From an uncultured Salinimicrobium sp. (lineage in GTDB: Bacteria; Bacteroidota; Bacteroidia; Flavobacteriales; Flavobacteriaceae), in assembly GCA_946887075.1 (NCBI GenBank), contig CAMPKA010000016.1, positions 1-64,000 on the forward strand: 64,000 nucleotides of DNA, read 5' to 3'. Below the pieces are notes generated by a model, which had not been told where the DNA came from, did not search any database, and was given only the letters and a program-made list of their open reading frames with translations. Position 1 is the first letter of the stretch; each line of letters opens with the position of its first letter. A program made the position numbers and the translations under genes. This document shows positions 1 through 64,000 of this stretch, in pieces.

Positions 1-50
1 AGTGTGTATACGCCAAAAGCGTATCGAGGGTTCGAATCCCTTCCTCTCTG
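1..50 (+). tRNA. tRNA-Ser, 3' part (5' end outside window)
   Basis: The window opens inside a tRNA. A long variable arm is visible (ATACGC pairing with GCGTAT around positions 9-24), then a T arm with the loop TTCGAAT (31-37) between GAGGG and CCCTT, then the acceptor 3' strand CCTCTCT (43-49) and discriminator G at 50. A long variable arm with G73 fits tRNA-Ser better than tRNA-Leu (A73). CCA is not encoded. The anticodon lies upstream of the window, so the isoacceptor is unknown. Confidence 0.75.
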
Positions 51-53
51 CTA

Positions 54-87
54 TTTGTTTTTATATGAATAAATATTTATATCTTTA
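54..87 (+). promoter_or_regulatory. Putative exbB operon promoter
   Basis: TTTG at 54-57 and TATCTTTA at 80-87 resemble the Bacteroidota -33 and -7 elements (TTTG and TAnnTTTG), 22 bases apart. The last base of the -7 box deviates. It sits about 30 bases before the exbB start codon. Confidence 0.4.
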
Positions 88-117
88 AACCCGTTAACTA
101 ATTAATCAAGAAAAGTA

Positions 118-918
118 ATGAAAAGATTATTTTCAATTTTGGTAATCGCAACATTCATGCTGTCTGGTGCTGTGAATGTCAACGCAACAAACAACGTGAA
201 TGCCTTGCCAGCAACTATGGTGAATTTCGTACAGGAGGAAGACCAGGCTGCTGCGCAGGAGGTTGAAACTGAGGAAAGAGGTTTCCATCAGGAACTTAAA
301 AGACGGTTTATCGAAGGGGGTCCCGGATTCATGGGGATCGTACTGCTGTGTCTGATCCTCGGACTGGCGATTGCTATTGAAAGAATCATCTATCTTAATA
401 TGGCTACCACAAACACCAGAAAACTGGCTCAGGATGTCGAAGATGCTCTGAACACTGGTGGAATCGAGGCGGCTAAGGAAGTTTGCCGCAATACTAGAGG
501 TCCTGTGGCCTCCATTTACTATCAGGGGCTTGACAGGGCCGATGAAAGCACTGAGGCCGCAGAAAAAGCCGTTGTTGCTTACGGAGGTGTCCAGATGGGA
601 CAGCTGGAAAAGAACGTTTCCTGGTTGAGCCTGTTCATCGCGCTCGCGCCGATGCTTGGATTCCTTGGAACGGTAATCGGGATGATCATCGCCTTCGATA
701 GGATCGAGGCTGCCGGTGATATGCAGCCATCTCTGGTTGCTGGAGGTATCAAGGTTGCACTTTTGACCACGGTATTTGGTCTTATTGTCGCCATGATCCT
801 ACAGGTATTCTACAACTACATCATCGCCAAGATCGATAGGATCGTCAATGATATGGAGGATGCTTCTATCACCCTTATTGACATGCTTGTAGCATACAAG
901 AACAAGAGAAGAGTATAA
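118..918 (+). CDS. exbB: ExbB/TolQ/MotA-family proton channel subunit
   Basis: This 266-residue protein is the channel subunit of the ExbB-ExbD motor, which uses the proton gradient at the inner membrane to energise TonB-dependent outer-membrane transport. It begins with a hydrophobic, signal-like segment (residues 1-24) and a charged periplasmic stretch. Three membrane helices follow, at about 71-90, 168-190 and 205-230. The family core PMLGFLGTVIGMI is visible in the second helix. The N-terminal extension is common in Bacteroidota ExbB proteins. It is the first gene of an operon with a small membrane protein and two exbD genes, with gaps of 4-33 bases. TolQ or MotA-like roles are alternatives, but the two adjacent ExbD genes favour the TonB system. 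Confidence 0.9.
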   Translation: MKRLFSILVIATFMLSGAVNVNATNNVNALPATMVNFVQEEDQAAAQEVETEERGFHQELKRRFIEGGPGFMGIVLLCLILGLAIAIERIIYLNMATTNTRKLAQDVEDALNTGGIEAAKEVCRNTRGPVASIYYQGLDRADESTEAAEKAVVAYGGVQMGQLEKNVSWLSLFIALAPMLGFLGTVIGMIIAFDRIEAAGDMQPSLVAGGIKVALLTTVFGLIVAMILQVFYNYIIAKIDRIVNDMEDASITLIDMLVAYKNKRRV

Positions 919-936
919 TCCAGAGAAAAAACTATC

Positions 937-1374
937 ATGACATTACACAAAATCTTAAAATACCTGGCGATCGTGATCGGCGTCATTGCACTCATCATGT
1001 GGGGAAGAGTCGTGATGGCGGGAGACGAAGCTATTGAAACTTCCGCGAGCGTCCAGGCAAGCGTGGTGACTCCGTTCCTTATCGTTGCGTATGTCGTCAT
1101 GGCTGTAATTATCCTGCTGGTACTGTTCTTTGTGCTCAAGGGATTGTTCTCGGGGAACATCAAAAGAACTTTGATATCAATTGGTGCTTTCCTGCTAATC
1201 GTGGTGGTCGCCTATCTGGTAACGGGTGGAGAAGAAGTGGTGATGAGCGATGGAACTGTCCTATCGGCAGATGCCGTTCACTGGGTCAGCGCAGGTCTCA
1301 CCGTATTTTACATTTTGGCCACAATCGCAATATTGTTGATGCTTTTGTCCGGAATCAAAAAATTAATAAAGTAA
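937..1374 (+). CDS. Small polytopic membrane protein in the exb operon
   Basis: A 145-residue protein of unknown function. Hydrophobic segments lie at about residues 5-25, 47-72, 80-97 and 118-142, so four membrane helices are likely. Between the last two is a short polar loop rich in acidic residues. It lies 18 bases after exbB and 4 bases before exbD, so it is translated from the same message. From experience a protein of this size often occupies this slot in flavobacterial exb operons, but I know no assigned function. A role as an accessory or stabilising subunit of the ExbBD motor is inference from position only. Confidence 0.75.
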   Translation: MTLHKILKYLAIVIGVIALIMWGRVVMAGDEAIETSASVQASVVTPFLIVAYVVMAVIILLVLFFVLKGLFSGNIKRTLISIGAFLLIVVVAYLVTGGEEVVMSDGTVLSADAVHWVSAGLTVFYILATIAILLMLLSGIKKLIK

Positions 1375-1378
1375 AGCT

Positions 1379-1984
1379 ATGCCTAGAAGAGCTGCACCAG
1401 AAGTCAATGCCGGTTCTATGGCCGATATTGCCTTCCTCTTATTGATCTTCTTCCTGGTAACCACTACCATTGAAACCGATAGCGGGATCAGCAGAAAATT
1501 GCCCCCGATGCAGGAAGAGGATGTGGAACCACCGATCATAAAGGAGAAGAATATTTTCGAAGTGATCGTCAACAGGAACAATGAGCTCCTGGTGGAGGAT
1601 GAGCTTATGGAACTCGGGGATCTGAAAGAGGCAGCGATCGCCTTCCTTGATAATGGTGGCGGAGTAGGAGAGGAAGCCTGTAGTTATTGCCAGGGTGCCG
1701 GGGATCCTGCATCCTCCGATAATCCTATCAAAGCGGTCATCATGCTTGTGAATGACCGGCAGACCGAGTATGGTACCTACATCGCCGTGACCAACGAACT
1801 GGTTGCTGCGTATAATGAACTGCGTAATCGGGAGGCTCAACGGCTATATGGAAAGTCTTTTGATGAAATGGAGGCCGATTACAATGATGTGACCTATACC
1901 GGAGATAAGGAGCAGCTCAAAGAAAGGATAGAGCGAATTCGCGACATGTGGCCTCAAAAGCTCTCTGAAGCCGATCCAAAGTAA
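1379..1984 (+). CDS. exbD: ExbD/TolR-family biopolymer transport protein (first copy)
   Basis: A 201-residue ExbD-type protein with a single N-terminal membrane helix (about residues 15-35) and a periplasmic domain. The helix carries the conserved aspartate in the motif MADIAFLLLIFFLV, the proton-relay residue of the family. The periplasmic part is longer than in proteobacterial ExbD (about 140 residues) and includes an insertion with a Cys-Ser-Tyr-Cys pair near residue 100 and a charged C-terminal tail. Both features separate it from the second copy downstream. It probably forms part of a hetero-oligomeric stator with exbB and the next gene. Confidence 0.9.
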   Translation: MPRRAAPEVNAGSMADIAFLLLIFFLVTTTIETDSGISRKLPPMQEEDVEPPIIKEKNIFEVIVNRNNELLVEDELMELGDLKEAAIAFLDNGGGVGEEACSYCQGAGDPASSDNPIKAVIMLVNDRQTEYGTYIAVTNELVAAYNELRNREAQRLYGKSFDEMEADYNDVTYTGDKEQLKERIERIRDMWPQKLSEADPK

Positions 1985-2017
1985 CGGAAGTTAAATCAGA
2001 AAAAACAAAACTGAACA

Positions 2018-2500
2018 ATGGCCAAATTCACAAAGAAAAAAAGTTCCGAGCTCCCTGCCATAAGCACTGCTTCCCTGCCGGATATCGTTTTCATGTTGCT
2101 TTTCTTCTTCATGGTGGCGACCGTGATGCGTGAAAATACGCTGATGGTAGAGAATAAACTTCCTTATGCAGACCAGGTTGAGAAACTTGAAAAGAAGGAT
2201 TTGGTGATGTACATCTACGCAGGGAAACCGAGCGAGCGGTACAGGGGTACCTACGGTACCGAGGCCAGGATCCAGTTGAATGACAAGTTCGCAGACGTCA
2301 GTGAAATTCAGCAGTTCATTTATGCGGAAAGGGAGTCAAAGCGGGAGGAGCTTGTTCCTTTCCTGATCACTGCCCTGAAAGTCGATGAGGAGACCAATAT
2401 GGGGCTCATCTCCGATATCAAGCAGGAACTGAGAAAAGCGGACGCACTGAAGATCAACTATACCACCAGGATAGGGGAGGCTTCTCAGAACATGGAATAA
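2018..2500 (+). CDS. exbD: ExbD/TolR-family biopolymer transport protein (second copy)
   Basis: A 160-residue ExbD paralogue. Its single membrane helix (about residues 20-40) also keeps the conserved aspartate, in LPDIVFMLLFFFMVATVM, so both ExbD copies look functional. The periplasmic domain is shorter than in the first copy and lacks the cysteine pair. It follows the first exbD by 33 bases and is the last gene of the operon, being followed at once by a strong hairpin with a T run. Having two different ExbD proteins with one ExbB is usual in Bacteroidota and may allow a mixed stator dimer. Confidence 0.9.
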   Translation: MAKFTKKKSSELPAISTASLPDIVFMLLFFFMVATVMRENTLMVENKLPYADQVEKLEKKDLVMYIYAGKPSERYRGTYGTEARIQLNDKFADVSEIQQFIYAERESKREELVPFLITALKVDEETNMGLISDIKQELRKADALKINYTTRIGEASQNME

Positions 2501-2521
2501 AAACAAAACATTACTTTTCTT

Positions 2522-2560
2522 AAAGATCCCTTTTCTTGATTTGAAAGGGGATTTTTTTTT
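2522..2560 (+). terminator. Rho-independent terminator of the exb operon
   Basis: An A/GATCCCTTTTC arm pairs with GAAAGGGGATTT (about 13 pairs including GU) across the loop TTGATTT, and a run of nine T follows. It lies 22 bases after the second exbD stop codon. Confidence 0.85.
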
Positions 2561-2587
2561 GATGAACCTGGACATAGCCTATCTTTG
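2558..2587 (+). promoter_or_regulatory. Promoter of the outer-membrane barrel gene
   Basis: TTTG (2558-2561) and TATCTTTG (2580-2587) fit the Bacteroidota consensus with an 18-base spacer. The -7 box ends only 5 bases before the ATG at 2593, so transcription may start at or next to the start codon. The -33 element overlaps the T run of the preceding terminator. Confidence 0.55.
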
Positions 2588-2592
2588 GCCTG

Positions 2593-3300
2593 ATGAGAAA
2601 ACTCAGCTTCCTTTTTCTACTGGTTTTACTCCTCCCTCAGGGGATTATGGGGCAGGATACCAATATCATCCCGGAGGTAGCGGACAGCCTCTATCGGGAA
2701 GATCAGATCTACATCGGCTTCACCTATAACATGGTAAGCGGAAAACCTGATGACATCGCACCGTCTCAGTTTTCAGGCGGGTTCCATCTTGGATTTATCA
2801 GGGACTTCCCTTTGAACGAGCGTCGCAATGTGGCCCTCGGGATAGGGCTTGGATGGTCGATTGACACCTATGGTCAAAACCTGTTTATCGGGGATGGGGA
2901 ACGGCCTGATAGATCTTACTTCCAACTTCTGGACCGGGCGCGTATCGATTATGACACGAATAGGTTTACCACCCAGACACTGGACCTTCCTATACAGATT
3001 AGGTGGCGGACTTCGACGCCCATCAGCTACAAGTTTTGGAGGGTCTATACAGGATTACGGCCTTCCTACATCTATTTTTTCAAATCGCGCTTTGCCCAGC
3101 AGGGGAATCTGATCAGAAATTCTGAAGTGCCCGAGCTACAGAGGTTTAATCTGGGGGCGGTTCTCATTTTTGGATATAATACCTTTAACTTTAATTTCTT
3201 CTACAGTCTCAATTCGCTCTTTGACGAATCGGCCATGGTCAACGGGGAGGCTTTGGAACTGCGAACCATCCAGGTGGGACTTACCTTTTTCTTACTCTAG
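2593..3300 (+). CDS. Outer-membrane beta-barrel protein (PorT-like family)
   Basis: A 235-residue protein with a clear Sec signal peptide (residues 1-21, cleaved after IMGQ or just before) and alternating hydrophobic/polar strands ending in a hydrophobic segment (GLTFFLL), as expected for an outer-membrane barrel of the OmpW/PorT-like type. It has its own promoter just after the exb terminator. The name PorT is often given to this broad family; true PorT/SprT of the type IX system usually sits beside ubiE, so I do not claim that role here. Position beside exbBD hints at an envelope function coupled to TonB, but this is inference. Its 3' end overlaps the convergent gene downstream by 9 bases. 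Confidence 0.75.
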   Translation: MRKLSFLFLLVLLLPQGIMGQDTNIIPEVADSLYREDQIYIGFTYNMVSGKPDDIAPSQFSGGFHLGFIRDFPLNERRNVALGIGLGWSIDTYGQNLFIGDGERPDRSYFQLLDRARIDYDTNRFTTQTLDLPIQIRWRTSTPISYKFWRVYTGLRPSYIYFFKSRFAQQGNLIRNSEVPELQRFNLGAVLIFGYNTFNFNFFYSLNSLFDESAMVNGEALELRTIQVGLTFFLL

Positions 3301-3900
3301 CCAAATAACGCCTAAGACGAGCTGGGGCAGTATCCCTGTGATCAGGCCCATCAGGAGCTCAAGCCCGGTATGGGCGTCGTAGTACAACCTTGAGGAGCCA
3401 GTAAGCCCGGTGGCAATTACCAGGAAGCTTACGGTGTAGGTAAGATCCAGGTTGAAATGAATTCCCAGCAGGGCGATGAAAGTGGTAATCCCGCCCAGAC
3501 CGATCATGTGCAGGCTGACCTTCTGCTTCAACAGGAGAAAAAGGAGTCCCAGAATTCCGGAAATGAGGATCCCGAAAAAGAAATAATACAGTTCCGGATA
3601 GTCGAAAGCATTGAACACGAACTTCAGGATGACCACGTTGAGGGCAGTGGTAAACAGGAGGGGAAGGACGCGCTCCTGGGGTAGCTCCAGAAAGATTGAC
3701 CTTGCCCTGCCCAGGTTGCGAAGCATGAAATAAAAGACGATGGGGATGAAAATGGTCATGATGCACACCGCCAGAAGTTTGGCCTCCACCACTTGCCGTG
3801 GAAAGAACCGGGGAGTGACCAGAAAGTAAAACAGGGTACCGAGAAAAGGCATCCAGATCGGGTGGAACAAATAAGAGGACAGCCTGAAGAGGAGCGTCAT
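3292..3900 (-). CDS. Polytopic membrane protein with a PAP2-like C-terminal motif
   Basis: A 202-residue integral membrane protein with about six hydrophobic segments spread over its length. The C-terminal part contains SRLYYDAHTGLELLMGLITG, which resembles the last signature of PAP2-type phosphatases (SR-x5-H-x3-D), with Glu-Leu in place of the usual Asp. The first two PAP2 signatures (K-x6-RP and PSGH) are not evident, so catalytic activity is doubtful. The start codon overlaps the rpoN stop codon (TGATG), so the two are translationally coupled. I do not know its function. Confidence 0.7.
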   Translation of the reverse strand: MTLLFRLSSYLFHPIWMPFLGTLFYFLVTPRFFPRQVVEAKLLAVCIMTIFIPIVFYFMLRNLGRARSIFLELPQERVLPLLFTTALNVVILKFVFNAFDYPELYYFFFGILISGILGLLFLLLKQKVSLHMIGLGGITTFIALLGIHFNLDLTYTVSFLVIATGLTGSSRLYYDAHTGLELLMGLITGILPQLVLGVIWLE

Positions 3901-5360
3901 CAGATTTCTTTTCGTAATCGAGCTACCGGGATATCCAGCTGTTCGCGGTATTTGGCCACGGTACGCCTGGCGATTGGATAACCTTTTTCCTTGAGGATCT
4001 TTGCCAGTTTATCATCTGTCAGGGGCTTTCTCTTGTTCTCGTCCTCTATGGTCAATTCCAGGATTTTTTTAATCTCGCGGGTGGAAACATCTTCGCCCTG
4101 GTCGTTTTTCATCGACTCGGAAAAGAAATCCTTGATCAGGAAAGTCCCATAAGGGGTATCGACGTACTTGGAATTCGCAACCCTGGAAACCGTAGAAACA
4201 TCCATGTCGATCTCGTCAGCAATGTCCTTAAGGATCATGGGGCGCAGGTTCCTTTCATCTCCGGTCAAAAAATAATTCTTCTGATAGTTCATAATGGCGC
4301 TCATGGTGACATACAAGGTGGTCTGGCGTTGTTTGATGGCCTCGATAAACCACTTTGCGGCATCAAGCTTCTGTTTGATGAACATCACGGCGTCCTTCTG
4401 AGCCTTGGACTTTTCCTTGGAAGCTTTGTAGCCCTTCAGCATTTCACTGTAATCCTTGGAAACATGCATTTCTGGAGCATTCCTACCGTTTAGGCTCAGT
4501 TCCAGTTCTCCATCCACGATCTTTATAGTGAAATCCGGAATTACGTGTTCTACAATACGGGTGCTGCCGGAATAGGCGCCCCCAGGTTTGGGATTCAGGT
4601 GTTCGATGACCTCTATGGCCTCCCTCAGTTCGTCTTCCGTGATATCATGCTTGGAGAGCAGCTTTTGATAGTGCTTTTTGCTGAACTGGTCGAAAGACCG
4701 CTCCATGATATCCGCTGCGAGGCTAACCGCTTTGGTTGGTTCCTTCCGATTAAGCTGGATCAGGAGGCATTCCTGCAAGGATCGCGCTCCCACCCCTGCT
4801 GGATCCAATTCATGAACATACTTTAGGACCCGCTCCACCGTTTTTTCATCGGTATAAATATTTTGGGTAAAGGCGAGGTCATCGACAATATCCTGTGTAG
4901 CACGCCTGATATATCCACTTTCGTCAACACTGCCGACGAGAAACTCCGCGATTTGCTTTTCCTCCTCGTCAAGTCTCAAGGTACTCAGCTGAGTTTTCAG
5001 GTATTGAGTAAAAGAGACTCCTGATGCATAGGGCACCTGCTTGTCCTCATCATCTGCGCTATAATTATTGGACTGGAGGCGGTAGTTAGGGATCTCGTCA
5101 TCACTTAAATATTCATCGACATCGATTTCAGCCTCTATGGATTCCGTTCCCGGATCCTCGTCCTGGAGATCCTCATTACGAAAATCTTCCTCGTACTCAT
5201 CCCGTTCCTCCTTCCCTCCTTCCAGGGCAGGATTCTCCTCCATTTCCTGTTTCAGCCGCTGTTCAAAGGCTTGCGTTGGCAGCTGGATCAGCTTCATGAG
5301 CTGAATCTGCTGGGGCGATAGCTTTTGAGAAAGTTTTAGGTTTAACTGCTGTTTTAGCAT
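3900..5360 (-). CDS. rpoN: RNA polymerase sigma-54 factor
   Basis: This 486-residue protein is sigma-54, which directs RNA polymerase to -24/-12 promoters opened by AAA+ enhancer-binding activators. Region I is a glutamine/leucine-rich segment at residues 1-45 that includes KLSPQQIQLMKLIQLP. An acidic region II follows at about 50-110. The core-binding and DNA-binding regions come next, and the C-terminal RpoN box is complete (ARRTVAKYREQL). The length matches the family. It is followed by the PAP2-like membrane gene with a one-base overlap. No activator gene lies in the window, so the regulon cannot be read here. Confidence 0.96.
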   Translation of the reverse strand: MLKQQLNLKLSQKLSPQQIQLMKLIQLPTQAFEQRLKQEMEENPALEGGKEERDEYEEDFRNEDLQDEDPGTESIEAEIDVDEYLSDDEIPNYRLQSNNYSADDEDKQVPYASGVSFTQYLKTQLSTLRLDEEEKQIAEFLVGSVDESGYIRRATQDIVDDLAFTQNIYTDEKTVERVLKYVHELDPAGVGARSLQECLLIQLNRKEPTKAVSLAADIMERSFDQFSKKHYQKLLSKHDITEDELREAIEVIEHLNPKPGGAYSGSTRIVEHVIPDFTIKIVDGELELSLNGRNAPEMHVSKDYSEMLKGYKASKEKSKAQKDAVMFIKQKLDAAKWFIEAIKQRQTTLYVTMSAIMNYQKNYFLTGDERNLRPMILKDIADEIDMDVSTVSRVANSKYVDTPYGTFLIKDFFSESMKNDQGEDVSTREIKKILELTIEDENKRKPLTDDKLAKILKEKGYPIARRTVAKYREQLDIPVARLRKEI

Positions 5361-5451
5361 AGGGTCCGGCCTTTTTATAAAAATAAAAAAAACAATCTAC
5401 AAACCTTGACCGGGGCCGATCGATTTATGAGTTCTTTAATAAGAAATCCTG

Positions 5452-6894
5452 CTAGAATTCCGCGTTCTGCGGGGTTCTCGGAAAGGGGATCACATCGCGA
5501 ATATTCGACATCCCGGTGACGAACTGAACCAGCCTTTCAAATCCCAGTCCGAAGCCGGAATGCACACATGTTCCGAACCTTCGGGTGTCGAGATACCACC
5601 ATAGCTCACGCTGATCGATTCCCAGAGCTTCCATTTTGTTTTGCAGCACATGAAGCCTTTCTTCCCTCTGGGATCCTCCTACGATTTCCCCGATGCCCGG
5701 AAACAGAATGTCCATTGCCCTGACGGTCTTCTGATCCTCATTCAGGCGCATGTAAAAAGCCTTGATATCTGCGGGATAATCGAACAGGATGACCGGGCAT
5801 TTGAAGTGCTTCTCCACGAGATATCGTTCGTGCTCGCTCTGCAGGTCAGCTCCCCATGTTTCGATCGGATACTGAAACTTCCTTTTCTTGTTTGGTTTGG
5901 AATTCCTGAGGATTTCTATCGCCTCGGAGTAGCTGACCCTTTTGAACTGGTTCTCGATGACGAACTGAAGCTTGTCGATCAGCAGCATCGGACTCCTTTC
6001 CGCCTCTGGTTTCGATTTGTCCTCCTCCTTCTGGCGCTCCTGAAGAAAGGCAATGTCCTCACCGGCGTTTTCAAGGACTTCTCTCAATACGAATTTGATG
6101 AAGTCCTCGGCAAGATCCATGTTCCCGTCAAGATCACAAAAAGCCATTTCAGGTTCGATCATCCAGAATTCTGCCAGATGTCTTGAAGTATTTGAGTTTT
6201 CCGCCCTAAAAGTGGGGCCAAAGGTATAGACCTGACCGAGCCCCATAGCATAAGCCTCAGCTTCGAGTTGTCCCGAAACGGTCAGATTGGTTTCCTTTCC
6301 AAAAAAGTCTTCGGTGAAATCGACCCCGCCATCCGCTTCCAGAGGGGGCTTGGTCGGATCAAGGGTGGTGACCCGGAACATCTCTCCTGCTCCTTCAGCA
6401 TCACTCCCTGTGATAATAGGCGTATTGACGTAATGGAAGTTGTTTTTCTGGAAATAGCTGTGGACAGCAAAAGAAAGTTTGCTTCTTACCCGCATCACGG
6501 CCCCGAAGGTCTTGGTTCGGATCCGAAGATGTGCCTGTTCTCTCAGTTTTTCAAGGCTATGCCGCTTGGGGGAGAGAATGGTCAGTTTCACTTCTTCCGG
6601 ATCTGCATCTCCAAGGATCTCCACTGATGTCACCTTGATTTCCACTCTTTGACCGCTTCCCAGGCTCTCTGTGAGGGTACCGCTAACCTTGACAGCAGCT
6701 CCGACCGTAATACGTTTTAAGAGCTCTTCCTTCATGCTCTCATAATCGACCACGCACTGGAGGTTCTCAATGGTGGATCCATCATTGAGGGCAATAAACC
6801 TGTTGCTCCTGAAGGAACGGACCCAGCCCTGAACCTGTACTTCCTGAAGAAACTCTGTGCTGTTGAGAATTTCGATGACCTTCCCTGTTATCAT
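5452..6894 (-). CDS. asnS: Asparaginyl-tRNA synthetase
   Basis: A 480-residue class IIb aminoacyl-tRNA synthetase that charges tRNA-Asn with asparagine. An N-terminal OB-fold anticodon-binding domain (about residues 1-110) is followed by the catalytic domain. Motif 2 is visible around FGPTFRAENSNTSRHLAEFW. Motif 3 is near the C terminus in GFGLGFERLVQFVTG. The asparagine-specific ending IRDVIPFPRTPQNAEF is complete. The length is normal for bacterial AsnRS. It has its own promoter and is separated from rpoN by 91 bases. A direct AsnRS means Asn-tRNA need not be made by transamidation. Confidence 0.97.
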   Translation of the reverse strand: MITGKVIEILNSTEFLQEVQVQGWVRSFRSNRFIALNDGSTIENLQCVVDYESMKEELLKRITVGAAVKVSGTLTESLGSGQRVEIKVTSVEILGDADPEEVKLTILSPKRHSLEKLREQAHLRIRTKTFGAVMRVRSKLSFAVHSYFQKNNFHYVNTPIITGSDAEGAGEMFRVTTLDPTKPPLEADGGVDFTEDFFGKETNLTVSGQLEAEAYAMGLGQVYTFGPTFRAENSNTSRHLAEFWMIEPEMAFCDLDGNMDLAEDFIKFVLREVLENAGEDIAFLQERQKEEDKSKPEAERSPMLLIDKLQFVIENQFKRVSYSEAIEILRNSKPNKKRKFQYPIETWGADLQSEHERYLVEKHFKCPVILFDYPADIKAFYMRLNEDQKTVRAMDILFPGIGEIVGGSQREERLHVLQNKMEALGIDQRELWWYLDTRRFGTCVHSGFGLGFERLVQFVTGMSNIRDVIPFPRTPQNAEF

Positions 6895-6916
6895 TGTCTT
6901 TTGAAATTAGAGATTG

Positions 6917-6948
6917 CAAAGATAGATTTTAAGCCTTAGCCGGGCAAG
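6917..6948 (-). promoter_or_regulatory. asnS promoter
   Basis: On the minus strand CTTG (6945-6948) and TATCTTTG (6917-6924) are 20 bases apart and match the Bacteroidota promoter form. The ATG of asnS lies 22 bases downstream of the -7 box. Confidence 0.6.
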
Positions 6949-6994
6949 AAAATGGCACGCTCTGACAAGTCCCGTGGGTTCAGGTTAAAATCGT

Positions 6995-9394
6995 TTATTC
7001 TTCCTCATCCCGGTCCCCCTCCTGCGCCAGAATGTCGATCAGAGGTTCCTTAAGCACCTCTTCATTTGCGATCTCCTTGTGTAAGGAGAGCAGCAGGGCC
7101 GGAAGCAGTAGCAGGTTGGCCAGCATAGCGAATAATAAGGTCGCAGAAACCAGTCCACCCAAGGCGATTGTCCCTCCAAAGCTGCTGATCATAAAAATGG
7201 AAAACCCGAAAAAGAGCACGATAGAAGTATAAAACATACTGACTCCTGTCTCCCTCAGGGCTGCGTATACAGAGCGCTTTACCTTCCAGTTATTGGCCAA
7301 AAGTTCCTGCCTGTATTTTGCAAGGAAATGAATGGTGTCGTCAACTGATATCCCGAAGGCAATACTGAATACAAGAATAGTGGAAGGCTTGATGGGAATC
7401 CCGAGGAATCCCATCATACCTGCTGTCATCAGTAGTGGCAGCAGGTTTGGCACGAGAGAAACCAGGATCATCCGCCATGATCTGAACATCCAGGCCATCA
7501 GCAGGGCGATGAGGAAGACCGCCAGGCCGAGAGAGATCATCAGGTTCTTGATGAGGTATTTGGTACCCTGCTGGAAGATAAAAGCCTTTCCGGTCATTTT
7601 GACCTCGAACCGATCGTCGGGAAAGATTCGTGTTATTGCAGGCCACAGATCCTCCTCGATACTTTCCATCTTTTGGGTTCCGATGTCTTTCATGAAGGTC
7701 GTGACCCGCGCATAGCGCCCTGTGCTGTCGACATATGAACTCAGAATATCGGTCTGACCTGTCTCCAAACTGCGAAGGTATGGAAGGATAAAATGCTGTT
7801 CCTGCGAACTTGGAAGCTGATAGTATTCGGGATTTCCGTTGTAAAAAGCCTGTTTGGCGTATTTAATAAGGTTTACCACGGAGATCGGATCGGAAAAAAC
7901 TGCTTCTGCCCCAATTATCTCGTGGAGCTGATCCATTCTCTTCAGGTTGGAAAGACTTTGAACTCCCCGCTCCCTTTTGGTGTCGATGACGAATTCCAGC
8001 GGCATAACCCCCTCAAATTCCCTTTCGAAGAATCGAATATCCTGGAAAAAAGCCGCATCGGTCGGCAGGTCTTCCAGAAGACTTCCCGATATCCTGATCT
8101 TATAGATTCCAATGATAGATATGATCAGCAGCAGTATTGAAAAAATGAAGATGCTGATCCGCCTTTGCTTCACCATTTGCTCCATCCAGGCAGTAAAACC
8201 ACTGATCCAGCGTTTGTTGAGATGACGGAGGTGCTTTTCCCTCGGAATCCTCAGAAAGCTGTAGATGATGGGGATGATCAACAGACTCAGTATGAATATC
8301 GCCAATACATTGATCGAGGCAATCAGACCGAATTCTCTGAGGAGCTTGCTGTCGGTAAGAATGAAGGTGGCGAAACCAGAGGCCGTGGTAAGGTTGGTCA
8401 GCAAGGTGGCGTTCCCAACCCGGGTTATTACCCGCTGAAGACTTCTTGCCTGATTCCCATGTTTGCTGATCTCCTGTTGGTACTTATTGATCAGGAAGAT
8501 ACAGTTCGGAATCCCAATTACAATGATCAGGGGGGGAATGATTGCGGTAAGAATGGTGATTTCATAATTAAGAAGGCCCAGGAATCCAAAGGCCCACATC
8601 ACACCGATGCTGACGGTTATCATCGAAATCACGGTCGCCCGGACAGACCTGAAAAAGAAAAAGAAAAGCAGGGAGGTAACCAGAAGGGCTGCACCTATAA
8701 ACATGCCGATCTCATCGATGATATACTTGGAGTTGAGGGTCCTGATGTAGGGCATGCCAGAGACATGAACTTCCAGGCCGTGTTTTTCCTCGAATTCCTT
8801 TACTGCCGGAAGCAACTTCTGAAGAATAAACCGTTTTCGGACCGGGGAATTAATAATCTCTTTGTCCAGGTAAAGGGCCGTCTGAATATAATCTCCTGAA
8901 GGGCTGTAGACAAGTCCCCTGAAAAACGGAAGACTGTCGACAAGTGTCGTGCTGTATCTGTGCAGGGCTTCCCGGCCCGGACGTTCTTCCTCGATCAAGG
9001 GCAGGAATTCGAACCGAGCAGGCTGTTCCTGCTTGGTCAATACTTTCAGGTTCGACAGAGAAACCGTATGCGCTACTTCATCGTTTTGTTCCAACTTTCG
9101 CGAGATTGCCTTCCAGTCCTGGAAGACTTCGGGAGAGAAAAGTGCCGAATCCTTAATCGCCAACAGAACCAGATTTCCCTCTTCGCCGAACTTTTCTGTA
9201 AACTCCTGATACTCGAGATTGATCGGGTGCTGATCGGGCAACAGGTTGGCCTCGGTGTGAGAAAACCGCATTTTCGTCCACTGGAGCGCCAGAAGTACCG
9301 TACACACTGCTATAATGACCAGGATGAGGATCCGGTTTCTCAGGATCGTACGCGCTAGTGTGTTCCAAAAATGGAACCCTAGAAATCTAGACAT
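6995..9394 (-). CDS. RND/MMPL-family transporter
   Basis: A 799-residue inner-membrane protein of the RND superfamily, in the shorter MMPL-like (hydrophobe/amphiphile) branch. It has the typical two-fold repeat. The first half has a membrane helix near residue 22, a periplasmic loop to about 220, and five more helices to about 390. The second half repeats this from about residue 410. The conserved GISVDDTIHFLAKYRQEL segment is visible in the second half. No membrane-fusion or TolC partner lies nearby, which fits export of lipids, hopanoids or other hydrophobic molecules rather than a tripartite drug pump. The substrate cannot be read from the sequence. The C terminus is acidic (EGDRDEEE). A matching promoter precedes it. 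Confidence 0.85.
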   Translation of the reverse strand: MSRFLGFHFWNTLARTILRNRILILVIIAVCTVLLALQWTKMRFSHTEANLLPDQHPINLEYQEFTEKFGEEGNLVLLAIKDSALFSPEVFQDWKAISRKLEQNDEVAHTVSLSNLKVLTKQEQPARFEFLPLIEEERPGREALHRYSTTLVDSLPFFRGLVYSPSGDYIQTALYLDKEIINSPVRKRFILQKLLPAVKEFEEKHGLEVHVSGMPYIRTLNSKYIIDEIGMFIGAALLVTSLLFFFFFRSVRATVISMITVSIGVMWAFGFLGLLNYEITILTAIIPPLIIVIGIPNCIFLINKYQQEISKHGNQARSLQRVITRVGNATLLTNLTTASGFATFILTDSKLLREFGLIASINVLAIFILSLLIIPIIYSFLRIPREKHLRHLNKRWISGFTAWMEQMVKQRRISIFIFSILLLIISIIGIYKIRISGSLLEDLPTDAAFFQDIRFFEREFEGVMPLEFVIDTKRERGVQSLSNLKRMDQLHEIIGAEAVFSDPISVVNLIKYAKQAFYNGNPEYYQLPSSQEQHFILPYLRSLETGQTDILSSYVDSTGRYARVTTFMKDIGTQKMESIEEDLWPAITRIFPDDRFEVKMTGKAFIFQQGTKYLIKNLMISLGLAVFLIALLMAWMFRSWRMILVSLVPNLLPLLMTAGMMGFLGIPIKPSTILVFSIAFGISVDDTIHFLAKYRQELLANNWKVKRSVYAALRETGVSMFYTSIVLFFGFSIFMISSFGGTIALGGLVSATLLFAMLANLLLLPALLLSLHKEIANEEVLKEPLIDILAQEGDRDEEE

Positions 9395-9412
9395 GAATGT
9401 TAATTAAAGCCG

Positions 9413-9442
9413 CAAAGGTAGTAAAGAGAGGAAGCTTACAAA
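9413..9442 (-). promoter_or_regulatory. Promoter of the RND transporter gene
   Basis: On the minus strand TTTG (9439-9442) and TACCTTTG (9413-9420) are 18 bases apart, an exact consensus match. The start codon follows 18 bases after the -7 box. Confidence 0.65.
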
Positions 9443-9478
9443 ATGAAGAGGAACCCAGTAGAATTCGATCTGCTCCGG

Positions 9479-10033
9479 TCAGACGGTCATAATTTCCTTC
9501 TCTTTAACTGCAAGGATTTTATCGATTTTTTCTACGTAGGAGTCCGTGAGCTTCTGAACGTCAGCTTCAGCAGACTTTTTCTCATCTTCAGAGATATCCA
9601 GTCTCCTGATTTCCTGGTTCGCGTTTTTCCGGTCATTCCTGACTCCGATTTTTGCTTCCTCTGCTTCTGCTTTGGCCTGTTTGGCAAGTTCCTTTCTCCG
9701 CTCCTCCGTAAGCGGAGGAACATTGATGATCACGCTCTCCCCGTTGTTCATCGGATTGAACCCCAAATTCGCCAGCATGATGCCTTTCTCGATTGCAGGA
9801 ATAAGGCTTTTTTCAAATGGTTGAATGGAAAGCGTACGGGCATCTGGCGTGTTGACATTGGCCACCTGATTCAATGGGGTCTGGGCTCCGTAATAATCCA
9901 CCCTGACACTACCCAACATAGCGGGGCTGGCCTTTCCGGCTCGGATATTGACCAGTTGCTTCTCGAGATGAACGATGGCATTCTGCATGGCCTCACGGGC
10001 ACTGTCTATGATGAATTCAATTTCGTCTTCCAT
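9479..10033 (-). CDS. frr: Ribosome recycling factor
   Basis: A 184-residue RRF, which together with EF-G splits the post-termination ribosome. The family pattern is complete: the N-terminal helix (residues 1-30) containing MQNAIVHLEKQLVNIRAGKA, the small domain with the conserved LNQVANVNTPDARTL segment, and the long C-terminal helices rich in Lys and Glu with VRNDRKNANQEIR. The length is normal. It lies 37 bases downstream of pyrH on the same strand, the common pyrH-frr order, and is probably co-transcribed with it. Confidence 0.97.
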   Translation of the reverse strand: MEDEIEFIIDSAREAMQNAIVHLEKQLVNIRAGKASPAMLGSVRVDYYGAQTPLNQVANVNTPDARTLSIQPFEKSLIPAIEKGIMLANLGFNPMNNGESVIINVPPLTEERRKELAKQAKAEAEEAKIGVRNDRKNANQEIRRLDISEDEKKSAEADVQKLTDSYVEKIDKILAVKEKEIMTV

Positions 10034-10070
10034 TACAAATGATTTATTAGACCAATTATCTTATGCTCCT

Positions 10071-10778
10071 TTATAGATTTACCTTGGTACCCACATTTTC
10101 CCCAAGTACCACCTTTTCAAGATTTCCGGGTTTGTTCATGTCGAAAACGATGATCGGCAGCTTGTTTTCCTGACTTAAGGTGAAGGCGGTGGTATCCATG
10201 ACCTTCAGTCCCTTGGTGATCACCTCTTCAAAGCTGATGAAATCAAACTTGGTTGCCTTTGCATCTACCTCAGGATCTGCGGTATAAATACCGTCGACCC
10301 TAGTCCCTTTCAAGATAACATCCGCATGAATCTCAATAGCGCGGAGCACTGCAGCAGAATCCGTAGTAAAATAAGGATTACCCGTACCGCCACCAAAGAT
10401 CACCACCCTTCCCTTCTCCAGATGTCTCATCGCCTTCCTGCGGATGAAGGGTTCCGCTACTTCATTGATTTTTACAGCCGACTGGAGCCGTGTCTGGATT
10501 CCGGCATCCTCGAGAGCGCTCTGGAGGGCGAGACCATTGATTACGGTGGCCAACATTCCCATGTGGTCCCCGGTCACGCGGTCCATACCACGGCTGGCTC
10601 CTGCGACTCCTCTGAATATGTTTCCTCCGCCGATAACGATAGCGACCTCAACTCCTTTGTCGGTGACCCTTTTGATCTCCCTGGCATAATCAGCCAACCG
10701 CTCCGGATCGATTCCGTACTGGCGATTGCCCATTAAAGCTTCTCCTGAGAGTTTGAGTAAGATCCTTTTGTAGTGCAT
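10071..10778 (-). CDS. pyrH: Uridylate kinase
   Basis: A 235-residue UMP kinase of the amino-acid-kinase fold, which phosphorylates UMP to UDP in pyrimidine synthesis. The N-terminal [10 protein letters not shown], the glycine-rich [11 protein letters not shown] (about residues 45-58), the [16 protein letters not shown] stretch and the [16 protein letters not shown] nucleotide-site loop are all present. Length and ending are typical. It precedes frr. A -7-like box lies upstream. The 433-base gap before it separates the pyrH-frr pair from the ribosomal operon. Confidence 0.97.
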
Positions 10779-10800
10779 TGATGTGATTTGATGGGTTGTG

Positions 10801-10808
10801 CAAAACTA
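10801..10808 (-). promoter_or_regulatory. pyrH -7 promoter element
   Basis: TAGTTTTG on the minus strand fits TAnnTTTG and lies 22 bases before the pyrH start. No good TTTG element is present at the usual distance upstream, so this is tentative. Confidence 0.4.
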
Positions 10809-11100
10809 AGGAAATTATTTATTTGATTGGTGAACTATGGATGCATTTGCATGAGTTCTGATGGAACGGGAGTCGCGGTAATGGAAAACCTCAAAGAATT
10901 AGCACAAGCTTCCATCGGGTGAAATCTTTAAAACTTGACAAAATGATGCAAAACAAGGGGCAGACAAATTGATATTTCCGAAAACAAAAGAAAGGATCCC
11001 ACTGTTCCGCAAAAGACCCTACAGAAACGTTTCAGGGAAATGGCCTTTGAATTTAGAAATCGATTAATAAGGGTATACTCAAAATTAAAACTCCTAAAAC

Positions 11101-11130
11101 AGCTGAGCCCGGAATTTTCCGGGCTCAGCT
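11101..11130 (-). terminator. Terminator of the rplM-rpsI-rpsB-tsf group
   Basis: AGCTGAGCCCGGAA pairs perfectly with TTCCGGGCTCAGCT (14 pairs in all, though the innermost will open to form the loop). On the minus strand a T-rich stretch (GTTTTAGGAGTTTTAATTTT) follows. It lies about 80 bases after the tsf stop codon. Confidence 0.8.
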
Positions 11131-11211
11131 TATGACAAAAAATGTAAGGCAAACCTATTTGTTTTTTGGACGTCAACCAAAAAGCAACGGTTTGTAACGC
11201 TGATTTAATAT

Positions 11212-12036
11212 TTAACCAAGGGCAACCCTTTCAAAGGCCACCACCTGCAGGTTTGAATCTTCGGATTTGACATATTCTGCCACAGACATCTTATTGTCCT
11301 TGATGTATGCCTGGTTTACAAGGGTGTTGTCTTTAAAGAAACGTTTTATCTTCCCTTTGGCAATATTGTCCAGCATCTCCTCTGGCTTACCCTCTTCCCG
11401 GAGTTGATCCTTTGCGATCTCGATCTCCTTTTCGACTACGCTCTGATCCACCCCTTCTTCATTGAGCGCAACCGGGTTCATCGCGGCTGCCTGCATGGAA
11501 ACATTTTTGGCGATCTCTTCGGCCTTGCCAGTCTTGGCAGACAAACCTGTCAGTACCGCGATTTTATTACCGGCATGAATATAGGATCCCACAAAAGGAG
11601 CTTCGAGCTTTCGGAAGTCTCCGATCTCGATCTTTTCTCCGATCACTCCGGTTTGTTCCGTAAGCTTCTCCTGAACAGTTATTCCTTTATAATCTTTGGC
11701 AAGAAGGGCCTCTTTTGAATCAACCTCCAGTCCCAGTTGTGCAAAATCCTGCGCCAGTTGGACAAAGGAGTCATTTTTGGCCACAAAATCGGTTTCACAG
11801 TTTAGCGATACGATGACCCCCCTGGTGTTGTCGGAATTCACAGTTGCGATTACGGCACCTTCAGCGGACTCTCGGTCCGCCCGGTTGGCCGCAACCTTTT
11901 GGCCTTTTTTCCTCAGGATCTCAATTGCGGAATCAAAATCTCCGTCGGCCTCGACAAGGGCTTTTTTACAATCCATCATCCCGGCACCGGTAGCCTTTCT
12001 CAGTTTATTTACTTCTGCGGCGGTTATCTTAGCCAT
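11212..12036 (-). CDS. tsf: Elongation factor Ts
   Basis: A 274-residue EF-Ts, the guanine-nucleotide exchange factor that recycles EF-Tu. The N-terminal UBA-like domain contains the signature LRKATGAGMMDCKKAL (about residues 12-27). The core contains NCETDFVAKND, the second family signature, near residue 80. The C-terminal dimerisation region follows. It lies 91 bases after rpsB on the same strand, the conserved rpsB-tsf order, and is the last gene before a strong terminator. Confidence 0.97.
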   Translation of the reverse strand: MAKITAAEVNKLRKATGAGMMDCKKALVEADGDFDSAIEILRKKGQKVAANRADRESAEGAVIATVNSDNTRGVIVSLNCETDFVAKNDSFVQLAQDFAQLGLEVDSKEALLAKDYKGITVQEKLTEQTGVIGEKIEIGDFRKLEAPFVGSYIHAGNKIAVLTGLSAKTGKAEEIAKNVSMQAAAMNPVALNEEGVDQSVVEKEIEIAKDQLREEGKPEEMLDNIAKGKIKRFFKDNTLVNQAYIKDNKMSVAEYVKSEDSNLQVVAFERVALG

Positions 12037-12127
12037 AGTAACTTCTATTTTGGTTTTAAAAGGGATAAGCCGTTTAATTTCATTTTAAGTAAACTAAACG
12101 ACTTATCATAAGTGATTTTTAGATTTT

Positions 12128-13021
12128 CTATTCTTCCTCGTCGTTTGAACGGGCCTTTTCCAGAGTTTCCTGCTTTGACTGGAGTCTTACCTCTTCCTTG
12201 GCTTCCTTCATGGCTTTCTTATCCTCGGGATCGGTTGAGGGTACCTCTGTGTCAAGCTTTTTCCTTGGCTTTGGGGTCCGTTTTACCGGCTTTTCCTCAG
12301 TACCTTCCTCACGGCCTTCTTTTCCGGACGCCTTTCTTTCTGAAAGTCCTTCAACAATGGAGTCCGCAACATAGGAAACAATCTTATCGATTGACTTAGA
12401 AGCATCGTCATTGGATGGAATAACATAATCCACATCTCTTGGATCTGAATTCGTATCCACCATGGCGAATATTGGAATGTTTAATTTTTGTGCCTCTTTG
12501 ACTGCGATGTGTTCCCTAGTGATATCGACTACGAACAGCGCTCCGGGTAACCGGCTCATTTCAGAGATGGACCCAAGGTTCTTTTCAAGCTTCGCTCGGA
12601 GTCGGTCAACCTGTAGTCTTTCTTTTTTCGAGAGCGTGTTGAAAGTGCCGTCTTTTTTCATTCTGTCGATGGAAGCCATCTTCTTAACAGCCTTCCTGAT
12701 GGTGATGAAATTGGTCAGCATCCCTCCAGGCCACCTTTCGGTGATATAAGGCATATTGGCTCTTTCCGCCTGCTCGGCAACGATCTCCTTAGCCTGTTTT
12801 TTGGTCGCTACGAAAAGAATTTTTCGACCGCTGGCTGCGATCTTGGAAAGCGCGTCTCCGGCTTCCTGCATCTTTGCAGCACTTTTGTATAGATTGATAA
12901 TATGGATGCCATTACGCTCCATATAGATATACGGTGCCATGTTCGGGTTCCATCTCCTTGTCAGGTGTCCGAAATGCACCCCTGCCTCGAGCAGGTCTTT
13001 AACTTCTACTTTGTTTGCCAT
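12128..13021 (-). CDS. rpsB: 30S ribosomal protein S2
   Basis: A 297-residue S2 protein of the small ribosomal subunit. The core is typical: LLEAGVHFGHLTRRWNPNM near the N terminus and the second signature IFAMVDTNSDPRDVDYVIPSNDDA near residues 180-205. After about residue 230 comes a tail of roughly 65 residues rich in Lys, Glu and Pro that has no counterpart in the E. coli protein (241 residues). Such tails occur in other Bacteroidota but vary in length. It precedes tsf and follows rpsI after 168 bases. Confidence 0.96.
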   Translation of the reverse strand: MANKVEVKDLLEAGVHFGHLTRRWNPNMAPYIYMERNGIHIINLYKSAAKMQEAGDALSKIAASGRKILFVATKKQAKEIVAEQAERANMPYITERWPGGMLTNFITIRKAVKKMASIDRMKKDGTFNTLSKKERLQVDRLRAKLEKNLGSISEMSRLPGALFVVDITREHIAVKEAQKLNIPIFAMVDTNSDPRDVDYVIPSNDDASKSIDKIVSYVADSIVEGLSERKASGKEGREEGTEEKPVKRTPKPRKKLDTEVPSTDPEDKKAMKEAKEEVRLQSKQETLEKARSNDEEE

Positions 13022-13189
13022 TTTTGTAATAGTTTACGTTCTGTTGAGATAGCAACGTCCAGGTGGCGAATATTTCCGGCCCTGAGCGTTTAGATGCTAA
13101 ACTAACCTCCTCCCACTGCGTTTTGTCAGGAGCGAGTAACAACAAAAATTAATTTTAATGAACTTCTGGTACTTAGCACCAGTATTGAA

Positions 13190-13576
13190 TTAACGTTTGG
13201 AGAACTGGAATTTCTTTCGGGCTTTCTTCTGGCCGAATTTCTTTCGCTCAACCATTCTCGGATCCCTTGTAAGAAGACCTTCGGGTTTCAGGGTCGCCCT
13301 GTTCTCAGCATCGAGTTCGACCATGGCTCTGGATAAGGCTAGCCTGATGGCTTCTGCCTGTCCAGTGATCCCTCCTCCATACACATTGACCTTGATGTCA
13401 AAGCTATCACCGTTTCCGGTCATGTTAAGGGGCTGGCTCACCTTGTACTGAAGCGTACCTGTTGAGAAATATTCCTTGACGTCTTTTTTGTTTACCGTGA
13501 TGTTTCCGCTACCAGGAGAAACATAAACCCGGGCAACTGCGGTTTTTCTACGACCGATTTTGTGAATAACTTCCAT
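13190..13576 (-). CDS. rpsI: 30S ribosomal protein S9
   Basis: A 128-residue S9 protein. The start MEVIHKIGRRKTAVARVYV, the internal GGGITGQAEAIRLALSRAM segment and the basic tail KKARKKFQFSKR, which reaches the ribosomal P site, are all present. Its start codon overlaps the rplM stop codon (TAATG), showing translational coupling. Confidence 0.97.
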   Translation of the reverse strand: MEVIHKIGRRKTAVARVYVSPGSGNITVNKKDVKEYFSTGTLQYKVSQPLNMTGNGDSFDIKVNVYGGGITGQAEAIRLALSRAMVELDAENRATLKPEGLLTRDPRMVERKKFGQKKARKKFQFSKR

Positions 13577-14031
13577 TACTTAAGTTCGTTTAAGTTGATA
13601 GTCTTTGGTTTTTGAGCTTCCAGATCGTGCTGTGTGCCTGGAAATACTCTCAGGTTTCGGAACAGGTCCGCACCTAACTTGTTCTTTGGAAGCATTCCTT
13701 TAACCGCGTTCTCGATAAGTCTTTCCGGAGCCTTGCCGAAAAGTTCTGATGCGGTAAGGCTTCTTTGTCCCCCAGGATAGCCAGTATGGCGGATGTATTC
13801 TTTCGAATCCCATTTTTTTCCTGTCAAGTTGATCTTTTCTGCATTGATAACCACAACATTATCTCCGCAATCAACGTGTGGGGTGAAATTCGCCTTGAAC
13901 TTTCCTCGTAGCAGTTTTGCCACTACTGAAGAAAGACGCCCTAGGGCTTGTCCTTCAGCATCCACCAGAACCCACTCTTTATTGACCGTGGCTTTGTTGG
14001 CGGAAACCGTTTTGTAGCTTAATGTGTCCAC
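13576..14031 (-). CDS. rplM: 50S ribosomal protein L13
   Basis: A 151-residue L13 protein of the large subunit. The pattern WVLVDAEGQALGRLSSVVA, the RHTGYPGGQRSLTA region and the family signature ending in LRVFPGTQHDLEAQKP are all visible. It is the first gene of the rplM-rpsI-rpsB-tsf group and is preceded by a near-perfect Bacteroidota promoter at 14087-14117. Confidence 0.97.
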   Translation of the reverse strand: MDTLSYKTVSANKATVNKEWVLVDAEGQALGRLSSVVAKLLRGKFKANFTPHVDCGDNVVVINAEKINLTGKKWDSKEYIRHTGYPGGQRSLTASELFGKAPERLIENAVKGMLPKNKLGADLFRNLRVFPGTQHDLEAQKPKTINLNELK

Positions 14032-14086
14032 ACTAATTAAATTTACTGATAATTAAACATTCCATTCCCTGCATAAAACAGGGGTG

Positions 14087-14117
14087 CAAATGTACAACTA
14101 TAAAATTATATAACAAA
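14087..14117 (-). promoter_or_regulatory. rplM operon promoter
   Basis: On the minus strand TTTG (14114-14117) and TACATTTG (14087-14094) are separated by 19 bases, the exact consensus. A leader of roughly 50 bases follows before the rplM ATG. Confidence 0.75.
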
Positions 14118-14310
14118 CGAGGGTTCATTAATTTGAGTCGGTAAAAGGAACTGATTTTCAGAGTTTTTCCCGATACAGGTTTTTTACACTGAGAAATGGG
14201 GAGTAGGAAAGGGTTCTCTGTATAAGCGTTTTATCGATGAAAGACACTTATACACGATAAACGGCAAATTTTGTGTCCTTTAGACTAAAAATTCCTGTTA
14301 AAGAAATGTT

Positions 14311-14338
14311 ATTGTTATGTTATTACGCATTACTTTTG
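14311..14338 (+). promoter_or_regulatory. Promoter of the lipocalin-like lipoprotein gene
   Basis: TACTTTTG (14331-14338) is a good -7 box. ATTG at 14311-14314 may be the -33 element, though the 16-base spacer is short. The box supports translation from ATG 14363 rather than from the in-frame ATG at 14273, which lies upstream of it. Confidence 0.5.
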
Positions 14339-14362
14339 TCCGCTCTAAATCAAACTATTGCA

Positions 14363-14953
14363 ATGAAAAAAATGATGATGTTTTTGGCCCTGGCCGGTTT
14401 CTCAGGGATTGGTCTTTCGAGTTGTTCCTCAGAGCCCGCGGAAGACGAACTGATGGTGTTGAATGCAACGGGAACCGAGCAGGTAAGCAGTGCGGACATT
14501 AGCTCCGGGGATCTTACTGGTACATGGAGAATTTATTCCATGAGCGCTGATGTAGCAGTTGATTTTGACAAGGATGGTGCTGGCAGTCAGGACATCCTTT
14601 CAGAGACAGGATGTTTCAGCAACATGTATTTCACCTTTAATCAGGACGGAAGCGTCCAGACCACTCAGGCCCGGCTGTATTTCGATACATCTGGAAATTT
14701 CACCTGCAATGAAAAGAACTATTCCGCCACCTATGAGGTAACGAACAATCAACTCAAGGTCTTCTTTTCCGTCGACGGGGTTTCCTATTCAGAAGTAAAG
14801 GACATTTCCCTCTCAGGGAACGGAATTGATGAATTCCTGCATGTTTCTCTTACCAAGGCCGAAACCAGCGCAGCCGTTTATGTTGCTCCCGATCCGGGAA
14901 ACACGGTTGCCTCGGAAATTCAAAAGATAGATTTCGTGTATATTAAGGACTGA
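14363..14953 (+). CDS. Lipocalin-like lipoprotein
   Basis: Read from ATG 14363 this is a 196-residue protein with a lipoprotein signal: a basic start, a hydrophobic run, then a cysteine in LSSCSS near residue 21. An upstream in-frame ATG (14273) would bury the signal and lies upstream of the promoter box, so I reject it. The mature part has the pattern of a lipocalin-like domain (as in Pfam Lipocalin_4), starting at DLTGTWRIYSM and followed by alternating strands. It contains two cysteines (in ETGCFSN and NFTCNE) that could form a disulfide. Substrate and role are unknown. It is monocistronic, with its own promoter and a strong terminator. Confidence 0.8.
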   Translation: MKKMMMFLALAGFSGIGLSSCSSEPAEDELMVLNATGTEQVSSADISSGDLTGTWRIYSMSADVAVDFDKDGAGSQDILSETGCFSNMYFTFNQDGSVQTTQARLYFDTSGNFTCNEKNYSATYEVTNNQLKVFFSVDGVSYSEVKDISLSGNGIDEFLHVSLTKAETSAAVYVAPDPGNTVASEIQKIDFVYIKD

Positions 14954-14976
14954 CCTGGGCTGATCCTTAAATGTAG

Positions 14977-15010
14977 AACCTCACATTCCGAAAGGGATGT
15001 GAGGTTTTTT
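14977..15010 (+). terminator. Terminator of the lipoprotein gene
   Basis: AACCTCACATTCC pairs with GGGATGTGAGGTT (about 12-13 pairs) across a GAAA tetraloop and is followed by six T. It overlaps the stop codon of the convergent polA gene, so it may also stop polA transcripts. Confidence 0.85.
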
Positions 15011-17831
15011 AATGCGCCTCTAGCCAGTCCTGTCCGAGACCGAGATCCACTTCCAGGGGGACCTCGAGAAGAAAAGCATTTTCCATCTCATGCCGAACGA
15101 GATCCTTCACGACATCAACCTCCTCATTGAGTACGTCGAAGACCAATTCATCATGAACCTGCAGCAACATCTTTGACTTCATATTCTCCTTCTTTAAACG
15201 GTTGTGTATGCGGATCATGGCCAGTTTGATAATATCAGCAGCACTTCCCTGGATAGGTGCATTCACCGCGTTACGTTCGGCGGCGCTTCGGACCATTGCG
15301 TTCTGAGAATTGATGTCCCGCAGATATCTCCTCCTCCCCAACACAGTTTGTACATATCCCTTCTCCCTTGCAAATTCAACCTGATCCCGGATAAAATCGC
15401 GGAGTTTCGGATAGGTCTGATAATAGGTTTCAATCAAGTCTTTGGATTCCGTTCTTGAAAGAGAAGTCTGGTTGCTCAATCCGAATGCGGAAACGCCGTA
15501 TACGATTCCGAAATTTACCGTTTTGGCATTGCTCCTCTGCTCTCGGGTTACCGCTTCCAGCGGTACGCCGAATACACGGGCCGCCGTCGCTGTGTGGATA
15601 TCACGTCCTTCCCTGAAGGCGTCTATCATATTCTCCTCTTTACTCAGGGCAGCGATGATCCGCAATTCGATTTGCGAATAATCCGCAGCCATCAGGATAT
15701 GATGCTCATCCCTGGGTACAAACGCCTTTCGGACCTGCCGTCCCCGCTCCGTCCGTATGGGAATGTTCTGGAGATTCGGATTGTTGGAGCTCAACCTGCC
15801 TGTCGCAGCAACGGTCTGTACGTAGTCCGTATGGACCCGGCCCGTGTGCTTGTCAACCTGCAGCGGCAGGGCGTCGATATAAGTGTTTTTGAGTTTGACC
15901 AGTCCGCGGTAATCCAGCACCTGCTGGACGATCTCGTGATCCTGGGCCAGGGCTGAGAGGATTTCCTCTCCGGTGGAATATTGACCTGTCTTTGTTTTCT
16001 TTGGTTTCTCTACCAGCCGAAGTTTCTCAAATAATACCACGCCCAGCTGTTTTGGGGAGCCGATGTTGAATTCTTCCCCAGCCGCCGCATAGATCTGCTG
16101 TTCGAGTCCCACGATATCCCTGTCGAGTTCTTTTGAGAGCTCCTTAAGGAAATGCTTGTCCAGCTTAATCCCCTCCAACTCCATATCGGCCAATACCTTG
16201 ACCAGGGGGATTTCCATATCCCTAAATAACTCTTCTGTCTGTGCTTCCCTAAGCTCCGGTTCAAAATGTTTTTTAAGTTGAAGGATAACGTCTGCATCCT
16301 CAACACAGAACTCCGTCTGTTCCTGCAACGGAATGTCGCGCATCGATTTTCTGTTCTTCCCCTTGCCCAGAAGTTCCTCAATGAATACAGGGGTATAGTT
16401 CAGATAGGTCTCAGAGAGAACGTCCAGGGAGTGTCGCATATCCGGGTTGATCAGATAATGTGCGATCATGGTATCAAACATAGGCCCGGAAAATTGGATT
16501 CTGTACTTGGCGAGAACCTTGAGATCGTTCTTTAGGTTCTGTCCGACTTTTTCGATCGTTTCGGACTCGAAGAATGGCCGCAGTCTTTCTAAAATTTCCT
16601 GCGCCTTATCCCGGGATTTCGGGAATGGTAGGTAAAAGCCCTTTCCCTGCTCCCAGCAAAAGGCAATGCCAATGATTTCCGCGGTATGGGGATTGATATC
16701 GCTACTGGTGATATCCAGGCAAACGCACTTTTGATCCATCAGGTTCTTTAAGAACAGTTCGAAACCCATACCTTCCGATACACTCTGATAGACATGAGGA
16801 ACATCCTTGAGACTTTTTCTGCCCGACACCGCCTGCATCTTCTCAGGAGCCTCATTGCCAAAGAGAGAAAATTGTCCGGATCCTGCGGCCCTGGCCTGAG
16901 CTTCCGCTGTTACAGTGCCTGTGACCTGGGCGCTGGCAGTCATCTCCCCCGAAAAAAGTTTAAGAAACTGTTCTTTTAGACGTCGGAACTCAAGTTCCTC
17001 GAAAATTTCCTGCACCTTTTCGGAATCCGGCCTCGACAGTTCATAATCCTTTGCATCGAACTGGACATCACAATCGCACATAATGGCAGCGAGTTTTTTA
17101 GATAACAGGCCCTGCTCCCGGTGACTTTCAATCCGCTCCTTCATCTTTCCCTTTAGCTTATGGGTATTCGCAAGCAGATTTTCCATGCTTCCAAACTCCT
17201 TGAGGAATTTTTTGGCGGTCTTTTCCCCGACCCCGGGCAGCCCGGGAATGTTGTCAACCGCGTCACCCATCATACCAAGAAAATCAATCACCTGTTCCGG
17301 ACGTTCGATCTCAAATCGCTTCAAGACTTCCGGGATTCCCCAGATCTCTATTCCGTTCCCCATTCTTGCAGGGCGATAGATGAAAATGTTCTCGGATACG
17401 AGCTGTGCGAAATCCTTATCCGGGGTGACCATAAACACCTTGTATCCTTCCTTTTCAGCCTGCCGTGCGAGCGTTCCTATAATGTCGTCCGCCTCACATC
17501 CTGGAAGCACCACAACTGGAATGTGCATGGCCTTAAGGATGTCCTGGATATAAGGAATGGCCTGTAAAATGGGCTCAGGGGTTGCATCCCGGTGCGCCTT
17601 GTAAGCCTCGAAGATCTCCGTTCTTGCCACACTGCCTTCCTTGTCAAAACAAACTGCCAAATGATCCGGTCTTTCCCTTCTGATCACGTCGAAAAGGGAA
17701 TTCATAAAACCCATTATGGCCGAAGTGTCCTGTCCTTTTGAATTGACGATGGGGTTTTTGATGAAGGCATAGTATCCCCTGAATATCAGGGCATATGCGT
17801 CCAGAAGAAATAAGCGTTTCTGATCTGCCAT
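15009..17831 (-). CDS. polA: DNA polymerase I
   Basis: A 940-residue family A DNA polymerase for repair and Okazaki-fragment processing. It has three parts: a 5'-3' exonuclease (residues 1-300, starting MADQKRLFLLDAYALIFRGY), a 3'-5' exonuclease-like domain (about 340-530), and the polymerase domain with DYSQIELRIIAAL (motif A), the motif B region RSNAKTVNFGIVYGVSAFGL, and LLQVHDELVFDV (motif C). I start at ATG 17831 because a -7 box (17860-17867) lies between it and an in-frame ATG at 17876. The proofreading motifs look weakened: the first is L-D-I-T where E. coli has D-T-E, and the third has F for the catalytic Tyr, although the Asp residues remain. See findings. Confidence 0.96.
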   Translation of the reverse strand: MADQKRLFLLDAYALIFRGYYAFIKNPIVNSKGQDTSAIMGFMNSLFDVIRRERPDHLAVCFDKEGSVARTEIFEAYKAHRDATPEPILQAIPYIQDILKAMHIPVVVLPGCEADDIIGTLARQAEKEGYKVFMVTPDKDFAQLVSENIFIYRPARMGNGIEIWGIPEVLKRFEIERPEQVIDFLGMMGDAVDNIPGLPGVGEKTAKKFLKEFGSMENLLANTHKLKGKMKERIESHREQGLLSKKLAAIMCDCDVQFDAKDYELSRPDSEKVQEIFEELEFRRLKEQFLKLFSGEMTASAQVTGTVTAEAQARAAGSGQFSLFGNEAPEKMQAVSGRKSLKDVPHVYQSVSEGMGFELFLKNLMDQKCVCLDITSSDINPHTAEIIGIAFCWEQGKGFYLPFPKSRDKAQEILERLRPFFESETIEKVGQNLKNDLKVLAKYRIQFSGPMFDTMIAHYLINPDMRHSLDVLSETYLNYTPVFIEELLGKGKNRKSMRDIPLQEQTEFCVEDADVILQLKKHFEPELREAQTEELFRDMEIPLVKVLADMELEGIKLDKHFLKELSKELDRDIVGLEQQIYAAAGEEFNIGSPKQLGVVLFEKLRLVEKPKKTKTGQYSTGEEILSALAQDHEIVQQVLDYRGLVKLKNTYIDALPLQVDKHTGRVHTDYVQTVAATGRLSSNNPNLQNIPIRTERGRQVRKAFVPRDEHHILMAADYSQIELRIIAALSKEENMIDAFREGRDIHTATAARVFGVPLEAVTREQRSNAKTVNFGIVYGVSAFGLSNQTSLSRTESKDLIETYYQTYPKLRDFIRDQVEFAREKGYVQTVLGRRRYLRDINSQNAMVRSAAERNAVNAPIQGSAADIIKLAMIRIHNRLKKENMKSKMLLQVHDELVFDVLNEEVDVVKDLVRHEMENAFLLEVPLEVDLGLGQDWLEAH

Positions 17832-17859
17832 GGTATTGGTGTTGCTGAATCCAAAACTA

Positions 17860-17867
17860 CAAAGATA
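17860..17867 (-). promoter_or_regulatory. polA -7 promoter element
   Basis: TATCTTTG on the minus strand fits TAnnTTTG and lies 28 bases before ATG 17831. No clear -33 element is seen at the right distance. Confidence 0.45.
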
Positions 17868-17996
17868 ATGAGACAAAGAGGATAAAGCGTCCCCAAAATA
17901 CCTCCTGTAAATTTTGGTCCTATTGTTGCTATTAGACTGGCAGATCGGTCATAAAAAAATGGGAAGCCACCGACTCCCAAAATACCTGTTTACCTC

Positions 17997-19217
17997 ATGC
18001 GCTGGATTATCTTTATCCTGATATACCTTGTTCTGGATCTTTACGCCTACCAGGCTTTCCGGACACTCACCCGCCACACCTGGATATTCTGGGTGTTTTT
18101 TGTGCTTTCCCTGGGGGTTCTGGCTTTTCTCATGTACCAGTTTAATGCTCCCGAAAGCGGGAGGCTGTCCATCAACAGGAATTACGCCATAGGGCTTTTC
18201 CTGGTGCTCTTCGTTCCGAAGCTGTTCCTCTTCATCCTTTTGTTGGGTGAAGATGTGATCCGCGTCATGGCTGGACTTGTCCATAAGCTCCAGGGCCCAA
18301 CGGAGCCCTACAGCCTCCCCTCAAGAAGGAAATTCATCAGCCAAATCGCGCTGGGAGTGGCAGCCATTCCATTTACCTCTCTGCTTTACGGGATGTATCG
18401 GGGCAGGTATGATTATCAGGTGGTAAAACATGTACTTCATTTTCCGGATTTGCCGGAGGCTTTTGATGGATACCGTATTACCCAGATAAGTGATATCCAT
18501 AGCGGTAGTTTCGACAATGAGGAGAAGATCCGCTATGGGATCGACCTGATCAATTCCCAGGAAAGCGACGTCATCCTGTTTACCGGAGACCTGGTCAACA
18601 ACACCGCCGATGAAATGAAGGATTGGAAAGATTTATTCAGTCAGCTGAGCGCCAGGGACGGAGTGTTTTCCATTCTGGGTAATCACGATTACGGCGATTA
18701 CGCTTCCTGGAGTTCTCCCCAGGCCAAAGAGGCCAACCTCGACAGTCTAAAAACCACTCACGCGGAAATGGGTTGGAGGTTGCTGCTTAACGAGCATGTG
18801 TATCTTACCCAGCAGGATTCCAATATTGCCCTGGTGGGGGTGGAGAATTGGGGTAGGGGATTTAAACAGGCCGGGGATCTGGAGCAGGCTGCCTCTGGTA
18901 TTCCATCCGGAACCTTTAAAGTCCTGCTTTCTCATGATCCTTCTCACTGGGAGGAACAGGTCCGCGAAAATGCGCGTAATTTCCAACTTACCCTCAGCGG
19001 TCATACTCATGGAATGCAGTTCGGGATTGAAATTCCCGGATGGTTCAGATGGAGCCCTGCCCAATATCGCTATAAGCACTGGGCTGGAATCTATTCCGAG
19101 AACGGACGGTTTCTTAATGTGAACAGAGGGTTCGGATTTCTGGCCTATCCGGGAAGAGTGGGCATCTGGCCTGAGATCACAGTAATAGAACTTCGCAGGG
19201 GAGATAGTCCCGCCTAA
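17997..19217 (+). CDS. Membrane-anchored metallophosphoesterase
   Basis: A 406-residue protein with three N-terminal membrane helices (to about residue 90) and a calcineurin-like metallophosphoesterase domain from about 150. The five metal-binding motifs are present: SDIHSG, GDLVNN, GNHDYG, SHDPSHW and SGHTHGMQFG. Just before the catalytic domain is SRRKFISQIALGVAAIPF, which resembles a twin-arginine signal although it is internal. The catalytic domain therefore probably faces the periplasm, tethered to the inner membrane. The family (YkuE-like) acts on phosphoester or lipid pyrophosphate substrates, and the substrate here is unknown. It lies 39 bases before the next gene. Confidence 0.88.
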   Translation: MRWIIFILIYLVLDLYAYQAFRTLTRHTWIFWVFFVLSLGVLAFLMYQFNAPESGRLSINRNYAIGLFLVLFVPKLFLFILLLGEDVIRVMAGLVHKLQGPTEPYSLPSRRKFISQIALGVAAIPFTSLLYGMYRGRYDYQVVKHVLHFPDLPEAFDGYRITQISDIHSGSFDNEEKIRYGIDLINSQESDVILFTGDLVNNTADEMKDWKDLFSQLSARDGVFSILGNHDYGDYASWSSPQAKEANLDSLKTTHAEMGWRLLLNEHVYLTQQDSNIALVGVENWGRGFKQAGDLEQAASGIPSGTFKVLLSHDPSHWEEQVRENARNFQLTLSGHTHGMQFGIEIPGWFRWSPAQYRYKHWAGIYSENGRFLNVNRGFGFLAYPGRVGIWPEITVIELRRGDSPA

Positions 19218-19256
19218 TCGCTCTGAGTTATTAGGGAGTTTTCCTATCTTTAGTCT

Positions 19257-19544
19257 ATGGGAACATTCGGATCATTGATCGACGCTCCGCAACCGGTGCT
19301 GCTTGTTTTTTACGTAACGGGAAAGGCACCCGATGATCAGGACCTGCTCCGGATTTCCAGGGAATCAGGACCAGAATCCCGGATCATCAAGATCGACGTT
19401 CGCAAAAATCCTGACTTGGCAGAGGCGCTGAGGATACGGGAATTTCCCACCTATATGATCTATAGAAACGGGGAGATGTGTTGGCGCAGTTTCGGTTTCC
19501 AGACCCCTGAGACGCTAGTAGGTTTTCTGAAAGCCTATTCCTGA
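19257..19544 (+). CDS. Thioredoxin-like protein without CxxC
   Basis: A 95-residue thioredoxin-fold protein. The pattern is recognisable: the strand LLVFYV, then KIDVRKNPDLAEALRIREFPTYMIYRNGE, where the cis-proline loop EFPT matches thioredoxin's GVPT. The active-site CxxC is replaced by Thr-Gly-Lys-Ala, and its only cysteine is at about residue 75 (EMCWR). It cannot act as a dithiol reductase and may be a binding or adaptor protein. A TATCTTTA box ends 4 bases before the ATG. Its stop codon abuts the convergent deacetylase gene with no gap. Confidence 0.75.
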   Translation: MGTFGSLIDAPQPVLLVFYVTGKAPDDQDLLRISRESGPESRIIKIDVRKNPDLAEALRIREFPTYMIYRNGEMCWRSFGFQTPETLVGFLKAYS

Positions 19545-20189
19545 TCAAAGGCGGGCGAACCTATATCCCCGGTTTTGGAGCTCTTCCAGAATGCCGGGCA
19601 GTACCGCGGTGAGATTTTTCTTCGCTTTGAGGCTGTCGTGAAAAACCAGAATGCTGCCAGGAGTGGTACGGCCAAGCACCTCTCTTCGAATTTCCTCAGG
19701 TCCCAGGTTGGAGAGGTAGTCCCTGCTGAGCAAACTCCACATAACGATTCGAAATCCCCTTGCAGAAATGCTTTTGGCCTGACCAGGTGTCAGTTTGCCA
19801 TAGGGAGGACGGAAGAGCTTCTTCCTGACCGGGTCAACGGCGATTTCCTCCAAGTGCCGCTGCGCCTCCATCACATCATCCAAGTACCTCGTATTTCCAG
19901 TCCGCCATCCGTTCAAATGGGTATGGGTATGGTTTCCGATGCTATGGGCCGACATACGGAGCTGCTGCATCACCTCAAAGTTGCGCAGGATATTTTCTCC
20001 GACGCAAAAGAAGGTTGCCTGGGCATTGAACTTTTCAAGTTCCTCAAGAACCCAGGGAGTAACTTCAGGAACGGGACCATCATCAAAGGTCAGGTACACC
20101 ACTTTCTCCTCGGGCGACATCTTCCATACCCGCCGGGGGTGCAGGAAAGATCCGGTTGCACCAACCAAAACGGAAGTCAAAGCCTTCAT
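19545..20189 (-). CDS. Polysaccharide deacetylase (NodB-type)
   Basis: A 214-residue carbohydrate esterase family 4 protein. All catalytic motifs are visible: TFDDGP (with the catalytic base and a metal aspartate), the metal histidines in HSIGNHTHTH, RPPYGKLTPG, a tryptophan in MWSLLSRD and FHDS near the C terminus. It is short, with no clear signal peptide, only a mildly hydrophobic start. Such enzymes remove N-acetyl groups from peptidoglycan or other glycans. Its start codon overlaps the stop codon of the DUF2723 gene upstream (ATGA), so the two are coupled and may modify the same envelope glycan; that link is inference. Confidence 0.88.
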   Translation of the reverse strand: MKALTSVLVGATGSFLHPRRVWKMSPEEKVVYLTFDDGPVPEVTPWVLEELEKFNAQATFFCVGENILRNFEVMQQLRMSAHSIGNHTHTHLNGWRTGNTRYLDDVMEAQRHLEEIAVDPVRKKLFRPPYGKLTPGQAKSISARGFRIVMWSLLSRDYLSNLGPEEIRREVLGRTTPGSILVFHDSLKAKKNLTAVLPGILEELQNRGYRFARL

Positions 20190-23100
20190 TCCCCCGGACT
20201 CGTCTGGAGGCTTTCTGGTAGTTTCTGCTCCTGGGTATCCGGGACTTCACCAGGAGGTTCAGGTTCTGCGTAAAAATGGCTGAATAGCTCCAGGTAATCA
20301 TTAAATTCCGCAGCCTCCTTTCTCGCAATTTCCTCTGAATCATTTCGGACCAGAAGGTCAACCAGGCTGCGGTATCTTTCGATTTCGGTTACGATTTCAT
20401 TGCCCCAGGCCAATTGACGTTCCAGATCGAAGCTGCTGTAGTATCTCAGGTTCTCCTGGTATTTTTCGACCACCTCCTGCCAGAGCTGACGTGCTTTCTC
20501 TTCCTCTCCTACCTCGTAATAACCGGCGATAAACGGTTCGATCAGCGTGTAATAGTCAAAATAGTCTACCGGCATTTTTTCCATGGCAAGGTCGATGACG
20601 TTCTCCGCCTTCTCCAGGTCTCCCTGATCGATAAGAGCCTCGGTCAGGCGAGCCAGGTTGCTGCGGTAAGTGATCGCATTTTTGCGGGTCTCCGAATCAT
20701 AATAGATATCGGGATCCCCAAAATTCCCCCAATACCAGTCCATCACGATTTCATACATCTTGTCTGCATTGATCCTGCCCATGTCAAATGGGTTTCTTGG
20801 GTTCACCGGGGTTCTGATGGGAACCAGTTTGTAAGCGATACCGTCCAACTGGAGGTAATCCTTCATCCAGAGGTAATCGGCATCTCCAAAGCTTCCTCCT
20901 GTGAAATAAATCGGCCGTTCCCAATTGTTGTTGGCAACGATGTCCAGCATTAGAAGCCTGTTCTTGTAGAGGATATCTCCTTCAATTTCGATAATGATTT
21001 CATCAACGATCTTTTCAGCGTCCTCTGGTTGAACGATGCCGTTTTCCAGAACGTTTTCCCTGTTAACAGGGAGCCGGAGGTATTTAGTAGGAAAGGTGCT
21101 GACACTCTGACCGCTCATCAGTTCCGCTTTTGTCCTGGGATCATCACTGGCGATCCAGCTCAGCCAGGCTTTGATATCCATGGTGTCCTGAGTGATGGGC
21201 TGGTACCAGACTGCGTCATTGGTCCCGTGGACATAATCCTCGTGCAGGAGCTGGCCAGGAACCGGTTCGCTCTCCCATGCCTGCCTCCTCATCTGATCGA
21301 TATACCAGTCTGTGGCAAACAGGCTGGTATTCACGATACGCACATCCCTCCGGTATCCTTCAATCTGTTGGGCATACCAAAGTGCGAAAGTGTCATTATC
21401 CCCAATGGTGAACAGGATCGCATCCTCGTCCAGGCTGTCCAGGTACATCTTGGCCATGGCCAACGCACTGAAGCGCCCCGACCGGTCATGGTCGTTATAA
21501 TTTTCTGAGGCGAGCAGAACAGGGACTGCAAGGAAACTGGCTATAATTACGACAGGCGCTGCGATTTTGGGTACCAGATATTTTTTAAGGCTATCGAAGA
21601 GGGCATAGGCCCCGAAACCTATCCACATGGCAAAGACATAGAAGGAGCCTACCAGGGCGTAATCCCTTTCCCTGGGCTCAAAAGGTCTTTCATTGAGGTA
21701 GATCTTCAATGCGATTCCCGTAAAGAGAAAGAATACCAGCAGGACCCAAAAGTTCTTTTTATCCCGCTTTAGCTGAAAGACCAGGCCAATCAGCCCTAAA
21801 ATGAGTGGCAGAAAATAATAGGTGTTCCTTGCCCTGTTGTTCTTTATATCCTCCGGCAGGTTATCCTGGGGTCCCAGTCTCATCTCATCTATAAAATCGA
21901 TTCCACTGAGCCAGTTCCCGTGTTGATCCGTGTATTTGCCCTGGATATCATCCTGCCTTCCCACAAAGTTCCACATGAAATATCGCCAGTACATGTATCC
22001 CAGCTGAAATTCAAAGAAATACCTCAGGTTAGAGGCGAAGGAAGGTTTTTCCACGGTCAGGTAATCCCTGTATTGCCGTAGGAAATTGTCGTACTGCTCA
22101 TTGCTGATGCTGCCCTGGCGGTATCGCTGTTGAAAATCCGCAACGGCCTGGACCAGGGCGGGTTCTCCTTGATATTCCGGTTTAATCGTGAAATCCAAGG
22201 GTCCTGTAAAATCCATGTAATTCGCAGCATGTTCCGTACTCCACATCCGGGGGAGAATCGATTTATGAGCATCGTCGGTATTCTGTTTAGCGTTTCGGTA
22301 GTCATTCACGATGACGTACCTGCCAGCCTCCAGATCCATCTCGTATTTTGGCTTATCATCAAGATAAGGCTCATCCTCATCTAAACCGCTGTAGATCTCC
22401 GTGAACTGAGGACCATAGAACAAATGCGTTTCCGGATACTGTTCCCTGTTATAGTATGCCAGCAGCTCCCGCGCACTGCTCGGGTCATTTTCATTGATTA
22501 CGGTATTGGCGTTTGCCCTGACGGGAAGCATGATCCAGCTGGAAAATCCAACGAAGACGAAGATGATGCAGAGCAGGAGCGTATTGAGTTGGTAATACTG
22601 TTTACGCCTGGTGTACTTGATCCCGTAAGCGAATGCTGCGATCAGGGCAAGGGCGGTAAAGATTGTTCCGGAATGGAAAGGCAGACCTAGGGTATTGACA
22701 AAAAAGACTTCGGTTGCCGCGAAAAGCTTGAGCGAATAGGGCAGGAGCAGCTTGAAGATGAACATCAGAACCGCAACCACCACCACATTGGCCAGAATGA
22801 AGTTTTTAACCGTGATTTTTGAAAAGTTCTTGAAGTAATAGAGGAATCCTATGGCGGGAATGGTGAGCAGACCCATGAAATGCACCCCGAAAGAAAGGCC
22901 GATAATAAAGGAGATAAGAATCACCCATCTGTTCCCCCGGGGAGCGAACATATCCCGCTCCCAAAGAAGGGCAAGATAGAAGAGAATGGACATGATGCAG
23001 GTGGCCATCGCATATACCTCCGCCTCTCCGGCATTGAACCAGAAACTATCTGTAAAGGCAAAAGCCATGGCGCCCACGAAAGCACTTCCCAATACGGCTA

Positions 23101-23455
23101 TTCGCTGGGAAGTCTTCAATTCTTCCGCAGGTCCAGATATCTTCATGATCAGGATCACCAGGGACCAGAACATGAACAGGATGGTAAAGGCGCTTGAGAA
23201 AACCGACATCAAATTCACCATGTAGGCTACCTGGTCCGGCTCTGAAGCGAAAATGGAAAAAAAGGCGCCCATCATCTGATAAAGCGGAGCCCCCGGAGGA
23301 TGCCCCACCTCTAGCTTGGAGGAAGTTGCAATATACTCCCCAGCATCCCAAAAACTCACCGTGGGTTCGACCGTAAGCCAGTAAATAGCAAGTGCAATAA
23401 AGAACGCGACCCAGCCGAGGATTTTGTTCCACCTCGAGAAGTTGAGATCTGTCAT
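20186..23455 (-). CDS. DUF2723-family membrane protein (GT-C-like)
   Basis: A 1089-residue membrane protein of the DUF2723 family, large and nearly confined to Bacteroidota and relatives. The N terminus has the family start PTVSFWDAGEYIATSSKLEVGHPPGAPLY split over residues 28-57, which resembles the D/E-containing first loop of GT-C glycosyltransferases. About ten or more membrane helices follow, up to about residue 665. The C-terminal soluble part has tetratricopeptide-like helices (from about 930) and a proline/glutamate-rich tail. A transferase that moves a lipid-linked sugar to an exported acceptor is plausible but unproven. It overlaps the deacetylase gene by 4 bases. Confidence 0.85.
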   Translation of the reverse strand: MTDLNFSRWNKILGWVAFFIALAIYWLTVEPTVSFWDAGEYIATSSKLEVGHPPGAPLYQMMGAFFSIFASEPDQVAYMVNLMSVFSSAFTILFMFWSLVILIMKISGPAEELKTSQRIAVLGSAFVGAMAFAFTDSFWFNAGEAEVYAMATCIMSILFYLALLWERDMFAPRGNRWVILISFIIGLSFGVHFMGLLTIPAIGFLYYFKNFSKITVKNFILANVVVVAVLMFIFKLLLPYSLKLFAATEVFFVNTLGLPFHSGTIFTALALIAAFAYGIKYTRRKQYYQLNTLLLCIIFVFVGFSSWIMLPVRANANTVINENDPSSARELLAYYNREQYPETHLFYGPQFTEIYSGLDEDEPYLDDKPKYEMDLEAGRYVIVNDYRNAKQNTDDAHKSILPRMWSTEHAANYMDFTGPLDFTIKPEYQGEPALVQAVADFQQRYRQGSISNEQYDNFLRQYRDYLTVEKPSFASNLRYFFEFQLGYMYWRYFMWNFVGRQDDIQGKYTDQHGNWLSGIDFIDEMRLGPQDNLPEDIKNNRARNTYYFLPLILGLIGLVFQLKRDKKNFWVLLVFFLFTGIALKIYLNERPFEPRERDYALVGSFYVFAMWIGFGAYALFDSLKKYLVPKIAAPVVIIASFLAVPVLLASENYNDHDRSGRFSALAMAKMYLDSLDEDAILFTIGDNDTFALWYAQQIEGYRRDVRIVNTSLFATDWYIDQMRRQAWESEPVPGQLLHEDYVHGTNDAVWYQPITQDTMDIKAWLSWIASDDPRTKAELMSGQSVSTFPTKYLRLPVNRENVLENGIVQPEDAEKIVDEIIIEIEGDILYKNRLLMLDIVANNNWERPIYFTGGSFGDADYLWMKDYLQLDGIAYKLVPIRTPVNPRNPFDMGRINADKMYEIVMDWYWGNFGDPDIYYDSETRKNAITYRSNLARLTEALIDQGDLEKAENVIDLAMEKMPVDYFDYYTLIEPFIAGYYEVGEEEKARQLWQEVVEKYQENLRYYSSFDLERQLAWGNEIVTEIERYRSLVDLLVRNDSEEIARKEAAEFNDYLELFSHFYAEPEPPGEVPDTQEQKLPESLQTSPGE

Positions 23456-23576
23456 AGAAAGGAATTTGATTGCGAATTTAAGAAATTGTTGATATAACGT
23501 CCGACAATCCTGATTATTTCCTAATTCTGGAGGCCTCTAGAAGGCAGAGACCAGCACAAAGAATTGCGAAAAATAT

Positions 23577-23607
23577 TTTGCACAAGACAAACTTTGTTCT
23601 AAATTTG
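23577..23607 (+). promoter_or_regulatory. tRNA-Gln promoter
   Basis: TTTG (23577-23580) and TAAATTTG (23600-23607) with a 19-base spacer exactly fit the Bacteroidota consensus. The tRNA begins 17 bases after the -7 box. Confidence 0.75.
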
Positions 23608-23624
23608 CATCCGCGTTTGAGCAA

Positions 23625-23697
23625 TGGCCTATGGTGTAACTGGCAACACGTCTGGTTTTGGTCCAGAAGAGTCTAGGTTCGAGCCCTAGTAGGCCAA
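23625..23697 (+). tRNA. tRNA-Gln (anticodon TTG)
   Basis: A 73-base tRNA. The acceptor stem TGGCCTA pairs with TAGGCCA, with discriminator A at 23697. The anticodon arm is TCTGG-TTTTGGT-CCAGA with anticodon TTG, reading CAA/CAG. The T loop is TTCGAGC. CCA is not encoded. It is a single-gene transcription unit with its own promoter and terminator. Confidence 0.95.
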
Positions 23698-23700
23698 CAA

Positions 23701-23734
23701 AAAAATCCCGCAGCAAAAGCCGGGATTTTTTTTT
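23701..23734 (+). terminator. tRNA-Gln terminator
   Basis: AAAAATCCCG pairs with CGGGATTTTT around the loop CAGCAAAAGC, and a run of nine T follows directly. Confidence 0.85.
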
Positions 23735-23754
23735 GCCGAATTCCGAGAAAAAGA

Positions 23755-23791
23755 AGTGCCCCCAATAAGTTTCTAACTTTTTGGGGGCACT
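23755..23791 (-). terminator. Terminator of the 108-residue protein gene
   Basis: AGTGCCCCCAA pairs with TTGGGGGCACT (11 perfect pairs), with an inner AAGTT/AACTT pairing in the loop. On the minus strand TTCTTTTTC follows. It lies about 40 bases after the stop codon at 23832. Confidence 0.8.
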
Positions 23792-23831
23792 CCCGTTGAG
23801 GCTTTATTTTCTTGACCTTTTGATTTATGCT

Positions 23832-24158
23832 TTATGCGACCTGAGACAGGTGGTAATAGTTCAGGGCATTCTGGTAAAAATTCAGACTTCTTTTATCCGT
23901 TTTTACACACGAGGTCAGAAATCTGTCAAGGTCCTGGCACTCAAAATTGATCGTCGTGTACTGAAAATCAGAAATGGGGATTTCAGCATGTACGATGGAT
24001 TTTTCATAATCGATTTCCACCTTTCGGGCTCCGAAGTACATTTTGACTATTCCTTTATGAAGGGAACTGTATAGGGCATTTGCTCCTTCTTCACCACAGG
24101 TGGTATGAACAAAATTCTTAAATTCTTCTATGAGTTGTGTAGGTTGAAGTGTAGTCAT
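23832..24158 (-). CDS. Hypothetical 108-residue protein
   Basis: I do not recognise this protein. It is soluble, with no signal peptide or membrane helix and a balanced mix of charged and aromatic residues. Alternating helix and strand character suggests a small alpha/beta fold. It has three cysteines (in TTCGEE, FECQD and SCVK) but no metal motif. A strong terminator just downstream on the same strand supports it as an expressed single gene. The ORF on the opposite strand (23781-24074) runs through the terminator hairpin and is not credible. Confidence 0.65.
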   Translation of the reverse strand: MTTLQPTQLIEEFKNFVHTTCGEEGANALYSSLHKGIVKMYFGARKVEIDYEKSIVHAEIPISDFQYTTINFECQDLDRFLTSCVKTDKRSLNFYQNALNYYHLSQVA

Positions 24159-24356
24159 AAGGTCAATATTTAGGATTAGTCAGATATTATTTTCAAGGGC
24201 TAATTTAACCCACGCCTTGTTAAAAAAGTTGTAAGGAAATACTGATTAGCACAGAATTAACAGCAGGTGACCTTGTTTGTGAAAAAATTAGGAGAAAACG
24301 TCTGACACGGGGATAAAGGATTTAACAACAGTAGCGGCTGCACGGAAGTACCTGCT

Positions 24357-24656
24357 TTACTGATGGCCCCGTACCAGCTGTACGAGTTCATGTTTTGGCA
24401 CTACTCCCGACTGCCTCCATAGCTGCTGTCCATTTTTAAACAGGATCAGGGTAGGAACTCCCTGAACCTGATATTTCTGAGCCAGGGCCTGGTTCTTATC
24501 CACGTCGATTTTGACGATTCGGACCGCTTCTCCCAACTCCGCTTTTGCCTCCTCAAGGATAGGAGCCAGGGTTTTGCAAGGACCGCACCAGTCAGCAAAA
24601 AAATCCACGAGCACAGGACTTTCCCCTTTGATAATTTCGCTGAAGCTACTTTTCAT
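24357..24656 (-). CDS. trxA: Thioredoxin
   Basis: A 99-residue thioredoxin. It has the active site [16 protein letters not shown] (about residues 19-34) and the cis-proline loop [15 protein letters not shown]. Without a signal peptide it is cytoplasmic, donating electrons to reductases after reduction by thioredoxin reductase. It lies alone between the 108-residue protein gene and the divergent tryptophan dioxygenase gene. It is an active counterpart to the CxxC-less protein at 19257. Confidence 0.95.
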
Positions 24657-24789
24657 GACACGGATGTTGTGAGGTTATAAAGATACCAAAAAATCAAATA
24701 ACAGCTCCTAGGGGCGTGTCGTTTTGCTGCGGTTTGCTCCCTCCCGACCTTCTCAATGGGAAAGCCTGACACATTATTAGGGGATAGGG

Positions 24790-24821
24790 TTTAGAAAAGA
24801 GCGCTGTAAATGCTACTTTTG
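24790..24821 (+). promoter_or_regulatory. Promoter of the tryptophan dioxygenase gene
   Basis: TTTA (24790-24793) and TACTTTTG (24814-24821) are 20 bases apart; the -7 box matches TAnnTTTG exactly. The ATG follows 41 bases later. Confidence 0.5.
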
Positions 24822-24862
24822 CAGGCCTAAGGCTTCTGTTTTGAGGCCATCAATCCGACGAG

Positions 24863-25765
24863 ATGAGTGACGACATCCTAAAAAAACTGCATGACAAGTA
24901 TACTTCCCTTGGGGAGAAACCAGAGACTTACCTGGAAGGCCTATATCATGCTCGGCCGGTAACCTACTGGGACTATATTCAGGTGGATACGCTCCTTTCC
25001 CTTCAGAACCCGAGAACCGATTTCAAAGATGAAGAGATCTTCATCATGTACCATCAGATTGTGGAGCTGATGCTGAAACTCGTACTCCATGAAGTGAAGC
25101 AAATCGTAGATGAGCACGAAGTTACCGAGGAATTTCTAATTGAGAAGGTCACCAGGGTAAACCGGTACACCTCCATGTTGATCACCTCTTATGATGTGAT
25201 GAGGTCGGGCATGAACTATGAGGACTACAATGCCTTCAGGACAGCCCTTGCCCCGGCCAGTGGATTTCAGAGTGCCCAGTTCAGGTTCATTGAGATCTAT
25301 TGCACCCGTCTGGAGAACCTGGTGAATCAAAAAGGAAAGGATCGGTTGCCTGAGCATCCTTCAGTGGAGGATTTGTTCAGTAATGTCTACTGGAAAGATG
25401 CGGGTCACGACAGGAAAATAGATACCAAAACCCTGACCCTGAGGTTATTCGAAGAAAAATACCTGGAGGAGTTCATCAGCACAGCCAAGAAGGTTCGGGG
25501 AAGAACGGTAGAGGATAAGCTATTAGCCTTGGATCATCCTTCTGATGCCCTGGTCACCAAGATCAAGGAGTTCGACAGGATATATAATGTGGAATGGCCT
25601 CTGATGCATCTGAAAACCGCCGAACATTATCTGGATCGTAAAGGAGAGAACAAGGCGGCGACCGGGGGCTCCCCCTGGAAGAAATACCTGCATCCCAAAT
25701 ATCAGCAGCGCAAGTTTTTTCCGTCTTTCTGGACCCAGGAAGAAATCGATACCTGGGGCACCTGA
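24863..25765 (+). CDS. Tryptophan 2,3-dioxygenase family protein
   Basis: A 300-residue haem dioxygenase that would open the indole ring of tryptophan to N-formylkynurenine, the first step of the kynurenine route. Family segments visible are YIQVDTLLSLQNPR, the helix IMYHQIVELMLKLVLHEVK (with the substrate-side His), and the C-terminal haem region with the probable proximal His in WPLMHLKTAEHYL followed by ATGGSPWKKYL, equivalent to the GTGGSSG loop of the family. No other kynurenine-pathway gene lies nearby, so the pathway cannot be confirmed from this window. Confidence 0.88.
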   Translation: MSDDILKKLHDKYTSLGEKPETYLEGLYHARPVTYWDYIQVDTLLSLQNPRTDFKDEEIFIMYHQIVELMLKLVLHEVKQIVDEHEVTEEFLIEKVTRVNRYTSMLITSYDVMRSGMNYEDYNAFRTALAPASGFQSAQFRFIEIYCTRLENLVNQKGKDRLPEHPSVEDLFSNVYWKDAGHDRKIDTKTLTLRLFEEKYLEEFISTAKKVRGRTVEDKLLALDHPSDALVTKIKEFDRIYNVEWPLMHLKTAEHYLDRKGENKAATGGSPWKKYLHPKYQQRKFFPSFWTQEEIDTWGT

Positions 25766-25805
25766 GGCGCCTATTCCTGCCACGCCGACCTTTCTATGTT
25801 GCGAA

Positions 25806-25826
25806 AGCTGATTTTCATCAGTTTTT
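25806..25826 (+). promoter_or_regulatory. TGAT-N4-ATCA dyad upstream of nirK (regulator site or terminator)
   Basis: AGCTGAT TTTC ATCAGTT is an inverted repeat followed by a T run. It can be read as a small terminator for the tryptophan dioxygenase gene. It also contains the TGAT-N4-ATCA core of an FNR/CRP-family operator, 111 bases before the nirK start codon. The sequence alone does not decide between the two. Confidence 0.4.
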
Positions 25827-25936
25827 GAACCCGGACCCTTTTTTTTGAATATCGCCATGCGATGACACCCGTCATACTGTCCGGAAACCAATATCATGAC
25901 ATTTGTATCGATAAATCAGAACAAATACCAATGATC

Positions 25937-27382
25937 ATGAAAAATTTTAAACAATCTAAAGCTGTTGCCCTCTACCTGCTCGGGCTGGTCCTTTCAGGAG
26001 TTACTATGGTTTCTTGTGAAAAAGCTGTAGCCGCCAAAGAAGATCCAGAGCTGATCAAAGTTTATGGAGAAAGCGATGCTGAACTGACAGCACCCCCGTT
26101 GGTACCCAGACCCGTTGGAAAACGAGCAGCTACCAAACTGATCGTAGACATGGAGGTGGTAGAAAAGGAAATGGAGATGAGCGATGGGGTTAGTTATGTC
26201 TACTGGACTTTCGACGGGACCGTTCCCGGAAGTTTCATTCGGACTCGCGTTGGTGACGAGGTGGAATTCCATTTGAAGAACCATCCATCGAATAAGCTAC
26301 CTCACAATATTGACCTGCACGCGGTAACCGGCCCTGGAGGAGGTGCCGAATCCTCCTTTATAGCTCCTGGTCATGAAGCAGTTTTCACTTTTAAAACTAT
26401 GAATCCAGGGCTTTATGTATACCACTGTGCTACTGCGCCTGTCGGAATGCATATCGCTAACGGGATGTACGGACTGATTCTGGTGGAGCCGGAAGGAGGA
26501 CTTGCACCGGTAGACCGGGAGTATTATATCATGCAGGGCGATTTCTACACCGAGGGTGAGAACGGGGAAAGAGGGCTCCAAGCCTTCAGTATGGACAAGG
26601 CTGTAGACGAGGATGCTGATTACGTGCTCTTCAATGGAAAAGTCGGAGCCTTGACAGGGGAGAAAGCCCTCACTGCCAAGGTGGGGGAAACCGTGCGGCT
26701 GTTTGTCGGCAACGGTGGCCCTAATCTGGTATCCTCCTTCCATGTTATCGGCGAAATCTTTGATAAAGTGTATGTAGAGGGTGGCGCAATGGTGAATGAA
26801 AATGTGCAGACTACACTGATCCCGGCCGGTGGGGCGGCGATAGTGGAGTTCAAGGTTGAGATTCCCGGAGAACTGGTTCTAGTTGACCACTCTATTTTCA
26901 GGGCATTTAATAAAGGGGCAATAGGAATCCTTGAAGTGGAGGGAAGGGAAAATTCCAGGATCTTCGGAGGAAAGATAGACGAGAAAGTATACAATCCGGC
27001 TCCCCTTATCTCCGAAAATACCACGATGGAAGCCAACGGCGCTGTTGCTGAGTTTTCTTTTGAAGAAAAGATGGAACAGGGAAAGGCCATATACAGCAGG
27101 ACCTGTTTGGCGTGCCACCAGGCAACCGGAAGCGGGATACCCAACGCTTTTCCTCCTCTGGCCTCTTCGGATTATCTCAATGCTGACGTTCACAGGGCGA
27201 TCGAGGTGGTGAAATTTGGATTGAATGGTAAGATCGAGGTGAATGGAAACATCTATAACAGCGCCATGCCCAAACAAAACCTCACAGATGAGGAGATTGC
27301 GAGCGTACTGACCTATGTTTACAATAACTGGAATAACAAAAAGGCCGAAGTTACCACTGAAATGGTAAAAAAGGCCAAGTAA
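25937..27382 (+). CDS. nirK: Copper-containing nitrite reductase with C-terminal cytochrome c
   Basis: Read from ATG 25937 this 481-residue protein reduces nitrite to nitric oxide. A lipoprotein-type signal ends at a cysteine near residue 27 (MVSC). Two cupredoxin domains follow. Type 1 copper ligands are visible in LPHNIDLH and [16 protein letters not shown]. Type 2 ligands and catalytic residues are the Asp and second His of NIDLH, the His of YHC, the His of SSFHVIG and the His of [12 protein letters not shown]. From about residue 400 a class I cytochrome c domain is fused, with CLACH and a distal Met in SAMPKQ, which can pass electrons directly to the copper site. An in-frame ATG at 25862 would bury the signal. 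It is first in an operon with the next two genes. Confidence 0.93.
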
Positions 27383-27392
27383 ATTAAAAGCG

Positions 27393-28181
27393 ATGGCAGG
27401 ATTTTTAAAATTGGTTACTGGTTGTGTTCTGATGATGGTCTCCTGGTCGGTTTTTTCCCAGGAGACCTCTATGGCCAGGGTGGAAGGAGGTTCCTTCCTT
27501 CCGCTTTACGGGACCTCTACCGAAGTGACTATCGAAAGTTTCATGATGGACAGATATCCCGTGACCAACGCGCAATTTGCAGCTTTTCTTGAGGGGAGCC
27601 CCCAGTGGAAAAGGTCAAGGGTGAAAAGGCTTTTTGCAGATTCTAACTACCTCAGATCGTGGGCAGGGGACTTGGATCCCGGACCCGCAAATGATCCCGA
27701 TGCCCCTGTGACCAATGTTTCGTGGTACGCAGCGAAGGAATTTTGCGAATGCCAGGGCAAGCGCCTTCCGAAAGTAGAGGAATGGGAATATGCAGCTATG
27801 GCCAGTGAGGAATTACCTGATGCCAGAGCTGATAAAGATTTTAACAGCTATATTTTGAGCTGGTACGAAACCCCGACCACCTATGATAACCAGGTCGGCA
27901 AAACCTTCAGGAACTACTGGGGAATCTACGACCTCCACGGCCTTGTGTGGGAATGGACTCTGGACTACAACTCGGTTCTTATTTCCGGAGAATCCCGAAA
28001 GGATGCTGTAGGAGACAACAGCCTGTTCTGCGGAGCAGCTGCAGTAAGCGCCACGGATTTGATGAATTATGCGGCCTTTATGAGATATGCTTTCAGAGGG
28101 AGTATTAAAGCCAGTTATGCCATTGAAAATCTCGGATTCCGCTGTGTCGGCCAAATTGATGAACAAAAAAACATGTTATGA
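27393..28181 (+). CDS. Secreted FGE-sulfatase-fold protein lacking catalytic cysteines
   Basis: A 262-residue protein with a Sec signal peptide (about residues 1-23) and a formylglycine-generating-enzyme/SUMF1 fold: VEGGSFLP, MMDRYPVTNAQFAAFL, VTNVSWYAAKEFC, RLPKVEEWEYAAM, LHGLVWEWT and the C-terminal ENLGFRCVG. In true FGE two cysteines lie 18-28 residues before the NLGFRC motif; here that region reads MNYAAFMRYAFRG with none. It is therefore not a copper oxidase of the FGE kind and may have a binding or assembly role. It follows nirK by 10 bases and overlaps the SCO gene by 4, so function in periplasmic nitrite reduction is likely by context. Confidence 0.85.
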   Translation: MAGFLKLVTGCVLMMVSWSVFSQETSMARVEGGSFLPLYGTSTEVTIESFMMDRYPVTNAQFAAFLEGSPQWKRSRVKRLFADSNYLRSWAGDLDPGPANDPDAPVTNVSWYAAKEFCECQGKRLPKVEEWEYAAMASEELPDARADKDFNSYILSWYETPTTYDNQVGKTFRNYWGIYDLHGLVWEWTLDYNSVLISGESRKDAVGDNSLFCGAAAVSATDLMNYAAFMRYAFRGSIKASYAIENLGFRCVGQIDEQKNML

Positions 28182-28789
28182 AAAAAGGACTCATTTTTCT
28201 GTTAGGATTGGCAGTGTTGCTTTCCTGTAACGAAAAAAAGGCAGAACCCCAGGCCCCACCGGAAATCCCCGCCCAGGCAATCCGGCAGGAAATTCCTGAA
28301 CTATCCATTTACAACCTGCCGGCCACCTGGACCACCCAGGACAATGAGCAGATCGAACTCCGGGATTTAGAGGGAAAAGTGCTGGCCATGGTCATGATCT
28401 ATACCTCCTGCAAGGCTGCCTGTCCCAGACTGGTGGCTGATATGCGGAATCTGGAGAATCAGGTTCCCGAATCCTTACTGGATGACATTCAGTTCGTCAT
28501 GGTGAGCATTGACCCCGATACGGATACCCCGGCGAGGCTAAAGCAATTTGCGCATGAGAATAAAATGGAGGAGGACCATTGGCTTTTTTTAAGAGGAACA
28601 CAGGAGGATACCCGGGAATTTGCGGCGGTGCTGGCAGTGAGTTACAAGAGGATATCTCCGATGGACTTCTCTCATTCGAACATTATCAGCATTTTCGATG
28701 AGACAGGCGTCCTGGTCCATCAACAGGAAGGCCTGGGTGTTGACAACACGGAAACCATAACGGCTATAAAAGAGGAACTGAAGGATTAA
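28178..28789 (+). CDS. SCO1/SenC-family copper chaperone lipoprotein
   Basis: A 203-residue thioredoxin-fold protein that binds copper outside the cytoplasm. The signal ends in a lipobox (VLLSC, about residue 17), so it is a lipoprotein. The copper motif CxxxC is present in YTSCKAACPRL, and the third ligand His is in DFSHSNIISIFDE. Its place as the third gene of the nirK operon, with a 4-base overlap, suggests that it loads copper into the nitrite reductase. The more usual role, delivering copper to the CuA site of cytochrome oxidase (coxB is about 20 kb away), cannot be excluded. Confidence 0.9.
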   Translation: MKKGLIFLLGLAVLLSCNEKKAEPQAPPEIPAQAIRQEIPELSIYNLPATWTTQDNEQIELRDLEGKVLAMVMIYTSCKAACPRLVADMRNLENQVPESLLDDIQFVMVSIDPDTDTPARLKQFAHENKMEEDHWLFLRGTQEDTREFAAVLAVSYKRISPMDFSHSNIISIFDETGVLVHQQEGLGVDNTETITAIKEELKD

Positions 28790-28809
28790 TTCAGGGGAGG
28801 CAATTTATG

Positions 28810-28835
28810 GAAAGCCGGCGGAAAGACCGGCTTTC
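28810..28835. terminator. Bidirectional terminator between convergent operons
   Basis: GAAAGCCGG pairs with CCGGCTTTC (9 pairs) around the loop CGGAAAGA. It sits between the convergent stop codons of the SCO gene and the membrane-protein gene. Only weak T-rich tails are present on either side. Confidence 0.6.
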
Positions 28836-28840
28836 TGTAT

Positions 28841-30058
28841 TTAAGGGAATTTGCCGGGATCCGGTTTCCAGCTTCTTTGGTTCTTCCATAGCATGAGCCC
28901 CAGAGCCAGGGGCATCAGAGCGCTGACCAGGGCCAGGAGGAGGAAGTAATCTGAAAGGAATGGAATACCAAGCCAAATGGCCACTCCCTTATAAAAAATC
29001 AGAAGCTCTGACAAAATGAATCCAGTCAAATACAACCAGAAGAGTTTGGGAGGCACCAGGAGAAGCTCCGCTCTATTCAAAAAAACCAATAGCGAGATAC
29101 TGACCACGCCAAGGAAAGTCCAGTGAAGATACCCGATGATGAAATCCGGGTAGCGGAATCCAAGATCTGCAAAAAAAGGAATGGCTGAAAGGACCTGAAG
29201 CAGGATTTTTCCCCACAGCAGAAGGAAAGCCATCCGTAGCAACTGTCTCTGAAATGGAGAAAAAACGGTCCAAACTGATCTCTTCACGATGCTGGAGAAT
29301 TCCAGAAACCCCATCAGCTGAAAAATCGCGCCAAGCGCTCCGAGAACGTAGAAAACCCAATGTGGTTCAAGCCAGAGCGCGGAGAGGAACAAAGAGAGCA
29401 CAATTCCCACGTTTGTCAGGTAAAAGAAGCGGCTCAGGCTTCCGCGATCCTTCAGGGGACCGTTCTTTTCAAGAAAGTAGAACAGGATGCCGCACAGGGC
29501 TAGGATAAACCAGGCGTTGTACTGGAAGTGGAGGTAGAAATAAATCGATAACTTATACCAGATTGAGGTCTTACCAAGGGTAGCCATCACCCCGCCAACA
29601 GCCCAGGGTCCGACGCTGGAGATTAGCATGTACCAAAGTGCGGCTCTGATACATTTGAAGGAAAACGTTTGTTTGTTAACTGCATCCACGTTCTTAAAAA
29701 AGTACCAGGCTGTAATGTAGGAGGAAAACAGGAAAAGGGTCGAAAAGATGATGGACCAGAGCGCATAGCCGGTAAAGGGAAAGGTGCAGAGCATTCCGAT
29801 CAGGGTGATCTGGGTAAACTGAAAGATCCTTTTATACAAGATTGTTTTGGTTCCGGGGGGGATGTACAGCCTGTAGATCAGCGTAATCAGCGCAAGATAC
29901 ACCCATCCCAGGAGAGCTATGTGGGAATGAGCATGGACGACATAGCGGAAATTTGCACCGATGGGAGTGACGAAGAAAAGGCGGAGAAAAACCCCGAGGA
30001 ATGCAGCAATACAGAAATAAAGAAATGCAGTTCGGGTATGCCGCCTTAAGTTTATCAT
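28841..30058 (-). CDS. Polytopic membrane protein, NnrS/haem-copper-oxidase-like
   Basis: A 405-residue, very hydrophobic protein with about twelve membrane helices and short loops. Several histidines lie within or at the edge of helices: H42, H44 and H46 in VVHAHSHIALLGWVY, one in YLHFQYNAWF (about residue 175) and one in GYLHWTFLGV (about residue 310). This layout recalls NnrS and the catalytic subunit of haem-copper oxidases, but the full set of six oxidase ligands is not there, so it is not a standard oxidase. It is last in a minus-strand run behind a kinase, a REC-CRP regulator and a stress protein, and converges on the nirK operon. A role in nitric oxide or haem/copper handling is inference. 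Confidence 0.7.
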   Translation of the reverse strand: MINLRRHTRTAFLYFCIAAFLGVFLRLFFVTPIGANFRYVVHAHSHIALLGWVYLALITLIYRLYIPPGTKTILYKRIFQFTQITLIGMLCTFPFTGYALWSIIFSTLFLFSSYITAWYFFKNVDAVNKQTFSFKCIRAALWYMLISSVGPWAVGGVMATLGKTSIWYKLSIYFYLHFQYNAWFILALCGILFYFLEKNGPLKDRGSLSRFFYLTNVGIVLSLFLSALWLEPHWVFYVLGALGAIFQLMGFLEFSSIVKRSVWTVFSPFQRQLLRMAFLLLWGKILLQVLSAIPFFADLGFRYPDFIIGYLHWTFLGVVSISLLVFLNRAELLLVPPKLFWLYLTGFILSELLIFYKGVAIWLGIPFLSDYFLLLALVSALMPLALGLMLWKNQRSWKPDPGKFP

Positions 30059-30097
30059 AGATCTAAATTAGAAAATCCTTCTGTCACAGGAAATGCT

Positions 30098-30907
30098 TCA
30101 GTGCAGGACCAGGAGGGGGAGCTGGTTCATCATTGGGATCTGAAAGGTCTTGTTCTTATGCAGAAACTGCTGGCACAGCCTTAGGTTCCGCGCCGCAAGC
30201 ACGATGAGATCAATATTTCGCTGATCGAATACGAGGCCATTGAGATCCTGCCCATCCGGATTATCCCAGGTCAGCGACACCGGTACTTTTGGTGAAAAAT
30301 AGTCCTTAAGCATATTCCTGTTGAGCAATTGCTCCGGAGTTGGTTCGGAAGAATTGTCGAACAGTTCCAGAATGTTGACACTTGTCCGGGAGAGTGAACT
30401 CAGGCTGTTGAGCAAGTGGAGGAGTCTGCTGTCAAATCTGACCTTATAGTCGGTAGGAAACAGGAGTTCCTTATATTCCCTGTAAACGGCCTTTTCGGAA
30501 ATTGCCAGTACAGGACATTTTACCTTCATCATGACGTCAGAGGTGTTTTTCCCAATGATTCCCCAGCTGCTGTTGGTCTGCCCCTTGGTGCCCATCAGAA
30601 TGAGGTCGATGTTTTTTTCCTGGACCTTATCCCGGACAGCCTGAATCAGGAAATCGGCTTTAAAGCAGGCATGAAAATGATGATCTGGATTCTTCCTAAC
30701 CGTATGAAGCCACTCAAGTAGCCCTTCAAATTTTTTCTGCACTTCGGGGGAAGCCGCCAGATAGGAGGTCTGCAGTCTTCCGGAAGGGGCTTCTATGACG
30801 TGAAGCAAGTAGAAGTTGCACCGGGTATTCTTGAAGAATTCCATCGCATATACAGCAGCGTTCCTGGCATTCTCAGAAAAATCAGTTGGCAAGAGGACAT
30901 TCATCAT
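30098..30907 (-). CDS. Universal stress protein, two-domain
   Basis: A 269-residue UspA-family protein when started at ATG 30907, which begins MMNVLLPTDFSENARNA; the in-frame ATG at 30964 adds an atypical leader. The first domain (about residues 1-145) carries the nucleotide-loop-like motif MGTKGQTNSSWGIIGKNTSDV near residue 120. The second domain (about 150-269) is degenerate. It lies between the REC-CRP regulator (80 bases upstream) and the polytopic membrane protein (39 bases downstream) on the same strand. In other bacteria Usp proteins near oxygen or nitrate regulators belong to anaerobic regulons, which fits the neighbourhood. Confidence 0.85.
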   Translation of the reverse strand: MMNVLLPTDFSENARNAAVYAMEFFKNTRCNFYLLHVIEAPSGRLQTSYLAASPEVQKKFEGLLEWLHTVRKNPDHHFHACFKADFLIQAVRDKVQEKNIDLILMGTKGQTNSSWGIIGKNTSDVMMKVKCPVLAISEKAVYREYKELLFPTDYKVRFDSRLLHLLNSLSSLSRTSVNILELFDNSSEPTPEQLLNRNMLKDYFSPKVPVSLTWDNPDGQDLNGLVFDQRNIDLIVLAARNLRLCQQFLHKNKTFQIPMMNQLPLLVLH

Positions 30908-30987
30908 CACGGATTCATTTGTCCTGCAAATCTCGGGTAAGAGCTTTCCGGAAAAAATGATCAAAATCAGAAAATGCGCTTTTGGGA

Positions 30988-32031
30988 TCAGGCAATCCGC
31001 TTCAGTGCCTCGATATCCAGCAATTTGATGTTGCGTCCCTCAATCTCGATAAGCCCTTCCTTTTTAAATTCTGAAAGGGTACGGATCAGGGTTTCCGGGG
31101 CCATTCCAGCAACACTTGCCAGGTCACTTCTCGAAATCCGGATACTCTGGGTGGGAAAGCGCCGGATCTTCTGGGAAAAGAGCAGAATGGTCTTAGCGGT
31201 CTTTTTACGTACGGAGCCATAGGCCATCTCCAGGAGCTGTTCCTTGATTCCCGCAATGCTGTCCCCCATGATGTCGATGAGTTCCAGGGCAACCTGGCTG
31301 TTTTTTACCAGGATCTCCCTTAACTCCTCTTTGGAAATGGCATAGATGCGGGTGTCTTCCATGGCTGTGGCATATTCCTCGTATGCCTGGGGGCGATGAA
31401 AGGAAACGTTGCCAAAGAAATCCCCTTGTTTGTACAGAGAAGTGATAAGTTCTTTCCCGTAGTCATCGATACGATGCGTCTTGACCACGCCTCTGTCAAC
31501 CAGAAAGAAATAATTTCCCTGCCTTCCCTGCTCATAAATGGTCTCTCCGGTTTTGAAGGTGCGAGCGTCATGTTTTCTGACCTCCTCCTTCAATGCCTCC
31601 ACGCTTTCGATCTGGCCCTCCGGCTCCATTAAAGGCTTCGGCTCCTTTCGGCTCTGTAAGATAGACACCTTGGCGAGTCTGCTTTCAATGGCTCCGATAA
31701 GTTCTTCTTCCTCGAAGGGTTTGGTCAGGTAATCATCCGCCCCCAGGTCCATACCTCTCCTGATGTCCTTGTGCTCGGTCTTGGCGGAAAGAAAGATAAA
31801 GGGGATCTGGGCTGTTGCTTGATGCTTCCCCAGGGTCTGAAGCACGGAATACCCGTCCATTTCCGGCATCATGATGTCACAGACCACAATATCTGGAAGG
31901 TCCTTTTGGGCAGCTTCTACCCCGCTGCGGCCATTGGCAGCGGTGATCACTTCATATCCGGCCAATTCCAGCAATTCTGCTGTGTTTTCTCTGACTACTG
32001 TGTCGTCTTCTATAAAGAGTACCTTCTTCAT
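30988..32031 (-). CDS. Response regulator fused to CRP/FNR-type transcription factor
   Basis: A 347-residue protein joining two modules. Residues 1-120 are a receiver domain with the acidic pair in FIEDDT, the phospho-acceptor in VVCDIMMPEMDG, the Ser of FLSAKT and the Lys of YLTKPF. Residues 150-260 form a cyclic-nucleotide-binding-type beta roll (YEQGRQGNYFFLVDRGVVK). Residues 275-345 form a CRP-type helix-turn-helix (SRSDLASVAGMAPETLIRTL). No FNR-type cysteine cluster is visible. It lies 9 bases after the kinase gene, so it is very probably that kinase's partner. The targets may be the adjoining nirK operon and stress genes, as in FixJ-FixK cascades but in one protein. Confidence 0.92.
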   Translation of the reverse strand: MKKVLFIEDDTVVRENTAELLELAGYEVITAANGRSGVEAAQKDLPDIVVCDIMMPEMDGYSVLQTLGKHQATAQIPFIFLSAKTEHKDIRRGMDLGADDYLTKPFEEEELIGAIESRLAKVSILQSRKEPKPLMEPEGQIESVEALKEEVRKHDARTFKTGETIYEQGRQGNYFFLVDRGVVKTHRIDDYGKELITSLYKQGDFFGNVSFHRPQAYEEYATAMEDTRIYAISKEELREILVKNSQVALELIDIMGDSIAGIKEQLLEMAYGSVRKKTAKTILLFSQKIRRFPTQSIRISRSDLASVAGMAPETLIRTLSEFKKEGLIEIEGRNIKLLDIEALKRIA

Positions 32032-32040
32032 AAGTATTTT

Positions 32041-33282
32041 TTAACGTCTGTCCATGGGCACCTCCACAGTGAAGGTGGTTCCCTGATTTTCCTGGCTTTC
32101 AAATGCAATACTGCCCCCCAGATTTTCCAAATGGACCTTAGCGATGTTCAGCCCAATACCTGTGCCCTGAGTAAGCAGCGCGTTTTCTGCCCTGAAATAC
32201 CGCTCGAAAATGTGCTTCTGATCCTTTTGCGGGATTCCCATCCCCTGATCCTTTACAGTAAAGGCTATTTTCTCCCCAGTGACCTGGATATCAAAAGTGA
32301 TCAGGCTATCTTCAGGGGAATACTTTATCGCATTGCTCAGAAGATTGGAAAGTACCAGCTCGAGAATTTTTTCATCCTGGTGTAACATGATGCCTTCCGT
32401 ATTCTCAGGATACCGGATGTTCTGTCCGCTCTTCAGCGTCACATTGGCATTATAAATCACCTCATTGATCAGTTTGGACAGGCTGAAGGTAGAAAATTTG
32501 TACCTGACCTTTCCGCTTTCCAGACGCTCGATGGAAAGAAAATCATTGAGAATGTTGTCCAGGTAGTGCACCTTGCTCTTGATCGTGTTCAGGTGTTTCT
32601 CCCGTTTTTCTTGTTGTTCCTCCAGCTTGTATTTGCCGGCAAGGACCACTGAGGTCAGGATCCCGCTCAGGGGCGTCTTGAATTCATGGGATACCAGGGA
32701 AAGGAATTTGGTCTTAAGATCACTGAGTTCCTTCTCCTTCTGAAGTGCCGCCTTGATTCGGTTTTCCGCTTCCTTACGCCTTTTGATCTCCATCTCGAGG
32801 CTCCGGTTGAGCTTCTGAAGTTTTTGAACGCTTTCTTCCAGTTCCTTTGTCCGCTGCCGGATTTTATCCTCAAGTTCGTTATTGAGCTCCGTGATCTGGC
32901 GCTGGGCCTCCTTCCTGACGGAGATATCGATTACCAGGGACATCACGTATCTTTCTCCCCCGATTGAGAAGGGGTTTAGTCCAGCTTCAACCGGGAATTC
33001 CTTTCCGTCCTTTTTGATCCCATAGAGGTCCCGGCCATGCCCCATCTGCCGCTTTTCACTCTCATGCATAAAATTTTCAAAATGATGGGTGTGGGATTTT
33101 CTGTACTGCTGCGGGAGTAAGACGTTCAGCGGTTTACCGACTAGTTCGCCCTTGGCATAACCGAACATGCTGTCTGCTGCAAGATTGCTGCTGACAATCT
33201 TCTGGTTGGCATCTACTACGATAATCCCCTCTGAGGCAGCCTCAAAGAGAACATTGAACACATTCTCATCCTTTTCAAACAT
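32041..33282 (-). CDS. Soluble PAS-domain sensor histidine kinase
   Basis: A 413-residue kinase without membrane helices. A PAS domain (about residues 5-125) is followed by a coiled coil (130-190), the HisKA helix with LVSHEFKTPLSGIL, and an HATPase_c domain with the N box NLLSNAIKYS, VKDQGMGIP and GTGIGLNIAK. The PAS domain contains QYRKSHTHHFENF and GHGRDLYGIKKDGKEFP, which align well with the FixL haem pocket, including a His at the position of the proximal haem ligand. It may sense oxygen or NO through haem, but many non-haem PAS domains have similar residues. Its gene precedes the REC-CRP regulator by 9 bases. Confidence 0.9.
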   Translation of the reverse strand: MFEKDENVFNVLFEAASEGIIVVDANQKIVSSNLAADSMFGYAKGELVGKPLNVLLPQQYRKSHTHHFENFMHESEKRQMGHGRDLYGIKKDGKEFPVEAGLNPFSIGGERYVMSLVIDISVRKEAQRQITELNNELEDKIRQRTKELEESVQKLQKLNRSLEMEIKRRKEAENRIKAALQKEKELSDLKTKFLSLVSHEFKTPLSGILTSVVLAGKYKLEEQQEKREKHLNTIKSKVHYLDNILNDFLSIERLESGKVRYKFSTFSLSKLINEVIYNANVTLKSGQNIRYPENTEGIMLHQDEKILELVLSNLLSNAIKYSPEDSLITFDIQVTGEKIAFTVKDQGMGIPQKDQKHIFERYFRAENALLTQGTGIGLNIAKVHLENLGGSIAFESQENQGTTFTVEVPMDRR

Positions 33283-33337
33283 AGAAGGTGGTTTGGGTAC
33301 CGGAGTGGGGTCGAAACCCCGTGGTCCGCGGATTTTC

Positions 33338-33345
33338 CAAAGTTA
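33338..33345 (-). promoter_or_regulatory. Possible -7 element for the kinase/regulator run
   Basis: TAACTTTG on the minus strand fits TAnnTTTG and lies 55 bases before the kinase start codon. No clear TTTG is found at the expected distance upstream. Confidence 0.4.
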
Positions 33346-33388
33346 GAAAAAAGACCCAACTTCTGGAACTGCGGCCTGGGCCAATAGA

Positions 33389-33421
33389 AAAGGATCTGGC
33401 CAACATGTCACCAGATCCTTT
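33389..33421 (-). terminator. Hairpin terminator after the small membrane ORF
   Basis: AAAGGATCTGG pairs perfectly with CCAGATCCTTT (11 pairs) around an 11-base loop. On the minus strand TTTTCTATT follows. It lies 54 bases downstream of the 70-residue ORF and upstream of the kinase promoter box, so it separates two transcription units. Confidence 0.65.
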
Positions 33422-33475
33422 CGCGTACCGCATCAGCACTTCATTCCATCAATTCTACGTTGCGGTTACGCGGGT

Positions 33476-33688
33476 TCAATTGCCTTCTTCTTCTGCTGAG
33501 GACACGAAATCCTTGTCCGCGGGAAGCAATCTGTTGGCAAGTCGGGTAACCGTCATAGCTATGAGAACGGCGGTAATGACAAACAACAGGAATTTAGCCA
33601 TAAGGCTATTCTCAAGAACATCGCTATAGAAAGTGAGAATTATCTCAATTGCCAAAAAGGCCAGTTGAAAACTTGCTTTTAACACCAT
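33476..33688 (-). CDS. Small membrane protein (70 residues), hypothetical
   Basis: A 70-residue frame with a hydrophobic segment near the N terminus (residues 4-20), another at about 29-50, and an acidic tail (SSAEEEGN). It is consistent with a small inner-membrane protein with two helices. Support comes from the terminator-like hairpin just downstream on the same strand and from the lack of any other gene in a 528-base gap. No homologue is recognised, and the start codon lacks a clear promoter or ribosome-binding site, so it remains uncertain. Confidence 0.5.
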   Translation of the reverse strand: MVLKASFQLAFLAIEIILTFYSDVLENSLMAKFLLFVITAVLIAMTVTRLANRLLPADKDFVSSAEEEGN

Positions 33689-33810
33689 AACCGCTTCTGA
33701 ATGTGCGATAAAGATACACCACAGAATGATGGTTTTCAGCGCCTGACAAAGGTTTCACCTAAATTTAACGCCTGTCATTTCAAAGGTTAATAACTTTAGG
33801 TTAAGATTTC

Positions 33811-34653
33811 CTAAACCTCCTTCTCCATCCTGAAAGTGATTATCGGCGTGGTGGAGTGATTGACCAGATCTTCACTGATACTGCCGTTGAGAAAATGGGC
33901 GAGTCCCCTCCTTCCATGCGTAGCCACCCCGATGACATCCGCGTGGTGGGATTTCGCGAAGTGCAGAATGCCTTCCTCAACGGAGTTATCATTATAGACG
34001 TGGAATTCATAATTGGTGAAATCCAGCCCTTCCACGTATTTTTCAAGGAATTCATCCACCTGCCTTGAGGTGATGAATTCATGGGCAGTATTGATGTACA
34101 ACAGGTGTAGTCTGGCATCTTCAAGACGTGCGAAGTCGATCACCTTTTGCAGCGTTTTCCGGTTGTGAGAATCAAGGTTTGTAGCAAATACGATGTTCTT
34201 GATCTGGAAGTTCTCATGTTCCTTTTTGATGACCAGAACAGGTATCTCTGAGGTGCGCACCACCTTTTCCGTATTGGACCCTACAAACATCTCTCTGAAT
34301 CCAGTCGCCCCTTTGGAACCCATTACGATAAAATCGCAGCCATGTTTCCTGCTGGTTTCCATGATCCCGTCGAAGGCCCTGTGAAAATCGACCGTATCAA
34401 AGACCTCTATCCCGTTCAGGTATGGTCTGGAAGTGATTTCCGAAAACCTTTTTTTGGCGAGTTTCATAAAATAGATCGCTTCCGGAAGATCATTGCTGCG
34501 GGTTTCCCCGACGGGATTGACCATGTCGACCGGCAGCTCGATCATATGTAAGAGGTAGATCTGTGCGTCGTGTTTCCGGGCGAGCTGAGCCGCCACTTTT
34601 AGCGCATTTTCAGCCTCGGTGGAGAAATCTGTGGGCACGAGTATTTTTTTCAT
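33811..34653 (-). CDS. Universal stress protein, two-domain
   Basis: A 280-residue UspA-family protein starting MKKILVPTDFSTEAENAL. The first domain (residues 1-145) has the ATP-binding loop VMGSKGATGFREMFVGSNTEKV, closely matching the G-2x-G-9x-G(S/T) motif. The second (about 150-280) has a matching loop, GVATHGRRGLAHFLNGSISEDL, so both halves look competent for nucleotide binding, unlike the paralogue at 30098. It lies alone on the minus strand, divergent from rimP. Its position close to the kinase/regulator genes suggests shared control. Confidence 0.9.
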   Translation of the reverse strand: MKKILVPTDFSTEAENALKVAAQLARKHDAQIYLLHMIELPVDMVNPVGETRSNDLPEAIYFMKLAKKRFSEITSRPYLNGIEVFDTVDFHRAFDGIMETSRKHGCDFIVMGSKGATGFREMFVGSNTEKVVRTSEIPVLVIKKEHENFQIKNIVFATNLDSHNRKTLQKVIDFARLEDARLHLLYINTAHEFITSRQVDEFLEKYVEGLDFTNYEFHVYNDNSVEEGILHFAKSHHADVIGVATHGRRGLAHFLNGSISEDLVNHSTTPIITFRMEKEV

Positions 34654-34742
34654 AAAAGGTTTTGGTTTTTAACTGGTTCCGGAACTAAAATTACAAATAT
34701 TTTTTCGTCGGGAAACTTGTTTTCGTTGTACAAAAAGTTTAT

Positions 34743-34750
34743 TATATTTG
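34743..34750 (+). promoter_or_regulatory. rimP-nusA-infB promoter (-7 element)
   Basis: TATATTTG fits TAnnTTTG. Candidate -33 elements (CTTG 23 bases, GTTG 14 bases upstream) are at imperfect distances. Transcription from here would include the leader hairpin at 34777-34802. Confidence 0.55.
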
Positions 34751-34767
34751 CACCGTTGAATAGAGAA

Positions 34768-34806
34768 ATGAACAACGAGGGGACAGAAAGTCCCCTCTTT
34801 TTATAG
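34768..34806 (+). CDS. Putative 12-codon leader peptide upstream of rimP
   Basis: An ATG at 34768 opens a 12-codon frame (MNNEGTESPLFL) that ends in TAG at 34804-34806. The frame runs exactly through the hairpin and T run at 34777-34802, so ribosomes translating it would disrupt the hairpin. This is the architecture expected of a translation-controlled attenuator. There is no strong ribosome-binding site. I regard the reading frame as real in the sequence but its translation as unproven. Confidence 0.4.
   Translation: MNNEGTESPLFL
34777..34802 (+). terminator. Attenuator-like terminator in the rimP leader
   Basis: GAGGGGAC pairs with GTCCCCTC (8 perfect pairs) around AGAAA and is followed by TTTTT. 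It lies between the promoter box and the rimP start codon (34819), so it would cut transcription of the rimP-nusA-infB operon short. Control through the operon's own product NusA, or through translation of the short leader frame, is possible. Confidence 0.75.
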
Positions 34807-34818
34807 CTGGAGCCGGCA

Positions 34819-35283
34819 ATGTTAAGAGAGCGCGTAGAAAATTTACTGCGAGAGGCGTTTGAAGAAAATAATTCTTTATTTTTAGTAGAGCTGAATATCA
34901 GCCCGTCAAACCAGATATCAGTGGTCATTGACGGGGATAAGGGGGTGACGGTAAACGACTGCATCGCCATCAGCCGGAAGATCGAACACAATCTCGACAG
35001 GGACACCGAGGATTTTTCACTTGATGTCGCCTCTGCAGGAGTTTCTTCTCCTCTTGAGCTGCCACGACAGTTTCGGAAAAACGTTGGCAGGAAACTTGCC
35101 GTCAAGACCAAAGATGGTAAAACATTAGAGGGAGACTTGGTTCGTTTCGAAGACAACATCCTGACCCTGAAATGGAAGGCGAGGGAACCCAAACCTGTCG
35201 GGAAGGGAAAAACAACTGTGGTAAAGGAAGCTGTGATACCTTTGGAAGAGGTAGGAGAGGCCAAAGTGATGATAACATTTTAA
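34819..35283 (+). CDS. rimP: Ribosome maturation factor RimP
   Basis: A 154-residue RimP needed for 30S subunit assembly. The N-terminal domain (residues 1-75) carries VSVVIDGDKGVTVNDCIAISR in slightly altered form, with the family ending EDFSLDVASAGVSSPL. The C-terminal Sm-like domain follows, with FRKNVGRKLAVKTKDGK and a final AKVMITF. It begins the conserved rimP-nusA-infB operon, 11 bases before nusA. Confidence 0.95.
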   Translation: MLRERVENLLREAFEENNSLFLVELNISPSNQISVVIDGDKGVTVNDCIAISRKIEHNLDRDTEDFSLDVASAGVSSPLELPRQFRKNVGRKLAVKTKDGKTLEGDLVRFEDNILTLKWKAREPKPVGKGKTTVVKEAVIPLEEVGEAKVMITF

Positions 35284-35294
35284 CAGACATAGAT

Positions 35295-36536
35295 ATGGAA
35301 AATATCGCGTTGATAGAATCATTTTCGGAATTTAAGGACGACAAGTCGATTGACAAACCGACTTTGATGGCGATTCTTGAAGATGTATTGAGGAATGCCC
35401 TTAAGAAGAAATACGGGGAAGATGATAATTTTGACATCATCGTCAACCCGGACAAGGGAGACCTTGAGATCTGGAGGAACCGGGTTGTGGTTGCTGACGG
35501 GGAAGTAGAAGATCCGAACCAGGAGATATCCTTAACAGAGGCAAGGAAAATTGAACCTGACTTTGAAGTCGGGGAGGATGTCTCTGAAGAAGTGAAACTG
35601 ATTGATTTGGGCCGTCGGTCAATTCTGTCATTGCGTCAGAACCTGATTTCCAAGGTCCACGAACATGATAACACGAATATCTATAAACACTTCAAGGAAC
35701 TAGAGGGAGAAATCTATACGGCTGAGGTGCACCATATCCGTCACCGGGCCATTATTCTTCTTGACGATGAAGGTAACGAGATCATTCTGCCCAAGGACCG
35801 CCAGATCCCAAGCGATTTTTTCAGGAAGGGCGAGAATGTGAGAGGAATTATCGAAAGCGTGGAGCTCAAGGGGAACAAACCGGCTATTATCATGTCCCGT
35901 ACTTCTCCATTATTCCTGGAGAAGCTGTTTGAACAGGAGATTCCGGAGGTATTTGACGGCCTGATTACCGTGAAGAAAGTGGTGAGGATCCCCGGAGAAA
36001 AAGCCAAGGTAGCTGTTGATTCCTATGATGACAGGATAGATCCGGTTGGCGCTTGTGTCGGAATGAAAGGCTCCAGGATCCATAGTATCGTAAGAGAGCT
36101 CGGGAACGAGAACATCGATGTGATCAATTTCACCAATAATACGCAACTCCTGATTACCCGGGCACTGAGCCCGGCGAAGATCACCTCGCTTAAGATAGAC
36201 GAGGAGACCAAGCGGGCTGAAGTGATGCTTAAGCCAGAGGAAGTATCCAAGGCCATCGGCCGTGGAGGGCATAACATCCGTCTTGCGGGTCAATTGACGG
36301 GATACGAGATCGATGTCTTCAGAGAGGGAGTCGAGGAAGATGTGGAACTCAGAGAATTTGCTGACGAGATTGAGGACTGGGTAATTGAGGAATTCGCCAA
36401 GATCGGATTGGATACGGCAAAAAGTATCCTGGAGCAGGATGTAGATGACCTGGTGAAAAGAACAGATCTTGAGGAAGAGACGATTCGGGAGGTGATGAAG
36501 ATCCTCAGGGAGGAATTCGAAGAGGAGAATAAGTAA
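35295..36536 (+). CDS. nusA: Transcription termination/antitermination factor NusA
   Basis: A 413-residue NusA started at ATG 35295 (MENIALIESFSEFKDDK). An in-frame ATG at 35172 would overlap rimP by over 100 bases and adds residues unlike the family. An N-terminal RNA-polymerase-binding domain (1-130) is followed by an S1 domain (about 135-200) and two KH domains (about 205-345). The KH2 segment GRGGHNIRLAGQLTGYEIDV is clear. A short acidic C-terminal region follows. The protein modulates pausing, termination and antitermination. It is the middle gene of the operon, 27 bases before infB. Confidence 0.96.
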   Translation: MENIALIESFSEFKDDKSIDKPTLMAILEDVLRNALKKKYGEDDNFDIIVNPDKGDLEIWRNRVVVADGEVEDPNQEISLTEARKIEPDFEVGEDVSEEVKLIDLGRRSILSLRQNLISKVHEHDNTNIYKHFKELEGEIYTAEVHHIRHRAIILLDDEGNEIILPKDRQIPSDFFRKGENVRGIIESVELKGNKPAIIMSRTSPLFLEKLFEQEIPEVFDGLITVKKVVRIPGEKAKVAVDSYDDRIDPVGACVGMKGSRIHSIVRELGNENIDVINFTNNTQLLITRALSPAKITSLKIDEETKRAEVMLKPEEVSKAIGRGGHNIRLAGQLTGYEIDVFREGVEEDVELREFADEIEDWVIEEFAKIGLDTAKSILEQDVDDLVKRTDLEEETIREVMKILREEFEEENK

Positions 36537-36563
36537 GAATAGAGAGTAATTTAGAGGCAATTT

Positions 36564-39251
36564 ATGGCTGAAGCAAAAACAATGCGACTAAACAAGGTAT
36601 TGCGCGAATTCAACATTTCGCTGGACCGTGCTGTGGAATATCTGAGTTCACAGGGCCACGAAATAGAAGCACGCCCTACCACCAAAATATCGGGGGAGAT
36701 CTATCAGGTCCTTTCGGATGAGTTTCAGACGGACAAGAGCAAGAAGGTAGAGGCCAAGGAAGTGGGCGAAGAAAAGCGCAAGGAGAAGGAGAGCCTGAGA
36801 CTGGAAAGGGAAAAGGAACTCGAGGAAAAGCGCAAACAGGAGGACCGCCAGGAGGTGATCCGGGCCAAGTCCAATCTCGAGGGCCCGAAGCAGGTGGGAA
36901 AAATAGACCTGGACAAGCCAAAAGCCTCACGAGAGGAAAAAACAGAAGAACCCAAAGCAGAGGAGCCCAAAGTGCCTGAACAGCCACAGGCCGAGACTCC
37001 GAAAGCCGAGGAGAAGGCTCCTGAGCCAAAAGAACAAGCTCCTGCCGAGCCCAAAGCAGAAGAACCTGCTCCCGGGAAAACCGTGGAGCAAGCCCCTAAG
37101 GAAGGGGAATCCTCGACCATGGAGACCAAATATCAGAAGCTCAGTGGACCCAACTTCACCGGGGAAAAGATCGATCTGTCCCAGTTCAAAAAACCGGAAA
37201 AGAAAAAAGAGGATAAGCGAGCAGAGGACGATAAGGATAAACGCAAGAAACGCCGCCGCAGAATCAGCAAAGATGTGAAAGGGGCCGGGGCAAACGGTGG
37301 AGCCGGAAAGGCACGGGGCAAACGATCAAGACCTGTCGCCAAGGAAGAACCCAGCGAGGAAGAAGTACAGAAGCAAGTCCGGGAGACCCTGGAGAAACTA
37401 CAGGGAAAATCGGGTAAAGGCCGTGGTGCCAAGTACAGAAGAAGCAAGAGAGATACCCATCGCCAGCGAACAGAGGAAGCCCAGCTCGAAGAGAGCAATA
37501 AGGTGCTCAAGGTGACAGAGTTCGTCACTGTCAGTGAGGTCGCCAGTATGATGGATGTCCCTGTGACAAAGATTATCTCTGCCTGTATGTCACTGGGAAT
37601 GATGGTTACGATGAACCAACGTCTCGACGCAGAGACCCTCTCCATTGTGGCGGATGAGTTCGGCTATGAAGTTGAATTCGTGACTGCAGATATAGAGGAA
37701 TCCACAGAACCTGTGGCAGAGAATCCTGAAGATCTTAAACCCAGGGCGCCGATAGTTACTGTAATGGGTCACGTCGATCACGGGAAAACCTCCCTGCTGG
37801 ACTACATCCGGAAGGAAAATGTCATTGCCGGGGAAAGCGGAGGAATCACCCAGCACATCGGCGCATATGGGGTGGAACTAGAGAACGGGCAAAAGATTAC
37901 TTTCTTGGACACCCCGGGTCACGAAGCCTTTACGGCGATGCGGGCAAGGGGAGCGCAGGTGACGGATCTCGCGATCATCGTCATCGCGGCAGATGATGAC
38001 GTTATGCCTCAGACGAAGGAGGCGATTTCTCATGCCCAGGCGGCTGGTGTCCCAATTGTGTTTGCTATTAATAAATCTGATCTTCCGACTGCCAATCCTG
38101 AGAAGATCAAGGAGAAGCTGGCGGGAATGAATCTCCTCGTCGAGGACTGGGGTGGAAAGATCCAATCCCAGGATATCTCGGCAAAAACCGGGATGGGGGT
38201 AAAGGAACTGCTTGAAAAGGTGCTGCTTGAAGCAGAAATACTCGAGCTGAAATCCAACCCGGATAAGGTGGCCACCGGAACAGTAGTTGAAGCTTATCTG
38301 GACAAGGGACGAGGATATGTCTCTACCATTCTTGTACAGTCAGGAACCCTGAGCATAGGAGATTACGTACTGGCTGGTCGCCACAGCGGAAAGGTCAAGG
38401 CGATGCAGGATGAGCGCGGGAAAGATGTGAAGCAGGCTGGTCCTGCCACCCCGGTTTCCATACTTGGACTTGATGGAGCTCCACAGGCTGGAGACAAGTT
38501 CAAAGTCATGCTGGACGAAAGAGAAGCCAGGGATATCGCAGCGAAAAGAACGCAGCTGCAGCGGGAACAATCAGTCAGAACGCAGCGCCACATCACCCTT
38601 GATGAAATTGGTCGAAGGATTGCCCTGGGGGACTTTAAAGAACTCAACATTATCCTTAAAGGGGATGTGGATGGTTCGGTTGAGGCGCTTACAGACAGTT
38701 TTCAGAAACTCTCCACCGAGGAGATACAGGTCAATATCATTCATAAAGGAGTCGGGGCCATTACGGAAAGCGATGTGCTCCTGGCCTCTGCATCGGATGC
38801 CATCATCATCGGATTTAACGTCAGACCTGCAGGGAATGCCCGACAGGTGGCAGAAAAGGAGGAAATCGATATCAGAACCTACTCCATTATCTATGATGCT
38901 ATCAATGACCTGAAGGATGCTATGGAAGGGATGCTTTCTCCAGTGATGAAGGAGGAAATCACAGGTAATGCTGAGATCCGGGAAATCTTTAAGGTATCCA
39001 AGGTGGGTACTATTGCGGGATGTATGGTTACAGACGGTAAGATCTATAGAAATTCCCAAATCCGGCTTATCCGAGACGGGGTGGTTGTGTTTACCGGGGT
39101 TCTTGCTTCCCTCAAACGATTCAAGGATGATGTGAAGGAGGTTTCCAAAGGATATGACTGTGGTCTCCAGATCAAGAATTACAACGACATCAAAGAAGGA
39201 GATGTGGTTGAGGCCTTCCAGGAAGTTGCGGTGAAGAAAAAGCTGAAGTAG
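36564..39251 (+). CDS. infB: Translation initiation factor IF-2
   Basis: An 895-residue IF-2, the GTPase that places fMet-tRNA on the 30S subunit. A small N-terminal domain (1-60) is followed by a long, highly charged linker rich in Lys, Glu, Ala and Pro (about 65-310) that is variable between species. The second N-terminal domain and the G domain then follow ([24 protein letters not shown]), with the C-terminal barrel domains ending at residue 895. The length is within the family range. It is the last gene of the operon and is followed by a strong symmetrical terminator. Confidence 0.97.
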
Positions 39252-39267
39252 GTTTCGGAAGGAAAAC

Positions 39268-39305
39268 AACAAAAAGAGGGACGAATTTTCGTCCCTCTTT
39301 TTGTT
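39268..39305. terminator. Bidirectional terminator infB / SPOR gene
   Basis: AACAAAAAGAGGGACGAA is followed by its perfect inverted copy, giving an 18-pair palindrome with A runs on one side and T runs on the other. It can stop transcripts of infB from the left and of the SPOR gene from the right. Confidence 0.9.
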
Positions 39306-39321
39306 ATATGTTTCTGCAGGC

Positions 39322-39708
39322 CTACTTCCGATCCGGCCAGAGCCTGAAAGCAGCGGGATAGGCTTCCTTGAGCTTCAGCAGTACCTGGTCCGCTTCGAGG
39401 CTACTCCGGAAACTTCCGACCCACACCTTATAGTTGGGGGTTTCGTAAACTATGGTGGAGGGTAGTTCAGGATATCTGCTCCTGAACTCCTGGATGATTT
39501 CACTGGCTTTCGCATTGTCTCCTGAAAAGAGTTGTATCCGGTACCGGTCGTCTAATCTTCCATCTTCCGTCATCTCGCTTTTCTTTTCCAAAAGCTGCGG
39601 GATCAACTCGTTTTGTTCGATCGTAACGCGGCCCTCCTGAGCATGCGCTTGAAAACCGAAAAAAAGACCTGCTGCGGCCGTGATCCAAAGGCTTCTCTTT
39701 TTGTTCAT
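39322..39708 (-). CDS. Secreted SPOR-domain protein
   Basis: A 128-residue protein with a signal peptide (about residues 1-23, ending FQAHAQ) and a C-terminal SPOR domain (about 52-127) starting YRIQLFSGDNAKASEI and containing the VWVGSFRSSLEADQVLLKL segment. SPOR domains bind denuded septal peptidoglycan, so it may act at cell division or in wall remodelling. It lies between infB and the divergent act operon, with its own promoter. Confidence 0.88.
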   Translation of the reverse strand: MNKKRSLWITAAAGLFFGFQAHAQEGRVTIEQNELIPQLLEKKSEMTEDGRLDDRYRIQLFSGDNAKASEIIQEFRSRYPELPSTIVYETPNYKVWVGSFRSSLEADQVLLKLKEAYPAAFRLWPDRK

Positions 39709-39731
39709 TTTGATGCTAGTTTTCTGTTTGA

Positions 39732-39760
39732 CAAAGGTATGTTATATTAGGATAAACAAG
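39732..39760 (-). promoter_or_regulatory. Promoter of the SPOR-domain gene
   Basis: On the minus strand CTTG (39757-39760) and TACCTTTG (39732-39739) are 17 bases apart; the -7 box matches the consensus exactly. Confidence 0.55.
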
Positions 39761-39825
39761 GGCTCGATCCTTATTTAGAACCTTTATAAATTGTTTCACA
39801 TTTCCTTAGAATCGACTTTAAGTAT

Positions 39826-39833
39826 TACTTTTG
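39826..39833 (+). promoter_or_regulatory. act-cox operon promoter (-7 element)
   Basis: TACTTTTG fits TAnnTTTG. A weak TTTC lies 21 bases upstream. A leader of about 85 bases would precede actA, the first gene of the eight-gene respiratory operon. Confidence 0.5.
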
Positions 39834-39924
39834 TGCGTAAAATTTTCGGTACCTGTTTATAAAGAAATTACGCTCCTTTTATTGCATAAAAACTGTACCA
39901 AAAGACGTTAATTTAGCTACAAAT

Positions 39925-41271
39925 ATGAAAAAGGTGAACCACCGCCATTCAGTCTTCCGTGTACTTCTTCTGAGTATATCCCTGTTTCTCTTTACCTTAA
40001 ATACCACCGTTTTTGCCCAAGATACCGCCCCCGCTGAGGCCGAACCAGCCCAGGAGGAGCCGACTGCGGAACCAGTGGCCGCTGAGGGTGATCCGGCTGC
40101 CGGAAAGGAGATTTTCAATACGCTTTGTGCGGTGTGTCACAAACTGGACAGCAAATCCATCGGTCCGCCGCTCAGGGATGTGACGGAACGCAGAGATCGG
40201 GAATGGTTGCATAAATGGATTTCAAACAGCCAGGCGCTGATCGCAGCCGGGGACGAAGTGGCAGTGGAAATCTACAACGAATATGGGCAGACGGCCATGC
40301 CCCCTTTTCCGCAATTGTCGGATTCGGATATTGAAAATGTTCTCGCATACGTGAGCCAACCCAAAGCCGAGCCACAGGCCGCTGCGGGAACTACTGCCGC
40401 TGCCGGGGAGAGCACCGCTTCAGGCGGAGGGGTTTCCACGGACATCATCCTGGGAATTCTCGTCTTCGTCTTACTGATGCTCCTGGTGGTTCTTTACCTG
40501 GTGAACAAGACGCTGCGCAGGTTTGCTACGATGAGCGGGGTTGAACTGCCGGTCAGGCCAAAGAGAAAACCGATCTGGAAATCATTTGTAGAGAATCAGT
40601 TCCTGCTTGTGCTCAGCGCAATTCTACTGCTGTTGGTCGGCGCCTATTTTGTCTACGGGTACCTGATGCAGGTGGGAGTGGATCAGGCTTACAAGCCGAT
40701 TCAACCGATCCATTTTTCACACCGCATCCATGCCGGTGAGAACCAGATCGAATGTAAATTTTGTCATTCCTCTGCGAGGGTTTCCCAGACCTCGGGCATA
40801 CCTTCACTAAACGTCTGTATGAACTGTCATAAGAGCATAAGCGAGGTGGCTCCTGAAACGGCCAGCGAAGAGTATTCCAAGGAATTCTATGACGGGGAAA
40901 TTGAGAAGCTGTACGATGCCGTCGGATGGAATGTTGCCGAACAAGCCTATACAGGGGAAACCGAGCCTGTGAAATGGGTGAGGATACACAATCTACCCGA
41001 TTTTGCCTATTTCAACCATGCCCAACACGTGGAGGTCGGGGGAATCGCCTGCCAGACCTGTCACGGACCGGTAGAGGAGATGGAAATCATGTACCAGAAC
41101 GCCCCACTTACCATGGGCTGGTGTGTGAACTGTCACCGTGAGACCAATGTTAGAACGGAAGGCAATGAATACTACGAGAAGATCCACGCGGAACTCTCAC
41201 AGAAATATGGCGTTGAAGAGCTGACTGTTGCCCAGATGGGAGGTACAGAGTGTATTAAATGTCACTACTAA
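39925..41271 (+). CDS. actA: Alternative complex III subunit A, monohaem plus pentahaem cytochrome c
   Basis: A 448-residue multihaem cytochrome of alternative complex III, which takes electrons from quinol and passes them to cytochrome c or the oxidase. After a signal peptide (1-31) there is a monohaem class I cytochrome domain (CAVCH near residue 68, distal Met in AMPPF). A low-complexity Ala/Gly linker, two membrane helices (about 175-195 and 228-252) and the pentahaem domain follow (CKFCH, CMNCH, CQTCH, CVNCH and a terminal CIKCH). The second part matches the usual ActA; the N-terminal haem domain is an added module. It is the first gene of the act-cox operon, 16 bases before actB. Confidence 0.93.
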   Translation: MKKVNHRHSVFRVLLLSISLFLFTLNTTVFAQDTAPAEAEPAQEEPTAEPVAAEGDPAAGKEIFNTLCAVCHKLDSKSIGPPLRDVTERRDREWLHKWISNSQALIAAGDEVAVEIYNEYGQTAMPPFPQLSDSDIENVLAYVSQPKAEPQAAAGTTAAAGESTASGGGVSTDIILGILVFVLLMLLVVLYLVNKTLRRFATMSGVELPVRPKRKPIWKSFVENQFLLVLSAILLLLVGAYFVYGYLMQVGVDQAYKPIQPIHFSHRIHAGENQIECKFCHSSARVSQTSGIPSLNVCMNCHKSISEVAPETASEEYSKEFYDGEIEKLYDAVGWNVAEQAYTGETEPVKWVRIHNLPDFAYFNHAQHVEVGGIACQTCHGPVEEMEIMYQNAPLTMGWCVNCHRETNVRTEGNEYYEKIHAELSQKYGVEELTVAQMGGTECIKCHY

Positions 41272-41287
41272 TCAGTTAAAGAAGAAA

Positions 41288-44200
41288 ATGAGCAATATGT
41301 CATCAAAGAGAAGATACTGGCAAAGTTTCGAGGAACTGAAGGAGTCAAGCCCTGTCGTGGAGGCTACCCAGAAGGAATTTGCGGAGGAAATTCCAATTGA
41401 CGACTTCCTGGGGGATAAAGAATCCCTTTCGAGTTCCAAAACATCTCGTCGGGACTTTCTGAAATTCATGGGCTTCAGTACAGCTGCGGCTTCCCTTGCT
41501 GCCTGTGAAGGGCCGGTGATGAAATCCATTCCTTACGTCGTACAACCGGATAGAATCGTACCGGGACTTGCCAATTATTACGCCACCACAATGGCGGATG
41601 GCTATGATTTTTCGGGTGTATTGGTAAAGGTCAGGGAGGGCAGACCGATCAAGATAGAGCGCAACACAATGGCGATAACTGGGACCAATGCCCGAGTGCA
41701 GGCTTCCGTTCTATCGCTTTATGATAACAAGAGGGTACAGCGGCCCATGATCGACGGCCAGGCTGTGACCTGGGGCCAATTCGATAAGGAGGCTCGTGCA
41801 AAACTGGATGGTGTCAACGGAGAAATTGTGCTCCTGACCCAGACCTTTGCCAGTCCGTCCACAAGTAGAGTGATCAAGGATTTTTCCGCTAAATACGGAA
41901 ATGTCCGACACGTGGTCTATGATACCATCTCTGAGGATGCGGCGCTGGATGCCTTTGAACAGAAATACGGAATCCGGGCGCTACCGCAGTACGATTTTTC
42001 CAAAGCCGGAGTCATCGTCTCAGTGGGTGCGGATTTCTTGGGAGACTGGGCAGGAGGTGGTCATGATGCTGGTTACGCCCTGAGTCGAATTCCGGAGAAT
42101 GGATCAATGTCCCGTCACATCCAGTTTGAATCCAATTTCACCATGACCGGAGCCAAGGCTGATAAAAGGGTGCCCCTGAGCCTTTCGGAGCAAAGGCAGG
42201 TAATGGCCGCGCTCTACAGCCGCGTGACAGGCAACGCTTCAGGAGGACAACTCCCCGCCCGGCTGGAAGAGGCCGTTGCCAAGGCAGCGAATCAGCTAAA
42301 GCGGGCAGGAAGAAAAGGTGTGCTTGTTACGGGAATCCCGGATGCCAATGCGCAAACCCTTGCCCTTGCCGTTAATGAATCGCTCGGTAGTGAGGTCATG
42401 AATGCCCGCGATCCCAGAATGCTCAGACAAGGGAATTCGGCAGCTGTAAAACAACTTGTTCAGGACATGAATGCAGGAAGGGTGGGAGCCCTACTCATAG
42501 CAGGGGTCAACCCGGCCTATAGTTTGCCCTTCGCACCGGAGTTTCTTGAAGGATTAAAAAAGGTGGATCTCAGAATCGCCTTTAGCATGAAATTAGATGA
42601 AACTGCAAAACTGTGCAATTTTGTCGCCGCCACCCCACATTACCTTGAAAGCTGGGGGGATGTTCAGTTTACCCAAACGCGTTTTGGTCTGATGCAGCCG
42701 ACAATCCGGCCCTTATTTGATACGAGTCAGTTCCAGGACATTCTCCTGAGATGGTCGGATAACAATACCACCTTCCATGATTACATACAGGAAACCTGGA
42801 GCGGAACGCTCGACAAGGATGGGTGGGTCCAGGCACTTCACGATGGCGCTTTTGAATCTCAGGCTCCCGTACAGGGGGACTTGGCAGCCATGGCTGAGGA
42901 ACCAGCCCCGGCCGGAAGCATTGAAGGGGAGGCCCTTCGGAACCTCGAAGGGGTGCAGGGTAAAGGAATGGAACTGGAGCTTTACGCTTCTACCTCGATG
43001 GGTTCCGGGAATCAGGCGAATAACCCTTGGCTTCTTGAAATGCCCGATCCAATTACCCGAGTCACCTGGGACAATTACCTGAAGATCTCGAAATTTGATG
43101 CCGAGGCCATGGGTCTTGAAAATGAGTACGTTTCGAACGGTGCCCTGAACGGGGATTATGTCAACCTCAGGGTAGGGGATACTGTGCTTGAAAAAGTTCC
43201 CGTTTACATTCAGCCCGGACAGGCCAGAGGAGTGGTTTCCCTGGCACTGGGATACGGCCGGAAGGAGGCGATCCAGAAGGAGATGCAGGTCGGGGTGAAC
43301 GCATTCCCGCTCTATAAAGACTTCAGGAGCTTCCAACCCGTCACCATAGAGAAAGCATCAGGGGAACATGAATTCGCCTGTACACAGCTGCAGAATACCT
43401 TGGCCGGGCGTGATAATATCATCCGGGAGACCACCCTTTCCATTTACAAGACCAAAGAAAAGGAAGTATGGAATCCGTTCCCGGAAGTTTCCTATAACCA
43501 CAGCCCCATTCCCGTCAGCGATGACAATGCGGATATTTGGGAACCGTTTGACAGCTCTATCGGGCATCATTTCAACATGTCGATCGATCTGAACGCTTGT
43601 ACAGGATGTGGCGCATGTGTGATCGCCTGCCAGGCGGAAAACAATGTCCCGGTGGTAGGGAAAGAAGAGGTAAGGAAGTTCAGGGATATGCACTGGCTCC
43701 GGATCGACCGGTATTACTCCTCAGAAGACACCTTTAAAGAGGATCACGAGGCTCTGGATAATCTGGGAACTTTTGAGACCTACGATGATGTGGAGACCGC
43801 TTCGGCGGAAAACCCGCAGGCGATCTTCCAGCCGATGTTATGCCAACATTGTAACCATGCCCCCTGTGAAACAGTTTGTCCGGTTGCGGCAACGATGCAT
43901 AGCCGCGAAGGCCATAACCAGATGGTTTATAACAGATGTGTGGGAACCCGTTACTGTGCCAACAACTGTCCTTATAAGGTAAGGAGATTCAACTGGTTCC
44001 TCTATGCAAGGAATGACGAATTCGATTACCACATGAACAGCGACCTTGGCCGTATGGTTCTGAATCCGGATGTTACGGTGAGATCTCGCGGCGTGATGGA
44101 AAAATGTACTTTCTGTATCCAGAGGACACAGCGAACTAAGATGGATGCCAAGCTTGAAGGTAGATCCATCAAGGACGGAGAATTCAATACTGCGTGTTCC

Positions 44201-44365
44201 CTCGCCTGTGATAAAGGAGCCATTGTTTTCGGGGATATCAATAATGAAGAGTCCCGAATTCTCGAATTGGCCAATAATGACAGGATGTTCCATGCCCTGG
44301 GAGAAATGGGTACACGACCAAATGTGTTGTATCAGGTGGCTGTGACCAACGATACCGAGGATTAA
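41288..44365 (+). CDS. actB: Alternative complex III subunit B, molybdopterin-like/iron-sulfur fusion
   Basis: A 1025-residue protein from ATG 41288; the upstream in-frame ATG (41228) lies inside actA. A twin-arginine motif, SRRDFLKFMGFSTAAASL, at about residue 53 followed by an Ala-Ala-Cys lipobox-like site marks export by Tat. The large central part resembles the molybdopterin-oxidoreductase fold, which in this family holds no cofactor. The C-terminal part (from about 770) is a ferredoxin-type domain with CTGCGACVIACQAE, CQHCNHAPCETVCPV, CVGTRYCANNCPY and CTFCIQ cysteine groups. The third group lacks one cysteine, as expected for a [3Fe-4S] cluster next to [4Fe-4S] clusters. It is flanked by actA and actC. 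Confidence 0.94.
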   Translation: MSNMSSKRRYWQSFEELKESSPVVEATQKEFAEEIPIDDFLGDKESLSSSKTSRRDFLKFMGFSTAAASLAACEGPVMKSIPYVVQPDRIVPGLANYYATTMADGYDFSGVLVKVREGRPIKIERNTMAITGTNARVQASVLSLYDNKRVQRPMIDGQAVTWGQFDKEARAKLDGVNGEIVLLTQTFASPSTSRVIKDFSAKYGNVRHVVYDTISEDAALDAFEQKYGIRALPQYDFSKAGVIVSVGADFLGDWAGGGHDAGYALSRIPENGSMSRHIQFESNFTMTGAKADKRVPLSLSEQRQVMAALYSRVTGNASGGQLPARLEEAVAKAANQLKRAGRKGVLVTGIPDANAQTLALAVNESLGSEVMNARDPRMLRQGNSAAVKQLVQDMNAGRVGALLIAGVNPAYSLPFAPEFLEGLKKVDLRIAFSMKLDETAKLCNFVAATPHYLESWGDVQFTQTRFGLMQPTIRPLFDTSQFQDILLRWSDNNTTFHDYIQETWSGTLDKDGWVQALHDGAFESQAPVQGDLAAMAEEPAPAGSIEGEALRNLEGVQGKGMELELYASTSMGSGNQANNPWLLEMPDPITRVTWDNYLKISKFDAEAMGLENEYVSNGALNGDYVNLRVGDTVLEKVPVYIQPGQARGVVSLALGYGRKEAIQKEMQVGVNAFPLYKDFRSFQPVTIEKASGEHEFACTQLQNTLAGRDNIIRETTLSIYKTKEKEVWNPFPEVSYNHSPIPVSDDNADIWEPFDSSIGHHFNMSIDLNACTGCGACVIACQAENNVPVVGKEEVRKFRDMHWLRIDRYYSSEDTFKEDHEALDNLGTFETYDDVETASAENPQAIFQPMLCQHCNHAPCETVCPVAATMHSREGHNQMVYNRCVGTRYCANNCPYKVRRFNWFLYARNDEFDYHMNSDLGRMVLNPDVTVRSRGVMEKCTFCIQRTQRTKMDAKLEGRSIKDGEFNTACSLACDKGAIVFGDINNEESRILELANNDRMFHALGEMGTRPNVLYQVAVTNDTED

Positions 44366-44401
44366 AACTTGTAGAAAAAAATCAGAATCAATCATTAGCA
44401 T

Positions 44402-46204
44402 ATGTCGTCACATTACGAAGCACCAATAAGAGAGCCTTTAATCATCGGCGAGAAAACCTATAAGGACATCAGTGCCGATGTGGGTGCTCCCATCTTCGGG
44501 AGGGCCAACAGGTCCTGGTGGATAGTTTTTCTGATCGCTCTTGCAGCGTTTCTCTGGGGTCTGGGCTGTATCATCTATACGGTGTCTACGGGGATCGGAG
44601 TCTGGGGTCTTAATAAGACCATCGGATGGGCATGGGATATTACCAATTTTGTCTGGTGGGTAGGGATCGGCCATGCGGGTACCCTGATTTCGGCCGTCCT
44701 TCTGCTTTTCAGACAAAAATGGAGAATGGCCATCAACAGATCTGCGGAAGCGATGACGATATTTGCTGTCGTTCAGGCGGGGCTTTTCCCGATCATACAT
44801 ATGGGGCGACCCTGGCTGGCATACTGGGTACTCCCGATTCCGAACCAGTTCGGATCCCTTTGGGTGAACTTCAACTCCCCATTGTTATGGGACGTCTTCG
44901 CGATCTCGACTTATCTCTCTGTGTCTCTGGTATTCTGGTGGACGGGTCTGCTTCCGGATTTTGCGATGTTAAGGGATAAGGCCACAAGACCATTCCAGCA
45001 AAGGATTTATGGGATCCTGAGCTTCGGATGGAGCGGCAGGGTAAAGGACTGGCAGCGCTTTGAGGAAGTGTCTCTTGTTCTGGCAGGTCTTGCGACCCCG
45101 CTGGTACTTTCGGTCCATACCATCGTATCCTTTGACTTTGCCACGTCCCTTGTTCCGGGATGGCATAGTACGATTTTCCCGCCATATTTCGTAGCCGGGG
45201 CGATCTTCTCAGGTTTTGCAATGGTGCAGACCCTGCTGATCATTATGCGGAAAGTGTCTCACCTGGAGAACTATATCACGCTCCTGCATATTGAATACAT
45301 GAATAAGGTCATCCTGTTGACCGGTGGGATCGTTTCGGTGGCCTACATCACAGAATTTTTTATCGGTTGGTACTCCGGGATGGACGCTGAAAACTACACC
45401 TATATGTCCTTTGGGGCAGCAACAGGACCTTACTGGTGGGCATTCTGGGCCTTGATCATCTGTAACTTCATCGTTCCGCTTTCCCTATGGGTGAAAAAGC
45501 TTCGCCGTAATATCATGTGGACCTTTTTTGTGGCCCTGGTGATCAATATCGGGATGTGGTTCGAAAGATTTGATATCATCGTCATTAACCTTAGTAAAGG
45601 GCGTACTCCTTCGTCCTGGACCCTGTTTTCACCGACCTTTGTGGATATCGGGGTCTTTATAGGGACTATAGGATTTTTCTTTGTGCTGTTCCTTCTTTAT
45701 GCGAGAACATTTCCGGTGATCGCCCAGGCCGAGGTCAAAACAATCCTGAAGTCCTCGGGAGAAATGCACAAGAGACTCAGGGAGGAGCATCATCTGAAAA
45801 CGGACCGGTATATACCCGATCCCTCCGTGGAGGAGCCTGCAGCCAATCTTTCTGCGAATGCCGATAATGACCTGGAGGAAGAGGAAACCACTGAGCATGA
45901 ACCCACTGTCCACACTGAAGGTCTGACCAATTCGGAGATCGACAGGGAGCGGCTGGATGACATGCTTCATGAGATCGGCGTGTTTGATCCTGCTACTCAG
46001 GCAGCCGACGATCTTCAGAAACTGAAAGGGGTGGGTCCGGTAATGGAGCAGAAACTGCATCAGGTCGGAATCTATACCTATGAGCAGGTGAGCCGTTTGC
46101 GTGAGGAACATATCCGTTTGCTCAGCGGAATCATTGATAACTTCCCTACAGCTGAGAATCGAGGGAACTGGAATGAGCAGGCAGAAATACTTAAAAACAA
46201 ATAA
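44402..46204 (+). CDS. actC: Alternative complex III subunit C (NrfD-like) with helix-hairpin-helix tail
   Basis: A 600-residue NrfD/PsrC-type membrane subunit that carries the quinol site. About ten membrane helices lie between residues 38 and 445, with typical segments such as GIGHAGTLISAVLLLFRQ and IHMGRPWLAYW. After residue 450 comes a charged cytoplasmic region of about 150 residues. Its end (about 535-600) has a helix-hairpin-helix-like module, LQKLKGVGPVMEQKLHQVGI, followed by a NFPTAENRGNWNEQAEIL segment. Similar modules occur at the ends of some NuoE and other proteins. The core is ordinary; the tail makes it about 130 residues longer than I expect for ActC. It ends one base before actD. 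Confidence 0.93.
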   Translation: MSSHYEAPIREPLIIGEKTYKDISADVGAPIFGRANRSWWIVFLIALAAFLWGLGCIIYTVSTGIGVWGLNKTIGWAWDITNFVWWVGIGHAGTLISAVLLLFRQKWRMAINRSAEAMTIFAVVQAGLFPIIHMGRPWLAYWVLPIPNQFGSLWVNFNSPLLWDVFAISTYLSVSLVFWWTGLLPDFAMLRDKATRPFQQRIYGILSFGWSGRVKDWQRFEEVSLVLAGLATPLVLSVHTIVSFDFATSLVPGWHSTIFPPYFVAGAIFSGFAMVQTLLIIMRKVSHLENYITLLHIEYMNKVILLTGGIVSVAYITEFFIGWYSGMDAENYTYMSFGAATGPYWWAFWALIICNFIVPLSLWVKKLRRNIMWTFFVALVINIGMWFERFDIIVINLSKGRTPSSWTLFSPTFVDIGVFIGTIGFFFVLFLLYARTFPVIAQAEVKTILKSSGEMHKRLREEHHLKTDRYIPDPSVEEPAANLSANADNDLEEEETTEHEPTVHTEGLTNSEIDRERLDDMLHEIGVFDPATQAADDLQKLKGVGPVMEQKLHQVGIYTYEQVSRLREEHIRLLSGIIDNFPTAENRGNWNEQAEILKNK

Positions 46205-46205
46205 A

Positions 46206-46733
46206 ATGGCGAGAAAGGTATTACATGCTATCTATAATGATGATGATTTGCTGCTCCAGGCGGTAAAGCAAATCAGGGAGTCGCGGTATCATATCATTGA
46301 CGTCTATACGCCTTTCCCGATCCACGGGCTGGACAAATTGCTCGGAATGGCACCCACCAGACTGGCCATCATGTCCTTCCTTTATGGGCTTCTTGGGCTT
46401 ACCGTGGCCTGTACGATGATGTGGTTCATCATGATCGAAGACTGGCCGCTGAACATCGGTGGGAAACCTTCTTTTTCTTTCGTTCAGAACATGCCGACTT
46501 TCGTCCCGATCATGTTTGAGCTAACCGTGTTTTTTGCTGCTCACCTGATGGTTTTTACCTTCTATATGAGAAGCAGGATATGGCCATTCAAACGTGCTGA
46601 AAATCCGGATGTCAGGACCACGGATGATCATTTTTTAGTTGAAGTGGCGGTAGGGGATCATGATACAGACCACCTTAGTCGGTTTCTGTACGACACGGGT
46701 GCTTCTGAAATTAAATTAATCGATAACAAATAA
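46206..46733 (+). CDS. actD: Alternative complex III subunit D
   Basis: A 175-residue subunit of the DUF3341 family. A cytoplasmic start (MARKVLHAIYNDDDLLLQAV) is followed by two membrane helices (about 55-78 and 98-120) and a C-terminal domain. The start at 46206 is one base after the actC stop codon; an earlier in-frame ATG (46101) lies inside actC and is rejected. Conserved features include DVYTPFPIHGLDKLLG and the second helix FELTVFFAAHLMVFTF. Confidence 0.93.
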   Translation: MARKVLHAIYNDDDLLLQAVKQIRESRYHIIDVYTPFPIHGLDKLLGMAPTRLAIMSFLYGLLGLTVACTMMWFIMIEDWPLNIGGKPSFSFVQNMPTFVPIMFELTVFFAAHLMVFTFYMRSRIWPFKRAENPDVRTTDDHFLVEVAVGDHDTDHLSRFLYDTGASEIKLIDNK

Positions 46734-46738
46734 ACCTA

Positions 46739-47431
46739 ATGAAAAGTTTATTTAGCAAGTTCTTAATCTTCATCATCGGTCTGAGCGCGATCTCCTGTCA
46801 GGAGGAGTCGGAGCCCAATTACCAGTATATGCCGGACATGTACTTTGAGGTGAGCTACGAACCGTATGGAGCTTACGATGTCTTTGTCAATCAGCAGGAA
46901 GCGAAACTCCCGGTTGACGGGACGGTACCGAGGGGATGGAGACCCTATCCTTATGAAAATTCTCCTGAGGGATATGCGGCGGCCAAAGCGCAACTGGAGA
47001 ATCCACTGCCATATACTGAAGAGATAGTCAACGAAGGAGAAGCTTTGTTCACGATCTACTGCGCCGTATGTCATGGTGACCAGGGGAACGGAAAGGGAAT
47101 ACTGGTCGAACGGGAAAAAATTCTCGGAATTCCGAGCTACGATGATGTAGGAAGAGCGATCACTGAGGGAAGTGTATATCATGTGATCTACTACGGGTTG
47201 AACAATATGGGATCCTACGCGTCCCAGACCTCCATCGAGGAAAGGTGGAAGATCGTACACTATGTCATGACCCTGAAGAATGAGTTGGAAGGCGGAAGTG
47301 CGATCCCTTTTGAGACCGCATCAGGAAACGCAAATGAGGATAACCTGATACCTGCCATCAATGCCCAGGACACTACTCAGGTGAAGGAAGAGGAGACCGG
47401 GGAAGAGAGCATGAGTTTAATTCAAGAATAA
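46739..47431 (+). CDS. actE: Alternative complex III subunit E, monohaem cytochrome c lipoprotein
   Basis: A 230-residue cytochrome c lipoprotein. The signal ends at a lipobox cysteine (SAISC, about residue 20). A haem motif CAVCHGDQGNGKG lies near residue 108, with a candidate distal Met in LNNMGSYAS. A C-terminal acidic tail (from about 200) is unlike the compact core. Only 5 bases separate it from actD. It probably hands electrons from the complex to its acceptor. Confidence 0.92.
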   Translation: MKSLFSKFLIFIIGLSAISCQEESEPNYQYMPDMYFEVSYEPYGAYDVFVNQQEAKLPVDGTVPRGWRPYPYENSPEGYAAAKAQLENPLPYTEEIVNEGEALFTIYCAVCHGDQGNGKGILVEREKILGIPSYDDVGRAITEGSVYHVIYYGLNNMGSYASQTSIEERWKIVHYVMTLKNELEGGSAIPFETASGNANEDNLIPAINAQDTTQVKEEETGEESMSLIQE

Positions 47432-47450
47432 CAGTATTATATTAGCCAGT

Positions 47451-48812
47451 ATGTACACGCTATCCAGTAAATTAAAGTTCATTTCGATTATTTTCATGGT
47501 ACTGGGGATTCTCGGGTTAGCCTATGGATTTCTAGCCGCACCTTCCACAGTGGAGGAGGTCCAGGAAATATTGGCTGCCGAGGCCGGGCATGGAGCTCAT
47601 TCAGAGAGCGCTACAGCAGGAGATGAAGGTCTTCCAGATCATGGAATAACCGAAAAACGTCTTGAAGCAGGACCGGGTCATGGAATTTCCGAGGAAGAAG
47701 CGGGGCAGCATGATGTCGCCCATCTTGAACATGTACTTCATCAGTTACAGTCAAGACCCTGGGCCGCAGTATTTGTAGCCGGGTTCTTTTTCTTTATGAT
47801 CGCCTTGGGAGCCCTGGTGTTCCACGCCATTCAGTACGTGGCTCAGGCCGGATGGTCTCCTGTGCTCTACCGGGTATTTGAAGGGATCACAGCTTATGTG
47901 CTGCCTGGCTCAATTATCGTTGTCCTGATCGTGTTACTGGCCGGTACGCACTTTTTCCCATGGATGGACGAAGATATCGTTGCTCATGATGAAGTCCTTC
48001 AGGGAAAATCAGGGTACCTGAACCTCCCGTTCTTTATCATCAGAGCCCTGATCTATCTTTTAGGCTGGAATCTTTACCGCTATTTCGCCAGAAGGAACTC
48101 CCTTCGACAGGCCGAGGTTTCCGGTTATGCGCCGTATAAGAAAAATTTCAGGATATCGGTTTATTTCCTGTTGTTCTTTATCGTGACGGAATCGATGATG
48201 GCCTGGGATTGGTTCATGTCCCTGAGCCCGCACTGGTACAGTACCCTCTTTGCCTGGTACGTCTTTGCGAGCATGTTCGTTTCAGCGATTACGGTGATTG
48301 CTCTGGTTACCATTTATCTTCGGGGAAAGGGATATCTGCCCTTTGTCAATGACAGCCATCTACATGACCTGGCCAAGTATATCTTCGCCTTCAGTATCTT
48401 CTGGACTTATCTGTGGTTCGGGCAATTCATGCTGATCTGGTACGCCAACATTCCTGAAGAAGTGGTTTACTTCACTATGAGAATTGAAGAATACAATCTG
48501 TTGTTTTTCGGGATGCTGGTTCTTAATTTTGTCTTCCCTATCCTGATGCTGATGAATACCACCTTCAAAAGAGTACCTTTTTTCGTGGTTCTGACCTGTT
48601 TAGTGGTGCTTATCGGACACTATATTGACATATTTCTGTTGGTCGTTCCTTCTACCATAGGGCCGTACTGGGCGTTCGGGATACCTGAGATCGCAGGCAT
48701 TCTGTTCTTCCTCGGACTTTTTGTCTTTGTAGTGGGAAAAGGACTTGGCAAGGTCTCCCTGTACCCCAAAGGAGATCCGTTCCTTGTTGAAAGCGAAAAT
48801 TATCATTATTAG
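47451..48812 (+). CDS. actF: Alternative complex III subunit F
   Basis: A 453-residue NrfD-like subunit with about ten membrane helices. An N-terminal helix (10-30) is followed by a His/Glu-rich loop (about 40-90) that could bind metal and is longer than in the classical protein. The remaining helices contain the family segments TESMMAWDWFMSLSPHWYST and WFGQFMLIWYANIPEE. With actC it forms the membrane core of the complex. It lies 28 bases before coxB, so the oxidase genes are in the same operon. Confidence 0.93.
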   Translation: MYTLSSKLKFISIIFMVLGILGLAYGFLAAPSTVEEVQEILAAEAGHGAHSESATAGDEGLPDHGITEKRLEAGPGHGISEEEAGQHDVAHLEHVLHQLQSRPWAAVFVAGFFFFMIALGALVFHAIQYVAQAGWSPVLYRVFEGITAYVLPGSIIVVLIVLLAGTHFFPWMDEDIVAHDEVLQGKSGYLNLPFFIIRALIYLLGWNLYRYFARRNSLRQAEVSGYAPYKKNFRISVYFLLFFIVTESMMAWDWFMSLSPHWYSTLFAWYVFASMFVSAITVIALVTIYLRGKGYLPFVNDSHLHDLAKYIFAFSIFWTYLWFGQFMLIWYANIPEEVVYFTMRIEEYNLLFFGMLVLNFVFPILMLMNTTFKRVPFFVVLTCLVVLIGHYIDIFLLVVPSTIGPYWAFGIPEIAGILFFLGLFVFVVGKGLGKVSLYPKGDPFLVESENYHY

Positions 48813-48840
48813 AAACAGTAGTTAAAGAAGATATATTAAG

Positions 48841-49971
48841 ATGACCGTATTTTTAATCATTATAGTAGTAGCACTTTTCGCTATCACCCTTTGGCAGCTG
48901 TCCAGAATATTTGTCCTGTCAAGGAGTACGGAGCCACTGGATAATAATCAGGTGGCGAGCGACAAGGATAATCGTACCCAGGGAAATTTGATGCTGGCAT
49001 TTGGTATCGCCTTCTATCTGTTCATGTTGTATAACTTCTGGAATTTCACTGACCGGGCACTTCCTGCAGCTTCCTCGGCTCATGGGGCGGAATACGACAA
49101 TCTCCTTTTGATTACCATGGCCCTGATCATGTTCGTTCAGGTGATCACTCAAGGGCTGCTGCACTTTTTCGCTTTCAGATATAAGGGTAAGCAGGGCAGG
49201 AAGGCACTGTTCTTTGCTGATAACGACAAGCTCGAATTCGTCTGGACGATCATTCCTGTGATCGTATTGGCCGGACTGATTATCTACGGTCTTTTTACAT
49301 GGACTGATATCATGGATGTCGCAGAGGAAGAGGATCCTATTGTAATAGAGCTCTATGCGCAGCAATTTAGATGGACCGCCCGGTATGCAGGACAGGACAA
49401 TGTGCTCGGAAAAGCCAATGTGCGCTTTATAGAGGGTCCGAATACCCTCGGAGTGGATGAAACAGACGCTTATGCCTATGATGATGTCGTGGTCACTGAA
49501 CTACATCTTCCGGTGGATCGTCCGGTGCTTTTCAAGATGCGTTCCCAGGACGTGCTGCATTCGGCGTATTTTCCTCATTTCAGGGCTCAGATGAATGTGG
49601 TACCGGGAATGATCACCCAATTTTCCTTTACTCCGACAGTGACGACTGATGAGATCCAGGAGACGGAATACATGAGGGATAAGATCGCAAGGATCCAGGA
49701 GATCAGACGGGAAGAAAACAAGAGACGTGCAGTGGCAGGAGAAGAAGCCCTTCCTCCTTACGAGCAATTCGAATATTTCCTCTTGTGTAACAAGATATGT
49801 GGAGTAGCCCATTACAATATGCAGATGAAAGTCGTAGTGGAGAGCCAGCAGGAGTTTCAGGACTGGATGGCACAACAGGAGAGATTTGGAGAGACCATTC
49901 AACCAGAGGAAAGCTCGCCCGAACCGGCAGCGGTTTCAGATGGTGCGGATGTAGCGCAGGTTCAACAATAA
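48841..49971 (+). CDS. coxB: Cytochrome c oxidase subunit II
   Basis: A 376-residue subunit II of the aa3/caa3-type oxidase. Three hydrophobic segments occur before the cupredoxin domain (about residues 2-22, 50-70 and 90-112, with a further helix near 135-158), which is more than the usual two. The CuA site is complete: a first His in VLHSAYFPHFRAQMN and the motif CNKICGVAHYNM. There is an insertion rich in Arg/Glu between strands (about 275-305). No haem c motif is present, so electrons come from the act complex or a separate cytochrome c. It is followed by coxA after 21 bases. Confidence 0.95.
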   Translation: MTVFLIIIVVALFAITLWQLSRIFVLSRSTEPLDNNQVASDKDNRTQGNLMLAFGIAFYLFMLYNFWNFTDRALPAASSAHGAEYDNLLLITMALIMFVQVITQGLLHFFAFRYKGKQGRKALFFADNDKLEFVWTIIPVIVLAGLIIYGLFTWTDIMDVAEEEDPIVIELYAQQFRWTARYAGQDNVLGKANVRFIEGPNTLGVDETDAYAYDDVVVTELHLPVDRPVLFKMRSQDVLHSAYFPHFRAQMNVVPGMITQFSFTPTVTTDEIQETEYMRDKIARIQEIRREENKRRAVAGEEALPPYEQFEYFLLCNKICGVAHYNMQMKVVVESQQEFQDWMAQQERFGETIQPEESSPEPAAVSDGADVAQVQQ

Positions 49972-49992
49972 TAAAGTTAAGATTAAAAAAAT

Positions 49993-51807
49993 ATGTCAGC
50001 AGTAGGACACGAACAGTTCGATGAACACGCTCATGATGAACATCATGGAGGTAATTTCTTTACGCGGTACATCTTTAGCATGGACCACAAGATCATTGCG
50101 AAGCAGTATCTCTTTACCGCACTTTTTATGGGGATTATCGGGATCGCCATGTCCGTCTTCTTTAGGATGCAGCTTGCGTGGCCGGCGGAATCCTTCAAGA
50201 TATTCGAAATTTTTCTTGGAAAATGGGCTCCCGACGGCATCATGAGCCCGGAAATTTATCTGGCACTTGTCACCATTCACGGAACCATCATGGTCTTTTT
50301 CGTACTCACCCAGGGACTTAGTGGTACTTTCAGCAATCTCCTGATCCCACTGCAGATCGGGGCCAGGGATATGGCTTCCGGATTTATGAACATGCTGTCA
50401 TACTGGCTGTTCTTCCTTTCCTCGGTCATCATGCTCGCCTCCCTTTTTGTGGAAACAGGTCCGGCCTCAGCAGGATGGACGATATATCCTCCTCTTAGTG
50501 CGCTTCCTGCGGCAATCGGAGGATCAGGTCTTGGGATGACGCTTTGGCTGGTTTCGATGGCCATCTTTATCGCCTCTTCTCTTTTGGGTTCCCTGAACTA
50601 CATCGTGACTGTGATCAACCTGAGGACCAAAGGGATGTCGATGACCCGACTTCCCCTGACGGTATGGGCTCTTTTTGTCACTGCCATTATCGGGGTGGTC
50701 TCCTTTCCGGTGTTGTTTGCAGCGGCTCTGATGCTCATTATGGATAGAAGCTTTGGAACCTCCTTTTTCCTCAGTGACATCTTTTTGAAAGGAGAGGTGC
50801 TTCATTACCAGGGGGGTTCTCCAATACTTTTCGAACACCTGTTCTGGTTCCTAGGGCATCCGGAGGTGTACATCGTTATTCTTCCGGCCATGGGAATGGC
50901 TTCTGAGATTCTATCGACCAACTCACGGAAACCTATTTTCGGGTATCGCGCGATGATCGCCTCCATTCTCGGTATCGCATTTCTCTCCACCATTGTGTGG
51001 GGACACCACATGTTCGTTTCCGGGATGAATCCGTTCCTGGGATCGGTCTTTACCTTTACAACCCTGCTCATTGCCATTCCTTCAGCAGTAAAAGCCTTTA
51101 ACTGGATCACCACGATCTGGAAAGGAAATTTACAGATGAATCCGTCGATGCTGTTTTCCATTGGATTTGTATCGACCTTTATCACGGGAGGACTGACGGG
51201 AATAGTTCTGGGAGACAGTACGCTGGATATCAACGTGCACGACACCTATTTTGTTGTGGCGCATTTCCACCTGGTCATGGGTATCTCCGCCCTCTACGGG
51301 ATGTTCGCCGGAATCTATCACTGGTTTCCCAAGATGTTTGGGAAAATGATGAATAAGAACCTGGGTTATGTCCACTTCTGGATCACGATCATCGGAGCCT
51401 ACGGGGTATTTTTCCCCATGCACTTTATAGGAATGGCCGGATTGCCGCGACGTTACTACGACAACACCGCTTTTCCCTACTTTGATGATCTTGCGGACAT
51501 CAACGTCCTGATCACGGTATTTGCCATAATTACCGCGCTGGTACAACTCGTGTTCCTTTATAATTTTATCCATTCGATCTTTTTCGGGAAACGGGCGACT
51601 GCCAATCCATGGAATTCCAATACGCTGGAATGGACTACACCGATCGACCCGATCCATGGAAACTGGCCTGGTCCTCTTCCCGTTGTCTACCGCTGGCCTT
51701 ACGATTACAGCAAGACCAATGAAGCCGGCAAATATGTCATAGCGGGGCAGGATTTCGCTCCCCAGACAGTGCCCCTTCAGGAGGACGAGGAGGAATTGAA
51801 TCATTAG
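49993..51807 (+). CDS. coxA: Cytochrome c oxidase subunit I
   Basis: A 604-residue catalytic subunit with about twelve membrane helices. Ligands for low-spin haem, haem a3 and CuB are visible in VTIHGTIMVFFV, GHPEVYIVILP, VWGHHMFVSGM and HFHLVMG. The Glu of HPEVY, the Lys in SAVKAFNW and the Asp in GARDMASGF keep both D and K proton channels, placing it in the A1 type. The N terminus is His/Asp/Glu rich (residues 6-18). It follows coxB and ends the operon; subunits III and IV are not in the window directly after it. Confidence 0.97.
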   Translation: MSAVGHEQFDEHAHDEHHGGNFFTRYIFSMDHKIIAKQYLFTALFMGIIGIAMSVFFRMQLAWPAESFKIFEIFLGKWAPDGIMSPEIYLALVTIHGTIMVFFVLTQGLSGTFSNLLIPLQIGARDMASGFMNMLSYWLFFLSSVIMLASLFVETGPASAGWTIYPPLSALPAAIGGSGLGMTLWLVSMAIFIASSLLGSLNYIVTVINLRTKGMSMTRLPLTVWALFVTAIIGVVSFPVLFAAALMLIMDRSFGTSFFLSDIFLKGEVLHYQGGSPILFEHLFWFLGHPEVYIVILPAMGMASEILSTNSRKPIFGYRAMIASILGIAFLSTIVWGHHMFVSGMNPFLGSVFTFTTLLIAIPSAVKAFNWITTIWKGNLQMNPSMLFSIGFVSTFITGGLTGIVLGDSTLDINVHDTYFVVAHFHLVMGISALYGMFAGIYHWFPKMFGKMMNKNLGYVHFWITIIGAYGVFFPMHFIGMAGLPRRYYDNTAFPYFDDLADINVLITVFAIITALVQLVFLYNFIHSIFFGKRATANPWNSNTLEWTTPIDPIHGNWPGPLPVVYRWPYDYSKTNEAGKYVIAGQDFAPQTVPLQEDEEELNH

Positions 51808-51830
51808 GATCTGAATTTCCGATTATATCG

Positions 51831-51862
51831 AAAGCCTTTTCTCCGGAAGAGGCTTTTCTTTT
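51831..51862 (+). terminator. Terminator of the act-cox operon
   Basis: AAAGCCTTTTC pairs with GAAGAGGCTTT (about 11 pairs) around a short TCCG loop, followed by TCTTTT. It partly overlaps the ruvB promoter. Confidence 0.75.
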
Positions 51863-51869
51863 ACCTTTG
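51862..51869 (+). promoter_or_regulatory. ruvB promoter (-7 element)
   Basis: TACCTTTG fits TAnnTTTG, with a TTTT about 20 bases upstream inside the cox terminator. The ruvB start codon at 51890 is 21 bases downstream, which supports that start over the in-frame ATG at 51869. Confidence 0.5.
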
Positions 51870-51889
51870 TGGAATTCAACCCTCTCAAT

Positions 51890-52915
51890 ATGAACGAGTA
51901 CCTAGATCCCAGCGGCGCGCATTTTTCTCCTGAAGAAGTAGATATCGAAAGGGCTTTAAGACCCTTACGATTCGATGATTTTGCAGGCCAGGATCAGGTG
52001 CTCGAGAATCTAAAGGTCTTTGTGGAAGCTGCAAATCAGCGCGGAGAAGCCCTGGACCATACGCTCTTCCACGGACCTCCCGGACTGGGCAAAACCACCC
52101 TGGCCCATATCCTGGCAAATGAACTGGAAGTGAATATCAAGGTCACTTCCGGACCCGTCCTCGACAAACCCGGTGATCTTGCGGGGCTCCTGACCAACCT
52201 CGAGGAACGGGACGTCCTGTTTATAGATGAGATACATCGCCTCAGTGCGGTGGTGGAGGAATACCTCTATTCCGCAATGGAGGACTACCGGATCGATATC
52301 ATGATCGAGTCCGGTCCGAACGCCAGAAGCGTTCAGATTAACCTGAACCCCTTTACATTAATCGGGGCCACTACGCGAAGCGGTCTGCTGACCGCTCCAA
52401 TGAGAGCGAGGTTCGGGATTTCTAGCCGGCTTGAATATTACTCTACAGAACTTCTTGCAGACATTGTGCAAAGAAGTGCCCATATCCTCAAGGTGCCTAT
52501 GAGCATGGAAGCCGCTATTGAGATCGCTGGAAGAAGTCGAGGGACCCCCAGAATAGCTAATGCCCTTCTGCGAAGGGTCAGGGATTTTGCTCAGATCAAA
52601 GGAAACGGGAAAATAGATATCGAAATTGCCAGGTTCGGACTCAAGGCCCTGAACGTCGATGCGCATGGACTAGATGAAATGGACAACAAGATCCTGACGA
52701 CGATCATCGATAAATTCAAAGGAGGTCCTGTAGGAATTACGACTTTAGCCACAGCGGTCAGCGAAAGTGCGGAAACCCTGGAGGAGGTTTATGAGCCCTT
52801 TTTGATCCAGCAGGGATTCATCCAGCGCACCCCGCGTGGGAGGGAGGTGACGGAGGCGGCTTACCGACATTTGGGGAGGACCAGGAACTCTGCTCAGGGG
52901 GGCTTGTTCGACTGA
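51890..52915 (+). CDS. ruvB: Holliday junction branch-migration helicase RuvB
   Basis: A 341-residue AAA+ ATPase that drives branch migration with RuvA. Started at ATG 51890 ([16 protein letters not shown]). Family features: [18 protein letters not shown], Walker [13 protein letters not shown], Walker [12 protein letters not shown], sensor 1 [11 protein letters not shown] and the C-terminal winged helix ending in [13 protein letters not shown]. The partner ruvA lies about 7 kb away, as in many Bacteroidota. It precedes the P450 gene by 14 bases. Confidence 0.97.
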
Positions 52916-52929
52916 ATAAAATCGATTTA

Positions 52930-54252
52930 ATGAACAGGACCAGTGGCATTCCCAAGGTTTCCCGGTTGAGGTTCTATACCCGGGCAAGGGAAATTCTCAG
53001 AAATCCCCTCCCGTTTCATCACGACAATTTTGAGCGGTGCGGGGATACCTTTACCATGGACACCGGATTGGGCAGGAGGATCATTTTTTCCAGGGATGCT
53101 GCCTTTGCTCAGTACGTGCTCCAGAAAAACCATCGCAATTATACCAAGTCCGCCATTCAGCAGCAGGATATGGCTAAATATCTGGGTAATGGATTGCTCA
53201 CCTCGGAAGGGGAGGCATGGAGAGGCCAGCGTAAACTGATCCAGCCGGCTTTTCACCGGAAAAGTCTGGATCTCGTCCTGAAAAAGATTCATGACGCTAT
53301 CCTTACCGAGCTCCAAAGGATTCCCGCCAACCGGTCGGTAGATATTTTTCCCGTGATGAGTGACCTTGCCTTTCAAAGCGTGGTGAAGGCGCTCTTCAGC
53401 GGCGCCGTGGACCAGGATGAGATAGACCGGCTGCAGTTTTTTACTCAGGAGGCCCAGGCTATGCTGGTCCGAGAGCTTCGACAGCCTTATCTCGGCTGGT
53501 GGTTCAAATGGCGGGGAATGATCACCAAACATCTCGATCTGGCAAGGGAGGCCAAGAAAATCCTTCTAAAGGTAATCCGTGACCGAAGGCAAGCGGAGAG
53601 AAATCCGGGAGATCTTTTGGATATGCTTCTAGAGGCAAGATACGATGATGGTAGCCATATGCATGAGCAACAGCTTTTGGATGAGATCCTGATCCTGTTT
53701 ACAGCGGGCCATGAGACCGCATCGAATGCGCTGACCTTCACCTGTCAGCTTTTAGCCAGACATCCGGCAGCACAGGAAAAAATCGCCTCAGAGGCCAGGG
53801 CGGCCAAGGAAACTGGCGGAGACCCCATGGAAATCATCAGAGGTTGCACCTATACGGAGCTCGTAATCCTGGAGGCCATGCGATTATTTCCCCCCGTCTA
53901 TTTTATCGACCGGGTGAACAAGACTGATGATGCTTTTGAAGGCAAGTCATTTCCTGCCGGTTCAACCCTCCTGTTTTCGCTCTTTGAGATTCACAGGCAT
54001 CCCGGTTTCTGGAGAGATCCGACATTATTTCAGCCGGAGCGGTTCAACCGTAGCACGAATTCGCATTACTTTCCCTTTGGGGCAGGTCCTCGCAAATGTA
54101 TTGGCAGCAATTTTGCAATGTATGAGATGGTGCTCTGCATTTCAGAGCTGATCTCGAGGTTCAGGATTTTACCGGAGAACAGCCTGATCGAGATGCAGCC
54201 TTTGATCACCTTGAAACCCAAGAATGCGATCCTGAAATTCGAAGAAAGATGA
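52930..54252 (+). CDS. Cytochrome P450
   Basis: A 440-residue class of P450 without a membrane anchor. The I-helix oxygen-binding motif is [12 protein letters not shown], the K-helix ExxR is EAMRLF, and the haem-thiolate loop is [17 protein letters not shown]. The sequence looks closer to the fatty-acid-type (CYP4/CYP102-like) group than to actinobacterial biosynthetic P450s, but no substrate can be given. No redox partner lies nearby. It lies 14 bases after ruvB and overlaps queG by 4 bases, so it is embedded in a housekeeping run. Confidence 0.93.
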
Positions 54253-55178
54253 CTTCCTCCAATCCAGCCAGATATACCGCCCTGATCAAAGCCGAAGCAA
54301 AACGCCTTGGCTTTCTCTCCTGTGGAATCTCCAAGGCTGCCTATCTTGAAGAGGAGGCGCCCAGGCTCGAGGAGTATCTTAGGGAGAATCGGCAGGGAGA
54401 GATGACCTACTTGGAAAATCATTTTGACAAGCGCCTGGATCCCACGTTGCTGGTTCCCGGTTCCAAAAGCGTTATCTCCCTGCTGCTTAATTACTACCCC
54501 AATACCAGCCAAAACGAGGATTCCTATAAGATCAGTAAATATGCCTATGGTATGGATTACCATTTCGTGATCAAGGATAAACTCCGCGAACTACTGCGGT
54601 ATATTCAGGAGGAAATAGGAGAAGTAGACGGCAGAGCATTCGTGGATTCCGCACCTGTAATGGACAAGGCATGGGCGGCAAAGAGCGGCCTGGGCTGGGT
54701 GGGGAAAAACAGTCTGCTGCTTTCCAAAAGAAAAGGATCTTTCTTTTTTGTTGCGGAACTGATCGTAGATCTGGACCTGGAGTATGACAGCCCCACTACG
54801 GATCACTGCGGAACATGTACGGCCTGCATAGATGCCTGTCCTACTCAAGCCATAATCGAGCCTTACAAAGTGGATGGCAGCAAGTGTATTTCCTATTTTA
54901 CCATTGAACTCAAAGAGGAAATTCCAGCTGGTTTTAAAGGGCGATTTGATGACTGGATATTCGGCTGTGATATCTGCCAGGATATTTGTCCCTGGAATCG
55001 TTTCTCCAAAGGCCATTCGGAACCCCTTTTGGAACCTCATGAAGAATTCAGCGAAATGACCCGGAAGGACTGGGAGGAAATCACCGAAGAAACCTTTAGC
55101 AAGATCTTTCGGAAATCCGCGGTGAAAAGGACCAAGTACAAAGGACTGACCAGGAATATCAGGTTTTTAAAGGAATGA
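54249..55178 (+). CDS. queG: Epoxyqueuosine reductase
   Basis: A 309-residue cobalamin- and iron-sulfur-dependent enzyme that reduces epoxyqueuosine to queuosine in tRNA, the last step of queuosine synthesis. Features: the N-terminal [17 protein letters not shown], the B12-site region [22 protein letters not shown], the catalytic Asp before PVMDKAWA, and two [4Fe-4S] sets in [16 protein letters not shown] and [12 protein letters not shown]. The C-terminal HEAT-like extension found in some QueG proteins is absent. Its ATG overlaps the P450 stop codon. Confidence 0.95.
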
Positions 55179-55290
55179 GCGTTCCAGTTTCGGAATTAGC
55201 TCTTTTTCCAGGTACGTTTAAGGCAAAGTTCCACTTTGTATCTTTACAGGTATGAATGATCTCATCCACATCAGCCGTAACGACTTAATC

Positions 55291-57219
55291 ATGAGACCGC
55301 GGTGGCTATTGATCCCCGCCTTTCTGCTAACCATGATCGCTCCAGGGATCGCCCAGGAGAGAGCGTTCGTTTTTGATGTGGATTCCGCCCTTGAGCAGCT
55401 CCTACGCACAGCAGACACCGATGGCGATAAAAAGATAACCATAGCCGATAAACCCCGGCAGGGGTTCCGGATTACCGGGCGCAGTGGGGATTCACTGGTT
55501 ATCCGGCGTATTTATCACCTGTCAAATCTGCTTCAGGAACTCGCCCAGGCGCAAATGGGTGGAAGGGATAGCCTGAATATTTCTGTAGAGCGGATTAAAG
55601 AACCTCCGTCGGAGCGGATCTCCAGGAGGATCAGAACCGTATTCTGGAATGATCTTACACGTGCTATCGACGAGGAAGGACTCGCCGAGATCCTGCGGGA
55701 CCCGAAGGCTTCTCCGGGAAATCAGCGCCTCTACATCGCTCCGTCGGATACTGCGGGAATAAAATACTACCGGCAGCTGGAGAAAGACCTGTCGGGATTC
55801 CAGGTGGTGCTATTGCCCGATAACATTACCCCCGAATATGTCCAATCGATCAATGATCAGCCGGGACTTTTAGCCCTTAAGACTGACAATGGAAAAGCCG
55901 TTCCTTTTGTGGTCCCCGGCGGGAGGTTCAATGAAATGTACGGATGGGACAGCTACTTTATCAGTTTGGGACTTCTCCTCGATAACAGGGATTCCCTTGC
56001 CAGGGCGATGGTAGACAACCTGGTGTACCAGGTTAATCACTACGGAAAGATCCTCAATGCCAACCGGTCCTATTATCTGACCAGAAGTCAGCCCCCATTC
56101 CTTTCTTCCCTGGTCAGGAAGGTCTATGAGGCTATGGAACAAAAGGATTCCCTCTGGCTCAGAACGTCCCTCGGGGCTGCAATCCGGGAGTATGAGCAGG
56201 TATGGATGGAGGAAGGGGAGCGCCTGACTCCAATAGGACTAAACCGCTATCTTGGCCAGGGGATTGGTATTCCGCCAGAGACCGAACCCGGTCATTTCGA
56301 GGAGATACTCCTGGAATTCGCCCAGAAGCATAAGATGTCCCTGGAGGAGTTTACCGAGGGATACAAGACCGGTGAGATTAGAGATGAGGCCCTAGACGAA
56401 TATTTCCGTCATGACAGAACCATGCGGGAAAGTGGACATGATACCACCTGGAGACTTGTAGGGAAAGCCACAGAACTCGTTCCTGTAGGTCTCAATGCGC
56501 TTCTGTATAAATATGAAACGGACTTCGCCTATCTCATCAGGCGATACTTTGACGGGGTTTTCAGGAGTCCCTCGGGACGGACTTATACCGATGACTTCTG
56601 GAGGGGAAAAGCCAGTACCCGTAAAGATCTTATGAAAAAATACCTCTGGGATCCGGAAGCGGGTGGATATTTTGATTATGATCTTACAACGGAAAACCGC
56701 ACAAGTTATCTTTCTGCGACAAATTTCTATCCGCTCTGGGCGGGAATTCCCACAGCTCAGCAAGCGCAAAGAATGGTCAAGAGCCTGGAGGAGGATCTGG
56801 TGGCAAAAGGAGGAATCCTGGCCAGTTCGCTCGCTTCTACAGAGGCTTCCGCCAAAAAAGGGATACAGCGACAGTGGGATTATCCTTATGGATGGGCTCC
56901 CCATCAGATGCTGCTCTGGGAGGGCCTTTTGCAATATGGATTCGAACCTTTGGCGCATGAACTGATCTATCGCTGGCTCTGGATGATTACCAGGAATGCT
57001 GTCGATTACAATGGTACCGTGCCGGAGAAGTTTGATGTCGTGAAGGCCACCCACAAGGTGTACGCGGAGTACGGGAATGTCGGAACTGAGTTCGCATATA
57101 TCACAACCTCTGGTTTTGGATGGATGAACGCGTCCTACCAACTCGGTTTGGAACTCCTTCCTGAACAATATCGCGATGAACTCGACGACCTTGTACCTCC
57201 GGATCAGCTGTTCCCGTAA
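55291..57219 (+). CDS. Periplasmic alpha,alpha-trehalase (GH37)
   Basis: A 642-residue secreted trehalase, hydrolysing trehalose to glucose. I start at ATG 55291 because it gives a clean signal peptide (MRPRWLLIPAFLLTMIAPGIAQ in two parts), whereas the ATG at 55252 adds an untypical leader right at a -7-like box. Both GH37 signatures are present: PGGRFNEMYGWDSYF and QWDYPYGWAPHQMLL. Before the catalytic domain, at mature residues 20-40, is DTDGDKKITIAD, which looks like a calcium-binding loop and is not usual in GH37. It stands alone and is followed by maeB. Confidence 0.93.
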   Translation: MRPRWLLIPAFLLTMIAPGIAQERAFVFDVDSALEQLLRTADTDGDKKITIADKPRQGFRITGRSGDSLVIRRIYHLSNLLQELAQAQMGGRDSLNISVERIKEPPSERISRRIRTVFWNDLTRAIDEEGLAEILRDPKASPGNQRLYIAPSDTAGIKYYRQLEKDLSGFQVVLLPDNITPEYVQSINDQPGLLALKTDNGKAVPFVVPGGRFNEMYGWDSYFISLGLLLDNRDSLARAMVDNLVYQVNHYGKILNANRSYYLTRSQPPFLSSLVRKVYEAMEQKDSLWLRTSLGAAIREYEQVWMEEGERLTPIGLNRYLGQGIGIPPETEPGHFEEILLEFAQKHKMSLEEFTEGYKTGEIRDEALDEYFRHDRTMRESGHDTTWRLVGKATELVPVGLNALLYKYETDFAYLIRRYFDGVFRSPSGRTYTDDFWRGKASTRKDLMKKYLWDPEAGGYFDYDLTTENRTSYLSATNFYPLWAGIPTAQQAQRMVKSLEEDLVAKGGILASSLASTEASAKKGIQRQWDYPYGWAPHQMLLWEGLLQYGFEPLAHELIYRWLWMITRNAVDYNGTVPEKFDVVKATHKVYAEYGNVGTEFAYITTSGFGWMNASYQLGLELLPEQYRDELDDLVPPDQLFP

Positions 57220-57257
57220 ATTCCCTCCTGGGTCTCCTGTCATATTCCGGAATCCTT

Positions 57258-57265
57258 TAACTTTG
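57258..57265 (+). promoter_or_regulatory. maeB promoter (-7 element)
   Basis: TAACTTTG fits TAnnTTTG and lies 22 bases before the maeB start codon. No good -33 element is seen. Confidence 0.45.
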
Positions 57266-57287
57266 CAGGTCCTTAAATGGGAAATCT

Positions 57288-59582
57288 ATGAGCAATGAAA
57301 GAAAACGAAGGGAAGCTCTTGTCTATCACGCCAAACCCTTTCCGGGGAAGATTCAGGTAGTTCCGACCAAGAAATATTCTACCCAACGCGACCTCTCCCT
57401 TGCCTATTCTCCCGGGGTTGCCGCCCCTTGTCTGGAGATCCATAAGAACATCGAAAAGGTTTACAAATATACGACCAAGGGGAATCTGGTCGCCGTGATT
57501 TCGAACGGTACGGCCGTACTGGGACTTGGGGATATTGGCCCGGAGGCCTCTAAACCGGTCATGGAGGGGAAAGGATTGCTTTTTAAGATTTTCTCAGATA
57601 TCGACGTTTTCGACATCGAGATCGGAACCAAGGATGTGGATGCCTTTGTGGAAACGGTAAAGAACATCGCACCGACCTTCGGGGGAATCAACCTGGAAGA
57701 TATCGCGGCTCCTGAGGCTTTTGAGATCGAGCGGCGCCTAAAGGAGGAACTCGATATTCCCGTAATGCATGATGACCAGCATGGAACTGCGATCATTTCT
57801 TCTGCTGCCTTGCTCAATGCCCTGGAACTGGCGGGTAAGAAGATTCAGAAGGTGAAGGTGGTCATCTCCGGCGCAGGTTCAGCTGCCATTGCCTGTGCCA
57901 ACCTGTTCATAGCCCTGGGGGTAAAAGTCAGCAATATTGTGATGTTTGACATTAACGGTGTCCTTCATCATGGAAGGGAAGATCTTTCAGACTTACAGAA
58001 AAAATTTGCTGTTGAGAAGCGGTATGAGAACCTCGGAGAGGCTATGGAGGGTGCTGATGTCTTTCTTGGCTTATCTGTTGGGAATATCGTCTCCCCGGAC
58101 ATGCTCAAAAAAATGGCCAAACGACCCATTGTATTTGCCATGGCCAATCCCAATCCGGAGATCGATTACGAATTGGCCTGTGCCACAAGGAAAGATATCA
58201 TTATGGCCACCGGCAGGAGCGACCATCCAAACCAGGTGAACAATGTATTGGGTTTTCCGTTCATCTTCAGGGGAGCGCTGGATGTGAGGGCGACCAAAAT
58301 CAATGAGGAGATGAAAATGGCGGCGGTTAAGGCGCTTGCAGAACTTGCGAAGGAACCGGTGCCCGAACAGGTCAATATCGCTTATGGCGAAACCAAGCTG
58401 ACCTTTGGCCGTGATTATATTATTCCCAAACCATTTGATCCGAGACTCGTTGCCGTAGTCCCTCCGGCGGTTGCCCGCGCGGCTATGGAAACAGGGGTAG
58501 CGAAAAACCCGATCCAGGATTGGGACCGTTACGTAGGGGATTTGCTGGAACGCATGGGGAATGATAACAAAATTACCCGTTTGCTGATGAATCGGGCCAA
58601 GATGGAACCCAAGAGAGTGATCTTCGCAGAGGCGGATCACCTGGACGTATTGAAAGCTGCACAGATCGCACACGACGAGGGAATTGCGGAACCGATCCTC
58701 CTGGGAAGGCGGGACGTGATCTCCGAACTGATGGCAGAAATAGATTTTTCGTTTAAGGACGTCAAGATTATCGACACTAAATCTGACGAGGAACAGGAAA
58801 GACGAAGCCGTTATGCTGAGGTGTACTGGAAAGCCAGGTTGCGAAAAGGGGTGACGCGCTACGATGCGGAGCTTCTGATGCGCCAAAGGAACTACTTCGC
58901 AGCCATGATGGTCAATGAGGGAGATGCGGACGCGCTGATTTCTGGATACTCCCGTTCCTATCCTACCGTGCTGAAACCCATGCTCGAGCTCATTGGAACG
59001 GCTAAAGGGGTAAACCGGGTGGCTGCGACAAATCTGATGAATACCTCCCGGGGCCCCATCTTCATCAGCGATACTTCTGTCAACATCGATCCTTCAGCCA
59101 AGGAACTTGCAAAAATTGCCCAAATGACCGCACGGACGGTAAGGTTGTTTGGAATGGAACCTGTGATCGCAATGATCTCTTACGGGAATTTCGGATCCTC
59201 GCGAAATGAAAGGGCAGCCAAGGTACGGGAAGCCGTGACTTTTCTTCACAGAACCTATCCCGACCTTGTTGTGGATGGTGAAATGCAAACGGATTTTGCG
59301 CTCAATAAGGAAATGCTCCAGAAGAAGTTTCCCTTTTCAAAAATCGCTGGCAAAAAGGTCAATACCCTTATTTTCCCAAACTTGGATTCAGGCAACAGCA
59401 CCTATAAGCTGATCAAGGAGCTGAACAAGACGGAATCCGTAGGTCCGATCCTGATGGGTATGAACAAGCCCGTGCACGTGCTTCAGCTCGGTGCAAGTGT
59501 GGAGGAAATTGTCAACATGACCGCCGTGGCGGTAGTCGATGCCCAGGAAAAGGAGAAAAAGGCACGCCGTCAGTCGGTCTAG
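57288..59582 (+). CDS. maeB: NADP-dependent malic enzyme with phosphotransacetylase domain
   Basis: A 764-residue two-domain protein. The first 430 residues are the malic enzyme (malate to pyruvate with NADP reduction), with the family segments [36 protein letters not shown] and the nucleotide loop [16 protein letters not shown]. The last 330 residues resemble phosphate acetyltransferase ([22 protein letters not shown]) but in this family act mainly as a regulatory domain that senses acetyl-CoA. Length is normal for MaeB. It lies upstream of ruvA, the order often found in Flavobacteriaceae. Confidence 0.96.
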
Positions 59583-59621
59583 CTGATCAGGATTTTCGAC
59601 CCCAGTTCAGGGAGACCCGGT

Positions 59622-59654
59622 ATTGTTCCCCTAGGCTAAATTTTACTACATTTG
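59622..59654 (+). promoter_or_regulatory. ruvA-sprA promoter
   Basis: ATTG (59622-59625) and TACATTTG (59647-59654) are 21 bases apart; the -7 box matches exactly. It lies 22 bases before the ruvA start. Confidence 0.6.
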
Positions 59655-59676
59655 GTTCCGTACATATTTTGACCAG

Positions 59677-60258
59677 ATGATTTACAGTATTGAAGGCCGC
59701 CTTGTCGAAAAAAATCCCACTAATGTGGTTATCGATTGCCGAGGGGTTGGCTACTTTATCCATATCTCCCTGAACACCTATTCACTACTTCCCGATTCGG
59801 AGCATCTCAGACTGTATACACATTTTCAGGTCAAGGAAGATTCTCAAACCCTGTTTGGGTTCTGGGAGCGATCGGAAAGGGAGATATTCCGGTTACTGAT
59901 CTCTGTGTCGGGAGTTGGCGCAGGAACCGCCAGGACGATGTTATCCTCGCTTGAACCAGCTCAGATTCGGGAGGCAATTGCAAGTGGGGACGTAGCTGTG
60001 ATTCAGGGAGTAAAGGGAATCGGGGCTAAAACGGCACAGCGGGTAATTGTAGACCTCAAGGACAAGATGTCCGCCATGCCTTTCGAAGGTGAAGTTTCAG
60101 TGCAACAGAGCAATACGAGCAGGGAAGAAGCGTTATCAGCATTAGAGACCTTGGGCTATACCCGTAAACTATCGGAGAAGGTAGTCGACAGGCTGGTAAA
60201 ACAAGAACCGGGTGCTTCGGCGGAATCTCTTATAAAACAGGCACTTAAAAATCTTTAA
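59677..60258 (+). CDS. ruvA: Holliday junction DNA-binding protein RuvA
   Basis: A 193-residue RuvA. An N-terminal OB domain (MIYSIEGRLVEKNPTNVVID, residues 1-62) is followed by the tandem helix-hairpin-helix domain (LLISVSGVGAGTARTMLSSL and GVKGIGAKTAQRVIVDLKDK) and the C-terminal RuvB-binding domain (about 145-193). RuvA tetramers hold the four-way junction while RuvB pumps DNA. It is directly followed by sprA. Confidence 0.97.
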   Translation: MIYSIEGRLVEKNPTNVVIDCRGVGYFIHISLNTYSLLPDSEHLRLYTHFQVKEDSQTLFGFWERSEREIFRLLISVSGVGAGTARTMLSSLEPAQIREAIASGDVAVIQGVKGIGAKTAQRVIVDLKDKMSAMPFEGEVSVQQSNTSREEALSALETLGYTRKLSEKVVDRLVKQEPGASAESLIKQALKNL

Positions 60259-60263
60259 TTCTC

Positions 60264-63200
60264 TTGGGGCAGAGCTACAACTCCCAGTTTTCGCTGTCAA
60301 AATACCTCGTGCTGAGTTGCGCCCTGTTTTTTGCTGCCCAGGTTTTCGGCCAGGATCCCCAGGAGCAGGATACCACAAAGACCGGCTATTCCCTCGGAAG
60401 AATAGCGCTACCAGATCCCTCCAGCATTATTTATTCCTACACATATGATCCTATTCTGGACCGCTATATCTATACGAGAAAACTGGGGGATTTTGATCTC
60501 TCTGCACCCCTGATCCTGACTCCTGAGGAATACCAGGAACTCGTGATCCAGGAGGAGATGAAGGAATACTTTCAGGATAAGATAGATGCCCTCTCGGGAA
60601 GAAAGAAAGGAGCGGCTGAAGATCAGCGGGATTTGCTACCGGGCTTCTATGTAGACTCCGATTTTTTCCAGAATATCTTTGGAGGCGGGGATATAGAGCT
60701 CATTCCCCAGGGGTCGGTGGCCCTGGATCTGGGGCTGTTGTATTCCAGGAGGGATAACCCAGCCTTTTCTCCCCGGAACCGAAGCACCTTTACCTTTGAT
60801 TTTGACCAACGTATCCAGCTCAGCCTTCTGGGGCACATTGGAGAGCGCTTGACAGTGACCGCGAATTACGATACGGAATCCACCTTTGATTTTCAAAACC
60901 AGCTCAAGTTGGAATACACGCCCACCGAGGATGATATCATACAGAAAATCGAAGTGGGGAATATCAGTATGCCGCTGAACTCAGCTTTGATCCAGGGCGC
61001 CCAGAGCTTGTTTGGATTAAAGACGCAGCTTCAATTTGGCCGAACAACCATAACCGGGGTTTTTTCGGAACAGAAATCCGAACGCAATACCGTGAACGTG
61101 GAGGGAGGTGCCACTGTTCAGCAATTTGAGAAATTCGCCATAGAATATGATGCCAACCGGCATTATTTCCTGGCCCATTATTTCAGGGATCACTATGATG
61201 AGGCTCTGGCTAACTATCCCTTTATCAATTCCAATGTTGAAATAACACGTGTGGAAGTCTGGGTAACCAACAGGAGTAACAATCCGCAGTACATTACGGA
61301 TTCAAGGAACATCGTCGCCATCCAGGACCTCGGAGAATCTCCGGTTCCGGGAAATATCGGGCTCGAGAATCCTCCGGCAGGATTTTTCAACAGCCCCTCG
61401 GGTGCCTATGCGGACAATGAAAACAACGACCTTAATCCCTTTGGGATTTCAGGGCCAGGGGAATCCCTGCTTACTCCGGCCATCCGGGATATTTCCACAG
61501 TGGAAGCCGGGTTTGGAGGACTGCCGGTAGCAGAAGGGCGGGATTACGTAAAACTGGAGAATGCAAGGCAGCTGGAGCCTTCGGAGTATACCGTCAACCG
61601 AAGGCTCGGATATATCACACTCGACCAGCGGCTGGCAAGCGATGAGATTCTTGGCGTTGCATTTCAGTACACCGTAGGCGGGAAGGTATACCAGGTAGGG
61701 GAGTTTGCCAGCGACGGGAACAGCAGCCCGTCTCAGGGCCAGAATTCTGCTGTGGCTCAGAACCTTGTGGTGAAGATGCTGAAAAGCACCGTTACCAATG
61801 TGGAGGAGCCGGTGTGGGATCTGATGATGAAGAATATTTACAACCTGGAGACTTTTGATCTAGAGCGGGAGGATTTCCGTATGAATATCGTTTATCGGGA
61901 TCCAGAACCACTGAATTACATCACAGGGGTAGAAGGAGTGCCACTTCCCGAAGATGTGGAGGAAACACCCCTGCTCAGGGTTTTCAACCTGGACAATCTG
62001 AATACAACCGGGGACCCTATCGTCGGGGGAGACGGATTCTTTGATTTCGTTCCAGGCATCACGATAGATCCGGAGAGCGGCAGCATTATTTTCACTTCTG
62101 TTGAGCCGTTTGGAGAATATCTCTTTAACCAGCTTGATCCCACCCCAGATTCCGGGCCTGAGATCTATGAAATCCCCGAAACTTACAATCCCAATCAGGA
62201 GAAATATGTATTCTGGGCCCTCTATGAAACTACCAAAACCCAGGCGGAGCAGCTGCAGGCGGAAAAGAACAAGTTTGAGCTTCGGGGGAGGTACAGGTCC
62301 TCCAATGTGGAGGGTATTCCTATCGGAGCTTTCAATGTTCCTCAGGGTTCGGTGACTGTCACTGCCGGGGGAAGGGTGCTTCAGGAAGGAGTGGATTATG
62401 TGGTGAATTATCAGTTTGGAAGGGTTCAGATTTTGGACGAGGCCCTTTTGGCGTCCAACATCCCCATCCAGATCTCCACGGAGAACAATGCCTTGTTCGG
62501 TCAACAGACCAAAAGATTTACGGGAATTCATGTGGAACATCTTTTTTCGGACAACCTGCTCATCGGTGCGACTTACCTGAATCTCAATGAGCGGCCTTTG
62601 ACCCAGAAATCCACTTACAGCGCGGAACCGATCAACAATTCCATTTTTGGGCTTAATCTTAACTATTCTACCGACCTTCCTTTTCTTACACGGTGGGTGA
62701 ACAAGCTTCCAAACATCGATACCGACGTAGTGTCAAACCTTTCCCTCAGGGGTGAAGTGGCCTATCTTCAGCCCGGGGCGCCAAAAGGAAATGAGTTCGA
62801 CGGCAAGGCCACCACCTACGTGGATGATTTTGAGGGTGCCCAGACCTCTCTTTCTGTGGATAATCCTTTAGGCTGGGAGCTTTCCAGTGTTCCCCTGGAA
62901 TTCGGGGGGGACCTGGCCAATGGCAGCATTGAGACGGGGTACCGCAGGGCCAAGCTCGCCTGGTACAGTATCGATCCTGTGTTCTATGGGAGTAGCAGAC
63001 CCGCAGGAATTACAGACTCAGATCTTACGAGCTATGCCACAAGAAGGGTCTTTTTGGATGAGATCTTTCCCAATGTTGATGTCGTTCAGGGCCAGTCTCA
63101 GGTATTGTACACCATGGATCTGGCTTATTACCCAGGCATCCGCGGACCCTACAACTACAATCCTGCTGCGGCGGGAAGCAACCAGTTACCAGACCCGGGG

Positions 63201-64000
63201 GACAACTTTGGAGGGATAACCCGGGAACTCGATGCGACCAATTTTGAACAAAGCAATGTGGAATACATCGAATTCTGGTTAATGGATCCTTTTATCTATC
63301 CGGAGAACAACCAGAACAACGGAGGCACCCTTGTTTTTAACCTCGGGAATATATCTGAAGATGTCCTTAAAGATGGGAGGAAACAATATGAAAACGGGCT
63401 GCCACCTGACGGGGGCACGGAGAACACCATTCCAACGGTATTTGGAAAAGTTCCCGCCAACCAGAGCCTAATCTACGCCTTTAATACGGAGGGACAACAA
63501 AGGATCAACCAGGATATCGGGTATGATGGTCTCTCCGATACCCAGGAGGCAGGGGAATTCAATTCCTTTGCGAATCTGGCCGATCCAGCGGAGGACAACT
63601 ATACTTATTTTCTAGAAGGTTCCGGGGGCATTCTGGAACGCTATTTCGACTATAATGGCATAGAGGGCAACTCCCCCCCAGAGGTTTCCCAGACGGATCG
63701 CGGAAATACGACCCTTCCCACGGTCGAGGATATCAACCGGGATAATACCATGAATACCGTTAACAGTTATTTCGAATACGAGGTGAACCTGTTTCCGGGA
63801 ATGAACATCGACAATTCTGAGTACATCACTGATGTGAAGCAATTCACGACCACTCTGGAGAATGGACAGGAACTGCCCGTACGATGGCTGCAGTTTAAGG
63901 TGCCGATATATGAGCCAACTGAAGCAAAAGGAGGGATTGCAGATTTCAGGTCGATCAGGTTCATGAGGATGTATCTTACCGACTTTGAAGAGCCCACAGT
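60264..64000 (+). CDS. sprA: Type IX secretion / gliding protein SprA (Sov), 5' part
   Basis: An open frame of about 1245 residues that runs off the window; the complete protein in this family is near 2400 residues. It is the giant outer-membrane channel of the type IX secretion system, needed for gliding and for secretion of adhesins and enzymes. A signal peptide (KYLVLSCALFFAAQVFG) precedes the mature start QDPQEQDTTKTGYSLGRI. Family segments include LLPGFYVDSDFFQNIFGG and later repeats such as GNEFDGKATTYVDDFEGAQ. No ATG exists between the in-frame stop at 60246 and the signal peptide; the best start is TTG 60264, six bases after the ruvA stop codon. The frame stays open and in phase to position 64000. 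Confidence 0.93.
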   Translation, partial: MGQSYNSQFSLSKYLVLSCALFFAAQVFGQDPQEQDTTKTGYSLGRIALPDPSSIIYSYTYDPILDRYIYTRKLGDFDLSAPLILTPEEYQELVIQEEMKEYFQDKIDALSGRKKGAAEDQRDLLPGFYVDSDFFQNIFGGGDIELIPQGSVALDLGLLYSRRDNPAFSPRNRSTFTFDFDQRIQLSLLGHIGERLTVTANYDTESTFDFQNQLKLEYTPTEDDIIQKIEVGNISMPLNSALIQGAQSLFGLKTQLQFGRTTITGVFSEQKSERNTVNVEGGATVQQFEKFAIEYDANRHYFLAHYFRDHYDEALANYPFINSNVEITRVEVWVTNRSNNPQYITDSRNIVAIQDLGESPVPGNIGLENPPAGFFNSPSGAYADNENNDLNPFGISGPGESLLTPAIRDISTVEAGFGGLPVAEGRDYVKLENARQLEPSEYTVNRRLGYITLDQRLASDEILGVAFQYTVGGKVYQVGEFASDGNSSPSQGQNSAVAQNLVVKMLKSTVTNVEEPVWDLMMKNIYNLETFDLEREDFRMNIVYRDPEPLNYITGVEGVPLPEDVEETPLLRVFNLDNLNTTGDPIVGGDGFFDFVPGITIDPESGSIIFTSVEPFGEYLFNQLDPTPDSGPEIYEIPETYNPNQEKYVFWALYETTKTQAEQLQAEKNKFELRGRYRSSNVEGIPIGAFNVPQGSVTVTAGGRVLQEGVDYVVNYQFGRVQILDEALLASNIPIQISTENNALFGQQTKRFTGIHVEHLFSDNLLIGATYLNLNERPLTQKSTYSAEPINNSIFGLNLNYSTDLPFLTRWVNKLPNIDTDVVSNLSLRGEVAYLQPGAPKGNEFDGKATTYVDDFEGAQTSLSVDNPLGWELSSVPLEFGGDLANGSIETGYRRAKLAWYSIDPVFYGSSRPAGITDSDLTSYATRRVFLDEIFPNVDVVQGQSQVLYTMDLAYYPGIRGPYNYNPAAAGSNQLPDPGDNFGGITRELDATNFEQSNVEYIEFWLMDPFIYPENNQNNGGTLVFNLGNISEDVLKDGRKQYENGLPPDGGTENTIPTVFGKVPANQSLIYAFNTEGQQRINQDIGYDGLSDTQEAGEFNSFANLADPAEDNYTYFLEGSGGILERYFDYNGIEGNSPPEVSQTDRGNTTLPTVEDINRDNTMNTVNSYFEYEVNLFPGMNIDNSEYITDVKQFTTTLENGQELPVRWLQFKVPIYEPTEAKGGIADFRSIRFMRMYLTDFEEPT

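Follow-up and report, generated by a model that had tools for sequence, protein, structure and literature searches.

How could a bacterium with a nitrite reductase gene limit damage from the nitric oxide (NO) that this enzyme makes, and do the sensor and regulator genes encoded next door control that gene? The question is raised by a locus in the 64-kb stretch of Salinimicrobium DNA analysed here (the window), for which the original prediction proposed a self-contained nitrite/low-oxygen module, lacking an NO reductase gene and with one membrane protein as the only local candidate to handle NO. Our preferred answer, with a probability of about 0.6, is that this membrane protein (MEM hereafter) is NnrS-like and limits NO damage beside nirK, and that a FixL-like kinase and a regulator with fused receiver and CRP domains (REC-CRP) sense low oxygen.

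All the genes named beforehand were found, on the strands stated. The nirK gene (25937-27382, plus strand) encodes a copper nitrite reductase according to TIGR02376 (352.8 bits, above the cut-off of 296.3), with a cytochrome c (PF00034) fused at the C-terminal end; judged by eye, the N-terminus has the look of a lipoprotein signal. It is followed on the same strand by the gene for an FGE-domain protein (27393-28181; PF03781, 120 bits), which presumably occupies the NirV position, and by that for a SCO1/SenC-type copper chaperone (28178-28789; PF02630). In S. meliloti (L184), nirK is likewise followed by an FGE-family gene. The SCO gene converges on the MEM gene (28841-30058, minus strand), 51 bp away. 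The remaining genes are also on the minus strand, namely those for the universal stress protein Usp1 (30098-30910; 270 residues, PF00582), REC-CRP (30988-32031), the PAS histidine kinase (32041-33282) and a second universal stress protein, Usp2 (33811-34653; PF00582 in two stretches), which adjoins rimP-nusA-infB. The most likely start of Usp1 is the ATG at 30910 rather than the TTG at 30964; homologues share such a beginning. The window indeed appears to be free of NO reductase genes: tblastn with qNorB and Ric over the 64 kb gave no match at E 1e-5, and the sole match to the cNorB query was subunit I of an aa3 oxidase (50965-51468, E 1e-4). Similarly, the only window match to the nosZ query was the cupredoxin part of nirK. 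Since the sequence known is limited to these 64 kb, ric and norB may sit elsewhere in the genome.

What kind of protein is MEM? Its AF2 model (pLDDT 84.5) has 12 helices in the fold of heme-copper oxidase subunit I, and matches CcoN and NorB over the whole length of the predicted fold (Foldseek, VIA-align). By sequence, the window protein scores below every Pfam and NCBIfam cut-off, and MEM has no sequence match in the PDB and none in PHROGs. Some homologues go under the label 'Cytochrome C and Quinol oxidase polypeptide I', with PF00115 in 3/120 among the matches listed. Among 36 scanned members, 7 weakly match COX1 PF00115 (best E 2.6e-5) and 16 weakly match DUF2871 (best E 4.9e-5, and E 0.4 for the window protein). 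Local hhalign gave probabilities of 10.6 for qNOR, 29.1 for cNOR and 1.4 for CcoN, and paired helix II of MEM with helix X of all three, a pairing that may reflect the internal pseudo-symmetry of the heme-copper fold.

The active site of heme-copper enzymes is formed by a His in helix VI, a His pair in helix VII and two His in helix X. An alignment of 120 of 121 MEM sequences (one removed by a length filter; no pair more than 97% identical) shows five conserved His, the HxHxH motif in helix II, H177 in helix VI and H312 in helix X, in which sense the description of MEM as histidine-rich is valid. Position 310 is Y or F, and positions 178-311 hold no conserved His; the helix VII pair and the active-heme His are absent in the 120 sequences. 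Of the metal-binding His of heme-copper oxidases and NO reductases, MEM thus keeps only H177 and one in helix X, as assigned by helix number and spacing in the NorB alignment rather than by coordinate superposition. The missing ligands rule out MEM as a canonical NO reductase and make an NO-reducing enzyme unlikely. The retained His would suit a low-spin heme b, probably held by a helix II His and H312, with no binuclear centre.

The distribution of MEM was surveyed in 249 Flavobacteriaceae genomes, including the Salinimicrobium genomes G001 and G004. Here the proposed link between the membrane protein and NO is borne out: MEM occurs in 45 of the 48 nirK genomes (3 without it) and in 54 of the 60 NO-reductase genomes (6 without it). 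As these genomes belong to one related family and the co-occurrence tests ignore kinship, the Fisher p values are too small. MEM and nirK lie no more than 20 kb apart in 26 of the 31 genomes with both on one contig. The commonest neighbour of MEM is Ric (89/120, vs 42/120 for nosZ), in a count whose 'qNorB' labels take in cNOR-type matches. Across Bacteroidota, MEM was found in 32 of 198 sampled genomes. Because MEM looks like a respiratory enzyme without its active site and travels with NO genes in related bacteria, it probably protects against NO.

Could MEM instead consume NO itself, at a new metal site formed by HxHxH, H177 and H312, in place of an NO reductase? The conservation of the five His would agree with this, as would the window, whose 64 kb carry nirK and MEM but show no NO reductase, and the presence of MEM in 7 of the 9 nirK genomes in which two queries at E 1e-60 found neither cNOR nor qNOR. 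However, the helix VII pair and the active-heme His are absent, and a true NO reductase accompanies MEM in 54 of the 86 genomes that have it, so that we regard this reading as quite improbable. Equally improbable is its wider form, in which MEM is a second, Bacteroidota-wide family with the heme-copper fold that has lost the oxidase site and turns over NO at the new one; were it true, nirK organisms without NO reductase, perhaps including that of the window, could still dispose of NO. An unlikely reading, though less so, makes MEM no protector but a one-subunit quinol dehydrogenase with a low-spin heme b, serving N2O reduction or the quinol-linked supply of electrons to periplasmic reductases such as NosZ and NirK. 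The conserved His suit such a heme, and in many nos clusters of Flavobacteriaceae the MEM gene comes after nosY; another protein cluster, c8, directly 3' of nosZ, presumably holds the nosB position of clade II nos clusters. Moreover, both nirK and NO reductase are missing from 25 of the 86 MEM genomes, and 24 of these 25 carry nosZ, which suggests that the role of MEM could concern N2O rather than NO. Nevertheless, MEM is missing from 53 of the 119 nosZ genomes and from only 3 of the 48 nirK genomes, and the neighbour counts favour Ric over nosZ. Protection remains our preferred reading: MEM would most likely bind NO or metal-nitrosyls and thereby lessen the harm done by NO at the membrane, instead of reducing NO through the known mechanism.

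Then, does the adjacent regulator control this gene set? As predicted, a receiver and a CRP-type domain are joined in one protein. REC-CRP combines a receiver domain with Asp52 (kept in 28/28), a cNMP-binding fold and a CRP helix-turn-helix; the single Cys of the window protein, Cys51, is in the receiver, and the FNR Fe-S cluster cysteines are absent. The kinase carries a FixL-type heme-PAS signature and the HisKA His199. It aligns to FixL (1d06), and among the related kinases compared His64 is kept in 27/27 and Arg84 in 25/27; these two residues we take to be the proximal heme His and the FG-loop Arg. The kinase's score against the curated FixL model NF041777 is 102.9 bits, far below the cut-off of 850. 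Usp2, the kinase, REC-CRP, Usp1 and MEM occur together in the same order in 5/5 Salinimicrobium loci (L001-L005), and therefore this run is no chance collection.

Palindromic CRP/FNR/FixK-like boxes precede both nirK and Usp1 in the window, in line with the supposed low-oxygen regulon. One, TGATTTTCATCA (25809-25820, no strand), of the form TGAT-N4-ATCA, lies upstream of nirK, and the other, TGATCAAAATCA (30958-30969, no strand), lies 48 bp ahead of where Usp1 starts; in 5/5 Salinimicrobium loci a TGAT-N4-ATCA box lies 64-65 bp upstream of Usp1. The relaxed box TGA[TC]N4[AG]TCA was counted in genes preceded by 40 bp or more of intergenic sequence, against a background of unlabelled genes, some of which are surely true targets. 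It was found upstream of nirK in 19/20 loci (a re-count by another method gave 13/15), but is rare before MEM (7/82), qNorB (0/15), REC-CRP (1/31), ccoNO (1/32) and nosZ (0/8). In the window, TGA-N6-TCA has 35 matches vs 23.3 expected, so that single boxes are weak evidence, and the full consensus TTGA-N6-TCAA has none vs 2.05 expected.

The idea of a dedicated, self-contained module did not hold. REC-CRP is present in 113 of the 249 genomes (up to 8 candidates scored per genome) and in none of the viral contigs searched; it co-occurs with nirK in 27 genomes vs 21.8 expected (p 0.11). In 14 of these 27 the two share a contig, within 20 kb in only 2 (G001 and G127). In the gene-order survey around nirK, regulator and nirK are thus rarely neighbours, although MEM and nirK often are. 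With so few close pairs among the genomes with both, a dedicated nirK regulator is rejected; the oxygen-sensor-like switch is common, not dedicated to nirK.

That nirK nevertheless belongs to one nitrite/low-oxygen regulon directly under REC-CRP is possible, though doubtful. The box type shared by Usp1 and nirK and the proximity in G001 and G127 favour it, as does the analogy with B. diazoefficiens, in which the excerpted text of PMC6710368 has nnrS under direct control of FixK2. The rarity of close pairs and the broad distribution of REC-CRP argue against it, and on re-checking 15 nirK loci the box was kept in 5/5 checked genomes without REC-CRP, which means that another CRP/FNR protein can serve nirK. 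Somewhat less likely still, a rearrangement made the regulator run and the NO genes neighbours with no functional tie. Among L001-L005, nirK is within 10 kb of MEM in L001 only, and no nirK occurs in the stretch covered around the regulator in L002-L005 (L005, a short contig end, stops soon after MEM); nirK adjoins ccoNO in 5/5 Salinimicrobium genomes. Mere juxtaposition, however, fits poorly with the shared box type and with ric-qnorB-MEM directly 3' of Usp1 on the same strand in 5/5 Salinimicrobium loci. The window differs from these loci in that the 39-bp gap between Usp1 and MEM (30059-30097, no strand), the site of ric and qnorB there, holds neither, and MEM may therefore be left under the usp1 promoter.

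In the reading that we favour, nirK-FGE-SCO would convert nitrite to NO. At low oxygen, the deoxy heme would turn the kinase on, REC would be phosphorylated, and the CRP domain would bind TGA-N6-TCA boxes, switching on usp1 and, at this locus, also the MEM gene that follows after 39 bp; nirK is perhaps switched on by REC-CRP as well. If confirmed, MEM would be an NO-protection gene for Bacteroidota, and the heme-copper fold, having lost its active site, would seem to have been put to new use in NO handling, perhaps on two occasions. A literature search brought up no paper in which MEM or the FixL-like/REC-CRP pair is named; for neither is there a settled name to search by. The neighbourhood of MEM has already appeared in print: according to the excerpted text of PMC6264515, some nos scaffolds contain dnrN and nnrS, and a figure legend there names a 'transmembrane protein'.

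Among known systems, NnrS appears to share its overall fold with MEM, judging from the models, but lacks HxHxH and H177. PF05940 recognises two plasmid NnrS proteins, with 377 and 332 bits, but not one of the 36 MEM members scanned (most matches weaker than E 0.1 being hidden by the HMMER filters), and profile-profile comparison gave an hhalign probability of 0.1 (alignments of 36 and 7 rows). MEM as a PF05940 member is thereby ruled out, and common descent with NnrS is unproven. One MEM homologue (P0046) is labelled 'NnrS family protein' in a database. PF05940 was found in 0/80 Flavobacteriaceae genomes, with the control genomes silent too, so that this is no proof of absence. By fold, ligand pattern and linkage, MEM is a candidate NnrS-like protection protein, and would fill the place of NnrS in Flavobacteriaceae. 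Like the NO-defence clusters with ric/dnrN, nnrS and norB, many Flavobacteriaceae have Rrf2-(norB)-ric-MEM runs, which also occur on a Cytophagales plasmid; NsrR was not the best model for their Rrf2 proteins in one NCBIfam scan. Unlike these NsrR/Rrf2-linked clusters, the window locus has neither an Rrf2 gene nor ric, and its MEM gene lies 3' of Usp1. The FixL-FixJ-FixK2 cascade likewise joins a FixL-like heme-PAS kinase, a receiver and a CRP-type DNA binder; FNR-type boxes, seen here ahead of nirK, Usp and copA/fixI, are a further shared feature. The FixJ of rhizobia has a LuxR-type output, whereas here a CRP-type output (PF00027, PF13545) is fused to the receiver (PF00072), and Usp genes are the constant neighbour. 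The FixL-like kinase and REC-CRP would thus be a shortened FixLJ-FixK cascade.

All the genes named in the original prediction are present in the window as described, and a receiver domain is indeed joined to a CRP-type domain in one protein. On the plus strand, nirK with a fused cytochrome c and the genes for an FGE-domain protein and SCO (25937-28789) converge on a minus-strand run, which is composed of the membrane protein MEM (28841-30058; 405 residues, predicted heme-copper-oxidase subunit I fold), the universal stress protein Usp1 (30098-30910), the REC-CRP fusion (30988-32031), a PAS histidine kinase (32041-33282) and a second stress protein, Usp2 (33811-34653); rimP-nusA-infB stand after Usp2. 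Among the named relatives encountered, Salinimicrobium is the closest, as the NusA of the window shares 96% identity with the Salinimicrobium catena protein. A tryptophan 2,3-dioxygenase-like protein is encoded at 24863-25765, with a profile match that spans only about 120 of 300 residues. Shortly past infB, the genes at 39925-51807 encode a multiheme cytochrome, a molybdopterin/Fe-S protein, an NrfD-like protein and then aa3-type oxidase subunits II and I, which look like an alternative complex III plus oxidase.

The link of MEM with NO is the finding of interest and is well supported by linkage; the function of the protein is one that we infer. Among 120 MEM neighbourhoods (the best 80 of 577 confirmed matches, plus 40 further loci), which include Ric, Rrf2, NorB, nos, cco and nirK genes, those within about 6 kb of MEM are Ric (89), Rrf2 (65), nosY (54), nosZ (42), nirK (19) and NorB-type genes (16). 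Representative neighbours were named by NCBIfam as Ric (TIGR03652), NosZ (TIGR04246), ccoNO (PRK14485) and a P-type ATPase. The protein named qNorB matches a single NCBIfam model, with a score of just 28.7 bits; we infer its identity from its length and from matches to cNOR genes standing with norC/Q/D-like genes. In addition, 46 of the 120 neighbourhoods, many of them among L123-L153, contain a small protein near MEM (hemer11 cluster) that Ric models match weakly.

In 249 Flavobacteriaceae genomes, MEM is present in 86, nirK in 48, qNOR in 28, cNOR in 34, nosZ in 119 and REC-CRP in 113. MEM occurs together with nirK in 45 genomes (16.6 expected), with any NOR in 54 (20.7 expected) and with nosZ in 66 (41.1 expected), and at least one of these partners is found in 85 of the 86 MEM genomes, the exception being G200. 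Genomes with a partner gene and no MEM number 6 for NOR, 3 for nirK and 53 for nosZ. Three genomes (G200, G128 and G158) contain MEM and no nirK, qNOR or nosZ; cNOR is present in G128 and G158, and G200 has none of the four. MEM lies less than 20 kb from nirK in 26 of the 31 genomes with both on the same contig, and of the 21 loci that contain the two genes, 13 share the convergent arrangement of the window, 4 have them on the same strand and 4 have them divergent. On a wider scale, MEM was found in 32 of 198 genomes of a phylum-wide Bacteroidota sample, some of which are Flavobacteriaceae already counted. The plasmid NZ_CP120684 of Tunicatimonas pelagia (Cytophagales) carries at 704-18542 the genes Rrf2-ric-MEM-cytochrome c-nosZ-nosD-ABC together with a Crp/Fnr gene, flanked on both sides by transposase genes (Tn3 family), and is possibly a mobile block for N2O reduction.

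In all five Salinimicrobium loci, ric and qnorB sit between Usp1 and MEM, and in a more distant MAG locus (L007) Ric adjoins MEM and norB is absent. Neither ric nor qnorB was detected within the 64-kb window, where the spacing between Usp1 and MEM is 39 bp; therefore, MEM may be co-transcribed with usp1 there.

Boxes of the CRP/FNR type, TGAT-N4-ATCA, are located at 25809 upstream of nirK and at 30958 upstream of Usp1; in Salinimicrobium, such a box lies 64-65 bp before Usp1 in 5/5 loci. The TTG at 30964 listed as a start of Usp1 in the window falls inside the box at 30958, and homologues favour the ATG at 30910. A strict or relaxed (TGA[TC]N4[AG]TCA) box precedes nirK in L001, L081, L082, L083 and L085. 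The relaxed box, counted over 120 MEM loci and 20 REC-CRP loci, is frequent upstream of nirK (19/20), copA/fixI (20/23), Usp1-like genes (40/51) and the kinase (13/26), against a background of 162/991 other genes; the counts are 18/77 for Ric, 7/82 for MEM, 0/15 for qNorB, 1/31 for REC-CRP, 1/32 for ccoNO and 0/8 for nosZ. With strict half-sites, a spacer of 4 was found at 136 genes, compared with 2, 4 and 13 for spacers of 3, 5 and 6, and with 11, 3 and 6 for three scrambled motifs. There may be two regulatory layers. The first would comprise nirK, usp and copA, governed through CRP/FNR-type boxes, and the second would comprise ric, norB and MEM, which usually have an Rrf2 regulator gene nearby.

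The reading of the two runs as a self-contained nitrite module with a dedicated regulator was not supported. REC-CRP and nirK occur together in 27 genomes against 21.8 expected (p 0.11), on the same contig in 14 and within 20 kb in 2. A re-count over 15 nirK loci gave a box in 13, that is, in 8/10 with REC-CRP and 5/5 without it, and its retention in the latter speaks for other CRP/FNR proteins serving nirK. The REC-CRP/kinase pair is not specific to nirK and is commoner with nosZ (79 genomes, 54.0 expected; 20 kb or less apart in 10 of 37 same-contig genomes) and with MEM (55 genomes, 39.0 expected; 4 of 28). The kinase adjoins REC-CRP in all 30 best loci of 141 REC-CRP matches, and copA/fixI is close to the pair in 7 of 20 wider loci (L165, L167, L169, L174, L176, L177 and L182), five of them with ccoNO, which suggests that a cbb3 oxidase is a more usual partner of this switch than nirK.

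When the PAS domain was compared with the PDB, 16 sequences were matched. The top 12 are FixL, DosP or 'heme pas sensor' entries; ranks 13 and 14 are taken by a multi-sensor histidine kinase and by YddU, another name of DosP. The proximal His and the FG-loop Arg have known roles in heme-PAS domains, and the kinase orthologues mirror these positions of FixL, with His in 27/27 and Arg in 25/27; Asp52 of the receiver is conserved in 28/28. FNR-type cysteines are absent from the CRP part of the window REC-CRP. Because of the heme-PAS matches and residues, the kept Asp52, the widespread pairing and the copA/fixI and ccoNO genes nearby, the kinase and REC-CRP look, by sequence, like FixL plus a FixJ-FixK hybrid, that is, a general low-oxygen switch.

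The ligands of MEM were compared in an alignment of 120 sequences (one from the window, 80 from the loci of the first scan and 39 from the 40 further loci), with positions assigned from the helix number and the spacing of residues rather than from superposed coordinates. H42 is conserved in 118, H44, H46 and H312 in all 120 and H177 in 119, and K284 and E351 are invariant. Judged by these ligands, a low-spin heme site in MEM would be possible. Between residues 178 and 311 there is no conserved His in the 120 sequences (the most frequent, H233, is in 34), so the helix VII His pair is missing, and MEM cannot build, in the known way, a binuclear site like those of oxidases and NO reductases. In helix X of aligned NorB, another His stands two positions ahead of the equivalent of H312, the two being ligands of the active heme and the low-spin heme, whereas MEM has Tyr (89) or Phe (31) at this site, position 310.
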